Shown here: positions 1 through 64,000 of the stretch, piece after piece
Layout: each line of letters begins with the position of its first letter
How positions within the stretch are numbered: position 1 is the stretch's first letter
DNA from: Tribonema minus
Taxonomy: Eukaryota > Sar > Xanthophyceae > Tribonematales > Tribonemataceae
Assembly (NCBI GenBank): GCA_017506865.1
Contig: JAFCMP010000031.1
Location: 310,001 to 374,000 of the forward strand
Length of the DNA stretch: 64,000 bases
Direction: 5' to 3'
Notes under the pieces: model-generated
Database searches by the model: none
Told to the model about the DNA's origin: nothing
Seen by the model: only the letters and a program-made list of their open reading frames with translations
Made by a program: the position numbers and the translations under genes

Positions 1-121
1 ACCGCCATGAAGCGCATTGTGTGCCGACTTGAACATCTGATTTGCTGCGTCCGCGACTGCTGAGTGCTGAGGCCGCCTGCGCACTTGCGCACGCGCACTG
101 CAGTGCGCTCTGGGGGCTGCT

Positions 122-142
122 AACCCTAACCCTAACCCTAAG
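122..142 (+). repeat. Interstitial telomere-like repeat (CCCTAA)
   Basis: Three to four consecutive CCCTAA units, the C-strand of the TTAGGG telomere repeat. It lies inside gene-bearing sequence near the left edge. The first 340 bases otherwise show no exon I can support. Confidence 0.8.
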
Positions 143-344
143 CGCATGCCGTCTCTCAGCCGCGTCGATGCAAACGCGAGAGGGCACGCTGACAGCACAC
201 GATGCGCACGCAGCTCTCGCATTCGCAGCAGCGCCTCGCCCCGCGCCGCCCTTGCACGTCCCCGCTGGCGCTTGCAGGACGGCACTGCTGCCTGCGTTCG
301 CCTCTTGGCGGCACGCATCGACATAATTATACTTCAAGTGGTAG

Positions 345-3300
345 GGTCAGGGTCAGGGCCGTGGGCTGCGACACGCGAACGTATCGACCGCGCCGCCCTC
401 TCACGTGCCGTTGAATGCGACCTCAGCAGGTGCCATCGCCGCCGACGCGTCGGCGCGAGCGTACGCGGCGGTGACGAAGCTCAACGCGGGCGCGCCTCGC
501 GGCGACGGCGACGGACGCTCGACCTCTGCCGACAGCAGCAGCAGCGGCGGCGGCGGCGGCGGCGGCAGCGACGGCTGGCACGCCGACACGTCCCCGCAGC
601 AATCTCACCGTGCCTCGCAGGTATGCTCCGGCGGTGATGGGCACAAAGGCAGATTGCATGTATGTTCTCACAGATATCATGTTTGCCATAAACGGTGCAT
701 GCAGCGTGTGCATTGCGCGCCTCCGGTGCGGGCCGCGCCGCTGCCTCTGCCGCCGTGCCGGCGTGCTCCTCGTGCTGCGTTGGTGCTGCTGCCGCTGCGT
801 GGCATCCCTGCAGGCGTGCTGCTGCTGCTGCTCTCCCCTATCGATATCTACTTATAGCACACGCGAGACACTCACTGCTAGCTTGCCACCCACTTTGCAA
901 TGTCCGCCTCCACAGCACGGCGAACTCCCGCCCGGCCGCACGCCGCTCAGTCCGCTGCCCGCGAAAGCGTGCAGTGGCGGCGGCGGCGGCGGCGGCGCGG
1001 CGGCGGCGGTGGACCCCTGGCAGCGCGCGGCGGCGCAGCGCGGCGCGCGCTACGGCCTGCGCGCGCAGCAGACGCTGGCGCTGGAGGACACGTTCTTCGC
1101 GTTTGCCAACGCGTCTCCCGCGGCCGGCACTCCAGGCGCAGGTGATTTGAAGCCGCTCGAAGCACTCTGCAGTAGGGCTGGGGCCGGCTTTAAAGAATCT
1201 GTTTCATCATCTTCGCAGATGCGGCGGGGGAAGGGGGGTGCCTCACATGCGGGCGTGCCATTTTCTTCTTCAATGATCTGTGTCCTCTTACTGTCTCAGT
1301 GTGGGTCAGGTGTACATCATCGTCGCACGACACCCCCCCCTCTCCGCTATCACCAGCACCATACAAGAACCATTGCCAAACACTGGGGCCCCCTTCAGCA
1401 TACGCCTCACGGAGGCCGAGGATGGCAACGTGATGTTGCTTTCTGCAGCAGCGCTCCGCAGCCGCTGCGCTGCTGCTGCTGCTGCTGCTGCTGCACGCTC
1501 TGCATATGTGGGCCCGTCGCCGCACGGCTCATCGTGCTTGCGCTCTCACGCCTGCGCACCATCGCAGTCGCCCCCGCTTCCTCCCATGTCCTCTTGTCGC
1601 GCACGCCTGCAGCAGCAGCTTCTGTTACCTTACCGCCTGCTGTCCCTCTCTCAAGCGCAGCGGGCGAAGGCGGCGGTGGCGGCCGCGGTGCCACGCTGCT
1701 GTCCGCGGCGGCATTCTACGCGCTGCTCTGCCGCTGCGGCATGCTGCACGACGGCCTGCCGCTGCACGACATTGCGCTGTCGTTCCACGCAGCTGCCGCG
1801 TGCGCAGCCGGCGGCGGACGGGGCGAGCTGCGCGCGCGCGACGCCGGCGGCGCTGTTGTCGAGGTCCCCGCCATAGGTGGGTGCCTGCCACCTCGGGCTC
1901 TGCTGTGGTTATGTGCCCATATAGCGTCGTAGGCGTGTCGATGCGACGTGCGGCATCCGCTGCGCACTGCACTCTGTGTCAGCGCTCATCGGCGGAAGGA
2001 CCCCGCGCACGGCAGGGCATATGGCCCGACGAAGGCCCCTCCTGCACAACGCTCAGCGCAAGAAACACCCTGCTGCGCCGCGCCCATTGCGAGGCACCGC
2101 CGCACTGGGGGGGGGGCGGGTGGGGAGGGGGTACCACGCGAAACCCCCTCAGGGAATCTGTCGAGGAGCGGCAACGCACACTTGCGTACGTCTCAAGCGC
2201 ACCTCGCCGCATTCCCCGTAGTCCTCTGCTGCTTCTCCGCCGCGTGCGTGCCGCGCTGATTGTTACTGCCGTAACACCAACCCTGACCCTGCGCGCGCGT
2301 TCGCCACCGCAGGCGTGGGCTGCCCTAACCCTAACCGTTCTCCTGCGCGCGTTCGCCGCCGCAGGCGTGGGCGAGCTGCTGCCGCTGCTGGACGGCGACT
2401 GCTGGCGGCAGCGCACACTTGCGTCTCAAGCGCACCTCGCCGCACTCCCCGTAGTCCTCTGCTGCTTCTCCGCCGCGCGTGCCTGCCACCTGGTTGTCGC
2501 TGCCCTGACCCCAACCCTGACCCTGCGCGCCACTGACTCCAAGTGCATCGCCGGCGCAGGCGTGGCGTGATTGTCAGCGCCCTAACCCCAACCCTTCTTC
2601 TGCGCGAGCATTCGCTGCTGCAGGCGTGGGCGAGCTGCTGCCGCTGCTGGACGCGCTGAGCGGGCACCTGGTGGCCAACCTGGGCGTGCGCGCGCTGGGT
2701 GCACACGCGTCCATGATGCAGGGGATGGCCGAGCAGGTGCGTGTGCGGGGCGCGCGGCGGCGGACAAGGGTTACAGTCAAGGTTAGGAGAGGTGCCGGCG
2801 GAGCGGTGGTCGTTGCCGTAAGTGTGCAGCACTGCCGTTGAGCGCGCGTGGCGGACGATGGCAGGGCATGGCAGGGCATGGCGGAGCATGTGCGCGCGCG
2901 ACGGAGGGTTAGGGGTAGGGTCAAGGTTAGGGTTGGGTTAGGGCTAGGGTTGGGGACAGGGGGGCGCCGTTGCCGCGGTGGCCATTGTCGTGTGTTTGCA
3001 GCGCTGCCGTTGAGTGCGCCTGACGGATGATGGCGAGCAGCTTGTGGCGGCCTTCAACCGAACAACCCAACAAACAGCCGGTTTGTAATGAACAAATGTG
3101 GTCGGCGGGCGATGCGCAAGGTGTGTGGGGGGGGGTTGACGGCAGCCTTGTCACGGCGTGTTGTCTCGGGTTGCGCCGCCGCGCTGCAGCGCACACGCGG
3201 CTGCGGCACAGCAGACGGCTGAGCAGCGGCGTGGCGGCGGCTGGCGCTGCCATGACATCTTGATGCCACGGTCATGCCTCAATGGGGCTGCCGTGTCACA

Positions 3301-6300
3301 GCAGCAAGCCTACGCGAGCACTGTCACCGACTGCCGCTTGTTGCACTGCTCCAGTTCTTGCTGCATATCAGGTGCTCAGGGCTAAGGCTTCGGCCTCTGC
3401 GATACGCGTGCAGGCTCGCCATGCGTGACGAGCGCGCACGATCCCGCCATGATTCCATGCAAAGTGCAAATTACAGTACTGTATTGAAACAGTGCTGCAG
3501 TCCAGACCCGCACAACAGCATGTGGGCGATTGGATCAGTGCTGTTCATGGATGTGTACAGCTTGTGTGGTGGGTAGGCACACCACTTTCCAATATGTATA
3601 TTCTTCGAAGTATGTGTATCGCGCCATACGATGGTAACGGGTGATGCGTGCCGTGCACTTCCACAGCCAAGCGCCAACGCCGGGCACGACCGCACTGCTA
3701 TAATGACGGTCTTCTGATTGGTTTGTGCAGGCACAACTGTACGCGCGGCGCAGTGCTGTCAACGCGCGACAGCACGTCGCCTGAGCGCTGCCCACTCGCA
3801 TATATACCTACCCACCCAGCGCTGTGCACTGCGCGTCACCCGCCCCTTGCGCGCGAGAGCAGGCGGAGGCGTACATGTCGGAGCGCTGGCGCCGCGGCGC
3901 GTCATCACCGCCGCTGCCGCCGCCGTCCGACGACGGCACCGCCGAGGACGTGCTCGGGCTCGAGCTGCAGCTGCTGTGCGAGGGGAGCCAGGACAACGTG
4001 GCGGCGGCGTTCGCCGCCGCGGCGGCGCGCGACCGCGGCGGCGGCGGCGGCGGCAGCGGCGGCGGCGGCGCGCAGCAGGTGCTGGCGTCGTGGCTGCACG
4101 CGATGCGCGCCAACGAGGGCGTGAGCGCCGCCGCGCTGCTGGCGCGCTTCGAGGAGGTCAACCTGGTGAGCGTTGCGGGCTGCGTGCGTGCGTGCGCGCT
4201 GCGGATGCGCTGCCGCGGCGTGCGCGGTCGGTGCGGCGCGTCGTTCGCCCTCGTCGAGAGCGAGCGCCCCTGCGCGGGCGGCTGTTGGCACGCGTGCAAA
4301 GTCGGCGACAGCGCGTGCGCTGCATGCAGAACCCTTCAGCTCAAACCCCTGGCGCTCTCTCGGCATGCTGGCAGCAGCTTAGCGCACCTTCCCCCCTCCT
4401 CCCCCCCCCCCCGCCCCCCTCCCCCCACGCCGGGCCCGCAGGTCCCCGTTCTGCTCCCCCGAGCCGCGGTGCTGCGCTGGATCCACATGGCGCTGGGTAT
4501 GGAAGGCAGGCGCGACGCCGCGGCGCCGCCGGCCAAGATCCTGTGCCTGCCGCAGGCGGTGTGGGTCATGTGCGCGGCGGCGCAGAACTTATTCAGCGCG
4601 GCGGACGGCGAGGCGGCCGAGAGCGGCGGTGGAGGTGCGGACTCCTTCGATCGCGACGACACCGAGGGTCAGCGGCACAGGGGCAGGGGGGTTGGCAGCA
4701 AGGGGACGCGCCGGCCAGCGGTGCCGCTGTTTCACCGGCTCAAGGTGGTGCTGCTGGCGCTGCGCGACGGCGGCGGCGAAGCGGGGCGCAGCGAGTCTGC
4801 TGCTGACGGCGGCGGTGCCGCTGCCGCCGCCGCTCCTGAGTCGGTCAAGTCCACCGCTGCACGCGTTGCGCGCCGTCAGCACCATACCTCTCACGCAAGT
4901 GATTGCGTTGGCAATGGCAGCGGCGACAGCGATAGCAGCCGGGCTGCTGCTAGACAGGTAGCGGCGGCAGCTGCACGGCAGCGGCGGCACGATGCGCGTC
5001 AGCGGGCAGTGAATGACCCCAGCAGTAGCGGCGGCGGCGCCAGCGCTGGCAACGGCGGCGACCATCATCATCACGACGCGTACGAGCGCAGGTCATTTGT
5101 GCCTGCACTACCAGCGGCAGCAGCAGGATCCTACGGGCAGCATGACGGCGGCGGCAGTGGCGGCGCCGGCAGCGGCGCAAACGCGTACGCACGCAGGCCA
5201 TCAATGCCGCGAGAGACGCTGGGCTGGAGCAGCAATGGCGCCACCGCTAACACGGTTCGACGCAGCAGCAGTACGCCCCAGAGGCGAGGCAGCGGCAACA
5301 GCGCGCGCATGATGACATACGGCGCCGCCTACCAGCGGCAAGAGGAGCTGCGGCGCCAGCAGCGCGAGCGGGAGGCGGCGCAGCTGCAGCAGCGGCAGCA
5401 GCGGCGGCGGCAGCCCGCGGCGCAGGATGGCCGGCAGCGGCACGCAGCGGCGCACAGCGGCGGCGGCGGCGGCGGCAGCAGCGCGACGGAGCACCGATGG
5501 CATGGCGCTGCAGGGGCAGCGGATGCTGTGAGTGCCTCGTGGGAGGGGGTGCTGCATGGGCACGCGGGCCAAGCGCAGCAGCAGCAGCAGCAGCAGCAGG
5601 GCAGCGATTACTACAGCAACGGCGGTCACAGCAAAGGGGCGAATGCCGCGGAGGCAGCGCCGGGGCGGCGCGCACGGTCGCAGCAGGCGCCGCTGCTGTC
5701 GCACTCGTTTCACGAGCAGCGGGATGATACGGGGCAGCGTGAGCGCGCGCGGCGCAGTCACTCCGTCTCTGCAGACAGCGGCGCGCGCGGCCGGCGGCGC
5801 TTGGACGGCAGCAGCGTGCATAGCGGCGGCAGCGGCGGCAACGGCGTGCAGGGATGGCGGTCGTCCAATCAGGCACAGCAGGTCCGCCTCGTGGTAGGGT
5901 GGAGAGATGCGCACGAAGGCGTTCAGGCGATGACAGCGTCCCAGCACTGACTTTGCTGAGCGCTGACTTTCCTGAGCTTGAGTGTACGAACTCAAGGGGT
6001 TTGTGCGCTTGCGGGCTGAAACCAGGGGGTGACACACCAGAAGGCTGCGTTTGTACGATACGCAGTTACCGTGCCGCTCTCCACCTCTCGCGTTATGCCG
6101 TGACTGCCTTCAACGGGCTGTTGATGCCTGCCCACGTTGATGCATCCGCCTCACAAGTCCTCCTGCCGGCACGACCGCAGCAACTTCGCAGCGCAGCGCA
6201 CTGAACCCGGCTCGCGCCCCCCCCTCCCCCCCCCCCCGAGACAGGCCACGGAAGCGGCGGTGCTCGCGCAGCTCATGGATCCGCAGGTGCTGACGCTGTG

Positions 6301-8185
6301 CGAGCTCTACGAGGAGCCGCTGCGCGTGCTGTTTCGGCGCTACGCGACGCGACACGGCACGCGCGTGAAGGACGCCGCCCTCGACCGCGCCGGATTTCTG
6401 CGGGTGAGAGGAGTCTACGTCTCGCGGATTGACGTAGGCGTGCGGAAGCACTGCATGTCAGATCGCGTATTTTCGCAGGTGCAAGCGGACCACGGCTGAT
6501 GCGTGGGGAGCGCTGGATCCGCCCCTCTCGTTTCGTCACGCGTGCGATCGGCAACGGTCGCAGTAGAACCAGTCATGTGCTGAACGCGTGCTGTTGCAGC
6601 GGTGCGCGTCGCGGCGCAACGGCGCGCCTGAGGGTCTCACACGCGCACGAGAGAGGGACACTAGTCGGTTGGATTGCTGTGGGGACTGCTGCATGATGAT
6701 CGCAGGGCGCACGCACAATTTCCTGGCCTTTTTGTGCTGTTTGCGCTCAAGTGAAGTCATAACAAAGCAATTTTTGCGGGTGACAGCAGGCGACTAGCAT
6801 GCCATGTCGTTGTCATGTGATCATACGGTATGAGTGAACGTGCTGGATGTGTCTCATCTGTTGAGGCGAGCGCTGGTGCGTGAGCTCAAGTCATGCCCAG
6901 GCGTCAGCGTTGCCTTGTGCTGCAGAGCGCTGTGAACGCAGCTGATCGCTGACGCATGAAGCAGCAGTGCTCCGCCTGCATTGGGCTCGTCCTCCCAACA
7001 TGTGTACTTGCTGATCTGCAGCGCAGATACCGAACATGGGTTCCTCGACATGTCATCCTCTGTAGCACCGCTACCAGCAATTCTTATCCCAGTACTGACT
7101 GAAGTCGACCGCACTCTTTCCCCTTTGTCTGCCCCCCCCTTCCCCCCCCCCCCTCTGCGCGCTCTGCAGTTTGTCGACGACTTCAGCACGCTGCGCGCAA
7201 TCGACTTTGGCTCTGCGGAGCTGCAGCGCATATTCGCGGCCAGCCGCGGCGACCACCGCAGCCGAAAGCTGGGCCGAACCAGTCGTGCTGCAGGCGCGTG
7301 GGGGCTTGGCACACAGCTCAATGGCTCTCGAACACATGCACGTTTCACTGCGTGCCACAGTGATAGTTGGGCGGAGCGCACAGGCCGACGTGGCGGTCGC
7401 AGCGGCAGCGGTCACTCGATAATGAAGTACTGCCCGAGCAACGCGCAGACGGGCCGCCTCAGCCGGAGCGCGCCTCGCATGTGTGCTCTGAACACAAAAC
7501 GAAACATGCTTGCCCTGTGCCGCAAGGTGACTTTTGTGTTGTTGAAGTATGCTCAAATTCGCCCCTAGTGACGGTAGCCTGTGTTGTTGGAGTATGATAA
7601 AGTAACGGAGACTGGGTCTTGTAAATTCACGCCGTGCCGACTCAAGTGCGATGGAAACGGCTTTTCACAGATGACCCCATATGATTGACATTGCAAGCAC
7701 ACAAACTCAGCGGTGGCAGGTGATTCGTTGCGACATGGATTCTGCTGCGGGGTTCTTGGCGAGGCTCTACTGGTAACAAGAGTAGATTTTTGCCAGCATT
7801 GATTATCACGCTGCATCGCGACGAAGCAGCACAGCCTTGCCAGCATGGGCGCCTGAGCCGCGTCTCATCACATCACACAGCAGTGCTCATCAAGTCGGCA
7901 CACGCTTGCTCAACCTGACACCTTTCGTGAACACAAGCGCATCTCACGTCTCATGGCGTCAACATCCGCGTGACCGACTCGCTGCGTGCAGGCTCGTCGT
8001 CGGCTGCCGCGGCGGCGGCGGACGCGCGGCCGGCGCTGCTGTCCTTCGCCGACTTTGTCGAGAGCGTGGCGCGGCTCGCCATTGCGGCGGCGCCCGGGCC
8101 GCAGCCGCTGCGCACCAAGCTCGCGCTGCTGCTTGCGGGGCTCAACATCGACGAGCCGCTGTTTGAGGGTGCGGAGCGGCTGTGA
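345..8185 (+). CDS. Two-module p25-alpha/EF-hand-like protein, 5' end not resolved
   Basis: Multi-exon gene. Exons read from splice sites: 345(or 351/357)-620, 916-1141, 1661-1876, 2624-2736, 3863-4165, 4442-5527, 6245-6403, 7170-about 7281/7359, and 7992-8185 (TGA). Phases match at every junction except the donor after 7170, which I could not fix. The first exon follows an in-frame stop at 342 and has no ATG, so it is internal and the true start lies further left. Exons 2-3 encode a module reading LEDTFFAFA...FYALLCRCGMLHD, like the p25-alpha (TPPP) fold. Exons 7-9 encode a similar pattern (LRVLFRRYA, VDDFSTLRAIDF, LLSFADFVESVARLA). Such proteins are usually tubulin-associated or ciliary; that role here is inference. 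Exon 6 is a long Gln/Gly/Ser-rich tract with a CAG-encoded Gln run near 5577; an alternative donor at 5881 also keeps frame. The exons are sound; the family assignment is tentative. Confidence 0.55.
2270..2600 (+). repeat. Intronic imperfect repeats with telomere-like blocks
   Basis: Blocks of CCCTAACC and its variant CCCTGACC (2280, 2322, 2508, 2580) alternate with two decoy copies of the next exon's acceptor edge (GCAGGCGTGGGC near 2310 and 2360). The real acceptor is at 2623. A segment near 2180-2240 recurs near 2420-2490, so the intron has grown by local duplication. Confidence 0.7.
2907..2962 (+). repeat. Degenerate TTAGGG array in intron
   Basis: About eight variants of TTAGGG (GTTAGGGG, TAGGGTC, GGTTAGGG, GCTAGGG) lie just downstream of the donor at 2737, in the opposite strand sense to the CCCTAA blocks upstream of the same exon. 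Confidence 0.75.
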
Positions 8186-8813
8186 CGGCTGTGCACTGCT
8201 GCACGAGCTGCTGCGTGTTGCTGAAATACAGAGCACTACGGGAGGCGGCAAATGACCGAAATCTGCTTCGAGTGCGCCTGCTTGTGCTAAAGCAGTTGCT
8301 TGCGTGTCGGGTGTTGCTCAGACTGCCGCGCTCCGCCTTGTTGCAAGCGCACACTAAGTACTGGATGTGCAGAGCGCCATGTGATGACTGTAACGCGGAA
8401 GCTAGGTCGGTGGTGCACTCTGGCTGCGTGCTTCGATTCGTGGCTCGCATGTGCTGTTGCTTGGCATCAGCGTCTCTGCGAGACTGCAGGCTATGACGGT
8501 CGCTGCGTTCTTTCACTTGCGCAACACAAAGTTGTGCAAAGAGCACACGCACGGTTCCTCAAGCAGTGTAGGCATTTATGGCTATGCGCAATGTTGACAG
8601 CAAGAGGGTGCGCAGCATGACAACGCAGCGATCAATCGGTATACGTGCATGCAGAGAGGCGTTGACAGGAAACCGATGTTCAAAACGGAAAGTGACATTT
8701 ACGTATGACAACAGATAAAAACACCAACAGTAAGAAACAGTCCACAAGATACACGGACGAAGGCGTATCGTGACGCGAAGGACGCACCACTCTGACACAC
8801 AGGTGCTAGTCGC
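8186..8813. other. Convergent intergenic spacer
   Basis: About 630 bp between the stop of the p25-alpha-like gene and the stop of the minus-strand membrane-protein gene. The open frames are short and in several overlapping phases. No repeat, RNA gene or clear poly(A) signal stands out. Confidence 0.5.
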
Positions 8814-9269
8814 CTACAGGTGCAACACCTTGGGTCCTCTCACCATAAACCCAATCATGATCCCGCCAACTAGCGCCAGCACCCCAGCCACCGCAGCAAG
8901 AGTAATGGCCGTGCTGACGGGTATCCCCGAGGCGTCCCCCTGCGCCCTCCGCCGATCCAGGCTGCCGTACAGCGCCACCGTCGATGCATAGGATGTGTAG
9001 TAGCTGGAGAAGCTGCCGTTGCACCCAGCATCCATGTAGGCAGCGGCGATGTCTACGGCTTGCCCGCACATGTAGGTGGCACAGGACGTGGAGTTGAGAG
9101 AGTCAAGATCTACGTCGGCGTCCTTGAGCCCTGTAAATCCGGAAAATCCGATGCTGCGGCGAAGCTCTGGTGTGCCATCCCTTAGTCCGGGTCCGGCATT
9201 TGCTACCGATGAATGAATGTGAGAAAGCAGCGCCGCAGTCGGCAGGAGCAGCAGCAGCCTCAGCTTCAT
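8814..9269 (-). CDS. Small secreted single-pass membrane protein
   Basis: Intronless 151-aa ORF. I chose the ATG at 9269 because it opens directly onto a signal peptide (MKLRLLLLLPTAALL, cleavage probably after SSVANA); the frame upstream to 9380 lacks such character. The mature part is about 90 residues with four cysteines (CATYMCG, DAGCNG) and N-glycosylation sites (NSTS, NGSF). One transmembrane helix follows (AITLAAVAGVLALVGGIMIGF) with a short basic tail, which suggests a type I membrane protein with a small disulfide-bonded ectodomain. No family was recognised. It is transcribed divergently from LIG4 with only 299 bp between start codons. Confidence 0.7.
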   Translation of the reverse strand: MKLRLLLLLPTAALLSHIHSSVANAGPGLRDGTPELRRSIGFSGFTGLKDADVDLDSLNSTSCATYMCGQAVDIAAAYMDAGCNGSFSSYYTSYASTVALYGSLDRRRAQGDASGIPVSTAITLAAVAGVLALVGGIMIGFMVRGPKVLHL

Positions 9270-9568
9270 GGCCACTTGGTGACTGCAATCTTGTTTTCGG
9301 TCGTTGGCACTTGTAGGTGGCTGGTGCTGAGCTGCTGATGGGTGGTTGTGGACCAACACCACCCGCACCAGCCTCCGCACGCCCGAGGCTGCTGCTCTTG
9401 CGCCTGCACGAGTGCAGCACCCAAGTATACAGCTAGTTTTGTGATCATCAACAGTTGGGGATGGGGATGGTCACAGCTTGAAGTTCGATTTGGCAAAAAC
9501 TCTTGTGCGCAGTGTGGTGTGGTGGGTTGGGCGTACCGCGGCAGGTTTCAGCTGCCGAAACACATGTC
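9270..9568. promoter_or_regulatory. Shared divergent promoter region
   Basis: The 299-bp gap between the start codons of the minus-strand membrane protein and LIG4 must hold both 5' UTRs and core promoters. I see no clear TATA box. The bidirectional role follows from layout only. Confidence 0.5.
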
Positions 9569-12500
9569 ATGGAGGAAGCGCCGCCAGCCACCGGCAAGTA
9601 TGAGGATGCCGAAATTGAGGACGACGACGATGGAGACGAAGATGCGGGAGAAGAGCCTGAGGCAGCTGCGCCTTTCCAGACGCAGCAGCGGGCGTATGCT
9701 GCGGAGGACAATGCCAACGCGCTGCTCTTTCGTGTTGTGTGTGATAAACTCGAGAAAATAGAAGAGACGGTGTCGGGCAAGGGCAAGTGAGTCTTTCCTG
9801 CTGACGAACTTGAACTTTGGGTATTTTCCAGGTTGCTGCCAGCCTGCAAGTGCTGTGGAATGAGCCAATACACTATGAGTGTCGTACACATTTTACCGCT
9901 TGTATTTTGCACTGACAGCTGGTGCAGTCAGTTTTCACCCAACATAACTGCCAACCTGCGCTCTGCAGGAGCTGCTGCGAAGCCCTTGTGCACTGCAAGG
10001 CCCCGACACCGACATCAAAGCTGTACGCGCGTGACACCACGCCACTTTACTTCTCGTTTCTCCCTCTCCTCATCTTCCATCTGCACCCCGTCCCCCCCCC
10101 CCCCCCCCCCCCCCCCCAGATCCCCCCGCAGGCGGCACAGCAAGGAGGACAGGATCCGCCTGCTGCTGGGGCCGAAGCTGCGCGAGACGCTCGCGGGGCA
10201 CAGCGCGTACCCGTACTTCCGCCTCCTCCTGCCGGGCGTCGCGGACCCGTGGCGCCCCAACTACGGCATCAAAGAGGCAACGATGGCGCGCCTTTACGCG
10301 TCAGCGCTCGGGCTCGCCAAGGACAGCGACAACGCGCTCAAGCTCGTGCACTACACGGACGCGCGCCTCAACCCGTGAGTCGGCGTTGATGGTGATGTTG
10401 TGTCGGCGCCGCATGACGGCGTGCGGCGTGTGCGAGGTAGCTGTCGCGCGCACGTGCAGCGGTGCACCAATGGCGTTGGTGGCATTATTGGCAGGCGGGC
10501 GTACGCGCAGCATCAGCAGCAGCAGCAGCAGCAGCGCGTCCTCGTTTTGCCGCGCTCGGTGTCGTGGGTATACCGTCTTGTCGTCATCATGAGTTTGGCG
10601 CACGCGTGCGCACCTCATCAGTCTGCAGAGATCCACACGCAGCTGCAGCGGCAGTTTACTAAGACGTGGCCGACGCGCTCATTGATGTGGTGGTGTCGCC
10701 TCGATGTGCGGCCTGACGTTGGTGTGTTGTGCACGAAATTCCTCAGAATTGGCTCTGCCCTCTTGTCAGTCTTTGCCCTCGACGCGGCCGCCGCCCGAAC
10801 CACAGCTTCGCCGCCCTCTCCACCCTGTTGCTTGCGCACGCGTCCCTCGCCGCACCGCTCTCCCCCTCTCTCACGCGCCACACACGCACACACACACGCA
10901 CGCGTGCCAACACGCACTGTGCGTGTGCCCTGCCCCCCCCCCCCGCGTCCCCCCCCCCCCCCCCCCGCGCCGCAGCACGCACCCCGGCGACCTCCCCTCG
11001 ACCGTCGAGGAGGTCGCCGCGCGCTACGCGAACGTGCGCGAGACGGCGCTCACCGTCGGCGAGGTCAACGCGCTGCTGGACGACCTCGCGGCGGCGCCGG
11101 CGGCGGCGCGCGCGGCGGGGCGGCGCGTCGACGCGGCGCGCGAGGCGGTGCTCCAGCGCGTCGTCGCGCGCGTCTCCGCGCGCGACCAGAAGTGGCTCCT
11201 GCGCGCGATCCTCAAGCAGCTCAAGCAGCGGCTCAGCAAGGAGGACGTGCTCGCGTGGCTCCACGCGGACGCGCCCGCGGAGCTCTCGCGCACGAACGAC
11301 CTGCGCCATGTGTGCGGCAAGTTCGCGGCGGCGGCGGGCGCGGCGGACGCGGCGGGGCAGCGCCACGCGGCCGCGACGCTCGAGGTCGGCACGCCGTTCG
11401 CGCCGATGCTCGCGCACAACCCCAAGAACGACTTCGCGTCCATCGTGCCGTCCTTCAAGGGCGCGCCGTTCCTGATGGAGGTGCGTGCGCGAAGCACGAA
11501 GCGTGCGGTGCTGGACGCGCCACCAATGTGTGAGCACTGCTGCTGCCGTTGCGCAGCTCGCCTGCGGCAGGCTTCAGGCGCCTCAGTGGGGCCCGCTATG
11601 TTTGTCCTTTACGGTTCTGCGCGTGCCCCCAAAGTACGACACTGTGGCAGCTGCAGCTGTACATCAACCTCCTGACTGCTGCTGCACACGAAGGCTGCCG
11701 AGCACACCCGGCACGTGGCCACCAACCACCACACGCCCCCTTCAGCAACAGCACACACACACACACCACCCCTTTCGCTTCCCTGAAGCGCTGACCGCAC
11801 GTAACCAGCCCCGCACGCCGTGTGCGCTGCGGTTGCAGGTGAAGCTTGACGGCGAGCGCATGCTGGCGCACAAGGACGGCGACGCGGTGCGCTTCTACAC
11901 GCGCCGCGGCACAGACTACACCGACAAGTACGGCCCCGTCATGACGCCCTTCATCCTCAGCCAGGTACATGCGCGCAGCGGCGCTTGCCGCTGTGCGCAG
12001 CGCTCCATGCACGGCACCGTGACATGCGATGACGACGGCATGCGCCCTTGAGGGGTTTTGCTCGGCATGCCTGCGGGCGACGGCCGCGTCTCAAATCCCC
12101 TGAAATCTCAAAGCGCGCGTGTGGCAGCGCTCTGCCTGCGCGACCGCTGCTCAGCGCGGCGGCAGCGACGCCCGGCGGCGCAAGCTGCTGCCTTGGCGCG
12201 CGGCGGCGCCTTTGCCGTCCTGCACAGCGTCGTGTGCTGAGCGCTATCACATCCATCGGCCCGCATGGTCCGGTATGCGAGCCCTCTCCCCCCTGTCTCA
12301 TAGCCCGTGACCGCACTGCCCGCGCCTCCGCTGCGCCGCGCCGCCAGGTCACGGCGCACCGCTTCAACCTGGACACAAGGATGATGTCGTGGGATGCAGA
12401 AATGGCGGCCTTCGGCTGCCGCGCATGACTGCAGCTGAGCGCGCGCTTTCGATGCTCTCTTGTAAACGCCTTGCCTCCCCTGCACTGGTATCGCACCGAC

Positions 12501-15500
12501 AATCGCCGCCCGCGCCCGTGCTGCGCCGCGCCGCCAGGTCACGGCGCACCGCTGCATCCTGGACGGCGAGATGATGTCGTGGGACGCCGACATGAAGCGC
12601 ATGGTCGCGTTCGGCTGCAACCGCACCAGCGCGCGCCTTGAGGCGCTCGCCAACGGCAGCGGCGCCGCCGCGGGCGTGCGCCAGTGGCTCTGCTACAGCA
12701 TCTTCGACATTGTGTATCTCGGCGCGGAGCAGGTGAGGGGGCTAGAATTAGGGCTAGGGATAGGATTAGGGATGCGATGATGCTTGGGGTTAGGGTTAGG
12801 GTTGTCACAGCGCTCGCTTGCAGCGGTCGCATGGCGATGGCGGGCAGGGGTGGGGCCACTGCGCGTCCGTGCCAGTGCGTGCTGATGACGGCGTGCAAGC
12901 GCGCATCTCTGCCCTCACACGCTGCTCGGTGTTCTTGTCAGCGAGCATAGCGGACACGTGACTAAGCAGGACCGCTCGCACTGACCTTGGCCTTGTCACG
13001 ATCCGCTCGATCACTCTCGCGAGCACTGATGCAGCAGCGCTGCGCGTTGTGGAGGGGGCAGCAGTTGTATGGTCCCTTCCCACTTCAGCCTTGCAGCATT
13101 TCTTGCCGAGCACTGCAGCGACGCGACCGCCGTCCTGCACCCCTGGAGCCGCATCTTTGTCTTGGGCAGAACTCGCCCCTTACGCACCCCCCCCCCCCTC
13201 CTCGCCCCCCCCTTCCCAGGGCGCCGACGCGGCCGCCAGCCCCGAGGCGGCAGCGCTCCACGAGGCGGCGGCGGAGGCCGCGCGCGAGGACGGCGTGGGC
13301 GCGCCGCCGCCGCCGCGCGGCGCGCTCCTGCCATCGCCCGCCAAGGCGGGGTCCGCGGCGGCGGGCGCCGTGACGCCGGCGGCTGCGCGGCTCGGCGACC
13401 TGACGGAGCTGCCGCTGGCGGTGCGGCGGCGCGCGCTCACGCGCGTGGTGAAGCCCATGGACCACCGCATTGAGGCGAGTGCGGGGGCGGGGGGGGGGGC
13501 GGGGGGGGGGGGGGGGGGGGGGGCTGAGCGTAGTAGGGCGCGCGTGTTGTGGTGCGCGCGCTGCTGGGGGGGGGGGGGGGGGCTGAGCATAGTAGGGCGG
13601 GGGGGGGGGGGCGGGGGGGGGGGGGGCGTTGTGAGTAGTAGGGTGCGCGTGCTCTAGTCTGTCAGGCAGGAGCAGTTGTGCAGCGCCGTGCGGCGGCAGC
13701 GTGCGTCGGCGCGTTGTGTGTGCATGCTTGTGGGGGCCTGTCGCATGACTGTTGTACAGTGCCACACAGCGTCGCCGTTTTTTCGGGGCCATCATCGGTA
13801 AGTGATGCGTGAACCGTGGCGTTCTTCATTCACACAGCAGCGGTGGTGAGGCTTGCAGCCAGGGTCTGCATTGGCATGGGGGCTCAGGCTCATGGTCATG
13901 ATTGGGTGGCCGGCTAGAGTCATTACTGCATGTAGCCAGGGGCGAAGGGTGCAGGTAAGGCCAGGTTCAGCGTCTAGCTTCACGTAGTGCGTCCTGCCAT
14001 ATGCGCAGGTTGACGTCCAAGAACGGTCAACTTAACCTCAGCGCTGCTCATCCCCCCCGCCCCCCTCTACAGATAGGGCAAGGGGAGGTGGTGCGTGCGC
14101 GTGACGGCGCCGCCGCCGCGGCCCTCGAGGAGTTCTTTGAGCTGCACGCCATCGCGCGCGGCGAGGAGGGGCTCGTGGTCAAGGACCTCACCGCGCCGTA
14201 CCTGCTCGGCGAGAAAGGTGCTACCACCAAGTATCAAACAAATTGTACTTGAAGTTTATACAAATTTGTGCTTTGAATTTTATACTCGGGAGCACTTGTT
14301 GACAAATGTCGGTCATCAGTACATGAAGTTTGAAGTAGTCATACATGCCGGGCGCGGTTTTGTCTTATTGCTCGCGTAGTGATCGCTGAGCACTGTGGAA
14401 TCCCTCGTCATGGGTGTCGTGTGCGCATGCCAGCAGCTCGGCGCCGCCGCAGAGCAGACCGAGGCAGGAGAGTTCTAAGGCCCTCGGGCCTATCATACTG
14501 TCCACCTTTGTTCGTTTGCGCTGTACGTTCAACCAGAAAGTTTTTTTTGGTTTTTCTCGCATGCACTGTACAAGGGTATATACGTACCCTTTGTCACCGT
14601 CTCGACCGCGGCGCAGGGCGCGCGGCGAAGCGCTGGATCAAGGTGAAGCCTGACTACGCGAAACCAGACGCAGCCGCAGTGTATGTATCCTTTGTAAGCA
14701 TATACATACCCTTTCTTCCCGTCTCGAACGCGGCGCAGGGCGCGCGGCGAAGCGCTGGATCAAGATGAAGCCCGACTACGCGGACCAGACGCAGCCGATG
14801 GACGTCGTCGTGGTGGGCGGCACGTTCGGCGCGGGCGGCCGCGGCGGCGGCGTCTCGAGCTTCATCATGGCGGTGCGCGGCGGCGACGAAGGCGGTGACG
14901 GCGGCGACGACGCCTGCCTCATGTACACGTGCGGCTGCGTCGGCTCCGGCTACAACCTGCAGGAGCTCAAGGTGCAGGCGGTGCTGAGTATCGTTGCTCT
15001 GTTGCGCTCACTCGCTCGCGTCGATGCCTTGTGCGTAGCGCGTCCTCGGCATCTGCTGGACGCTCCCGCGTGTGGCACCGCGCGTTGGGTCAGTCAGTGC
15101 GGGTGGTGTCTGGATGGGTGGGGGGTTGGGGGGTTCGCGCGCATGAGGGCGGGGAAGGTCAGGGGGGGTGACAACGCGAGCCTGGTGTGCACGTCAGGGT
15201 TGACATATACGGCCTACGCCGTATGCACCGTATATACCGTATGAGCGTACTTATGAATCCCGCCAGGATGAATATACGGACCGGGCAGGCAAGCAGTACC
15301 CCCGCAAGGGCAGCGCAGCCGGGATACAGATCACAGGTGAACCAAGCTCGGCAACCGCACACAGCCTCACCAACGCCACAAAACATAGGAGGAAGTTCAA
15401 CATGAAGTTGAATGTGAAGTTAGAGCTGAAGTTTGTGGCAACCGTATATCGCGTATGTATAGGCTTCTTAGGGCGGTATACTTATATACCGTACGTATGT

Positions 15501-18500
15501 CGTAGAACCGACCGTATATGTCAACCCTGGTGCACGTTGCGCAGCTGCGTAATGTCGGGTCGCAACGTGCAGACTTTCCTGGAGAGGCGCGTCATTGCCG
15601 CCGCATCAACTGCAGACGCGGCACTTGTAAAGTGGATCATGGCGGGCACACGTGTTGTCGCTCGTGCACCTGCGGCACCGTACCTCTACATGTGCCGACA
15701 TGTGCCGACTTGCGCCACTGACCTCTGCCGCTGACTTCTGCCGCTGACTTCTGCCGCTGACTTCTGCCGCTGCGCGCGCGACGCTCTGCGCAGGACATCA
15801 ACGACCACCTTAAGGACAAGTGGTTCGAGTCGGACAAGAGCAAGAAGTTTGTGCCGGTGAGCTGAGCACTGCACTTGAGCTCGTACTTGCACTTATTTTG
15901 GGCTTGTTAGCAGACGCTGTTGTAGACGCTTCAGCCGTGGAGGTCCCTTGCAAGTAGCCACTGGTTCACTGTGCCGCTCCAAATGGCTTTAGTGAGCTCT
16001 GACGTGGGCGAAGTTTGTGCCGGTGAGCGCTGGCGGCGCACGCATGAACCCCCACGAGCTGAGCGCTGCACTTGAGCTTGCACTTGAACTTGGACGCCGC
16101 TCGATAGCAGGCGCTGATGCAGCAGCTCCAAGCTGTTTTAAAGCCTCGCAAGTAGGTAGCCTTCGGTTTACTGTACCGTTCCGCATGGTTTTACTGAGCT
16201 GTGAAGATGCCCTCTTGTAGAGATGTGCACGAGGAGACTCGCACCTCGCACGCCATGTACCACGCAATGTCCACGATGAGAGGCGTCTAGACCATTGAAG
16301 ATCTGCGACGACGTGTCACGAATTGTAAACCTTCAGCTGTGCAAGCGGGCGAAGCGGGCACGCAACCCTGCGCCCTACGGGAACCCGACTCATCCACGTC
16401 GGCACCTGCAACACCATCGACTGCGCTCTTGGTGATGCATCGAGTTGCCGATGGCGCCGCCAGGCCGTGTGCGTCGTTGTGCCGGGCGCATGCGGGGCTG
16501 CGGTCGTGCGTCTGCGGCCAACACGTCTCGACCGCCCTCGAACTTGCACGTCAAGCCGCGTTTTGACACTGACACCACCGCGCGAACGCGACCGCCTCGG
16601 CCGCCCTCCGCCACTCAGACGGCGGCAGTCTGCTGCCGGCCGTCTCGTTTGAGCCCTGTCTACATGTACTTGTGATCAATTGACTCGGTGAGGGCGCAAA
16701 GAAGCCCAGATGGCAGTTGTACAGCTTACGACCAGAATTCGCGAGTGTCTTGCGCAAACTTGAAGGCGTCTCAACGCGCATTGGCGATCTATCACTTCTG
16801 AACGCCATCGCCACTCGGCATACCCCCTCTTACACGAACTTTGGGGTATGTGTGGAAGCCCCTTGCGGCTCACCACACCTTGTCACCTAAAGCTCCACAT
16901 CTTTTCGAATCGTTTCCATGTATGTATGATGAACGTGACCGCTGCTCGCTGCTGCCGCAGCCCTTCCTGGCCGCCTCCCCCCCCCCCCCTCGCCACTCAG
17001 ACTGCCGCCGGCCGCTGCAGCCGTTGCCTGCTGTCTTATTGAGCACCTCTCTACATATACTTTGGAGCATGTACGTATAATGATTGTGACCACTGCTCGC
17101 TGCCGCAGCCCTTCCTGGCGTCGGTGGACGGCGTCATGTGCCCGACGCACCGCTACCCCGACCTCTTTGTGCACCCGCGCGACTCCATCGTGCTGGAGGT
17201 GAAGTGCGCCGAGTACCCGTCCAGCACGGTCTACAGCGCAGGCTTCAACATGCGCTTCCCGCGCATCGAGAGGGTGAGCCGCTTTCAAAAACATGCAGGC
17301 TTGTTTGCTGAAATCACATGACACGGCACAGCGAGCGTTGCTCGGGCACGGTTTCACTTTTTGCCGGTTGCGTGAGCCACGGTCAACGACACGCCGCCAT
17401 AGTTATTGAAATCACGTGGCACGGCGCAGTGAGCGTTGTTGACGCAATTTCACTCGCTTGAGTGAGCCGCGGGCAGAAACACGCCGACTTATTACTGAAA
17501 ATCACATGACGCGGTGCAGTGAGCGTTGCTTGGGAACGGTTTCACTTTTCGCAGAAATTTTCGTTGAAGTCACATGACACGGCGCAGTGAGCGTTGCGTG
17601 GGGGCACGGTTTCACTTTTCGCACCAGCTTGCATAGAAGCATGTGCATGTACATATGTCGGGCTCGAGTTCGCCGCGCGTCAGGGGGCGAGCCGCTGTGA
17701 TCAACGAGACACAATGTTCAATCAGTGACGCGCCACACGGTGGCGATGCATCGAGCCGCAGCTCGCAGCGGAGCGAACCCGCATCGGGTCTGGGGCCGCT
17801 GAGCACTGGTGGTGCACCTCACACATGTGCGTTCTTGCTTCTTTTTTTGTATGTTGGCAAGGGCGGTTTGGTAGCGTGAGCGCGCAGGCGCAGCACGGGG
17901 AGCCACACACCGGTGGCGCAACATCTTCAACGTTGATGATACTGAAAAAAAATCACTGATAAAGAGTGCCAATTTTGCCCGCCCGAGCAACCAACTGAGG
18001 GGCGCGGCGCTCCAGCGATGCGAGGACCAACTCAATTTGCATGTGCCTTCAACAGGAAGGGGTGCTGCAGCGGCCCTGATGTCGCCCGTGTGCTTGTAGC
18101 AGCGCTCGGGTACCACGTGCGATGCGCCACACGCTCTCCCGCGCGCGCACGCGCGTCCGGCCGCGCGCTCCCGCCGCGGCGCGCTCTGCGCCGCTCACCA
18201 ATTCTCATCCCGCCCCCCGCCGCCGCCGCCGCCGCCGCTGCCGCCGCCGCGCAGTTCCGCTTCGACAAGGGGTGGCGCGACGCCGACGACCTGCGCGCGG
18301 CGCACGCGGTGCGCACGCAGCCGCGGCGGCAGCGCCCGTCGGCGGCGGCGGCGGCGGCGGCGGGCGGGCGGCGCGGCAGGGGCGCGGCGCCGAAGCGCGC
18401 GGGCAAGGCCGTCGGCGGCGGCTTCGAGGCGGGCATGGAGGTGGACGCGGCGGGCACGGCGTTCGTGACACCTGACGGGCTGAGGCTCGAGGTCAGAGAC

Positions 18501-21500
18501 CTAACCCTATCCCTGACAGAACCCTGATCCTAATCGAACCCTGACCCTGACCCCAATCCCAAGAACCTTGGTGTTGTGATCATCTGGCAGCTCAGAGGTC
18601 AGCGCGGGCGGGGAATGCTGGGGTTGTGATGTTCTGGCAGCTTTGGCGTGCGCGGATTCCCCGTTGAATACATTTCTGAGAATGGCTTTGCCTGGAGTAG
18701 AAGCACGGATATCGGTTCGGAGCAAAACCCTCCTGCTATCAGCTACCGTCCTGAGACGGGCCATGCCGGTGCTGCTGGCTGTGTCCTTCCCTAACGCGCG
18801 CGCGAACCGCGTTGCGCGGGAAGCCACGCGAAAGCATGCGCCCCGCGCGTGATCGTGCTTGTGCGCAAAGGCGGCAGCACCGGCGGCGGCAGCGGCTTCT
18901 GCGCTCGAGGCGCATCGCCGTGTGATTGTGTGGGCTTCACCATATGCGCGCGTTGCACTCCACACGAGCGCTCTGCGCGCAGCTGCGGCGTTCCGTGGCA
19001 CGCGCCGCACGTCGACGCAGTGCTGCTCCTGCAAGAGCTTGGCGCAGGCTTCAAAAACGGCCGACGCCAGCAGTGCGGAGGCGTGCTCAACGCACGTGGC
19101 GCGGTGGCCGTGCTGGCGCGCGGCGTGCGGCAGCCCTGTCATGCAAGCAGGTGCTGGCGTCACGGTTAGGGTCAGGGCTCTGCCTCGCCGACGCCTGCTC
19201 TCCCGCCGCCTGCCGCACGTGCTGGTGGCCGCGGCCAGAGCCCGCTGCGACAGCCGCGTCTTTGAGCAGAGCAGGTCAGCGCTCAGCAGCGGATCGCCGC
19301 GCTGCACTCTCAGCAGCAGCGCGGCTCAGCTCGCGTCGCGCCCCCCCCCCCCCCCCCCCTTCACGCCTCCACCCCCCCACCCCTACTCACCCGAAGTGAC
19401 GCGCTGCTCGCTGCCCCGGCGCCCGCAGATCTGCCTGCCGGACGAGGAGTACTTTGTGCCGACGGAGGAAGACCCGCTGCTGCCGGCAGCAGCAGCGGCG
19501 GACGCCAAGCCCCCCGCCGCCGCCGCCCTACCGACGGCAGCGGTCGGCGGCGGCGGCGGCGGCAGCGGCGGCGGCGGCAGCGCTGCGGGCGAGGCGCCAG
19601 GGCGGAAGCGCAAGCGGCCGGCCGTGACGCGCTACACGCGCAACGACCTGCACAGGATGGTGCTCGAGGGCGGCGGCACGGTGGTGGCGAACCCGACGTC
19701 GACCACGACGTATGTGGTCGCCAACTGTGAGTATGTGGGCGGTTCCTGCTGGCAGATGGCATGCCCCGCTACGGCACGCGTGCGGCGCGACTCTGCCGCG
19801 CCACGCCGAGCGCGCATTGCGCAACGCTGCGTGATACGCTTTTGTAGCCGCCCGCGAGCTCAATCAACGCGCCACTGACACACCCAGCCCTCGGCGATTG
19901 CAACACCAGCTGCGCCGCCGCCGCTCCCATCTCACTCCCCATAAATCCTTCGCTGCTGCCGCCGCGCCGCGCTCGCGCCGCCGCCGCTGCCGCTGCGCAG
20001 TCTGGCAGCCTGACGGCACCGCTGCGCCGCCAATCCCCCAACCTCAGTCCCTCACTGCCGCCGCTGCGCTGCACTCGCGCCGCCGCCGCCGCCGCCGCTG
20101 CGCAGTCTGGCAGCCCGACGGCGCGCCCGGCGGCGACGCGCGCACGCAGAACTTCGTACGGCGCGCCGAGCACACGGTGCTGGACGCGACGTGGCTGCTG
20201 CGCACGGCGCGCGCGCCGCCGCCGCGCGACGGCGGCCCGCCGCTGCCGTCGGCGGCGCAGCTGCGCGCCGCGGACCCGGCGACGCGCGCCGCGCTCGCGC
20301 TGCGGCAGGACGCGCATGGCGACAGCTACGCGGACGACACGGACGCGGCGACGCTCAAGAAGGTGCGTGTGTATGCAGTAGGTATGTATGCTTGGCATGT
20401 GTATTTTGGCGTGTGCATGTATACGTGCTGCGGCAAAACGCGCACGGCGACAGCTAAGCGGACGACACGGACGCGGCGACGCTCAAGAAGGTGCGTGTGT
20501 AGGTGCATGGGGTAGGTATGCTTGGCATGTGTATTGTGCAGATCGCATGGCGATTTGATACGTGAGGTAGTGTTCGTCACGGCTTCGTTGTATGCAGGAC
20601 ATTGCAGACGCTGTGCGCAGTCATGCGGCTTGGCGCCTCTCAGCACGTGAGTTGACTTCAGACGCGCCCATGACGTGCTGAACCTGAGGCCATGCATTTT
20701 CACCCCGGGCTGGCTCCGCCAAGCCTGCCGTAGGTCAAATCTCAAGCGTCAAATTTCAGCAGAACCTTCGACGCGCTAAACGTCAGCCCCAGGCCCTGAC
20801 GTGATGTGCTCTCTTTGTGAGAGAGGGGGCACACGACCATCTGCTTGTGGCGGCTGCACTTGCTGCACGCGGGATGACGATGACATGTCGCAGGGGGCGA
20901 ATGATATCACCCCCCCCCTTCCCCCCCCCCCCCCCCCCTGCCACAGGTGTTTGAGAACATGCTGGGGCGCGACGGGGCGCCGCCGGGCTGGGACTGGCGC
21001 GCGGAGGCGCTGCGCGCGCTGAGCGATGATGACGAGCTGGGCGCGCTGGACACGCGCTTCACGGCGCTGTGGAAGGGGACGTGCGTGGTCTATGTCGACA
21101 TGTACAGGTGACGTGCCATTTCAACACTGTTTGCTTCGGGCGCAGAAAGCACTCACGCGATGCTTGCTACAAGGTGACTGTTTCATATTCGCCTTACACG
21201 ATGGCTGATGTCGCCATATGGCATCTTGGTCTCTGAGGGCTGCACTGTCAGCGGAGCGCGGGGGGTTGGGGGACGGCGTGATGCGCGCTGGCGGTGGCGG
21301 TGCCAGCAGAGAAGGGCGCTCGGGTGCTATGTGTGAGCTCTGTACGGGTAGCATCTTTTAATGCTGGCACCCTTGTGAGGACTTGCTTGGTATAAAGCAT
21401 TGTATGAAGCATTGTATTCTTATAAACGAATCAAAACCTAGTACGAATGCACAAGTAATTCATTCCACTTGTTGAGTATAAAGGTCAAGGCCCTGCAGCC

Positions 21501-22127
21501 ATTGCCATGTGCTTGACAGCACTGTGGAAGGGGCACGCATGCTCACTTCCCACCACTCTGCACCCGGGTTTTCTGCAACGGACTAGCTGCGCCACCATCT
21601 TGGATGCGGACACTCCCACCACCCTAAACCACAACGCGCCGAACCTCACGCACCCTCCTGCATACCAGCGCATCTCATGCCGCCCCCGCCGCCGCTGCAC
21701 CGCCCACCAACACACACCACCTCATGACAGCGACCTCGGGGGCGAGGCGCCGGGCAGCGCGCGCCCCACCGCCGCCGCCGCCGCCGCCGCCGCGCGCGAC
21801 CCCTTCTCCCCGCTCGCCGCGGCGGCGGTCGCCGTCGAGATGTGCGCCGGGCGCGTCGCGCCGTGCTTCAGCGAGGACGTCACGCACGTTGTGATTGACA
21901 CGCGCGACCTCGCGCGCCTGCCGCGGCTGCGCGAGCGCCAGCGGCGCCTGCACGCGCGCGGCGGCGGCTACGGCGGCGGCGGCGGCGGCGGCGCGCCGCG
22001 GCGGCGGCGCTACCCGCAGAAGCGGTTCGTGACGCCGGAGTGGGTGGACGCGTGCGCGCGCGCGGGGCGGCCGGTGGAGCCCGCGCCGGAGCACGTCGTG
22101 CCGCTGGCGGAGCTGCTGACGGACTGA
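9569..22127 (+). CDS. LIG4: DNA ligase IV (ATP-dependent, end joining)
   Basis: Fifteen exons: 9569-9786, 10120-10374, 10976-11480, 11839-11964, 12538-12732, 13220-13474, 14073-14217, 14739-14971, 15794-15856, 17109-17273, 18255-18491, 19429-19726, 20106-20362, 20947-21107, 21731-22127. They total 3510 nt, in frame throughout, giving 1169 aa (animal LIG4 is about 910; the excess is low-complexity insertions). Order: N-terminal ligase domain (YGIKEATMARLY); adenylation motif KLDGER with nucleotidyl-lysine about residue 328; ILDGEMM; EEGLVVKDL about 549; WIKMKPDY about 572; OB-fold (RFPRIER); BRCT1 about 795-930 (ATWLL); XRCC4-binding linker (GDSYADDTDAATLKKVF); BRCT2 to the end (VTPEWVDACARAG). 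It seals double-strand breaks with XRCC4 in the nucleus. The tandem BRCTs and XRCC4 linker exclude ligases I and III. The intron after 13474 has a GC donor. Confidence 0.95.
10091..10117 (+). other. C-homopolymer polypyrimidine tract at a 3' splice site
   Basis: An unbroken run of about 27 C directly precedes the acceptor AG of LIG4 exon 2. It is the purest of many such tracts in this window. Confidence 0.85.
12348..12428 (+). pseudogene. Decayed duplicate of LIG4 exon 5 start
   Basis: This copy repeats the acceptor and first part of exon 5 (12538 onward): CGCCAGGTCACGGCGCACC at both, then MMSWDA in both translations. The conserved LDGE is changed to LDTR and the frame ends at a TGA about 27 codons in, so it cannot replace the functional exon, whose edge lies 190 bp downstream. 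Confidence 0.85.
12733..12806 (+). repeat. Degenerate TTAGGG array in LIG4 intron
   Basis: Starts at the donor after exon 5 and runs through about ten TTAGGG variants (TTAGGGCTAGGG, ATTAGGGATG), ending in perfect GGTTAGGGTTAGGG. Confidence 0.8.
13481..13632 (+). repeat. Poly-G minisatellite after a GC splice donor
   Basis: G runs of about 10 to 20 are separated by short spacers resembling CTGAG(C)GTAGTAGGG. The array starts just inside the intron whose donor is GCGAGT at 13475. Four-run G-quadruplexes are possible on the RNA sense strand. The homopolymers may also be assembly-length errors. Confidence 0.8.
14218..14345 (+). other. AT-rich patch in LIG4 intron
   Basis: A sharply AT-rich stretch of about 120 bp (CAAACAAATTGTACTTGAAG, and ATTTTATACTCG nearby) inside otherwise GC-rich sequence, immediately after exon 7. 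It looks like a small insertion, but I find no clear terminal repeats. Confidence 0.4.
14617..14738 (+). repeat. Tandem duplicate of LIG4 exon 8 5' edge (122-bp unit)
   Basis: The acceptor and first 50 or so bases of exon 8 occur twice, at 14617 and 14739. Both begin GGCGCGCGGCGAAGCGCTGG after GGCGCAG. Copy 1 encodes the ligase motif as WIKVKPDYAKPD and copy 2 as WIKMKPDYADQT. Only copy 2 continues into MDVVVVGGTFG and the rest of the exon. Copy 1 could still be used as an alternative acceptor. Confidence 0.9.
15205..15530 (+). repeat. Cluster of CCGTATA/TATACCGT palindromic motifs
   Basis: Repeated short palindromes (CGTATATACCGTAT near 15228, ACCGTATATCGCG near 15450, TATATACCGTACG near 15484, ACCGTATATG near 15511) in one LIG4 intron. 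The origin is unclear: possibly a decayed small element. Confidence 0.5.
16010..16210 (+). pseudogene. Decayed duplicate of LIG4 exon 9 3' edge and donor
   Basis: GAAGTTTGTGCCGGTGAG at the end of exon 9 (about 15844) recurs at about 16010. The following intron sequence is also repeated (GCACTTGAGCT, CGCTCGATAGCAGGCGCTG versus the earlier copy), so about 165 bp spanning the splice donor was duplicated and has diverged. Confidence 0.75.
16935..16970 (+). pseudogene. Decoy copy of LIG4 exon 10 acceptor
   Basis: GCTGCCGCAGCCCTTCCTGG near 16950 matches the genuine exon 10 edge at 17109, with the preceding GACCGCTGCTCGC matching GACCACTGCTCGC. It then runs into a C-tract rather than coding sequence. 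Confidence 0.75.
17300..17632 (+). repeat. Four-copy intronic minisatellite
   Basis: About four imperfect units of roughly 80-100 bp carry GAAATCACATGACACGGC, GCAGTGAGCGTTG and CGGTTTCACTTTT. They begin right after the donor of LIG4 exon 10. Confidence 0.85.
18492..18562 (+). repeat. Degenerate CCCTAA-type array in LIG4 intron
   Basis: Variants CCTAACCCT, TCCCTGACAG, CCCTGACCC and CCCCAATCCC begin at the donor after exon 11, another telomere-like block abutting an exon end. Confidence 0.7.
19985..20105 (+). repeat. Duplicated LIG4 exon 13 acceptor region
   Basis: GCTGCGCAGTCTGGCAGCC occurs at about 19993 and 20099. The downstream copy leads into WQPDGAPGGDARTQ and is the one used. The upstream copy continues into GCC-rich intron. 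Confidence 0.8.
20425..20535 (+). pseudogene. Decayed duplicate of LIG4 exon 13 3' edge and donor
   Basis: About 100 bp from 20303, covering the XRCC4-linker codons and the donor, is repeated at about 20430. The copy keeps GACGCTCAAGAAGGTGCGTG but has TAA where the functional exon has TAC (Tyr of GDSYADDTD), so including it would truncate the protein before BRCT2. Confidence 0.85.
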
Positions 22128-23916
22128 GCGGCGCGGTGAACAAAGTGCTCACATAGGCGGGGAGGGGGGGCGGGGGGGGCGGCAGGCTAGGCGCTCGTGG
22201 ATCGTGCCTGACTGCGATGACGCTGGCGTATCGAAGGGGCGCGCGGAGAGCGGTGGAGTGGTCAAGAGACGGGGCAACGGAGTGCGCTGCGTACATGTGG
22301 TCATCCAGCGAGCAGGCTTCTCATGGGCCACTGCGGCAGTGAGCATAGACTTGCGCAGCGCCGGCAGCGGAACGCACAACGGCGGCGCCCAGTGCACGCT
22401 GCCGCTCAACGCAGATCAATGCTTTGATGCGGCTTGAATGCATGAACGCGGCGGGAGCATGCACAAAGGGGCACATGCCGAAACGCGCACTCCACAGAGG
22501 CTGCGGCGGCATGCCAGCCAACTGGCGACTCTCCTGCCTCCAACGGCCCAGTGTGACGCAACATGCAAAATCTTCTCATCAAAAACCCGCTTCACGTGAA
22601 GTGTGGTCAGCATAAGCACATGGAGCACGTGTGGCGTCGAAGCAGCTGCAGCGCTACGCGCTCTCACTGTGTCGCCAACACAAGAGCTGCGGCGGCTCAA
22701 AAGCCGCGTATGTTTGCAGCCGAGCCACGTACTGGCAGACGGCAAGAGAGGACAAACAAGAAGTGGCAGCCCTGCACATGCCTGCGCAGAAAGCGCTGCA
22801 CCAGTTGCTGCACTGGTCTGCGCAACGCGCTGAATGTATGCGACGCTGCCAGTGCCAGCAACAGTTCAACGCAATACGTGGATGTTCGCTGCCTGATGCC
22901 TCTCTCACGCCGCACAATGCTAAAATGTCCATCATGCACACACATGCACCATGGCAAAATGGCAGCAATTGATACTTCAACAGCATCAGGAACGTCCAAT
23001 TGTCGATTGAGCAGTGCACCCCCTTTGTCGCGCGTCGCTGTGCGTGTACCAGACACAATACAAGCGTGTACCAGACACAATACAAGCAGCAGTGTGGACT
23101 TGTAGTCCCAAGTTTGTGCTGCATGCACAGAGTCAGTGCCGCCATGTGCTGTGCAATGCTGCGACCGATGCAACGTAGGCACCTCAGTGACTGAGCATCA
23201 GCACTGCACGCACCATGGCAGGCACTGTGGTGTGCTCCACCCTGAATCAAGTGCCCCACCACCCTTGTTTGGCTCTTTGATTATGAATCCAAGAGCGCGG
23301 CAGGGTGGCATGACATACCTGCAGTGGCGCAAGCTGATGAAGATGCTGCTGTTGCCAACATCCGAAGCGTATCATCCCGACAACAGGCACAGGTGGTCGT
23401 TGACAAAACAAGTAGATGCCTCATGCAGGCAATGTTTGCAATCCAGCATCGAAGCAGAAGTGACAGTTGTGCCTGACACCAGCATCGTATGCAAATACTG
23501 CAGTGTTTCAAGGCCTCAACATTGACATCAAAAGTCGATCTGAAAGCGGTGCTGATGTGAGTTGAGAGCAGTTGGCCCCCCATCAGATGCCACCACCAGG
23601 CTATGCATTAAGTCAGAGAACTGGAAGGGCACATCACGGTCGCAGCACAGCAGAAAGGAAACGAAAAAAACCTGGCCCGCTGTTGAGAAGAGGACTGTGA
23701 GTCTGTATTTGCAGATGTGTTCATCTGCGGTAAGTTGTGGGGGTCAAGCCAGCCACATGTGATGACAGACAGTCACGCCGCCTACTGCTGTGGGTATAAC
23801 GCACACACACTTGAGCACATGCCCTGTCTAATCAATGCCAACACCTGATGCTGAAACAAAGTAACACAGTTGGCGAGGAGAGCTAGAGCAGAGGGAAGGC
23901 TTTGCCCTCCGGCAGT
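22128..23916. other. Lower-GC island with decayed Cys-rich ORFs
   Basis: After the LIG4 stop GC content falls. Plus-strand frames at 22563-23105 and 23136-23525 encode Cys/His-paired stretches (CPSCTHMHH; CRQC and CKYC about 25 residues apart) reminiscent of transposase zinc ribbons, but they are broken by stops and no catalytic core is recognisable. A 22-bp unit (GTGTACCAGACACAATACAA plus GC) is repeated twice in tandem at about 23044-23088. I treat this as decayed mobile DNA. Confidence 0.35.
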
Positions 23917-24303
23917 CTAGATGTAAGAGTACACCGACTCATCTTCTTCTTCCGGCAGATACGTGCTCTGCCTCCACTGGTGCGACCTGCGCTCCTCCTG
24001 CTCCTCGCTGATGTGCCATCTTGATGACACGTGCTGCGAGTGTTGATGGCTGCTTGAGTCAGAAGCGGGTGTGGCGGTCGTGTCCACCGGTGCCCTGCTT
24101 GCGCTGGCAAGGCTCCACAGCTTCTCCAAGTCCTTCTTGTTGGAGGTCCAGGCGGTGTTGTCCTCAATCACTGTGCCTCCAACACGGTGGGCTGTGATGC
24201 AGGTTGAAGAGCGAGTGCTCGCTCGCGGTGCCAATGGAGGAGCAAACGCCTCGCAGGCAGCGACACCCAGCAGAGCTAGGACAAGACTCCTGAGCGCCAT
24301 CAT
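23917..24303 (-). CDS. Putative plastid-targeted small protein
   Basis: Intronless 128-aa ORF. A second Met at residue 2 is an equally good start. The N-terminus is a classic signal peptide (ALRSLVLALLGVAACEA) ending in an FAP motif, then a Ser/Thr/Arg-rich, acid-free stretch to about residue 40. In algae with red-derived complex plastids a Phe at the signal-peptide cleavage site is the known import determinant, so this is most likely imported into the plastid. The mature region of about 88 residues has a Trp/Lys patch (AWTSNKKDLEKLW), a Ser/His-rich middle and an acidic tail (PEEEDESVYSYI). No family was recognised. It is the only convincing gene in the 22-29.5 kb island. Confidence 0.65.
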   Translation of the reverse strand: MMALRSLVLALLGVAACEAFAPPLAPRASTRSSTCITAHRVGGTVIEDNTAWTSNKKDLEKLWSLASASRAPVDTTATPASDSSSHQHSQHVSSRWHISEEQEERRSHQWRQSTYLPEEEDESVYSYI

Positions 24304-27300
24304 ATTGATTGCTGGTGGTGCGAGTGCAGTGAAAGTCGTGTTGATGCTATCGCTGAGTCACGAGCTGTTTGTGGCTGGGAACTAACCGTTTGAAGTTGAA
24401 GTGCGGAAACTGTTTCAGGGCGCTTGTGCTGACAAAGTTTTGCTGACAAGTTTTGCCGTAGGCAGGCCGTGCCCTGAGACTGAGCCATAGCACACGCCGC
24501 ATGGAGAACCATGACAGTCAGGACAGTAGCGCTGGTCACAGCCGAGGGCGCGATTGATACCTCGCGCGCCGGGCATGGCTGCTGTGTCGTCGCTACTTTG
24601 TAGCCCTGCTCTCGCATTTGAGCCGATCTCGTACGCATGATACACAGCTATGTTGAAGTGTTTTGGAGTGACTTTCGAAGGCGTCCAACTGGACTGGCGC
24701 TGACTGACGCTGATGATGCTGCAACGAGTATTGGCCAATATTCTGCGGCCATAGCATGTAAACCTCATCAATGGTCTATTCTGGTTGTTTCATCTATCAG
24801 GTCGACCATAACGTGGGTCAATGGTGAAGCCCAGCAAACATGCCCATGGTTCGGAATACCTTGCAGTGCGTAGGGCCTCTGGTGTGGGCAGTGATGTAGC
24901 TGAATGCCAGCACAGCTGGGCATTGCAACACTCCGCAGCGAACTTAGCAATAAGCTTTGCTGCCTTAAGCTCAGAGACGGTTCGTTGCTGCACTTGCGGG
25001 CATGATTCTAGACCCAGTACGTTTACAACACTGAAATATGCCTAATGGTAGCATGATGAGAAGGGCTGAGGCATGGGCACGCAAAGCGTCTCTTGCCATG
25101 ACACTGGACTGCTCTGTCATGTGGTGCTTTTTTCCCGTGCTTTGTCACATTGTCATTCACTGATGTGATTCTATCTACGTATGTGCTGCATTCTTTTTCA
25201 GTGAGTGCACAGCACGCATTACATCTGTGCTGCTTGGTCACTTGGCGCACGCATTTGGGGCAGACCACGTTTTGCTTACTGTGTGCAAGCCTGCGCCTGA
25301 AGTCAGAAGTCACAGGCGGACTGGGTTATGGCATCACTGCCGCATCAGCAAGGGGCGGCATTAGAAGGCGTGCCACTTTTGCACCAGACCACCCGTGTCC
25401 AGCATTGCAGTGTACTGGCGCAACCTGAACTTTGAGTCCCCCCAGGAACACTGTCATCAGTGTTGATTGCGGCATCACTCTGTCGTACAGCGTGTACTCA
25501 ATATGCTGCAGATGCGTGAGAGTGCGGCATGACAAGACAGTGTGCTGAAAAAAGCGCAGCGAAGCTTGCTCAGACAGCTTGCGGCCAGCTTCTACATAAC
25601 CATCCGATGAGTAATGTTCAACGATGTCAGTCAGATCAGTGCCCAACACCTGCAGTGCATGAGCGGCAAATTATGGTCTCTTGGTGACGCGCACCTTTAC
25701 TTCTTCCCTCGCTGGCATGCCCTACTTCTTGCACGGAGGTTCTAAGGAATGTCAAGCTCAACCAACTGTGCAGCGATTCACTGTTTTTAGTCATGCTGCG
25801 CAATTTCCGTGCAGAGAGAGTCCCAAGAAGAGTGTCCGCGGAGTGCCATGCAGCACAAGCATGTATGTGCAAGCAAACAGGATTGTCTGCATAGCGTTAT
25901 GTCATCAACTCAGACGTTGCATGAAGACACTGACATCACAGCTCGCCCCCCGGCAAAAGCAATTGAGCACATGAAACACCGTAGCACCTGGGTCCACACC
26001 ATTGCAAGTGAATACGTTGAGAGCTTGCAACCTGCTCCTCAGACGATCGTGAGATGCGCCCCGATGCGTACATGCCACAAAGCCTGCCCCGCCAGACATG
26101 ACACAACGTCACCATCATTCGCATCGGTACACATCATGGGACCCCCAGCTGCACGTGCACCGCGCTTTCAGTGACAGCAGCGCAGAACTGACGGCAGCCA
26201 CCACATCCCGCCGCGCAGCAAGCAACCGCCACAGGCTCCACTGCCGTGTCTCACACTCTCGTTGTCCGCTGCCATTGCACCAAGCAAACTGCCCACCGCT
26301 GTTCAGCCTGCACGCCTGAGCGCGTCACCATCTGCGGCAGTCCCAGATGGCTGCATTCAATCGCATGCCTCGCAAAAATACCATCAGCTGCCATTGCAGG
26401 TTTGTAGAGCTGCCATTGGTCTTAAGCCGCATGCCTACGCGCGTCGGCATATGCGCCCGTTGCAAGTTGGCTGCCGCCAGAGTAGGTAGCATCCAGCGCC
26501 GACAACGTCCAATGGCGCAGCTGTAGCTGTTGTGCCACCTCTGCAATGGTCGCCCAAAGCTCACCAAAGCCCTGAGGGTGCTCCAGGCATTGTCAATGCG
26601 CATGCCGCTGCCGCATGCTGAAACCGCCTTGCCGCGATGAACGGCATGTTTCCACAGACCCGGCGCCACTGCAACCTCCTCACCGCAGCACCAGCTGGAA
26701 TGCACTGGTGATGATTGGCAGAACACTGCATCACTGCTGTCTACAAAAGTGCTGCCAACAGCAACGCTCAGCGCTGCACGCGCCGCCACTGCTGCACAAC
26801 GGCTCCAGCTACACCGCGCTGCTCCTTCTCCGCTGCCTCCGCGTGCAATGCAGCTGCCTCGGCCCCACCGCGCCCCTTGCTGCGAGCGTACTGACTTGTT
26901 GCCAGCATCGTTGAGCATCACCATTGCGACGCGTCAAGTACAGTGCAGCGCCGCGCCACAGCACCTGCCTCCCGCGCCTTTATCCACAACTGAGTTGCTC
27001 AGAGCACGCGCCAGCGCGCAGCCATCGCCATAGCCGCCTGTGATGTGTCATGACCATTCCGCTGGCCGCATGTGCCCCTCCGCTGTGCGCTGCCCAGGGG
27101 CGCCGCTTCGTGACTGCAGCAGAAACATGCAGAACGGGGACAAGAGGGTATCCTCAAGCACGTGTCGCGCTTCAACAGCCAGCTGCCCCGCTGTGCACCG
27201 CTCCAGGTGGAGGCCCCCACGAGTGTCTTCAACATGCCCCTGTCTTCAGTACTGCTACCAGCGCTGCTGCTCGAGCACTGCAGCCACTGCTGTACCGATG

Positions 27301-29594
27301 CTTATCATGTTGCGCAGGAGTACACGTAGTGGTGTGCTAAACAGCAGCTGCTACCACCGCTGCTGCGCGCCGCCGCGCCGCCATCGTCGCCACTGCTGCT
27401 GCTGCAGCGCGTTGCCTCAGGTGCTGCCGTGCGCTCTCCCGATGCGCGCAGTCTCGTGCAATAGGGTCGACCTCTGGCTTTACACCACTCGCTCCGCCAC
27501 TGTCATCTCCACTGCGAGGCCGAAATACTGGCTTTCGCATGCCGCCATTTGCGGCACACACTGCGAGCGTCCGCTCCGCCGCCACGGACATGTACGTCGC
27601 GGCCGCCGCTACTGCTGCCGCTGGTCCCACGCCATGCCAGCTCCATGCACGCACTTGCGATTTGCGCCTGCATCACAGCCCGTTGTCGGCGTCTGCCGCC
27701 AAAACCCTGCTGCCGGGACACACACACGCTCAGACTACGTGTCTGCTGCTGCAAAAGCAAGCAGCAGCACAGCGCACAGTAGGCTTGGCGTCACTGCCGC
27801 TAAACGACAGGCACGAGGGTAGCTTTTACTTCATGTTATCACAGCATGACAATCATTGATACCATTCTCGCTGCTGCGACACCACACATGAAGCTAGTGC
27901 AACCTGCTGTCGTTGTGGCCTCAAATGATGCCAGCGAAATGCGTATGACCACTACAAATAAAACCTGCAGCGCATGAGGTATACGCCTGCAAAACTACGT
28001 CCTCTGGAGCCACACATTTAGGTGGCAGGATGCATCTGTAGGCGTTGGCAAGGTGCGTGAGGCTGAAGTTGCCCTACCTCGGGAGGAGATTGAATGGAGA
28101 GCTGGATTAGCCCACGAAGAGCCTGATCAGCTGATAACAGCATCACCTGGAAGCTCCTATAACAAACCCTGTTTCAATCCAGTGGCTCACCTGCTACACA
28201 GCTCGTGGACCCTGCAGGCTGTGCTGCTGCTGCGCCCAATAAGCCATGTGTGTCAGGAGGGAAACTCACAAATGTGAGGTTCGGAGCAGGAGTTACACGA
28301 TAAGCAGGCGGAATAGACCATGGTGGAGAGGCAGGTGGGTGCCAGGAATGCCAGCAGCGCTCCCACACGCTGTTTGACCGCCGATTGTGCCGTCCACCTC
28401 ACAAAACTTCCCAGGAGACCCTGCCAACTTCAGCTTCAATAGCCTTGACAGTAAGAAGAAAGCAGTAGCCCCACGCCCCCTGTGCATCTATGGCCTGCCT
28501 GCTGCTTGGCTGAATCAAATATCATGTATCACTGCCGTTGCTTGGGCCTGAGGAAGCCTGCTCATACCTCGGTGCAAAACGTGTCATAGCGTGTCAACTG
28601 CTTGCTGGAAGAACGCACTTCACTCAAAGCGGCAAGCACACAGCTGCTCCTACAACGCGGCTGCTGTGGCTGTCATCTACTCCGTGGCTATGTCTTCACA
28701 CACAGTGTCTTGCTTGTCTGCATCCGCACCTCGCTGGCCCGCCGCCGGAAAAAGTCGCGCCAATCACCCCCACGCTCTCGCCATACACAAGCTGCGGCGA
28801 TGCCTGCATGCCCCGTGCATCGCTTTACTCCTCAAACTGGGTCCAAAGTTCAAAATCCTGGGATCTGTAACGATTTCTGTCGTTCGTGAGCCATTCGTGC
28901 CGAGAGGCCTTTTTGCGTAGACAGATGGCAGGTGGACAACGGACGGCGGCTTCTCATTTGAATGGAACTGATGCAACGGACGGGGCGTGCAAGCGGCTGG
29001 AGCCTCACTCTCACTGCAAACGCCAGGTGAGCACGCAAGGCAGGCGCCTGCGCGCTGCGTTGAGTAAGGCGAGCGTGGGCCTGCCTTGGCGCTGCTCTCT
29101 CTTCCTAGCACGTGCTCGCTGATTGCAGCCGTGCTGTACACAGCTGTTGAGATCGCCGGCTTGCAGAAATAGAGCCGCACCGTCTGCCTTCAGGCAGCCA
29201 AGTACAACGCAGCTGCAGTGCCGAGCGCAGGCACAAAGATACGGCCATCAAAGCGGCAGATGGGGACGGGTTGCGAGCAGGATCGCCGAGTTGTGTCAGT
29301 GGCACAGCCTCACAAACTGCCCCAGAGAGCTGTTGGCTCTTCACAGACAGTAGCCTAGTTTGTGCGGAGCACTATTGCATAGTCTGGCAGTGGCAAGCAC
29401 CTGCAACATGCGGAGAAGCTGGATCTGCATGACATCCAACGCACTGTATCTTTTGGCGATTGTGTGCCAATTTATTTGGCTTACCTGATTGCCCTGTTTG
29501 TGTGCCCCCCCCCCCCCTCTCACGTTGTGCCATGACAGGAGATTTTCACTGCGATTGCAACTGAGACGTTTTCGAGAACAGCACACCCGTCGCC
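24304..29594. other. Gene-poor island, probable decayed mobile DNA
   Basis: About 5.3 kb without a gene I can support. The minus strand holds a run of short ORFs between 25872 and 24415. One frame (25649-25023) is open for about 209 codons apart from a single TAA at 25326-25328 and carries a Cys cluster (CPKC, HRCNACC). Positions 26000-27900 are GC-rich with Ala/Arg/Ser-rich frames on both strands and no domain signal; 28000-29500 shows nothing recognisable. Confidence 0.35.
25023..25649 (-). pseudogene. Cys-rich ORF broken by one stop
   Basis: One minus-strand frame of about 209 codons is interrupted only by a TAA at 25326-25328. The C-terminal half has CPKC then HRCNACC, a possible zinc-binding pair, and basic residues. 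I do not recognise it. Decayed transposon ORF is the likeliest reading; an intron removing the stop is possible. Confidence 0.3.
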
Positions 29595-32500
29595 ATGGCG
29601 ACCTGCCCCGGGGCATCACCGGGGCCCGATAACATCAACATAATTGGTTTTGTGGCCCACCACGTGGGGTCCACATTTGCGTGGGTAATGTCCGGAGGTA
29701 CGCGTCGCCGCCGTTTATTGGCAGTGGTGACGCTCAGCTCCTTGCACGCACCGCGCCCTTGCGCTTTTGGCACCACCGCTCACCCTGATGCACTCTGCTG
29801 CTGACTGCCAACAGGCCGCGCCGCTGCTGAGGAGCAGCGCACGACCTCCGGTGAGCCCAACCTCTCCAGCGCTGTGCCGGCCACCGCCGAGCCGGTCGGA
29901 TCCCATATTTGGGCCAGCCTGGCCCAATTAACTATTTGGGCCAGGGGGGTTGAACACCCCCCAGCAAGTGCACATTTGAAGTGTGCGTGTTCGCAGCAGT
30001 CGCCCTTGCAGTTCTGGCGCTACGCACAGTGCGGAGGCCGTGTTGACCGAGTAAGCAGCTAAGACAGCAATCAGTGGGCTTGGTGACGCACAGATGGAGG
30101 GCTCGCCTCCGGCGAGCTCAGCTGCAACCGCTGGAGATGTCGAGGTGACTATGAAGCAACTGCCAAATTTCATTCATAACTTGCCATCTGCAGCGGTAGA
30201 CCAATGTCCATGAGGGAGTCAGGTTCATGTTCCAAGCCATTTTGACATCGGCCTTGTAAGCTTCACAGCTTGAGTGGACCAGTCGCACTGCACATGTTGC
30301 GTACTCAAAACTCAAAGACACACACCAACGGACAGCAGCGCTACCGCGGGCATGGCCAGTTTGGCTCAAGTTTGACTGTACTGTTAGCTCTCGCACTGCA
30401 TGGCCACTGCGTTTTCTGAGTGCACGGCACAGCTCGACCTTAGATAGCAGATCGTGTCAAGCTGATCGCATTGTGCCCTGTTCGTTTGCATGCAGTTCGG
30501 TGCTGAGCTTCAGGGGAGGCTGTTTGGGTCACCAAACGAAGCTTTGGAGGTCGTGCAGATGCAAGCTTCCACTGCTGGTTTTAAGGTGTACCTGAAGAAA
30601 AAAAACAGCTCGCTATACTGGCTAGTCTGCCATTGTGCAGGTGCCCCTCCTCAGAAGGCCTCTGCACTGAAGCCCGATGCTGCACCACGGACAGTGGTAA
30701 ATCAGTGCATCAAATGCAACTGCAGCTGGCGTGCAGTTCTAAAGCCTCACATGCCATCAGCGCGTCAGCCTCTTGCTGCGATCACTGATAGCCTGGAGCA
30801 TACGGTCACTGCCACACCAGTGCCATGGACTCTGATCAGTGTCCCCTCGTCATTCAGCGAGGGTCACAACCATGCAATGGCTGTGAAGCAGCTACCTCGG
30901 CCTGATGGCATCGGCCGCATCATTGCCAAGAGCGAGCTCACAGCAGAAATCTTAGCTGATGTCAGGAGCTGGTGCGTGGCGCCCAGCATGTGTGGAAAGA
31001 TGCTGCGACAAACTGTCCTCGCTCACCACTTCGGCGGGGACCTGAAGGCTGTCTTCGATGAGCAGGCAATCAATCAGCTCAACAATGTAGCGGCGGCTGT
31101 CAGGGCGAAGCTTGCATTCGTTGCTGGCAACAGCAAAGAGTTCATTGCTGAGCTCAACAATGTGGTGGCGACAGGAGGGTATGCTGCTCATGACCTTTCG
31201 GAGGACAGCACGTTTAAGCGAGCATTCTGGGCCACACGCGAGCAGGTGGAGCTGGCCATGGAGTTTGGTCTGGATGTCATTCAACAGGTGACCCACAGTC
31301 GCTGAGCTCGCTTACTGCACGTAAGTTTGCTTTTGCCACAACTGTCGGTCGGTCTGCACTGAGGTGACAAAGGGTGATGCATGCAAAGCACGCAGTTGTC
31401 AGCTATCAGTGTGTGTGCTGAGGCCGGCCAACGCTTCCGTAGTGAGTGAACGTGCAGTCACAAACCTGTCAATGTGCCATCCTTGCGTCCTTGGGGTATA
31501 TTCTTGCATTTAGGTCAGCTTGCAGGCTTTGTCATGATTGTGTCGTCGTGCCAATGCCTCAACTGCCGCTGGAGTGATCACTGTTGCATTTTCTGAAGCA
31601 CCACTAATCTGAATCGTCTCTGTTGTCCACTTGCTTGGGTGTTTCACAGGACTGCACATTTGGCACAAACAAGTATGGCCTGCCGCTCAGCATTATCATT
31701 GGCGTGAACGGCGAGAGCAAGTGAGTCATGTCGCTGTTGCAGGAATGTCTGATGGTGATGAAGTACTGTATGCGCGAATGCATGGTTCTGATATGCGTAT
31801 ACCGTATACTGTCATGCTAATGGCTTCTATGCTATTGATTGCTGAGCATGTATCAGTCAAGTTTAAATCACAGCGGGCCATGAAACACAGATGTCTGACT
31901 CAGACTGTGCGAATCTCTCTGCAATATGTGCAGGACAAGACTGTTCTGCCAGGCAGTGTTGGATGGAGAGGGCACTGAAGAGTTCACGTGGTTCTTCGAC
32001 CATTATGTGAAAATGGTGGACGGGCGATTCCCTCGAGTGTGCTTCACAGACAGGTATGAAGGCTTGCAGCATATCCTGTTTCTGCAAGAGTATCCTGTTT
32101 AACAAAACTGATATACATGTTGGTTATTAAATACTACAGCATATACATATACGCCAACTCAAGTATCCTACCCGCTCTATATGCGTTATAAAGACGGCAG
32201 TTTAGCCATTGTGGCATGCGGCATACGGCGTACATGTCATGATCCTTTCTCACTAAGCAACAAGGTTTGCTTTCAGCTTGATTTCAGGGACATGAGCGAA
32301 CAGCTGAAGGTAGTCACCCAGACATATGTACATAAACTGTTGTTGAGCAGCTGCCACCATCGGCCCGCACGTGCTTGCAGTGTTATGCTTGTGGTTGTGG
32401 TGTCATCAAGTGCACAACTGCCTGCTGTCTGCAATAGCGCTACACTGCTGAACGAGAAATTGAAAGAAGTTGAAGTTCAGGTATCACCTACGTGGTATGT

Positions 32501-35500
32501 ACGAAGAAGAAGCGAGGCTCTTAGTCATCCCTTGCACAGCCGTATATGTACGGTGCTATACGCTAGCGCACATCCCTTATCCTGTTACACATGGCATCAC
32601 TGTCAGGCTGGTGACCCAATCTTATCCTTACTTGTGTTATTGTGCAGAGATGCAGCTGCAGAGGCGGCCATGGAGTTGTCATGGCCGGGAACGGTGCACC
32701 TGATCTGCGAGTGGCATTTCATCAAGAACGTGAAGGAGAAGTTGAAATCAAGACTGGGGACTGCATGGAAGGCAAGTGCAACCCCGACGCCACGGAAGTT
32801 GACTGTCAAATGTATGTCTACAGCTGTTGGAAATTAGTAGCATGGCCCTTGTTTGCATGTGTAGAGCACCTAGCCATGAGTGCATGCCCCTTGTTTGCAT
32901 GTGTAGAGCACCTAGCCATGAGTGCATCACGTGAACAAAAATGACGTTGACAGGAACAATCTGATTGCAATGTTGTCAGCCAGCATTGCTGTGCATCCCT
33001 ATCTTGGCAAGCGAACTTCCGTGGCATTTTTTTTAGTCATCCGCTGCCAAATGCACGTTGTGAGACATTGCATGTCAGGCTTGCACAAGTCTTTGGTGTT
33101 GAGCGCTGGCTAATCTGCAGTGATCATGATGGTATTTTTCCAGAATGTGCCAGCTGACACCCAAAGGTGACAAAAATGACGTTGACAGGAACAATCTGAT
33201 CGCAATGTTGTCAGCCAGCATTGCTGTGCATCCCTATCTTGGCAAGCCAACTTCCGTGGCATTTTTTTTAGTCATCCGCTGCCAAATGCACGTTGTGAGA
33301 CATTGCATGTCAGGCTTGCACAAGTCTTTGGTGTTGAGCGCTGGCTAGTCTGCAGTGATCAAGATGGTATTTTTCCAGAATGTGCCAGCTGACACCCAAA
33401 GGTGACATGTATGAAGCAACCATGATCTTCGTGCACTGCGTGTTCTGCGCCATCTTAAACAGTGATGCTGCAACTCGCATACTCAGCCAGGGAAGTGCTG
33501 GGCAGCTGAATCACGTGCACAATGTTTTAACTCAAAAACAATTAATCTGACAGAATGCGCATATAGGGTTGCAAAGTGCAGAGATGTGCTTGATACACTT
33601 ACATCAGCTTGATAATGTGCGCGATTTACTAGGGTTTGCCTGGCAACAAGCAGCGATGGCAGAAAAATGTACTACTACAAGAGAAGTGAGAGCCTCATGT
33701 ACTGTTTGTACCTTCCTGTATTTCATGTGCTTATTGGCCTGTGGACATGGCCAGGCTCGTCCGTGTATGCTAATGTTTATGCCAAGCATATCCATCACCG
33801 GTACTGTCCATTCTTGTTGACTGACAGGACTTCAAGCGGCATCTGCGGCTGGCGTCCAGAGCGCCCACGGAGCGCTGCTTCGAATCAGCGTGGCAAGCAA
33901 TGCACCATTGCCTTGCACACGCTGGAAAAGCTGAGGCCGAGGTGGTGACATACCTCAACCGGACCATCTACGCAATCTGCAGGCGGTGGGCTTTCTGTTT
34001 CCGGCTTGGCATCCTCACCCTCGGCATCAACTCTACCCAGCGCTGCGAGGGCTACTTTGCCAAGCTGAAGGCAGAGCTGGAGAAAATGGGCACGCTGTGC
34101 TCCCTCACCACTTCCATCAGCCGCATCACTGCAAGATACAGCGCGGAAGACCAGCTATACATGGAGGCCAGCACGCGCGCATTGGACGTGGCTGTGAAGG
34201 GCATCGATGCAGGGCTGCGCAGCATCTACGGGGCATTGCTGGAGGTAGCGAAGCATCATGGCACTTTGCATTGCCTGAAGCACATCGCCCAGGAGGTGGT
34301 CGCTGCAGCGCGGTATCATGTGGCGGTTGCGGATGAAGGTCTCAATTCCAGTCCAGGTACGTTTTCTTGCGAAGTTCATCATGCACATGTAGCACACGCA
34401 CCTGGTGACCTTACCGTACCGCTGTTGAATAATGACTTACTGCCCCCCCATTCTAGACGCCCCCTCTCTTTGTGCGAGACCACGGGCGTCATTGCAAAGT
34501 CATAGCCCCCCTTTTGCCAAACGGCGACAACACCCACCTACAGAAATGTCGACAACAGCAACAGTGCTGCAGCAAATATTGCTGTTCCCATTATAGTACT
34601 GCATGTCCATGTGCCAAGCAAGTCGAGTACACTAAAGCCAGCAAGGTAACGGCATCCTCGATACCCTCAGCCTTTCTTATGCCCCTGCCCCCCCTCCCTC
34701 TCGACCCACTCGCCTGCCTCCTGGTTTATTCGGCTTGCCAATCTTGGACCTCTGCCCCCCCCCCCCCCCCCCCCCCGCCCTGGTAAATGCCCCGCCCCCC
34801 CCCCCCCTCAAAGGGGTGCTGTCAGACTCGCCTGACTGAGGGATCATGATCATCCGATGTAATTTAGTATATGCATACCCTGTATGAGTCCGTGCACTGC
34901 CGAATGAAGGCTAATGTCCACCAGTTCTTCAGCTTCATGTCCTCAGTGGTACACGTTTCCACTGCTGAGCTGGACTTGAAGTTCGATTGCATGCATTTTT
35001 CTCACCCCCTCTCACCTGTTCAGCCCGCTGCAACCAACACCAGAGCCTCGTTGAGACGCCGCACCTGCCTTTTTCTCAATCTTCAGGTTGTCTGCCTGTG
35101 CAGCCCTGTACAATCAACGTGAGGTTCTCAATGAGGCGCCGTGCACTGCGGACTGCTGGGTGGTGGCAGCCCTGATGCGAGAGTCACCTGCACTTTCTTC
35201 TCATGTCTGGACGCATTCAAGCCCTTTCTAAAGCACCCTCTGACTTGATGCGCGTGTGTTGCTGCTTTCAGGACCAACCCCGGAGGACGACCCTGACGCA
35301 ACATTAGATGACAATGATAGTCGGAGGGCAAGTGAGGGCATGTTGCAAGCGATCACGCGCAGCGCCCCAGTGTTTGCAAATCAGGAGTGGTTTGCAGCGA
35401 CGGCTACTTCAGGGTGCTCGCAGCACTCGGTGGTGGTGGCGGCCTCAGGCGCTGCCCTGTGCAGCTGCCTGAACCCCATACGGACAGGCATGCTCTGCCG

Positions 35501-38500
35501 TCACATCATCGCTTGCCTGCCGCGAGTGACAGTCATCCCCGCTGGGGGGGTGGCAGAGGCGGCGGGGCCGGCGGCGGGGGAGGGACAGGGGGTGGGGGGG
35601 ACAGCGGATAGCGAGCAGGGCTCTGGAGAATGCGCAGCTGGCACCGCCGCTGCCGATACAAGCGGTGCGGCGTCAGCAGCTCCGGCGTACGGCATGTTCG
35701 ACGTGACGCTGCGCATGCGCAAGGGCGAGGGCCTCGGCGTCAAGCTCAAATTCGGCAACCGCATGGTCGTCGTACAAGCGTTCACGCGCGCGGAGGACGG
35801 TGGCATGCTTGCTGCCGAGGCATCAGAGCTTGTAGCCATTGGCGACATCATCACTGCCATAGATGGTTGCACTCTGCAAGGGCTGCCGCAGAGCACAGCA
35901 GAGCGGGTGCTCAAGGCTGCTCGCAAAGCAAGCCCTATGCAGAACACACTTACTCTGCGGAATGGTAAGGAGGGGGGGGGTGGGGCGGGCACAAGTGCGC
36001 AGCAAATGGTGGCTGATGTACCTCTTCCATCAAATCCTGCAGCGCCTGGCCGGCCACAATGCTTACGTGTCGCCATTGCAGCTGCCAATGCTGTATTCCG
36101 CAACACCAACCCTAGGTGGCTGCGTCCTTCCTCAGCCCAGGCAGCAGCTTGCGTCACCACTAGTGCTGGTCAGCAGGTAGCACTGGCCAAAGTGTTGGCT
36201 CTTGCTGCAATGCACTATGCTGCTGGCACAGATGTCACTCAACACGCATTCGACGGTGATTGGGCAGGGGCAGCAGCATTAGATGAGCCATTGCAGACTA
36301 ATGTTGAGAAGGCTCATGCTGAGGTATGGGCGATTGCCAAGACCATTGTCGCAGACGCTAAGTCATTGCCACCACAGCAGGCAGTAGACAAAATGAGGTA
36401 TCTGGCTGAGGTAATGCGCGACATGGTTGCTGGCAATGTCCATGACCCTTTTGTCAGGAAACGGCGTACGCAGAACACGGTGGGAAAACGCATTAAGGGC
36501 AGCACAGGCGGAGCCCGCAAGAAGCCCAAATCGTAGACATCAGCAGCCAGTTGTGATGCCTAATGTGTGTTTAAATCACAAGATTATTCATGATGCATGT
36601 TGAAGTTCTACTGCTCCTGCTTTCGGCGTTCAGATCACACATCCTGACAACTTTATGCATGTACAAAAGTAAGCCGCTTGCAAGCATACATTGCGTTGTC
36701 ATCTGCTGTGTAAGGTCAGCCTTGTCCTGCATAGTGAAAACTAAAGCCGCTCTGCTATTGTGACCGTGCTGCGGTGAGCCGCTTCACCTACTCTTGTAAT
36801 GCAGATAATGACATGTCATGCTAGTACTTGTAAAGCAGAGTATGTATGCTTGTCTAGTGCTGTTGTTGCAACACGACATAACAGTGCATGGCATCTTGAG
36901 CGACGGATGATGACTTCACGAGCCAAGTGTTGTCAAGCTGGCTCTGCCAGAGCCACCTGATGTCGAATTCTGACAAAGTCATCTACCTTTATAATTTTTG
37001 CATACAGACCTGGATTGCAATTCCATGGCATGTGCTTGCCAGCTATATGGCATGTCTTTTGACATCAGGTTCACGAGGACAACTCCAAGGTGCGTGCATG
37101 TACATGTGCCTGATGTACTGTTGATGCTTCACCACTGACAGGACCACAACTCAAACATGATGCATGCATGCATGTGTGTTCACACTAAGGTCATGCGCGT
37201 AGGATCACAGCACCAACTGTAATGCGAGAAATACTGAAAGATGATCGAATCAGGTGTAGCAGAGCACCCGTTCTCCAAACAACCTGCTGAACGGGCATGC
37301 ACCCTCTCTTGCAGCCGCCTGTGCGTGTATGTGATGTTGGCCTCACAGTTTGAAACCGGTCAAGTGTGTCGCAAATTGAAATGGTAACACAAACTAATAC
37401 TCAACACGGGGACGCACAACTCAGAAATGCATTTGTGCAGAAAAGAAAAGAAAGAGGGGCATTGATGAGGTGCCTGTTGTAAAAAACGGTGTGCCTTGAC
37501 ATAACAGTGCGTGTGTACACATCTGGGCGCAATGCGCAAATCCGCTGTGCTGTAATCGCACGTTGCAGGTGGTATAAGTACTTGGGCGGATGGTTGCCTG
37601 GCACCATGCAGAATATGCAGCTGCAAAACACGCCATCTTGCTGCTGGAATCTCCACGACATCTGCGACGTCAGATAGAGATAACATCGATCAGGTAATTT
37701 GCTAAATGATCATGGTTCCTGCTTGCAGCACACGAATACTGATAATGCTACGAACCTGAAACACTCTAAAATCAGGCTGTGTGCTGGTGCTCGTATGGAA
37801 AGGACGCAGTTTGTGCCTGCAGCGTACTTGTACCACCTTCACTAGCACAGACCGCAGAGGTTCAGGACTTGTGCATCAGTCACAGAAAAACATCTCATCC
37901 GCAGCATACTCACATCAGGGGCCAGTGATGCCCTCTTCGCAAGCAGCGGCCATGCATGCACGCACCTCATGCTAACTAGATCAACAGCAGCAGTTGAATA
38001 GCCTGATCATTTCAACAGCATGAATTTGATGGTCAGGACAAGGCATCGATTGCAATGCATATATCATGACAGCAACTACTGCTGAATCATAACCCTTGCA
38101 GTTGAGCTGTATTGATGGGCATAGCATAATGCTTATCCACCCTGCACTTCTGCAGGTGCATAAATCAAGCTCACCATTTGCAATGATGCCTTCAGCATGC
38201 GCAACATAAGCAACACCTGCCAGTGTTTATAATACACACAGGACAAAGGCTCCGGATAACTAACTTTGCAAGCAACATGAGCAGTTTCAAAACCACCTGC
38301 CTGTCTTGGAGCCAAGCATATAGCCAGGCCTGCTCGCTGCAAGTGGCGCACACCAGCTGCTTGGTACTAGGGCGATTTGACAGTTCGTGAGGGTGCCTGC
38401 AGCTGTGCCTCGCTTGGAGCCGATCTCAGATGGTGGGCCTGCATAAGATTGCAATAGGATGGCCGTGAGGTGATAATGCGAACATGTTTTGAACACTGCA

Positions 38501-40406
38501 TTGAGAACGCTATTGTGTTGTAAGACATTTAACAGTGCAACAAGTTCTTGAGTAGCGTATAGTGATTGCATTTGCCTGAGTCGCAAATGTTGCTCGTTGC
38601 GCCGCTGCGATGTGTGGACAAGTCCAGTTATCCATTTGTGTTCATGCTGACGACAGCAATTTCAGCTGCCTGCAAGCATTTCACCATCTTCCAGCATTCC
38701 TTGACACTAGGCACAGTATACTACCACAACACATGATGGTCATTGTCACTTTCTTCGACGTTGGTTAACATCAATGCACATTGGAACATTTCAAGCATTT
38801 CACCTCAACGGGCATGCGCATTCAGCTTAGGATTGACTGAGGCAGGTGGGAATGTTTGACCGTCTCCAGCATGCGCAATCCTGTCAAACCCAACGGTCTC
38901 CGTGCAAATCAGTGGTCCTTCATCTTTCTATTGCTCGGGAGCGTGTCCAATCACATCAACATGCACATGCATGACGCCACAACTCAGCCGCTCTGGCCTG
39001 CATTGATACATTTGAATTTTGCAGTATCTCTGGCACTTTTCAGCTTTGTCTTCACGTGTGGGATACGCTTTCCAAAAAATCGTTTGTTGCTGTACCCCTA
39101 AATAACGACACGTGGTGTAGACTTGTACTAGATAATTGCCTTACGGTATGGTAGACCGCGTTGACGGTAGTGACTGAACACATTAACAGTGGAACCATAA
39201 CATTTAGTGGAACCATAACATGCAGTAAACGGAAGGTGCGTGTGTAAGCTGTCTCAATCACACTCTTCAACAGATAGCATCAGAACATCTGCCATGTGCC
39301 ACCTTGAATGAGCACATGTGGTCGTCAGAATATTGCACTGAAGTCGAAAAAAACCATGCGTTCCTATATTTATTTTGGCCCGCGCTTTCACTCTATTGTT
39401 GTACCGTATCCAGTGACCGTTGCGCTGCTACTGCTGCGACTCCTGCAGAGCAACTGCTAGTGCGCTTGGCATGCACTTGCGGGCGACTAAGGCCAGGAGC
39501 ATATGGGAATTGCGCAGCAACCACAAAAAAACCTGCATGTAGCATGCTAACATCAGCAGCAGCACGCACCAGCGGCTGCGTTTCAATTGCTGCTGTTGCT
39601 GCTGCTGCTGGTGGTGAGCCGATGCTTGCATCATTGCCTCCTTGTCTGCTTGACGTGGTAAACCAACTCTGTTTGGAGCCTGGTTCAATGCAATGTTGCG
39701 CGAACGGAGAGGTATTCACACAGCGCCTCAGTAAAGCACACAAGCGAAAAAAGCCAGTTTGAGAGCCTTTAGTATACCGCTTTACCTGATCACTACACAA
39801 CGCCGCTGTAATGCCGTTGGAGCGCTTTCGCCATTGCAACCAGTCTCCATGCCGCCATTGGCCTCCATTCGCCGCCCGCGCCTGTCTACAAAGTCCTTCT
39901 ACTGCCTGTGAGACTGGGGCTGTCGCAGCAGCGGCCTCCCTTTGCCGCCAGCGCCTGCCACAGAGCCAGCCCTCCTACTGCCTGTTAGTTCTGGCGCTCA
40001 CGTAGCAGCAGCAGCGAGGCGGCAGTGCTGAATGAATGGATGACGTGGCTCTGAGGCCTCAACATTGAATGGGTGAGGCTGGCCCATATGCGGGATCCAA
40101 CAAGTATGGGACAAGCACTCGCGCCGTGCACAAGCAGTAGCTCAGTCTCAAGTCATATCAAGGCAAGAGCCACAAAGCCTACAGCCTACAGGTCAGGTGC
40201 ACATATGCTGCAGTTGTAAGCAGCTTTGAGCAACCACAGCTGCGTCACTGGCAGTGGTAAAGCAGCAACACACGAACGGCAAGCGCAACCTGAGCACAGC
40301 AGCCTGCTGCAGGAAGCTATCGTCGCCCTACAATGTCGCCAGCGATAATAACCATAGCCACTGGTCTCGCAGTTGTGGCAGTAATAGCAGCACCGCCAGC
40401 AGCAAT

Positions 40407-40447
<41 letters not shown>

Positions 40448-43400
40448 TGAGTGCTTGCTCTTTGTGCTGACTGCCAAATCTGGTTGCTGCTGCCGTGTAT
40501 GCCGGTGCAGATTTCTACATGTTGACTGAAATACTCCAAATTCTTGCAAACCAAGCACTGCATTCGCCACAGCATAGACAGCGCACGAAGGATAAGAGCA
40601 ACAGTTGCAGACTTTCGCTTCGAAACACTTGCCTATGACAGCTGCCCGCACCAGCCACGCCATTGCATCGCCAGACCACAGACCGCTGGTGTTTTACAAC
40701 AGAATGAGCCGTCAACACGGCCTCCGCACTGTGCGTAGCGCCAGAAACGCAAGGGCGACTGCTGCGAACACGCACACTTCAAATGTGCACTTGCTGGGGG
40801 GTGTTCAACCCCCCTGGCCCAAATAGTTAATTGGGCAAGGCTGGCCCAAATATGGGATCCGCCGAGCCGGTAGCGCCCGCCGCTGCCGCCGTAGAGGACG
40901 TGGTTGCAGCGGCGCCGCATGAGCAGGGCCACAGCGCTCAGCCTGCGCGTGACGTGGCGGCGGCGGCTGCGGCGCTGCCCATCGGCGTCGCCTGCGCGCG
41001 CCAGGGGGGGGCTGCTGGCAGCGTCGTAGCAGCACCCGCACGCAGGGGAAACGAGTCCAAGCGGGCGCGGAAGGAAAGGGTTAACGCCGAGCGGGTAAGC
41101 GACGCTGACTGACTTGCTGTGTGCAAGTTGATGTTATAAACTTCAAGTGCGTGTATTCGTGTGCACTGCAAGTGGGAGTTTCACCGTTGCACATCAGTCC
41201 CACACGCCGTCCGTGTCTATATACCTCAACATACGCACATCACGTACGCAGTTCACATATGTCAGGGGCTGAGCATTTTTATGTGTGATCTGTGCTGCTT
41301 ATACCTGCAATGTCGCATGCTCGTCACGTCATGTTGCTACTTAAGCTGTTGTAGATTCTCCATAGAGTGTTGACTTCTGCAGTGCGCGCATCATACATCA
41401 TACAAGTATACAAATCAAAATCAAGTTAAGATCAGCTCGCATCAATCCTCGCGCAATCTGCTATGCTGTTGCCCGTGCACTGGTCCTGCACAATCAGTGT
41501 TGCTGCTCTCTCGGCCGCCTCTGCAGACTGCCAAGGCCGCCGCCAAGGCCGCCGCAGTGCCCGCCGCCGCTGCCTCCATCGCCCCCGCCGCTTCCCCTGC
41601 CGACAACGCACATGCCGCCGGCGATGCTCCCTTCGCCGCCGACGTCGCCAGCGACGGCGCGCTTGGCGCCGCCTCTCCTGCTGACACGTCTATGGCGGCA
41701 GCGGCAGCGGCAGCAGCAGCAGCGCTCGCACCGGATGTGCGCAAGGTCGTGGCGGAGGCCGCCGCCGCTCGCGCCGCCGTCCTGGTCGCGGCGGGCGTTG
41801 CTGGGCCTGAGCACGAGGCTCTCTCGTGTGCGCTTCTTGTCGCCGCACTGGCAATGCTAACGAGGCAGCGCGCGCCCTCCAGCGTGGCGAGCGGCGGCAG
41901 CAACCGCGGCGGTGACGGCGGCAGCAGCGGCCGCGGCGGCCGCGACGGTGGCAGCGGCTGCGGCGGTGGCGGCCGCCGCGGCGGCAGGGGCGGCCGCGGG
42001 TGGTCAGCGGCGGCGGCGCGTTGGCTTCAGGACGGCGCGCCGCAGCGCTCCGCACTGACCGCAGCTGCCACGCCGCCGCTGGCTGCCGCGAGCGCGTTGG
42101 CAGCGGCGGGCATCGTCGGCGCTGCTGCGGAAGGAGGAGCGTGCGGCGGCAGCCCCGGCGGGGAGGCGGCGGCGGCGCTCGCGGTGCAGGGCAGCGCGTC
42201 GCAGCGCTCTGCCGGGAGCGCGCGCGCTGCGGCGCCGGGCGTTGAAGATGGGGCGGCAGCAGCGCTCATCAGCATCGACGCCGCGAAGAAGGGCGGTGCA
42301 GCAAGTATTGCGGCGGCCGTATCCCAGGTCAGTCATGGTGGCATGCTGACTGCGAGTTGTGCGCGCAGTTTTTCGGCATGAAGTTCTTGAAGCTCAACAT
42401 TGAAGTTCGTCAATGAACGGGGGACGTCACCAGGTTCAAGTTCATCCGTGCGTTGTCTTGCACAAACGCGCATGTGCTGACGCGCCGCGTCTCGTCTGCT
42501 TTTGCCTCTGCCGCGCAGCACCGATGCGAGCAGGTGCCACGGCCCATCAGGTCCAGGGCTGCAGCCGTGGCCGGCACACTGCGATCCGCCGTCATGACGA
42601 TGATGTGTACCCCTGTGGCAGTGCTCCGCGGCTTGGTGACCGCATGCTGGTGGACGCCGTGGGGCGTCACCAAGTCAGCGTGCAGCCGGATGCTGATCTG
42701 CTGCCGCCCTGTCGCAAAGGGTGAGTCCACTGCGCGTCTTCGTGTACTTGAGGTATATGCAAAATTTGGTAGGTATGTATGCTGTAGCAACACTATGAAG
42801 TACATTGCCGAGCTCTGCTCAATGGCAGCGTGATGCAGGCAAGCAGGCAGGCTTGGCGCGTCATAGAAGCCTCACAAGCGCTACAGTACTAGTTGCCACA
42901 ACTATGTATCGCCACCCGTAATGATGATGATTGATCGGATGACGTGCTTGAAATGTCAAGCGACAGCGCAGCATAGCATTGCGCAGCTGTGTGCTGCCAT
43001 CTGCCCGTACTTTCAAGCGTCCTCCACCGCCGCGGTTGCCTCACATGAGCCGTTACGTCGCTGTGTTTCTGTTGCGCGCATCACGCAGGTGTGCCTCGCG
43101 CTGATGTGCCTCGCACTGGCGCCGCGGCGCGAGGGGGCGTCCCCTCCACCGCGTCGGCCAAAGGCAGCAAGACTCCTGCGTCTGTGGCAGCAGCGCCGGC
43201 GCCAGCGTCAGCGCGTGCAGCAACGTCATCGACGGCGACAGCGTCACCCGGACCTGTTAGCCACAGCTTCAACATCAACAAGGCTGCGGAGGCGGCGCGC
43301 GTGCCGCGCGACAGCGCGTCTTGGGGCCCTGCTGCGGCGGCAGCGGCAGCGCCGACCGTCAGCGCGACAGCAACTTCAAAGTGCGCGGCCGGCAACAAGG

Positions 43401-46400
43401 TAATGCACTCTACTTCGACAGTATATCTTGGGAATTGTCTTAACACCGCAGCCTGTGTAGCGCAGAATGTGGGTCAAAGATTATTGGCAGCTGCGCAACA
43501 TCATTACACCAATGATCCAACAGACATTGACGGCCGAACGTTCAATATGTTTACTACAAACCAGAGTCACAGCATCTTCACTAGGAACCAGAGTCACAAC
43601 AGTTTTACCCATCTTCGTTTAATTTGCCTACGTAGTCCGAAACATGTATGTGCAGTTCAAAGTGTGCTTGTGCGGTGGTTGCTCGTGCGTGCCAGTGGCT
43701 CACTTTCAGTAAACAAATGGCAGCATCGTTGTTCCTGTACACTGGTTTTGCGAACGTCAGAAGACGGGCTGTGTGACCATGTCAAATTACTTGTAAACCA
43801 CTCTCACAATGCTGCACCGCATGTTGCCTCTGCTTCTTCCAGATGCAGTTCGCAGCCCTCGCACTCGCTGCCGCCGCCAGTGGCGCGATGCCTGCTGCCG
43901 CTGCTGCCAGCGCTGGCATGCCTGCGTCAGGGGCATGCGTGGTGCGCCGCAGCTCAGAGGCAGCGGCGTCGGTGCTCGCTCACAGCACTGCCAGGCCTGC
44001 TACAGCCACTTCCACCGCCGCCGCCGCCTCGATCGCCATGGCCAGCGCCACCTCCCCCAACTCCACGCCGGCAGCAGCCATCTTCGCGGCTCATAGCGCC
44101 GCTGCGCCCGCTGCCGCCGCTGCCGCTGCTGCCAATGAGCGCGCAGCGCAAGCCAGCGCCGCCGCAACGCCTCGCCAAACAGCGTTCAACAGCAGCAGCA
44201 AGGTCAACAGGGCTCAGAGCGAAGCCGCCGCGCGTCCGCTCCCCGTGCAGCCCCAGGAGGTCAAGGCTGTCGCTGCAGCAGCGCTCACGTCCGGCGGCAG
44301 CGCTCCTCGCATTGCCGTTCCTGCTCCAGCCAAGCAACAGCAGCTGGCGCTCAGCGCACCAAATGGCGGCGGCGCGCTGGTAGCAGCGGCGGCGGTGCGT
44401 GGCAAGGCGCGCGGCGCACGCGCATCAGCCCCTGCTGCTGCCTCTTGTGGCAGCGCTCCGCAGGCGGCGACTCCTCCTCAGCAGCAGCCGCGAAGCGCGC
44501 CGAAGGTCAGCACCGCCGCTACCGCCCCGGTGAAGAGCAGCAGCAGCGCGCAGGCCGCACGCCCCGCTGTCGCAGCCGCGAGCAGCACCGCGCCCCCGCC
44601 GCCCAAGCAGCAGCAGCCCCGCAGCGCACCGGCCATCGGCGCAGCTGCTCCTGAGCCTGCCGATCACGGCAAAGCGTGGGGCAAGCGCGTGGCTGCCCCC
44701 AGCGCCGGTTCTTCTGGCGGCAGCAGCGCTCTTCAGGTCGCCGCCAGCACACTGTCCAACCAGCAGCAGCAGCAGCCGCGGGAGATGGCAGCGGCCAGCA
44801 CGCCGGCTCCCAAGCCGGTGCCGCCGCCGCCACTCGACGACGTGCACGGCAAGCGCGCGCCTGGCGCCGCCGCTGCTTGCGGCAGTGCTCCTGCTGCGGC
44901 CAGCGACTCCAAGCAGCCGCCGTCCCAGGCCCCCGCCCTCGGCGGCGTATCAACCTTCAAAACAAAGAAGAGGGGCAAGCGACAGGGCGGTCGCGCGCCT
45001 GGAGCTGACGCCGCTGCTGGCGCAAGAGTTGCTGCTAAGGGCGCTGGTGCCCCCGCGCGGGCGCCGGCCGCTGCCCCGAAGCTCAGCAAGGTGCGTCTTC
45101 ATGCAGATACACAATTGCATGCGCCGCGTGTTGTCGCACCCTTGCCGGACATGATGCAAGCGAGTTTGCCATGGCGGCGGTGTGCGCCGCTGAACGCTGT
45201 CACCGTATGGCAATAGCTCTGCTTGTGCAATGCGTCTCTCCTAGCCTGTGGATCTGTGAACACATTTGTTGGATCTCACAATGAAATGATCATCTCAAGA
45301 CCTCGCCATGCAAATGTTCACACAGCGCTGAGTATTTCCACAGCACCAGCATCTGCTCTTGCTCTTAGCATTGATTGCGCTAATCTGATTGCAGCCACAC
45401 AGGCTAGCATTGTTACCGTTGTGACTGTGACACAGGGGAGTCATCACACGGTCTGCATCTGCCACAGCAAGTCTTAGAGCTGATGCTCACAGACGCTTGC
45501 GCAGCCTGCAGCGGCGCATCATTATCCGCCAATTGCTAGAGCGCGCGGCGGCGTGATCAGGCGACTCGTATGTGTGCAGCGCCGCTCATCACTGACGACT
45601 TTGCCTGTGCAATAGCGACAGTCGACGGTCACGGGCGCTTGCGCAGCGCGCAGCCGCGTGTGACCGTACGCTCACTGTGAAAGTGTGCAGCTGTGGCGAC
45701 CCGCATGCGTGCAGCGCCGCTCATCACTGACCCCCCCCCCCCCCCCTTCCCCTCCCCCCGCTCCCCTGCCTGAGCACTGCAGAAGGCGCGCAGGGAGCGC
45801 GCCGGCATCGAGTTCGCGGCATCGCTTTACCCCGAGTTCACCCCTGAAGAGCTCGCGCAGTCCGCCGCTGCCGCCGCCGCCGCCGACAAGGTGCTCACTG
45901 ACTGGGCCGCCGACATGGAGCTGAACGGCTTCAGCATCGTCGATACCGACGACAATGGCGACTGCCTTTTTGAGGCGGTGAGTCAGCGCTCAGTATATGG
46001 CGGTGCTTGAAGTACTGTGCTTTGAATATGCGGTACCTACATCATGGTGTCAAGGTTCACGGTGAGTCGCAGTGCTCTGGTGTGTACTACACCATGTGCT
46101 GATTCCGGCGCATAGATGCAGGTGTGTCAGCGTTGATTCAACGTCGGTTCGTTTTTGCATCTCATTTCTATATGCGCGTACGCTAGTCGTGAGCAGCACG
46201 AGGGCTGCAGCATGTTGTTGACTCTGCATGTTGCCACCCCCTCAGGGACGGGGCTTTGCGTAGAGGCCCAACATCAACTTCTTGAAGCAGCCGCTGGGGC
46301 TGTGACAGTGCTTAGCAGCCTTGTTTTGAACATGCAACCACCGTGTAGTTGCCTGTTGGATGCCGTAGCGGATAGAAAACACTGCGGTGACTTGATAACT

Positions 46401-48148
46401 ATACATGAGCGTGAGCATGCTGCGTTGCTTCCTCTTTGTTGTTTTTATTCTTGCCACAAATGCCTTCCGTGATTCTTTTCGCCCTCTGTTACTGTGCCTC
46501 GTATACAGGTCGCCGACCAGACTCACAACGACAGGGCGCGTCACGGAGATGTGCGCGAGGTGCGTCAACTTCACCTGCAGTAGCCGCGTGGGTCATACTG
46601 TTACCAATTGGGCAGCATGCATACTCTTCATTGACACTTGCAGAGGAGTTGCCACGCAATGAGGCGTGTACGCAGTACAGCTATGCTGCAGTGGTTCATG
46701 CGTGATACCGTGCACTGGTCTGCGCTTCAGGCAGTGTAGAGCACATGTCAGCATCTCAACTGAGGCATTCTCTTCTTCATTTCTGCCAGAGTAGTCGGTT
46801 TTGACTGCAGTTAGTACCAGATCTGCACTCACCACCTCTGCTGTAGTGCATCCTGCTCGCAAAGCCACATGTCCCAGAGGTGGCAACAGACGCTTGGCAT
46901 CTCATAAACTGAGTTGGTCTGCTCATATTGCTCATATGGTGCAGGTGGGGTATAGGGCTAGGGTCGGACCGGAACCGATGTTGGGGTTACAGTTAACGTT
47001 CACATGGCTCAGCAGCGACAAAGTCAGTCACAGAATTCGCTCGATTGTTTCTGGCCGCCTGATGTCACATCACTCGCTCCTCTTCTCACACCTCGCAGAT
47101 GGCGATGAACCACATCGCCATGCACCGCACCTTCTTCTGCGCGTCTCACACCGCCGCCGACGGCGTCACTGCCGACACCGCCGCTGCCGACGCCTACATA
47201 ACCGCCGGCCGCCAGCTCGGCACCCACGGCGACGGCTTCACGGTGCGCGCCCTCGAGGAGGTGCTCGACCAGCCCTCGCTGATTTATGAAATTGGCAAGG
47301 GCCAACTGGTTCCAGACACATGGAACCAGCAGGAGGACAACATCCTCGCCGCGGTGGAGCCCATTCGGCTGGGCTACTACCACCTGCGCACCGAAGAGGG
47401 CCTGGATGTGGGCCACTACCTTAGCGTCCGCGTGCGCGGCAACAAGTACCCGCTGCCGCCGTGCCGCACGCAGGTGAGCTTGTGTTGGTCAACGATTGCG
47501 AGCGCGCGCGCGAGGCACACTCATACTGTGGCATTCTCTGCAGCGCTTGTTTGGCAGCGCTTTGCAGCCTTCAAAGAGTTCTGGCCAGAGCCACCGATGT
47601 AAGGGATGTCACACACGATATTGGAGGTGTTGTGAAGTAGGATTGCGCGCATGTCTAGTTCTGCAAGTGCGCACTGGCCTGACAGCACTGCACGGCTCAT
47701 CACCATGGCAACACTGCACCTATGTCGCAGGGGCATTGCTGCGCATACATTGCCTTCCCCAGTACAACATATACATATCGTCCATAATCCGCTGCAGCGC
47801 CTTGTTTAACATGAGTGCCCACGCATCAACGATAGTAACGTGATGCGCTCTTACCGCGCTGCCCGCCCCGTAGGTGCTGCTGCAGAGGCGACTGCGGCGT
47901 GATGCCGGTCTGGCCGTTGAGGTGAGTGCAGCAACGCTCAGCGCACCAGTGCTCAGCGTGTTCTGCCTACACTACACTTGGCCATCTTGCCGCTGTGTCG
48001 TCTCAATGAAGGGATTCACAGCGTGTACGGGCAGCTGCAGGGGAAGCTCACCCCGCAGCAAGTGCAGGAAAAACTCCAGGAGCTGCAGAGTCTGGCCCCG
48101 TCGACTGAGGAGATCGATGCATGGCGCGCATCGCAGAGCGTACACTGA
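29595..48148 (+). CDS. OTU-domain cysteine protease (deubiquitinase-like), exon 2 split by a MULE
   Basis: Exons: 29595-29697, 29815-29896 joined across the transposon to 40872-41094, 41527-42327, 42519-42720, 43089-43399, 43843-45090, 45783-45977, 46509-46559, 47099-47473, 47874-47921, and about 47957-48148. Leaving out the element plus one target-site copy, all junctions keep frame (about 1276 aa). Residues 137-990 are Ala/Gly/Ser/Gln-rich low complexity with an RGG-like patch; exon 4 is the least certain. The C-terminus is an OTU domain: DTDDNGDCLFEA with nucleophile Cys (codon 45963-45965), VADQTHNDRARHGDVRE, LIYEIGKGQ, and catalytic His in GHYLSV. OTU enzymes cleave ubiquitin chains. The last acceptor is uncertain because that intron would be only 35 nt. 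In this allele translation runs from exon 2 into the transposon and stops about 55 codons later, so the allele is probably null or truncated. Confidence 0.75.
29887..29896 (+). repeat. Target-site duplication, left copy
   Basis: CCGAGCCGGT abuts the left inverted repeat and is repeated exactly after the right one. It lies in coding sequence of the OTU gene (codons for Glu-Pro-Val). Confidence 0.93.
29897..30047 (+). repeat. MULE left terminal inverted repeat
   Basis: 151 bp, inverted match to 40711-40861. It contains nested small palindromes (GGGCCAGCCTGGCCC), which could form hairpins or act as transposase-binding sites. Confidence 0.93.
30048..30489. promoter_or_regulatory. MULE 5' region with transposase promoter
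   Basis: About 440 bp between the left inverted repeat and the transposase ATG. It must contain the promoter and 5' UTR; no clear core motif is visible. Confidence 0.4.
30490..36536 (+). CDS. MULE transposase with C-terminal PDZ domain
   Basis: Six exons: 30490-31287, 31650-31720, 31934-32053, 32648-32771, 33828-34356, 35272-36536 (TAG). All phases agree; 968 aa. Order: N-terminal Cys-containing DNA-binding-like region (CIKCNCSW, EGHNHA); MULE DDE core with first Asp in DCTFGTN (about residue 267), second in CFTDR (about 329), the family's CEWHFIKNV, and Glu in QRCEGYF (about 445); SWIM zinc finger CSCLNP...CRH (about 611-630); then a PDZ-like domain at about 690-780 (GLGVKLKF carboxylate loop, VVVQAF, GDIITAIDG); last a basic tail (KRRTQNTVGKRIKG). 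It catalyses cut-and-paste transposition in the nucleus. MULE transposases normally end near the SWIM finger, so the PDZ is an addition. The intron after 32771 has a GC donor (AAG/GCAAGT). Confidence 0.9.
32839..32927 (+). repeat. 45-bp tandem duplication in MULE intron
   Basis: Two adjacent near-identical units containing CCCTTGTTTGCATGTGTAGA and CACCTAGCCATGAGTG. Confidence 0.9.
32936..33406 (+). repeat. 235-bp direct tandem duplication in MULE intron 4
   Basis: Two copies offset by 235 bp (32936 and 33171), differing at only a few bases, both starting AAAATGACGTTGACAGGAAC. Each keeps an open frame of about 60 codons ending ...SLVLSAG. Both lie inside the GC-donor intron between the second and third catalytic residues. 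In-frame exonisation is not supported by the phase-perfect skip from 32771 to 33828. Confidence 0.9.
36537..40710. other. MULE right non-coding region
   Basis: About 4.2 kb with no ORF that looks coding. It holds a (CAG)n tract at about 40420-40445, an imperfect repeat of about 75 bp at 39850-39995 (GCC-rich, CTCCTACTGCCTGT-type units) and TGCATGCATG runs near 37160. Cargo or regulatory sequence is possible but not visible. Confidence 0.5.
40711..40861 (-). repeat. MULE right terminal inverted repeat
   Basis: Reverse complement of 29897-30047 with a few substitutions. Both matches end at the same internal point (GTGTTGAC). Confidence 0.93.
40862..40871 (+). repeat. Target-site duplication, right copy
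   Basis: Exact CCGAGCCGGT copy following the right inverted repeat. The OTU reading frame resumes here without shift. Confidence 0.93.
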
Positions 48149-48509
48149 TAGTTATCCGCCTGCAAGTGCAGTGCTTATCGTGCGTGTCACTTTTGTGCTG
48201 CTGCTGCCGCGATCAAGGGTAATACTATGTTGGGTCCCAAGATAGTGTCCAGATGTGAGGTGCTGTGGCAGCAAATGCGGTGTACGGCGGCAAGTGCTGG
48301 TGAAGGCAGCGCAGGTCCGATGTTTGTACTTGTGAATCAGCACAAGGCATCATTGTGCAAACTCAAATGACATGTACAGTGTCATGTTTGGCCATGTGTG
48401 GAAGGTGGCCGGCCTGCATAATTGTAGAGTTCAAACATGGCCAAACACGGCCGCGCCGGCCACAACAGCAGGTGGCAGTATTGCTAAAGCAACAGATCCT
48501 ATGGGCTCT
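48149..48509. other. Convergent intergenic spacer with inverted repeat
   Basis: Between the OTU stop and the membrane-protein stop. GTTTGGCCATG (about 48384) and CATGGCCAAAC (about 48436) can pair as a stem, with GGCCGGC flanks also nearly complementary. It may be a 3'-end structure; nothing else stands out. Confidence 0.4.
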
Positions 48510-51500
48510 TTACGCCTGGGGCGGCGGCTGCGGCGGCATGGGCAGTCCGTCTTCGCTGTGCTGCAATTTCCAGCTCCTGCTTGTGGAGCCGTGCGGCAGC
48601 GGCGGCTCAATCTCCAGAGGCCGTGGCCGCGCCGTCACCGACGCGTGGCGTAACATGGACGCAAGCATGACCGCGGTGCCCGCCGTGGCCAGCGCAATAT
48701 TAAACCACAGCAGACCGTAGGCGACGGGATCGTAGACCGCAACGAAGCGCAGCGACACGAGGCCCACGATGGAATAATCTCCGAAGCCGCTAGCCTGCGC
48801 GCTGACCCACGTCATCTGGCTGACGCCACCGTCGGCATTGCCGGCGCGCGCCGCCTGTTCGGACGCCAGCAGCAGGACAGGCGGCAGTAGGACTGCGGAC
48901 GCGCAGATGAGCGCCGTCACAGCGTGTGCCGCCAGCACCCCGACGCGGCGCCCAAATGCCGCGCGGCTGAGCACGCGTAGCAGGTCCTTGCGCCCTGTAT
49001 ACGTCGCCAGCAGCGCCACGATTGTGAAGACAACGTTGACCAGGGCGCCGTAGAGTGCGGTCGTCGTGTCGGTGACTGCGAGCTCTGCCGCAACGCGCTG
49101 AGCCAGCAGCGTTTCCGCCATCTGCACCACCGTCTCCACACCCGCCTGCAGTGACGGCCCCGTGGCGCGTCCGTAGCTCACAATGCTTGTGCCTGCTTTG
49201 GTGATGGTGTCGGACCGCGTCATGTTGCCCCAGCTGGCCTGCGCAGGGAGACAAGAACATTAGGTCATTCTTGTGTTGCAAGACTCTCCCCTCAGGTCAA
49301 GGTACATGTGACTACTAGACAGAACGCGGGCTCTGTGTCAACACAACAAAAATGCTTTCACTTCACTCCTGAAATTCTTGACCTGAACTCTATGCATTAC
49401 AAAACAGCATTTAAATTACAATAAATGAAATGAGGAGAGAATTATTGTGGGCAATCCCAGGATACTACAAGGCGCAACATCAATGCAATGATCGAGTTGA
49501 AGATTGCACAACCATTTGACCGAACATCAACAGTTCGCTTCAGCTCGCTCTGCGGATGATGGTGCAACCTTCAAACTTCAAATTGGACAAAGTTGACTGG
49601 AGGCGTTACTGTCATTGAAGTATAACTTCAAATTTAACATCAACTGTCCCGCTCAATATCGACCATCATCTTCAATTTGAAGTTTGAAGGTTGCACCATC
49701 GTCTGCAGAGCGAGCTGAAGCGAACTGTTGATGTTCGGTCAAGTGGTTGTGCATCTTCAACTCGATCATTGAATAAATGTTCTGTGGTGCCTTCTAGTAT
49801 CCGGGGATTTCCCCCAATGATTCTCTCCTAATCATTGCAATCTCAGCCTCTTCGAATGCTCACCTGCATAAAAGTCCCCAGCATGGCTGGTCCGGAAAGC
49901 GCCGGCGGCCTCGCCGCCACAGTGACTGCCGCAGTGCGAGCCGGCGACAGCGGTTCTGAGATCTTGCCCCAGCCGAGGCGCTCCCACGTGGCGCAGTCAT
50001 TGGCCGGCAGCACGGCCCCGGAGTCATCGGGTGCCTGCACGTAGGGGACGGCGGTGATTCCATATGGGTGGGCGCCGCCACCGCCACACCATGGCAGATC
50101 CTCAGCCGCGCCGGAGGACGCCAGGGATGCCAGCACCAGCAAGGATGTCGCGGCCAGCGGGCGGACCTGCGATTCTTCGCCATCCATGTAGTAGTGCCCG
50201 TGATGATCGGCGTCGGGACCGGACAATCGCATCTCCGTGATGTCGAGCGCCACGATGCTGGCGCGTCGCAGGGTGAGCACCACGTTGCCGAGATCAGCCT
50301 TTGTGAGGTCCCCAATGTCGTCAGGCCAGCACTGATCCACGGTCGTGCATTCGAATGCCTGTTCTTTGTTTACGACGGAGTCGCCGCATGTAAGCCTGCG
50401 GCCAATTTGGCACATGGAGGGGTCGGACCATCCACCCCAGCTAGAAAAGATCTGCTGCCCAGACTGATCACGAGCCTTGAACGTGTACTCACCACTATTG
50501 CTATCGGGGTGCTTTGCGAGCACTACCGGGGGGAATTGCAGGTACGCCTGCACCAGATACGAGTTGAATATATAGGTACGTGTCGAGATGCAGTCAGCAG
50601 ACTGGTTCCACCCCTGGGCGTCCATCCAGGGGTGCACAAAAGTGACGATCGTGACGCAGGCACCGTCCGCAGTTATATAGTTGCCCGCGCGCAGCCCACT
50701 CCAGGAGCTGTTGCCAAGAGCCGTTAACGACCGCGCTAACGCGCCAAACTCCATGAGGATGGGGCTGGCGTCTACAACGGTGGCGTCGTCCGCCATCTCC
50801 CACGTCACTTGCTGGACCGTGACGGTTGAGCGCGCCAAGGGGGAGAGTGCGCTGGTGAGCGGCGTCGCGATGCCAGCAGCGCTGGTGCTCAGGAACCCTG
50901 TCGACACTCCTGCACGTGTCAACACCAGCACGGGAGACCAAGAACCGTTTCGGTCTGAAGATGCATCATGGCAGGCAACAGAACACGTGGCATGCCACTG
51001 GACGATGAGCACGAACGAGTGTGGTGGACGTGACAAGTTGATGTCGGTGAGTGCCGTCACAGTAACTTACTTGAGGGCTCAAACTGTTGTACAGCCTTCT
51101 CATATGAGAGGCAGGGCCGCGTGCATCCGCTCGTCACCTGTGAGGGTGTTCGCAAAGCGGGCGTAGCCCATCGCAAGGGTGCCGGCAACCGTCGGCGCAG
51201 GCTGAGCATCCGCCGCAGCGTCCGCCGGTGGGCTGATGTAGGCCAAGTCCACCACCACGTCACAATTTTCGTTGACGCACAAGAAGAGGTCCACCTGCTC
51301 GTCATTTTAAGATTCAATCAAGCGATTGCACTGTCAGAGCTCACGATGATAGCTGACTGGGAAGAGGGCAAGCAAGTGTCCGACTGAGTCAGTGGCGATC
51401 ACGTCATTATATGCCACGCGCTGCCTGCACCATTATATGAACGAGAAAGAGCGGCAATTACCATGATATAACATAGTTCTGTCTCAGCATCATCGCGCTG

Positions 51501-52107
51501 TGCTGCAGCGCACGGCAGAACGTGGCACACTTTCGAGCAATGATTGTTGCCTGCAATATGTACCAAGTATAATGATATTCTTCATGTACCAAAAAGGTCA
51601 TGAGTCATTTGATTATTACATTACTACATTCAATACGCAGTCAAATTTGACCAACCAATAGCTGATGAACAGTGTGACTGCTCCTGTTACTGTGACAGCT
51701 GCATTCGTTCGTCGACCCCCACATGCTCTCACCTGTCCCGTGCCGGCAATCTCCTTGTTGACATCCGCTAGTGATGTCGCCCTTGAGATGTCCATGGTGA
51801 AGTCGGCCACAATGCCTGGCACGTTGGGCTCCGTGCTGTAGGCGAAGCCATCGGGCTGGAAGCCCCGGAAGCGCCCTGCCATCAATAGGCCTGCCGCACT
51901 CCGCATTGGCGGGAATGTTGACCCCACCAAGTTACACATATTCGCCTGCTGTCCGCTAATCATCGCGTCGCCGCACGCTAGCTGTGAATCCGCTAAACTC
52001 TCATCCCACCTCATCTGTAGCCTCTCGATGATGACCTGCTGAGCATTCGACGCAGCCGCAACGTGCATCAGTGAAGCCAATTCAACAGCTGCGGCCAGTC
52101 TGCGCAT
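48510..52107 (-). CDS. Large secretory-pathway multi-pass membrane protein, unknown family
   Basis: Four exons on the minus strand: 52107-51733, 51294-51138, 50954-49864, 49238-48510. They total 2352 nt, in frame across all three junctions, giving 783 aa. The N-terminus (MRRLAAAVELASLMHVAAASNA) is a weak signal peptide. About 500 residues of predicted lumenal or extracellular chain follow, with scattered Cys (CVNENCDV, CTTVDQCW, LPWCGGG) and N-glycosylation sites (NGSW, NSSW). The last exon has at least three hydrophobic helices (NVVFTIVALLATY, AVTALICASAVLLPPVLLLA, LLWFNIALATAGTAVMLASM) and a Pro-rich cytoplasmic-type tail. No enzyme or transporter motif was recognised. Plausibly a cell-surface protein; function unknown. 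Confidence 0.75.
49433..49830. mobile_element. Foldback/MITE-like palindromic element in an intron
   Basis: About 400 bp with arms of about 160-190 bp that are reverse complements: TTCAACTCGATCATTG on the right mirrors CAATGATCGAGTTGAA on the left, and CGAACATCAACAGTTCGCTT mirrors its right-arm partner. Termini are AGGAGAGAAT / ATTCTCTCCT. It lies wholly within the last intron (49239-49863) of the minus-strand membrane-protein gene, in AT-rich DNA. I found no certain target duplication, so the class is unresolved. Confidence 0.8.
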
Positions 52108-52560
52108 GGCGCTGCCACACTGCCACAGTTAAGCTAGCCGAGACTGAGGCTCTGAGAGTGACTGAGAGTCTGAGAGTCTGAGAGTCTCGGAGTGACTGAG
52201 TGAGTCTGAGACCAGGGTTGGCACGCTAGGCCCTAGCGGGGTCGCTGACACCTCATTAGCCCTAAGCACGTACTAGTAATTAGGGGTCATTTCATTAGGC
52301 CTAATTTGGGGCTGCTGAGAAAAAATCAGCAAAGATGCATGCAGGGCATGACAGCTGAAACAAAACTGACCATGAAAGCCTTAATTTGCATGTAATTCTT
52401 GAATGACGATGTTATATGAATAAGCCACGCTCAAACACCCCCTCGTCAGCTACAAACTTCATCGAGGGTGCCGATGATGACTGTGATAATGGCCCAAGGG
52501 GGGCGCTGCAAGTCACGGTCGTGCGGCCTTGCGTGAAAGACTCGAATGCTGCTAGCTGAG
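52108..52560. promoter_or_regulatory. Upstream region of the membrane-protein gene with CTGAGAGT repeats
   Basis: About 450 bp between the 783-aa gene's ATG and the LTR retrotransposon. At 52147-52211 GAGTCTGAGAGT/GAGTGACTGAG units repeat about six times in the probable promoter or 5' UTR. Then come TTAGGCCTAA-type palindromes (near 52293) and AT-rich DNA. The retrotransposon inserted upstream of this gene. Confidence 0.5.
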
Positions 52561-52637
52561 TGATACAAGTTCTCTGTTTTATGCTACAAGTAGCATGAAA
52601 TGCCAGGAGCTCTGGAAGGGGGAGACCGTTCTCTGGA
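52561..52637 (+). repeat. Left LTR, start (end not resolved)
   Basis: These 77 bases match the right LTR exactly, and the LTR continues to the right. Its 3' end and a tRNA-complementary site somewhere before about 53670 could not be fixed without the full right LTR. Confidence 0.9.
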
Positions 52638-53673
52638 CCGGTACTTCAACTTCAAGCCCTGTGCCAGCAACTAGGAGGAAGGCTTTTTTTTGCTTCAACA
52701 ACAAGTGCTCAAGGCACCTACAAGGCAAGCAACAAGAGGCCATCCTGGCTGGGAGACAGCAAGACCTCTGGAGCTGAGCCATATCCATTGGGCTCACTCT
52801 CCTTCTTCAGTCATGTCTACACAGGTGTGTGTTTGTTTGCCCCACTGATGTTTGCCCTGCAAGTTGGTTGCACTTTGATGTCACTAGCAGCTCAGCAGCT
52901 CTATTGCTCAAGAACATAGACTCCAGGCTGCTTTGCTGTATCATGGCTCAGCTCCACTTGCCGGCGACAACATCGGTGCTAGACTTTGAAGACTCTGTCG
53001 ATTACTCCGACACAGTTTAATGCCGTGCACTTAGGCCACGAAGGTGTTCTGAAGTACTGCGTCCGCGACGGGGTCGCGCTGGCGGTGCAACAGACACATA
53101 GGGACGCTGCTATGTACTTAGACTGCCCAGCGTCTATCAGTTGCTCGCATGCTATGGCAAGTCCGTGCTGTTTAGTCCTGCAGACGACAGCATGCGATCA
53201 ACGAAGCTCACGGTGTTTCCCTTCCAGCACACGGCTGCTAGGCACAACTGGCTGTACTGTCAGACTAGGTGCTCCAGCTACTTTGAGGAATCCGTGAGCA
53301 TGGACACGCAACCATGCAACAGCGTTTTCCGTCAGTTAGTGTGAGCGCCGCTAACTGATTCGTGCACCTCGGCACAATGTTGCGTGCAGCGTGAAAACTC
53401 ATGTATGCAACGGGACTGATCACCCCGACGCATTTTGAGTTGACAATGTGGAGTTGTCCACACGCTGGCTAGACTCGCCTAGGCCGACCCTGGCACGCTT
53501 TTTCAAGTGGAAAGGGGAATTATCGGCTTCTGCATAACCTCTGAGCAGATTGCATAAACTTTGAGCACTTTGAAAATCTTGAGCGCTCTGGCACGCCGTC
53601 GACGCGCACATTTTGAGCGTTTGCCCGCTCTACACAGAAGTGCGTACTAGCGACGAGTTGCCAACTTTGTCGT

Positions 53674-54325
53674 GTGTCTCAGGGAGGAAGTGCTATCCAC
53701 ACTGGCAACGCCGAACAGCCTGCGACGGCCTTAGCCTCCGTTGGGGAAACGGGTGGCGCGGGAACCGGCGGTGAGAGTAGCGGTGGCGGTGCGGATCCGC
53801 AGGCACAGCCCCCCCCTGTGCACCCTGTGTCGGCGCCTCCTGCCGATCAGGGCGGCATGTCGGCTGCGGTCGCCTCGACCCCTGCGAGCGCTGGGACTGC
53901 ACCGACTGCCACTCCGCCTGTCACTGCCGCTCAAGCTCAAGGTCCCCCGCGTCCTCCAGAAACCTGCCGGTCGCGACATCCGCCGCACCTGCCCCGGCTT
54001 CCGGTGATGGTCGAGAGCAGATGGACGACATTGTTCGAGGACTTCGCGCTGCTCTCCCCGCTATTAGCGACGAGGCTCTGCGCCGTGCTGCAGAGCGCGT
54101 GAGCGCTTCGGTGCGTCCAGCTACTAGCACCACTGCTAGCCTCGACCCAGCCATCCTCTTCAGCGCCGGCACCGCTGCAACTCCACGCGCCGCCGCCGTC
54201 CCCCCGACCTCTTCTGACGACGTTGAGCGCGTCGCCCGCGGCATCGAGGTCGAGCTTGGCCAGCGCATTACCCAAGATGACGCTGCTCGTGACAAAGCCA
54301 AGCGCGACACTCTAGCCGCGGACGA
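53674..54325 (+). pseudogene. Gag N-terminal region, frameshifted
   Basis: Pro/Ala/Gly-rich Gag head. The frame from 53674 opens at a GTG preceded by TCAG rather than an ATG, so a spliced leader or upstream start is possible. It breaks at about 53942, where a C-run is one base shorter than in the inverted copy at 54316-54807. After the break the Gag sequence continues in another frame from 54021 (MDDIVRGLRAALPAIS). The inverted copy retains the uninterrupted frame, so this copy carries a one-base deletion (or a homopolymer sequencing error). Confidence 0.7.
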
Positions 54326-54807
54326 CGCGCTCAACGTCGTCAGAAGAGGTCGGGGGGACGGCGGCGGCGCGTGGAGTTGCAGCGGTGCCGGCGCTGAAGA
54401 GGATGGCTGGGTCGAGGCTAGCAGTGGTGCTAGTAGCTGGACGCACCGAAGCGCTCACGCGCTCTGCAGCACGGCGCAGAGCCTCGTCGCTAATAGCGGG
54501 GAGAGCAGCGCGAAGTCCTCGAACAATGTCGTCCATCTGCTCTCGACCATCACCGGAAGCCGGGGCAGGTGCGGCGGATGTCGCGACCGGCAGATTTCCG
54601 GAGGACGCGGGGGGACCTTGAGCTTGAGCGGCAGTGACAGGCGGAGTGGCAGTCGGTGCAGTCCCAGCGCTCGCAGGGGTCGAGGCGACCGCAGCCGACA
54701 TGCCGCCCTGATCGGCAGGAGGCGCCGACACAGGGTGCACAGGGGGGGGCTGTGCCTGCGGATCCGCACCGCCACCGCTACTCTCACCGCCGGTTCCCGC
54801 GCCACCC
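53751..54807. repeat. Inverted duplication of about 490 bp inside gag
   Basis: 53751-54242 reappears reverse-complemented at about 54316-54807 with a few substitutions and a 1-bp indel. The turn-around point lies at CCGCGG palindromes. A direct repeat of about 39 bp starting CTCGTGACAAAGCCAAGCGC occurs before (about 54286) and after (54808) the inverted arm. This is the signature of a double template switch, in reverse transcription or replication. Confidence 0.9.
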
Positions 54808-57800
54808 TCGTGACAAAGCCAAGCGCGACACTCTAGCCGCGGACGCCAAGATCAAGGAGCTGTACGAGGAGCGCGAGCGGCGTCCTCTGCCTACTGCCCA
54901 CGCCACGCCCCTGCAGCTAGCCATCGAGGCCGAAGCTGACGCCGACTGGCGCTCGCGCATCGAGGCGGAGCGTCACCGCCGCGCCCTGCGCGCATCGGAC
55001 CTGCGGCGTCACGCGGACCGCGTCGAGCGGTACCGCCGCATTCGAGATTACTTTGATGCGGCGCGCCGCGCCGGACCGGCGGCGCTGGCGCACTTTGTCA
55101 ACTTCACCGCGCCGACGCTCTTCACCGAAGCTGCCCAGCGCACCCAAGAGGAGCAGCTTCGCGCAATGCCCGTGGGCTATCCCGGGGCGGACCTACTCGC
55201 GCCCACCGCTAGCCACAGCTATGCCCCCGCGCCTACTAGCAGTAGCGGCCTTTTCGCCAACGTCATCAACCCCGCGCGCGCGCCGTTCGAGGGCGCAGCG
55301 CCACTCGCCGCGCCTGCAGCTGCCGCCACTGCGAGCTCTAGCCACCATGAAGACGTGAGCTGGCAGAAGTTCTTCAACCCTACGGCGCTCCCCATTCCCT
55401 TCCGCCCCGGCGCAACCGAGACGACGCGCCGCCATTTCGAGCAGGCGGCCCACTACAACAGTGTCCCCTACGACAAGTGGGACTTCGCTCTGCGCCGTTG
55501 CCTGACCGCGGATCAGCAAGACCAGCTCATCATCGCGCACAAGGACCCTGTTACGGGACTGGAGCGCGTTCAGGGCTGCGGTTCCATGAACTACGAGGAG
55601 CTTTGGGCGGCGATCGCCAAGCGCTTCGACAACGCAGCTCACCGCGCCGAGGCGATGATGGAGATCACTGACCTCGTCTGGCAGCCAGACTGGACGCCAC
55701 GCCAGTTTGCCGACGAGCTACTCCATGCTGCGGAGCGCGCCGGACCCGAGGGCGCGGTCGTCGACGTCACCATGCTCAAGACGCACTTCTCCAACCGCAT
55801 GACGCAGCCCCTTCGCCAAGACTTCCGCAAGGAGCGCCTTATACTTGAAGACTGGAACGCCATGGTCGACCGCACCGAGGACTTTTACAAAGCCATGCGT
55901 CCCCAACAGCTCGCAGACTTCAAGCGCAACCTCAAAGAGGCAGCTGAGCGGCAGGGCATGGCGCTCGCTATCGTCAACGAGGGCGCCAAGGCCAAGACTA
56001 GCGCCATGCGCGGCAGCGCCGCTATGGACACTTCGGACGAGGGCCACCCTAGGGCTGCGGCGATGGCTCCCGCCAAGCCTGCCAAGCAGCCGGCCAAGCC
56101 CAAGAGCGACAAGGCCAGGGCTTCCAGCAGCGACGAGTGCTTCGGGTGCCACAAGCACTTTGGTGGAGAGAACAAGCTCCGGGAGCACTGCCAAGAGTGC
56201 CCGGAATGGTACGAGCACCGCATCGAGCGCCTGAAGGCCGCCAAGAGGCCCCACGACAAGCTGGAGAAGCGCCGCGACGAGCTGCGCGCCAAGCGCGCCA
56301 AGACAAGTGAGTGTTCGCTCACCGCTTTCCACACCTTGCCTAGTGCACTCATGGATGTTGACGCGCCAGTGCAACTCGGGCACAGCGGTCATTGCACTAG
56401 CTCCACGCAAGATGTGCTAGAAGCGCTAGATGTGCAACCAGCGGCGACTGAGGCCGGCACACAAGTCACTACACGCATGCTTGACAAGACCGTTGGCACT
56501 TGCATGTTAGCCACGTTCTTGTATGCGCATAGTGAGCCAGCAGTACGCGCACTTGACACCAGCGCACCATTGACTGCTCCAGATGCCAGTGACGCTCCAG
56601 CAGTATGCGCACTTGACACTAGCGCACCTTTGACTGTTCTGGGCACCAGTGACACGACCAGTTGCGCGCCGCTTGCAGCGCAAGATGTCACTCATGATGT
56701 TGCCACTCCGCAGCCAGGTAAGACCGACGTTTCTGACTCTGACCCCAGATGCGTTGCACCTGCTTCCACCACTTCGCCCGTGTCATATCCGCAGACTAAG
56801 GAGGCGTCTGATGCCGACGCGGGGCGTTCGGACAGAAGGCGGCTGCGGGTGGCAGAGTTGTGCTGTGGAATAGGGGGTGTACATAGGGGGTTGCAGGAAT
56901 TCGCACGTGCAGCAGACGTTGACGTGCAGGTGGTCTTAGCGGTAGACAACTGCAAGCGTACATGTGAGGAGTACAGCAAACTCTTCCCTGACACCGAGGT
57001 CATATGTGCAGATGTATCTAGCCCCCAAGTTCGCGAGAGGCTCAAGCACCTCAAGCCAGACGCGATTTGGAATACATCTTCTTGTGTTGAGTTTTCCCCT
57101 GCGGGAATGGGGATTGAAGGCGATGCAGCACGCACGCTTGTACATGTTGCAGAGATTGCTGCCGATTGCCTGCCAGCTCTAGTCATCAACGAAAACGTGC
57201 CTAGGATGCTCCTATCAAGCTCATGGCGTGACTTCTGCCGCGTCGTGGGTACAAAGGGGTACTCCACCTATGAGGTGCAGTTTCGTGGGACCGACGTTAA
57301 TGGTGCATCTTCACGCGAGCGCGTCTATACTGTGTCAGCTGCAAATGCTGCTCGGTTGCCTGAACGATTTGCACGCTTGAATGCAATTCTCAATGAGCGC
57401 TTTCGCACCAGCAAGCCACGTACGGTCCGTGAACATCTTGGTTGCTCCCATGACACGATTTATTGGGACCCGAGGCAACCCACGACGCAAGGCGTGCTGT
57501 CTACTGACATGCCGCTCCCTAGCCCTGTTACTCGCCAGCCTGGGCGGGGCCCCTCCTCGTCTTATCAGCCACGTGAGAAAGACGCAGGACCAGTTAATAA
57601 GGCCCTTGTCTTGACTGTTGATCAGGTCATGAACTTGCTGGGCTACTTTGAGCCACATCCTTCCGGGACTGTCACTCAGATGAAGCGCTGGGCTGCAAAC
57701 TTAGTGCAACCCAATTGCGTGTCAGCGCTCATGCTTGCCTTGCACGCGGTTGCTGCCTTGCCGGAGGAATGGCCAAGCCCTCGCGATGCTACTGGCGTCT

Positions 57801-59362
57801 TACCAGGTGAGGTTGTAGTGCATGATCGCACTTCTCCCCCGCCAGAATGGATGGTAGACTCCAGCCCTGATCTGCCTGTAATACTGCGCCTAGCTAGTAC
57901 TTGCGTGCGGAACTTCCAGCGTTTTACACGCAATATAGGCCAAGCCATACTTGCATCATTTCGGCCTGGAAGTGATGCACCGGTTTCGCAGACGCCTTGG
58001 ACGTACGGTGAAGATGAGGAAGAGCCTTTGACTCCTCATGCTTCTCATGCGCCGCATGTCGAGACGCCACGTGCTGTTGCAATGCGAGAAATGAGCGACA
58101 CTGACAGCGATGCAGATGCTCAGCAGCCTAGTGCTAGTAGCATTGCTACCGATGTTTTCAAGGCTCAACCCAGGCGCATAGCGCGTGACAAGCCTCCCAA
58201 GATTCTACATAGGGCACGTGCAGTCGGCAGACCTAAGAAGAATGGCTTTGTGCACATGCCAATATGCACACAAGTTGGTAACGGCATACAAGAACTGGTA
58301 CTTGACGCGCTAGTGGATAACGGCGCCGAGGCCGAATTCATTAACACAGAACGCGCACACCAGTTGCCGCCGGGTTCAATTTGCCCGCTCTCCGAGGGTG
58401 ATTTTACCACGGTTGAACTTGCAGACGCCAAGAAGTCTGTGCCAATTTCAGGTGTAGTGCACGCCCAGGTGCGCTTCAAAGACACCATATTCACACACGC
58501 TTTTTACGTGGTGGACCTGCCTTACGAGGCAATCTTGGGGTCACATTTCTTTGGCAAATTTGGCTCGTCCATCACCTATGAACATGGCATGCGATTCCAC
58601 CCCGCTGGATCCGCTGGACCTGCCGTTGCCATGCATGAACAAGCTAAGTTGGGGACTCTAGACCCCCCAGCTGCCAACACGATCAAGGTGGGTGTTACAA
58701 GAGCCAAGTCTTCTCAGAGGCCCACTTTGCCTAGTCGCACTTATTTGCTGCGTACAACGTGTGACCAGGTGCTTAAAGCTGACACCGCTAAAACCATTGA
58801 AGTAGTGTCACATCCACCAGTACAGTGCACAGGCCCTGTTGAAGTGCTACTCACCCCTGACGCGCCAGAGGCGTCAGTGATGGCAAACAGGCTGGCCACC
58901 AGAGGTGCCGTTCTCATGGATACGGTGGGCTTTGTAGCACCTAACAAGCCACTAGGGATGTTAGTCGAGAACACTTCCACTGCGCCAGTGTTTGTGCCTA
59001 GAGGTGCAGTGCTAGGCGTCATTGAGGCCCCTGACATGATCTGCAGCCTAGACATTGGCAAAGAGGAGCTTGTGGCTAACTTGACAAGAATTGCGTTGAG
59101 ACACCTTGGGCAAAACGCACCAGATACACCTGCTGTAAACAGATCAAGGCCTGTGCAGCAGCCAGACCCCTCGTGTGTGCCAGAACACGACTCGCCAAGA
59201 CCAGACCCTGCCATGCGCGCTGAGGCGGAACGAGCCGCATTCAGACACAAGGTGGCAGAGGAGCACAATGCCTCGCTGGGAACTTGCACAGACGAGGAGC
59301 TACGTGAAGTGCTGTGTGACAAGAACGGGGAGATCTTCAACATCCTCAAGCAACGCGATTGA
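54808..59362 (+). CDS. Gag capsid, zinc finger, C5-cytosine DNA methyltransferase and protease polyprotein
   Basis: The open frame runs from 54656, but its first 50 codons are antisense to the inverted arm; genuine Gag resumes at 54808. Residues below count from 54656. Capsid-like segment about 230-420; C2HC zinc finger C-x2-C-x12-H-x3-C about 494-516, not the usual CCHC knuckle; methyltransferase about 730-1025: motif I VAELCCGIGG (732), motif IV SSCVEFSPAG with catalytic Cys about 810 (canonical Pro before Cys is Ser), motif VI ENV (846), motif VIII SRERVYTV, motif IX LTVDQVMNLLGY, motif X-like AANLVQPN; aspartic protease with active-site DNG (Asp 1221; usually DSG/DTG) and ILGSHFF. The methyltransferase would transfer methyl groups from S-adenosylmethionine to cytosine C5. 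Two imperfect repeats containing ALDTSAPLT precede it. The frame ends at UGA 59360-59362. Confidence 0.9.
56840..57735 (+). other. C5-cytosine methyltransferase domain
   Basis: Motifs I, IV, VI, VIII, IX and X occur in canonical order, with short spacing between VIII and IX that leaves little room for a target-recognition domain. The catalytic Cys codon is 57083-57085. It is not preceded by chromatin-reader domains as in DNMT1 or DNMT3; the compact form is Dcm-like. Confidence 0.9.
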
Positions 59363-62300
59363 CACGGCGTCACCTATTATGACCGCGCCATGGAGGTGCT
59401 TCGCCGGCGACGAGGCGCCTTTGCCAAGGACCCCAAGAACCCCAAGGTGACGGACCGTTTTGACGTGGACATTGACACAGGCGACGCAGCGCCCATCGCC
59501 GACAGGGCACGCAGGTGGGCTGAATGCGAAGCTAAAATCATATTTGAAGCCATTGAAAATGAGCGCAAACGCGGACAGATCAGACCTGCCAATGGTCCTT
59601 GGGCTAGCAATCCAGTGCTGGTGACTCAGAAGGACAAGGTCCGTTTCTGCGTTGACTATAGGCCGCTCAACAGAGTTACACGCCGTGATGAGTATGGGCT
59701 TGGCAATATGGACGACTTGGTTCAGAAATGCTCGGGCTCACGCATATTCTCGGCACTAGACTTTGCTTCTGGTTACAGGCAAATACCTATGACTAGAGAA
59801 TCAACCTGCAAGACGGCATTCCGGGCACCTGATGGCTCACTCTGGGAGTACAAGGTCGCGCCGTTTGGGTTGGTGTGCCTGCCAAGTATATTCACCAGAT
59901 GCATGCATGAGCTCCTAGGCTCAGCCAGGCAAACGCATGCATGCGTGTACGTTGATGATGTGCTCGTACACAGCAAGAATCTAGAAGACCATATAGCTCA
60001 CTTGGACGATGTACTTCGACGCGTGGAAGAGTACGGCATGAGTGTGTCTAGACACAAGTGCCAACTCTTTGCCGAAGAAGTTACATACCTAGGCCACAAG
60101 GTGGGCAAGTATGGAATCAAGCCATGTGAGGACAAAGTAAAAGCCATGGTCGACATGATGCCACCCGTAGGCAAGGACGGCAAGGTAGATAAACGGCTAA
60201 TGCAAGTCCTCATGGGGTGCTTCAATTACTATAGGCGCTACATACATCGGTTCGCGCATATCGCAGCTCCCCTAGTCGAGTGTACGCGTGATGGCGCTGA
60301 CATGTCGTGGACCAAACGCCGCCAAGAGGCGCTGGCCAAACTCAAGCACGCCATGTCAAACGCTCCTGTGATCATGCACCCAGACTTTGACCTACCTTTT
60401 ATAGTACATACAGACGCAAGCAAGCTAGCCGTTGCTGGTGTTCTATCTCAATTCGTGCCACTAGACAAATTACGTGAACGGCACAAGGACTTCCCCTGGG
60501 CCAGCACGCGCCGTGTCAACACAGTTGACGGCAAACCTGCCAGAGAGGTAGTTGTGGCATTTTTCAGCAAGATTAACTCAGTGCAGGACGCAAAACTTGG
60601 TGCTACTGCACTAGAGTGTCTGGCTGTAGTGCTAGCTTTGAACAACTTCCGCGGTTACATTTGGGGCAGACCTGTAACCGTCGTAACCGACGCGTCTGCG
60701 CTTCGCTGGCTCTTGACCTTGAACAATCACAATAGCAAGCTGCTACATTGGGCCATGCGTCTCCAGGAATACGACATCATGGTCGTACACAGGCCCGGCA
60801 AAGACAATGGCAATGCAGACTGCCCTTCACGCATGCCTCAGATGACGGAGATCATCGGACCTAGGCAGTACGAGCACGCTGACGAGCGGTGGCCCGACTG
60901 CACCGATGCTGGACCTGCACCTCCGTCTGGGGTACGTTTTGATGATGAACAACTGCAAGACTCACCAGCATTTCTAGGCCGCATAGGTGCTTATACGGCA
61001 TGCCTGGGAGGCACGGCTTTTAAATTTAACAAACTTGCACAAATATCTACAAAAGTGAGCAACTGCATGGGTACATTGACACCTCAGGAGGTACATGACC
61101 TCAGTGATACCATGCACGAGAGCGCGTGCGTGCACACCGCGCTTTTTAAAGAAGAGGGAGGTGAACCAGAACTAGAAAACACTCCCCTCGTTTCCATGCT
61201 TTGCAGCATGAAATTGGGCTCGTATTCTGAGCACATTTGGGACAGCTGCGCTGCGATACTCTCGCCGCTTAGAGATGCAACTGCTCCAACCGAAACTAGC
61301 GAAATCACTGACCTTGCCCTTGGAGCTGAAGACGCTGAAGCAGACACTTCAGATGACAATATGTCAACCCAGACTGGAGAGTCTGACTCACGCCTAGAGT
61401 CTTCACCTGCTATGCTGGAACGCAAAAACTTTGTGCGTTGGCAGGAAAGTGACCATTTCTGTTCATCTGTGAAGCACTATCTGGAAACACAAGGCCAGAC
61501 CCCTGACCCTAGCCTTGCCAAATTTGTCAGCCAGAACCAAGAGTTTTTCACAGTTGAACCTGACGGTTTACTCGTGCACTTCATGGCAAGTCGGTCAAAG
61601 AAGGGCACCTTAATTACTCAGTGGGTGGTCCCCGACGCTTTGAAGCCACTTGTGCTCCGTCTTTGCCATGATGATGGCAGTGCTCAACACCCCTCGACCG
61701 CTGCCACGCACGCCAAGGTGCTGGAACGCATGTATTGGAGAGGGTTAGGCGCTGACGTCCGAGACTACGTACGCTCATGCGTCCCTTGTCAACAAACCAA
61801 ACCGCAGTCCACTGCCAGGTACAAGCAAGCACTGATGCCATCTACACACATGTGGCAACGCTTGCATGTGGACTACACCGAAGTCGGCGTCCTTTCCTCA
61901 GAAGGGCATCGATACTTGCTCATCATCACTGAAGCTAGGTCAGGCTACTGTTGGCTTTTCCCCGTAAAGACACGATCAGCAGCTGAGGCCGCACCCCTAC
62001 TGGCAAGAGTGCTCTTTGAGTGCGGCGCGCTTGTGGAAGAGCTGATGTCTGACAGAGCCGCAGAATTCATGAGTGCGCTGATAACCACGCTCTGCACCTT
62101 CTTTAAAGTGCACAAGATTGAAACCAGCGCATATCACCCCCAGTCTAACGGCGTCGTTGAGAACATGAATGGGCGCGTCAAGCGAGCGCTTGCTAGACTC
62201 TGTTCTCGCTACCAGGCACGCTGGCATGTATACCTTGATGCCGTGCAATTTGCGCTCAGGAACACGCCTAGGGAGGAGACGGGTCTGACCCCATTCTTCT

Positions 62301-63670
62301 GTGTTTATGGTCGCGAAGCACGCTTCCCTCTTGACGCTTTGACCTCTGAGGTTGCAAGTCCACAAGACCTACATGCTGAGGTAAAGCGTCTGCAAGAAAA
62401 TCTTAAACTTGCTGAGGAGGCGGTTGGCGAGGCGCTGCAGCAACGTGCTGAGCGCATTCAAGCTCGCAATGACCAAATCCAACGCACTGTACACTTGGAG
62501 GTCGGTGACTATGTGTGGATCAAGAAACCACCTTCACGCGGCCGCGCAAGTGCCATTGAGGAGCATTTCACTGGCCCCTGGAAGCTAGTAGCTCCGTACG
62601 GTGACTCAGGGCTTTCTTTTCAATGCCAACTCATGGGCACGCGCATACGCGAGACCACCGCGCATGTTGAAAACATGAAGCCATATCACCCCAGACCCGC
62701 GCGACTTGACATTGAGGGAGTACATGCCCTCCTGGACTCCGCGCAACTGCAAGAGCTGGACCCTGACCAGCAATTGTGCCAGATACTGGACCGCAGAGCT
62801 GACGAGGACGGCGGCTGGTCATACAAGTGGCTGGCGCGCGACGGCACTACTTCAGAGTGGGTGCGCGAGAAAGAGCTTGTAGAACTGGTGTTCATACCAC
62901 CATGGGTACTGGACACTTTTCATGCTTTGTATGAGCTCAAGCACCAAGGTAACGTTCCCCCATACGCTGAACGTCACCTTCCTCGCGAAGATTGCACGCT
63001 GTCCAAAGATGCTGCATTGCTGCGATACCCTTGCGGCACGCAAGTGGTCCGGCAAGTCAATGATGTGCCGAACTCGACTGACTACTTGTGGGGCCAGGTA
63101 CGTGACTTCGCGCTGTCCCGCTGGCGTGTACGCTACTCTGATGGCACGTGGGAGGACTTAACGTCTTCTCAGGTACGGGCTGCTAAGCTCATGGCCGAAG
63201 GCGTGCGCGACAGACTGCGTAGGTTAGCGCGTCAGCGCAACGAGCCAGAACCTACCTTTGACTCCAGCCTTACGGCTGACCCGCCTGCTAATGTAAGAGT
63301 GACTGTGAGTCCATGCTTGCCAACTGACTTTGGACCACTCTACGTTGGCCAAGTTCTCCGCTACCGGTTCCCTTCCGGATGGAGGCGCGGCGTCTTGCTT
63401 AGGCTTGTGTCCGCCAAGCGCGATCGTGGAGAATTTACTTTTGATGTGGAGTTCCCCAACACGCGAGGACAAAAGCCTCTAGAGAAGCGTTTGAAGCTCA
63501 GAGCCGAATATTACCGTGATGACGCTCGAGCTGAACCTTCATCTTGGAACCTCATGCTGGCACGCGAGCTCGCCGAGGAGCCGCTCAAGGCCGACATACA
63601 AATTGATTTGCCTGCTGCAAGTCACGAGACCGGGGATACTAGACCCCAGAAACGCCTGCGCAAATGTTGA
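59363..63670 (+). CDS. Pol: reverse transcriptase, RNase H, integrase, chromodomain-like tail
   Basis: Same frame as the upstream ORF, separated only by one UGA; open from 59363, first ATG 59390 (1426 aa from there). RT about 60-250 with YVDD at 187-190 (codons 59948-59959); RNase H with HTDASK about 341 and VTDASALRWLL; integrase zinc-binding HHCC (ending CVPCQQ, about 757-804); DDE core: Asp in LHVDYTEVG (about 827), Asp in MSDRAAEF (about 888), Glu in GVVENMNG (about 924); GPF/Y-like module (FTGPWKLV); chromodomain-like segment about 1130-1165 (ILDRR, YKWLARDGTTSEWV). About 230 further residues follow with two segments that read like small beta-barrels (WGQVRDFALSRWRVRYSDG; GQVLRYRFPSGWRRGVLLR). 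All catalytic residues are present, so the element looks competent. Confidence 0.93.
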   Translation, partial: HGVTYYDRAMEVLRRRRGAFAKDPKNPKVTDRFDVDIDTGDAAPIADRARRWAECEAKIIFEAIENERKRGQIRPANGPWASNPVLVTQKDKVRFCVDYRPLNRVTRRDEYGLGNMDDLVQKCSGSRIFSALDFASGYRQIPMTRESTCKTAFRAPDGSLWEYKVAPFGLVCLPSIFTRCMHELLGSARQTHACVYVDDVLVHSKNLEDHIAHLDDVLRRVEEYGMSVSRHKCQLFAEEVTYLGHKVGKYGIKPCEDKVKAMVDMMPPVGKDGKVDKRLMQVLMGCFNYYRRYIHRFAHIAAPLVECTRDGADMSWTKRRQEALAKLKHAMSNAPVIMHPDFDLPFIVHTDASKLAVAGVLSQFVPLDKLRERHKDFPWASTRRVNTVDGKPAREVVVAFFSKINSVQDAKLGATALECLAVVLALNNFRGYIWGRPVTVVTDASALRWLLTLNNHNSKLLHWAMRLQEYDIMVVHRPGKDNGNADCPSRMPQMTEIIGPRQYEHADERWPDCTDAGPAPPSGVRFDDEQLQDSPAFLGRIGAYTACLGGTAFKFNKLAQISTKVSNCMGTLTPQEVHDLSDTMHESACVHTALFKEEGGEPELENTPLVSMLCSMKLGSYSEHIWDSCAAILSPLRDATAPTETSEITDLALGAEDAEADTSDDNMSTQTGESDSRLESSPAMLERKNFVRWQESDHFCSSVKHYLETQGQTPDPSLAKFVSQNQEFFTVEPDGLLVHFMASRSKKGTLITQWVVPDALKPLVLRLCHDDGSAQHPSTAATHAKVLERMYWRGLGADVRDYVRSCVPCQQTKPQSTARYKQALMPSTHMWQRLHVDYTEVGVLSSEGHRYLLIITEARSGYCWLFPVKTRSAAEAAPLLARVLFECGALVEELMSDRAAEFMSALITTLCTFFKVHKIETSAYHPQSNGVVENMNGRVKRALARLCSRYQARWHVYLDAVQFALRNTPREETGLTPFFCVYGREARFPLDALTSEVASPQDLHAEVKRLQENLKLAEEAVGEALQQRAERIQARNDQIQRTVHLEVGDYVWIKKPPSRGRASAIEEHFTGPWKLVAPYGDSGLSFQCQLMGTRIRETTAHVENMKPYHPRPARLDIEGVHALLDSAQLQELDPDQQLCQILDRRADEDGGWSYKWLARDGTTSEWVREKELVELVFIPPWVLDTFHALYELKHQGNVPPYAERHLPREDCTLSKDAALLRYPCGTQVVRQVNDVPNSTDYLWGQVRDFALSRWRVRYSDGTWEDLTSSQVRAAKLMAEGVRDRLRRLARQRNEPEPTFDSSLTADPPANVRVTVSPCLPTDFGPLYVGQVLRYRFPSGWRRGVLLRLVSAKRDRGEFTFDVEFPNTRGQKPLEKRLKLRAEYYRDDARAEPSSWNLMLARELAEEPLKADIQIDLPAASHETGDTRPQKRLRKC

Positions 63671-63923
63671 ATCGCGTTGAACTCGCACGCGTGGTGCGAA
63701 GGAGCGGTGAAGCATCGGTGTTGACCCTGAAGCCGTGTTGAGCTCACGCGCTTGGCGTGAAGGAACGGTGAACGGTGACGCACCCTAAACCTAGACAAGA
63801 CAAGAACCTGGCTATGATGCGACAGAGCAGGCGGATTGCTGAATATCAAGTATCATAAAACGTCGACTTCCGCGCACCAGTCTAGTGGGCGCCGCGGACG
63901 GCGGCCCTTTCAAAGAAGAGGGA
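63671..63923 (+). other. Retrotransposon 3' untranslated region and polypurine tract
   Basis: Contains two near-repeats (TTGAACTCGCACGCGTGG.. and TTGAGCTCACGCGCTTGG.., each followed by CGAAGGA/TGAAGGA and CGGTGA). It ends in AAAGAAGAGGGA, the plus-strand primer site. Confidence 0.8.
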
Positions 63924-64000
63924 TGATACAAGTTCTCTGTTTTATGCTACAAGTAGCATGAAATGCCAGGAGCTCTGGAAGGGGGAGACCGTTCTCTGGA
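63924..64000 (+). repeat. Right LTR, start (cut by window end)
   Basis: Starts TGATACAAG immediately after a purine tract and is identical to 52561-52637. Confidence 0.93.

Follow-up and report, generated by a model that had tools for sequence, protein, structure and literature searches.

A Ty3/Gypsy retrotransposon of Tribonema minus carries an in-frame C5 cytosine methyltransferase domain and a CpG-poor LTR

Structure of the element

The window, the whole 64,000-nt stretch that was analysed, contains a Ty3/Gypsy LTR retrotransposon with an in-frame C5 cytosine methyltransferase (MTase) domain (Table 1). The element shows the order PR-RT-RNase H-IN, a pair of 383-bp LTRs differing by one mismatch and a 4-bp target-site duplication (TSD), although the PR match is weak and the integrase core falls just below its cut-off (PF00665, 29.7 bits against 32.6). 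In ORF2, the RT, RNase H and integrase zinc domains all scored above their Pfam cut-offs. The stop-to-stop ORF1 frame (1574 aa) includes a Gag finger C-x2-C-x12-H-x3-C, of sequence CFGCHKHFGGENKLREHCQEC, which gave no Pfam match and was recognised by its pattern alone; it differs from the retroviral CCHC knuckle. An earlier note on this DNA had proposed a Ty3/Gypsy element with the MTase lying in frame between the Gag zinc finger and the protease, and the PF00145, RT, RNase H and integrase matches bear this out.

Table 1. Features of the window element (positions in the window)
Feature	Position	Strand	Basis or remark
Target-site duplication TGAG	52557..52560	+	edge inferred from terminal inverted repeats; partner past 3′ LTR, outside window
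5′ LTR, TGATACA...TGTATCA, 383 bp	52561..52943	+	repeat comparison; genome matches
PBS-like stretch, starts TGG	52944..52961	+	inference
Inverted duplication in gag	53751..54807	.	only in window copy
ORF1 frame: gag, zinc finger, MTase, protease	54638..59362	+	premature stop 59360-59362 ends frame
C2HC zinc finger of Gag	56138..56200	+	pattern match
C5 cytosine MTase domain, residues 734-1045	56837..57772	+	PF00145 737-927; C-terminal border from family B alignment
Catalytic Cys816, motif IV, Ser before it instead of Pro	57083..57085	+	
Aspartic protease-like domain, D-N-G	58238..58597	+	Pfam E 0.055, under cut-off
ORF2 frame: Pol	59363..63670	+	
Reverse transcriptase, YVDD	59633..60103	+	PF00078 2.6e-32
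RNase H	60383..60772	+	PF17917 1.8e-22
Integrase zinc-binding and core domains	61628..62140	+	PF17921 2.5e-17; PF00665 8.2e-07, just under cut-off
Chromodomain/Tudor-like C-terminus, weak	63080..63178	+	PF21743 E 0.016, under cut-off
Polypurine tract AAAGAAGAGGGA	63912..63923	+	
3′ LTR, cut off by window end	63924..64000	+	runs on to C31:374306

The same note had described the element as young and complete in its Pol residues. This holds for Pol and for the nearly identical LTRs, but the window copy is damaged, with an inverted duplication in gag and a premature stop. The duplication consists of two arm pairs, 53751-53948/54610-54807 (100% identity) and 53944-54260/54297-54613 (97%). This gag arrangement was absent from the available sequence of the 19 other copies inspected, 18 of which match that part of gag, L002 being cut by a contig end and L012 having a different small rearrangement. 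Likewise, the stop is missing from the 18 of these 19 copies that show the site, where L009 carries a frameshift.

Motifs and class of the MTase domain

PF00145 matched the domain with an E value of 5.3e-15 (56.1 bits, cut-off 22). In the usual numbering, the C5-MTase motifs read I LCCGIGG, IV SSCVEFS, VI ENV, VIII SSRERVY and X AANLVQP. The motif set had been called complete; motifs I, IV, VI and VIII are indeed present, but motif X is degenerate and motif IV carries Ser-Cys rather than Pro-Cys. In the family of the window element (family A, 20 loci compared), Ser-Cys occurs at 19 loci and was not found in L016. Families B, C, D, E, F, G and J have Pro-Cys and family I Asn-Cys. The catalytic Cys, ENV and RxR are unchanged in all 13 aligned domains (11 from elements, 2 free-standing).

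The Ser-Cys motif could weaken or redirect activity. The absence of the proline in two families (Ser in A, Asn in I), together with the degenerate motif X, would even fit a loss of catalysis, with the domain kept in Gag-Pol to bind SAM or nucleic acid. We consider this improbable, since a scaffold need not retain all of the Cys, ENV and RxR that stay constant in 13 of 13 domains, and since codon change in the domain is mainly synonymous (see below).

A single-sequence search of solved structures matched, at E values up to 0.01, DNMT2 tRNA methyltransferases only (3.3e-08). In a profile search DNMT2 was again best (1.1e-14), and the DNA enzyme M.HhaI was also recovered (2e-10). DNMT3 chains, which we presume the structure library includes, gave no match at E up to 0.01, 0.1 or 1, and the DNMT3 motif SPCN is absent from the window domain. 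Judged by chain similarity and SPCN, the domain thus does not appear to qualify as a DNMT3. Whether it was the same enzyme as in the published Gypsy and DIRS cases had been left open; those are DNMT3, of which no chain matched here, so it is not. The hallmark of DNMT2 is the motif CFT, and this is absent from the window domain as well. In the tree, the host DNMT2-like row clusters with P0007 and P0009, apart from the window domain. By motif and clade, the domain does not appear to be a DNMT2 either.

The DNMT2 structures at the top of both searches raise the question of whether the family A enzyme methylates RNA instead of DNA, its substrate in the particle being either the tRNA primer or the genomic RNA. 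This seems unlikely to us given the missing CFT, the Pro-Cys retained in the related families B, C and D, and the match to M.HhaI. Precedents exist in the available text of two reports: Schizosaccharomyces pombe Pmt1 also has Ser-Cys (PSCQ) and is active on tRNA C38 (PMC5372726), and de Mendoza et al. suggest RNA for SymbioLINE-Dnmt (PMC5890265).

Copies of family A and selection on the domain

Besides the window copy, 12 copies carry the domain in frame; they lie on 12 other contigs and are 98-99% identical over almost all of ORF1; nine of the 12 are near-identical across 4.5 kb. Six family A copies have Gag-Pol in one frame of 3177-3180 aa. With 40 of 101 candidates scored, the LTR has at least 42 matches in the genome at 98-100%, of which two are partial, and LTR pairs 10.8-11.4 kb apart occur on several contigs (C31, C23, C404, C435, C471 and C525), as in a dispersed, multi-copy LTR retrotransposon. 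Family A is recently active.

The earlier note had called for such a search, and had held that its reading would fail if other copies lacked the domain and this one were a chimeric assembly, or if the domain lacked activity and were under no purifying selection. The inverted duplication of the window copy might indeed raise suspicion of a chimera, or of a passenger domain in a single copy. Chimeric assembly is ruled out by the 12 matching copies elsewhere in the genome, all carrying the domain; with the LTR matches genome-wide and the mainly synonymous changes in the domain, there is next to no chance that either applies.

Relative to L002, the codons that differ in the domain divide into nonsynonymous and synonymous as 1:4 (L012), 6:9 (L013), 3:9 (L015), 4:11 (L016), 2:10 (L017) and 4:13 (L020), corresponding to a dN/dS of about 0.05-0.2 in pairs that all share L002 and involve small numbers. 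Between families A and B, dN is 0.34 in the MTase compared with 0.81 and 0.66 in the flanking linkers, dS being saturated. Neither observation supports an absence of purifying selection in family A. Two family C pairs gave dN/dS of 0.017/0.142 and 0.013/0.067; values were 0.17-0.25 in E, 0.3 in J and about 0.5-0.8 in D and F, for which purifying selection is therefore not claimed.

Two family A loci have a disrupted domain. L016 has a stop inside it, and L019 has frameshifting indels with zero base-substitution codon changes relative to L002 in a base-by-base alignment. The 82% identity obtained for L019 probably stems from these same indels, and its use as a decayed control (dN/dS 0.65) was dropped as an artefact.

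Spread through the genome

The earlier note was right about the type of element and its young family but too narrow in scope. At least 264 MTase places were counted in the genome in addition to four free-standing genes, and the MTase elements examined fall into several deeply split Gypsy lineages with three domain orders, Gag-MT-PR, PR-MT-RT and RH-MT-IN. At least 87 of 108 RT copies of the window element's clade have an MTase 1-7 kb upstream (among the MTases listed). In an RNase H set of 70 members, at least 1 has a listed MTase nearby; Gypsy lineages without MTase perhaps coexist in the genome. A single clade of all element MTases was not rejected (AU p 0.25 and 0.31 in two tests), and our claim therefore concerns the number of positions, not of captures from outside.

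A prokaryotic or viral source was sought for two MTase groups. For group 1, no close source was found in genome_contigs, and the sole match in viral_contigs was a phage Dcm at 26%. For group 2, no close prokaryotic or viral source was found; at least 13 contigs from ENA and JGI carry strong relatives, after which scores fall from 175 to 105 bits (best 120 of 725 matches). Two single-sequence viral queries also returned no close source. As for the host, the genome contains 92 light-harvesting exon matches, indicating a photosynthetic organism, and an rbcL-like nuclear fragment, presumably of red type; the plastid is probably red-type.

CpG content of LTR, body and host

The LTR contains 2 CpG where 23.3 are expected (o/e 0.086), compared with an o/e of 0.94 in the element body and 0.98 in 52 kb of host DNA in the window. 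None of 2609 overlapping 383-bp host windows, 627 GC-matched ones included, had an o/e of 0.2 or less; the reference set consists of host windows and element body alone. TG/CA is not in excess in the LTR (1.51 against 1.59), suggesting avoidance of CpG rather than its decay. At 0.98, the host value does not point to heavy CpG decay in this stretch.

Among copies, transitions affect 21 of 720 CpG positions and 16 of 723 CpA positions, and 24 of the 57 context-assigned C/T transitions between L013 and L002 fall at YpG. The excess is weak and not clear, and CpG hypermutation was dropped as evidence of self-methylation. The earlier note had raised the possibility that the element mutates rivals; CpG decay between its copies is weak.

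Proposed function of the MTase

Retrotransposons are classic targets of cytosine methylation, and an element carrying the enzyme is therefore paradoxical. From the arrangement of the sequence, we propose that the enzyme methylates the element's own new cDNA, to which we give about an even chance. Sitting inside Gag-Pol, the MTase would be packaged in the particle alongside the template, where it could methylate the new double-stranded cDNA ahead of integration. Incoming DNA methylated in this way may resemble methylated host DNA and pass as such before sensors, nucleases and deaminases, and this disguise would be the benefit to the element. The LTR promoter, being almost without CpG, would be spared by this presumably CpG-directed methylation. 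In favour of the proposal we count the in-frame domain shared by many copies, its mainly synonymous change, the constant Cys, ENV and RxR, the many MTase places and the CpG-poor LTR. In the available text of PMC5890265, two SymbioDIRS-Dnmt3 enzymes carry out de novo CG methylation in yeast, whereas the published Gypsy and LINE enzymes had no activity there, a result that its authors call inconclusive.

Several observations speak against cDNA methylation: CpG is not depleted in the element body (0.94 against 0.98), CpG transitions show no clear excess between copies, motif IV departs from Pro-Cys, and there are the domain stop of L016, the domain frameshifts of L019 and the dN/dS of about 0.5-0.8 in families D and F. 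The MTase might instead act mainly on the host or on rivals, its methylation spreading so as to silence competitors or tone down the element itself. Hundreds of copies could have a genome-wide effect, and slower, host-benefiting retrotransposition is an option of de Mendoza et al. (PMC5890265, available text). Fusion to Gag-Pol would, however, restrict the enzyme to particles, and the CpG o/e of the 52 kb of host DNA is 0.98; we regard such a target as quite improbable.

Looking beyond family A, we tentatively suggest, though we think it rather doubtful, that a non-DNMT3 MTase lineage entered Gypsy polyproteins of this one genome on three or more separate occasions, each time at a different place, in elements pairing self-methylation with a CpG-purged promoter. 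If true, this would represent a strategy of methylating the cargo and sparing the promoter, turning a silencing mark of the host into a cloak for cDNA. With hundreds of places encoding related enzymes, in three positions, the genome is well suited to studying why a genome parasite would carry a silencing enzyme. Concrete, testable handles are offered by the scarcity of CpG in the LTR and by the fixed Ser-Cys, and the MTase-free Gypsy lineages, if confirmed, would be natural controls for the enzyme's role.

Comparison with known systems

Our literature search, of partial coverage, found no detailed report of Gypsy elements with a C5 MTase from an alga with a red plastid. The following comparisons refer to the available text of each source. 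The earlier note rightly called MTase capture known but rare: C5-MTase retrotransposons were characterised in 2018 in dinoflagellates and a charophyte (PMC5890265). Stramenopiles, red and green algae and charophytes are stated to harbour Dam- and Dcm-encoding Gypsy and DIRS elements, Dam and Dcm not being separated (PMC6338049), which counts against full novelty. In PMC12344493, DNMT3 is mentioned for Copia and DIRS elements alone. To these cases the Tribonema genome adds a different enzyme, hundreds of MTase places, three Gypsy domain orders and very recent copies.

Two more distant parallels are DIRS elements with a Dam-like MTase (described in PMC5890265), also a DNA MTase in a retrotransposon polyprotein but adenine-specific, of another fold and in a tyrosine recombinase element, and an orchid Ty3/Gypsy with a modification-related domain, which is however an m6A RNA demethylase in a plant (PMC9289625). 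SymbioLINE-Dnmt and SymbioDIRS-Dnmt3 of Symbiodinium (PMC5890265) share with Tribonema the hundreds of copies, the several element types with C5 MTases and the old and young subfamilies. They differ in being LINE and DIRS, not Gypsy, in a dinoflagellate host, and in their enzymes, which are DNMT3 or an orphan class, the latter compared by description only. Closest is KnitGypsy-Dnmt3 of Klebsormidium nitens (PMC5890265), like the window element an LTR Gypsy with an in-frame C5 MTase under purifying selection. It carries DNMT3 in a Pol ORF and has DIRS-like repeats, whereas the window element has no DNMT3 match, ordinary LTRs and its domain between Gag and PR, and the Tribonema genome has two further MTase positions in other lineages.

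Structure and age of the window element

The window lies on contig C31 (JAFCMP010000031.1) of a eukaryotic assembly of 158 Mb in 554 contigs. ORF1 of its LTR retrotransposon encodes a Gag-like part followed by a C2HC finger, a C5 cytosine methyltransferase (MTase; PF00145, E 5.3e-15) and an aspartic protease (PR, weak match), and ORF2 encodes reverse transcriptase (RT), RNase H and integrase (IN), a domain order that assigns the element to Ty3/Gypsy. The LTRs (383 bp, TGATACA...TGTATCA), described in the earlier note as identical over the visible 77 bp, differ at one position over their full length; the TSD is TGAG and a polypurine tract lies 5' of the 3' LTR.

At least 32 genomic matches were obtained with ORF1, near-complete in the window copy and 12 others (best 30 of 1026 candidates scored), and at least 42 with the LTR, at 98-100% identity (best 40 of 101 candidates scored). 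Over 4533 bp, nine copies on nine contigs (L002-L010) share 99.9-100% identity and differ from the window copy by 0.6-0.7%; since several of these contigs are short, duplicated haplotypes are possible among them. The family of the window element (family A) is young, in line with the earlier note's view of the element. The window copy is damaged, with an inverted duplication in gag and a premature stop in ORF1. The arms of this duplication (~1 kb) are 97-100% identical, which leaves it uncertain whether it arose by a simple fold-back in assembly. The gag region concerned is matched in 18 of 19 other copies, none with the window arrangement in the sequence examined, where L002 ends at a contig end and L012 carries a different small rearrangement. 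The stop is absent from all 18 (of 19) other copies showing the site, L009 being frameshifted there, and six family A copies have uninterrupted frames of 3177-3180 aa.

Coordinates of the window element, related loci and side observations
Feature	Position	Observation
LTR retrotransposon	52561-64000 of window, plus 306 bp past window end	LTR pair, TSD, polypurine tract
Family A LTR	52561-52943 of window	CpG-poor
Catalytic Cys	57083-57085 of window	preceded by Ser
Premature stop in ORF1	59360-59362 of window	
Family I-type loci	L060 (C509), C401, C334, C224, C96, C168, C35, C257, C57	MTase between RNase H and integrase; integrase observed in L060 only
Inverted repeat	49505-49753 of window	arms 81 bp, spacer 87 bp
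Open frame	35256-36536 of window	PDZ domain matched weakly (E 0.0006, under the cut-off)
Open frame, 6208 aa	C311:3907-7869	MTase at 39% identity to family C, RT at 59% identity to family A
rbcL-like nuclear fragment (L063)	C334:714136-714324	internal stop; presumably red-type Rubisco by its reading

MTase-bearing elements in the genome

The methyltransferase-bearing retrotransposon of the earlier note was confirmed and proved part of a larger population, in three domain orders. A PF00145 profile search gave at least 123 matches (all 123 scored positive; 378 candidates). Several searches pooled gave at least 268 distinct MTase places on 180 contigs, or at least 264 without four genes judged free-standing (one DNMT2-like), in match lists that may include some places twice, where a copy is broken into pieces over 2.5 kb apart or a contig is duplicated; a further ~16 places were added by eye from another match list. 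L021, L022 and L023 are apparently free-standing, intronless, M.HhaI-like methyltransferase genes that may be of host or of viral origin.

The MTase lies 5' of PR in families A and C (Pfam matches) and between PR and RT in family J, a composite of L061 (MTase) and L059 (RT), loci whose MTases are 99% identical. In family I it stands between RNase H and integrase (Pfam matches, L060). This last order recurs: 9 of the 11 RNase H matches in the corresponding set (sets being a grouping made in this analysis) are followed on the same strand, 133-156 bp downstream, by a family I MTase. Of the 69 RNase H matches in the chromodomain set, at least 61 lie near an MTase place; of the 70 in a different Gypsy set, at least 1 does so among the MTase matches listed, and this second set may not be truly without MTase. 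In the A clade an MTase lies 1-7 kb upstream of at least 87 of 108 RT copies (among the MTase matches listed). The three positions of the domain imply three or more insertions or relocations within Gypsy polyproteins; its capture from outside may have happened once or several times.

RT identity is 90% between families A and B, 57% between A and D, and 28-32% between A and E, F, G, H or J (F joined from two frames). Both MTase trees united F, G and J (group 2), with support of 100/99 and 100/100. Families A-D formed one clade (92/93) in the larger tree; the smaller placed C+D apart from A+B+I, with no A-D clade. Families E and I had no firm placement. Neither tree rejected a common origin of all MTases carried by elements (AU p 0.25, smaller; 0.31, larger).

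Selection and catalytic motif of the MTase

In family A, changes in the domain are mostly synonymous, which speaks against an absence of purifying selection. In a base-by-base alignment of 19 copies with L002, nonsynonymous:synonymous codon differences were 1:2 (L001), 1:4 (L012), 6:9 (L013), 3:9 (L015), 4:11 (L016, with a stop inside the domain), 2:10 (L017) and 4:13 (L020), and the remaining 12 copies had no codon substitutions. dN/dS was ~0.05-0.2 in the six copies that had at least four changes, from small counts and with L002 common to all pairs. L019 (C126), another family A copy, is 99.7% identical in the MTase yet has several frameshifting indels in the domain, either recent decay or assembly errors. 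Pairs in family C (dN/dS 0.017/0.142 and 0.013/0.067), family E (0.035/0.139 and 0.017/0.101) and family J (0.004/0.012) were also compared. We make no claim of selection for families D and F, because their values are 0.5-0.8 and the loci examined have broken Pol frames. Between A and B, where synonymous sites are saturated, the MTase (63% identity) has a dN of 0.34, against 0.81 and 0.66 in the flanking linkers, 0.15 in PR, 0.06 in RT and 0.17 in IN. By this measure its conservation is clearly above that of its surroundings and below that of RT.

Cys, ENV and RxR are kept in 13 of 13 aligned domains. Directly before the catalytic Cys, 19 of 20 family A loci have Ser in place of Pro, as does P0001 (81% identity), a protein encoded on an ENA contig; family I has Asn there, and the remaining families examined have Pro. 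Since S. pombe Pmt1, with its PSCQ motif, is described as active on tRNA (PMC5372726), a Ser at this position alone need not indicate loss of activity.

A CpG-poor LTR and a possible mechanism

The family A LTR has 2 CpG against 23.3 expected (o/e 0.086). Values of 0.2 or less occurred in 0 of 2609 overlapping host windows of LTR length (minimum 0.245), 0 of 530 windows from the element interior (minimum 0.38) and 0 of 6843 windows of other, mostly coding loci, these three kinds of sequence being the controls. Since TG/CA is not elevated in the LTR (1.51 vs 1.59 in GC-matched windows), its composition speaks for avoidance more than decay. The element body and host DNA, unlike the LTR, are not CpG-depleted.

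Beyond the established structure, spread, youth, conservation and motif, the mechanism we propose is unproven: the enzyme would be made within Gag-Pol, packaged as part of it and methylate the cDNA ahead of integration, methylation that the CpG-poor LTR would escape. Less probable alternatives are that the MTase modifies RNA, that its role is not catalytic, or that it acts on the host. Self-methylation of cDNA was proposed by De Mendoza et al. (PMC5890265), who observed CG activity with two DIRS enzymes, whereas their Gypsy and LINE enzymes showed none.

Enzyme class and comparison with known elements

For the METHYLTRANSFERASE class, solved-structure matches were DNMT2, M.HhaI, M.HaeIII and other bacterial enzymes. 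Group 2 had a match to DNMT1 (4e-11); group 1 matched DNMT1 weakly (0.0016), and likewise a chain named Rad8 (0.0094), which we take to be DNMT5. DNMT3 was not among the matches in any solved-structure search with either group, and no close source of the element MTases emerged when bacterial, archaeal and viral contigs were scanned.

MTase-bearing retrotransposons are known as a kind, and the present case is a further variant. The published Gypsy and DIRS elements, as far as described in PMC5890265, carry DNMT3 enzymes, whereas the Tribonema elements carry an MTase without a DNMT3 match; this MTase therefore looks like another enzyme lineage.
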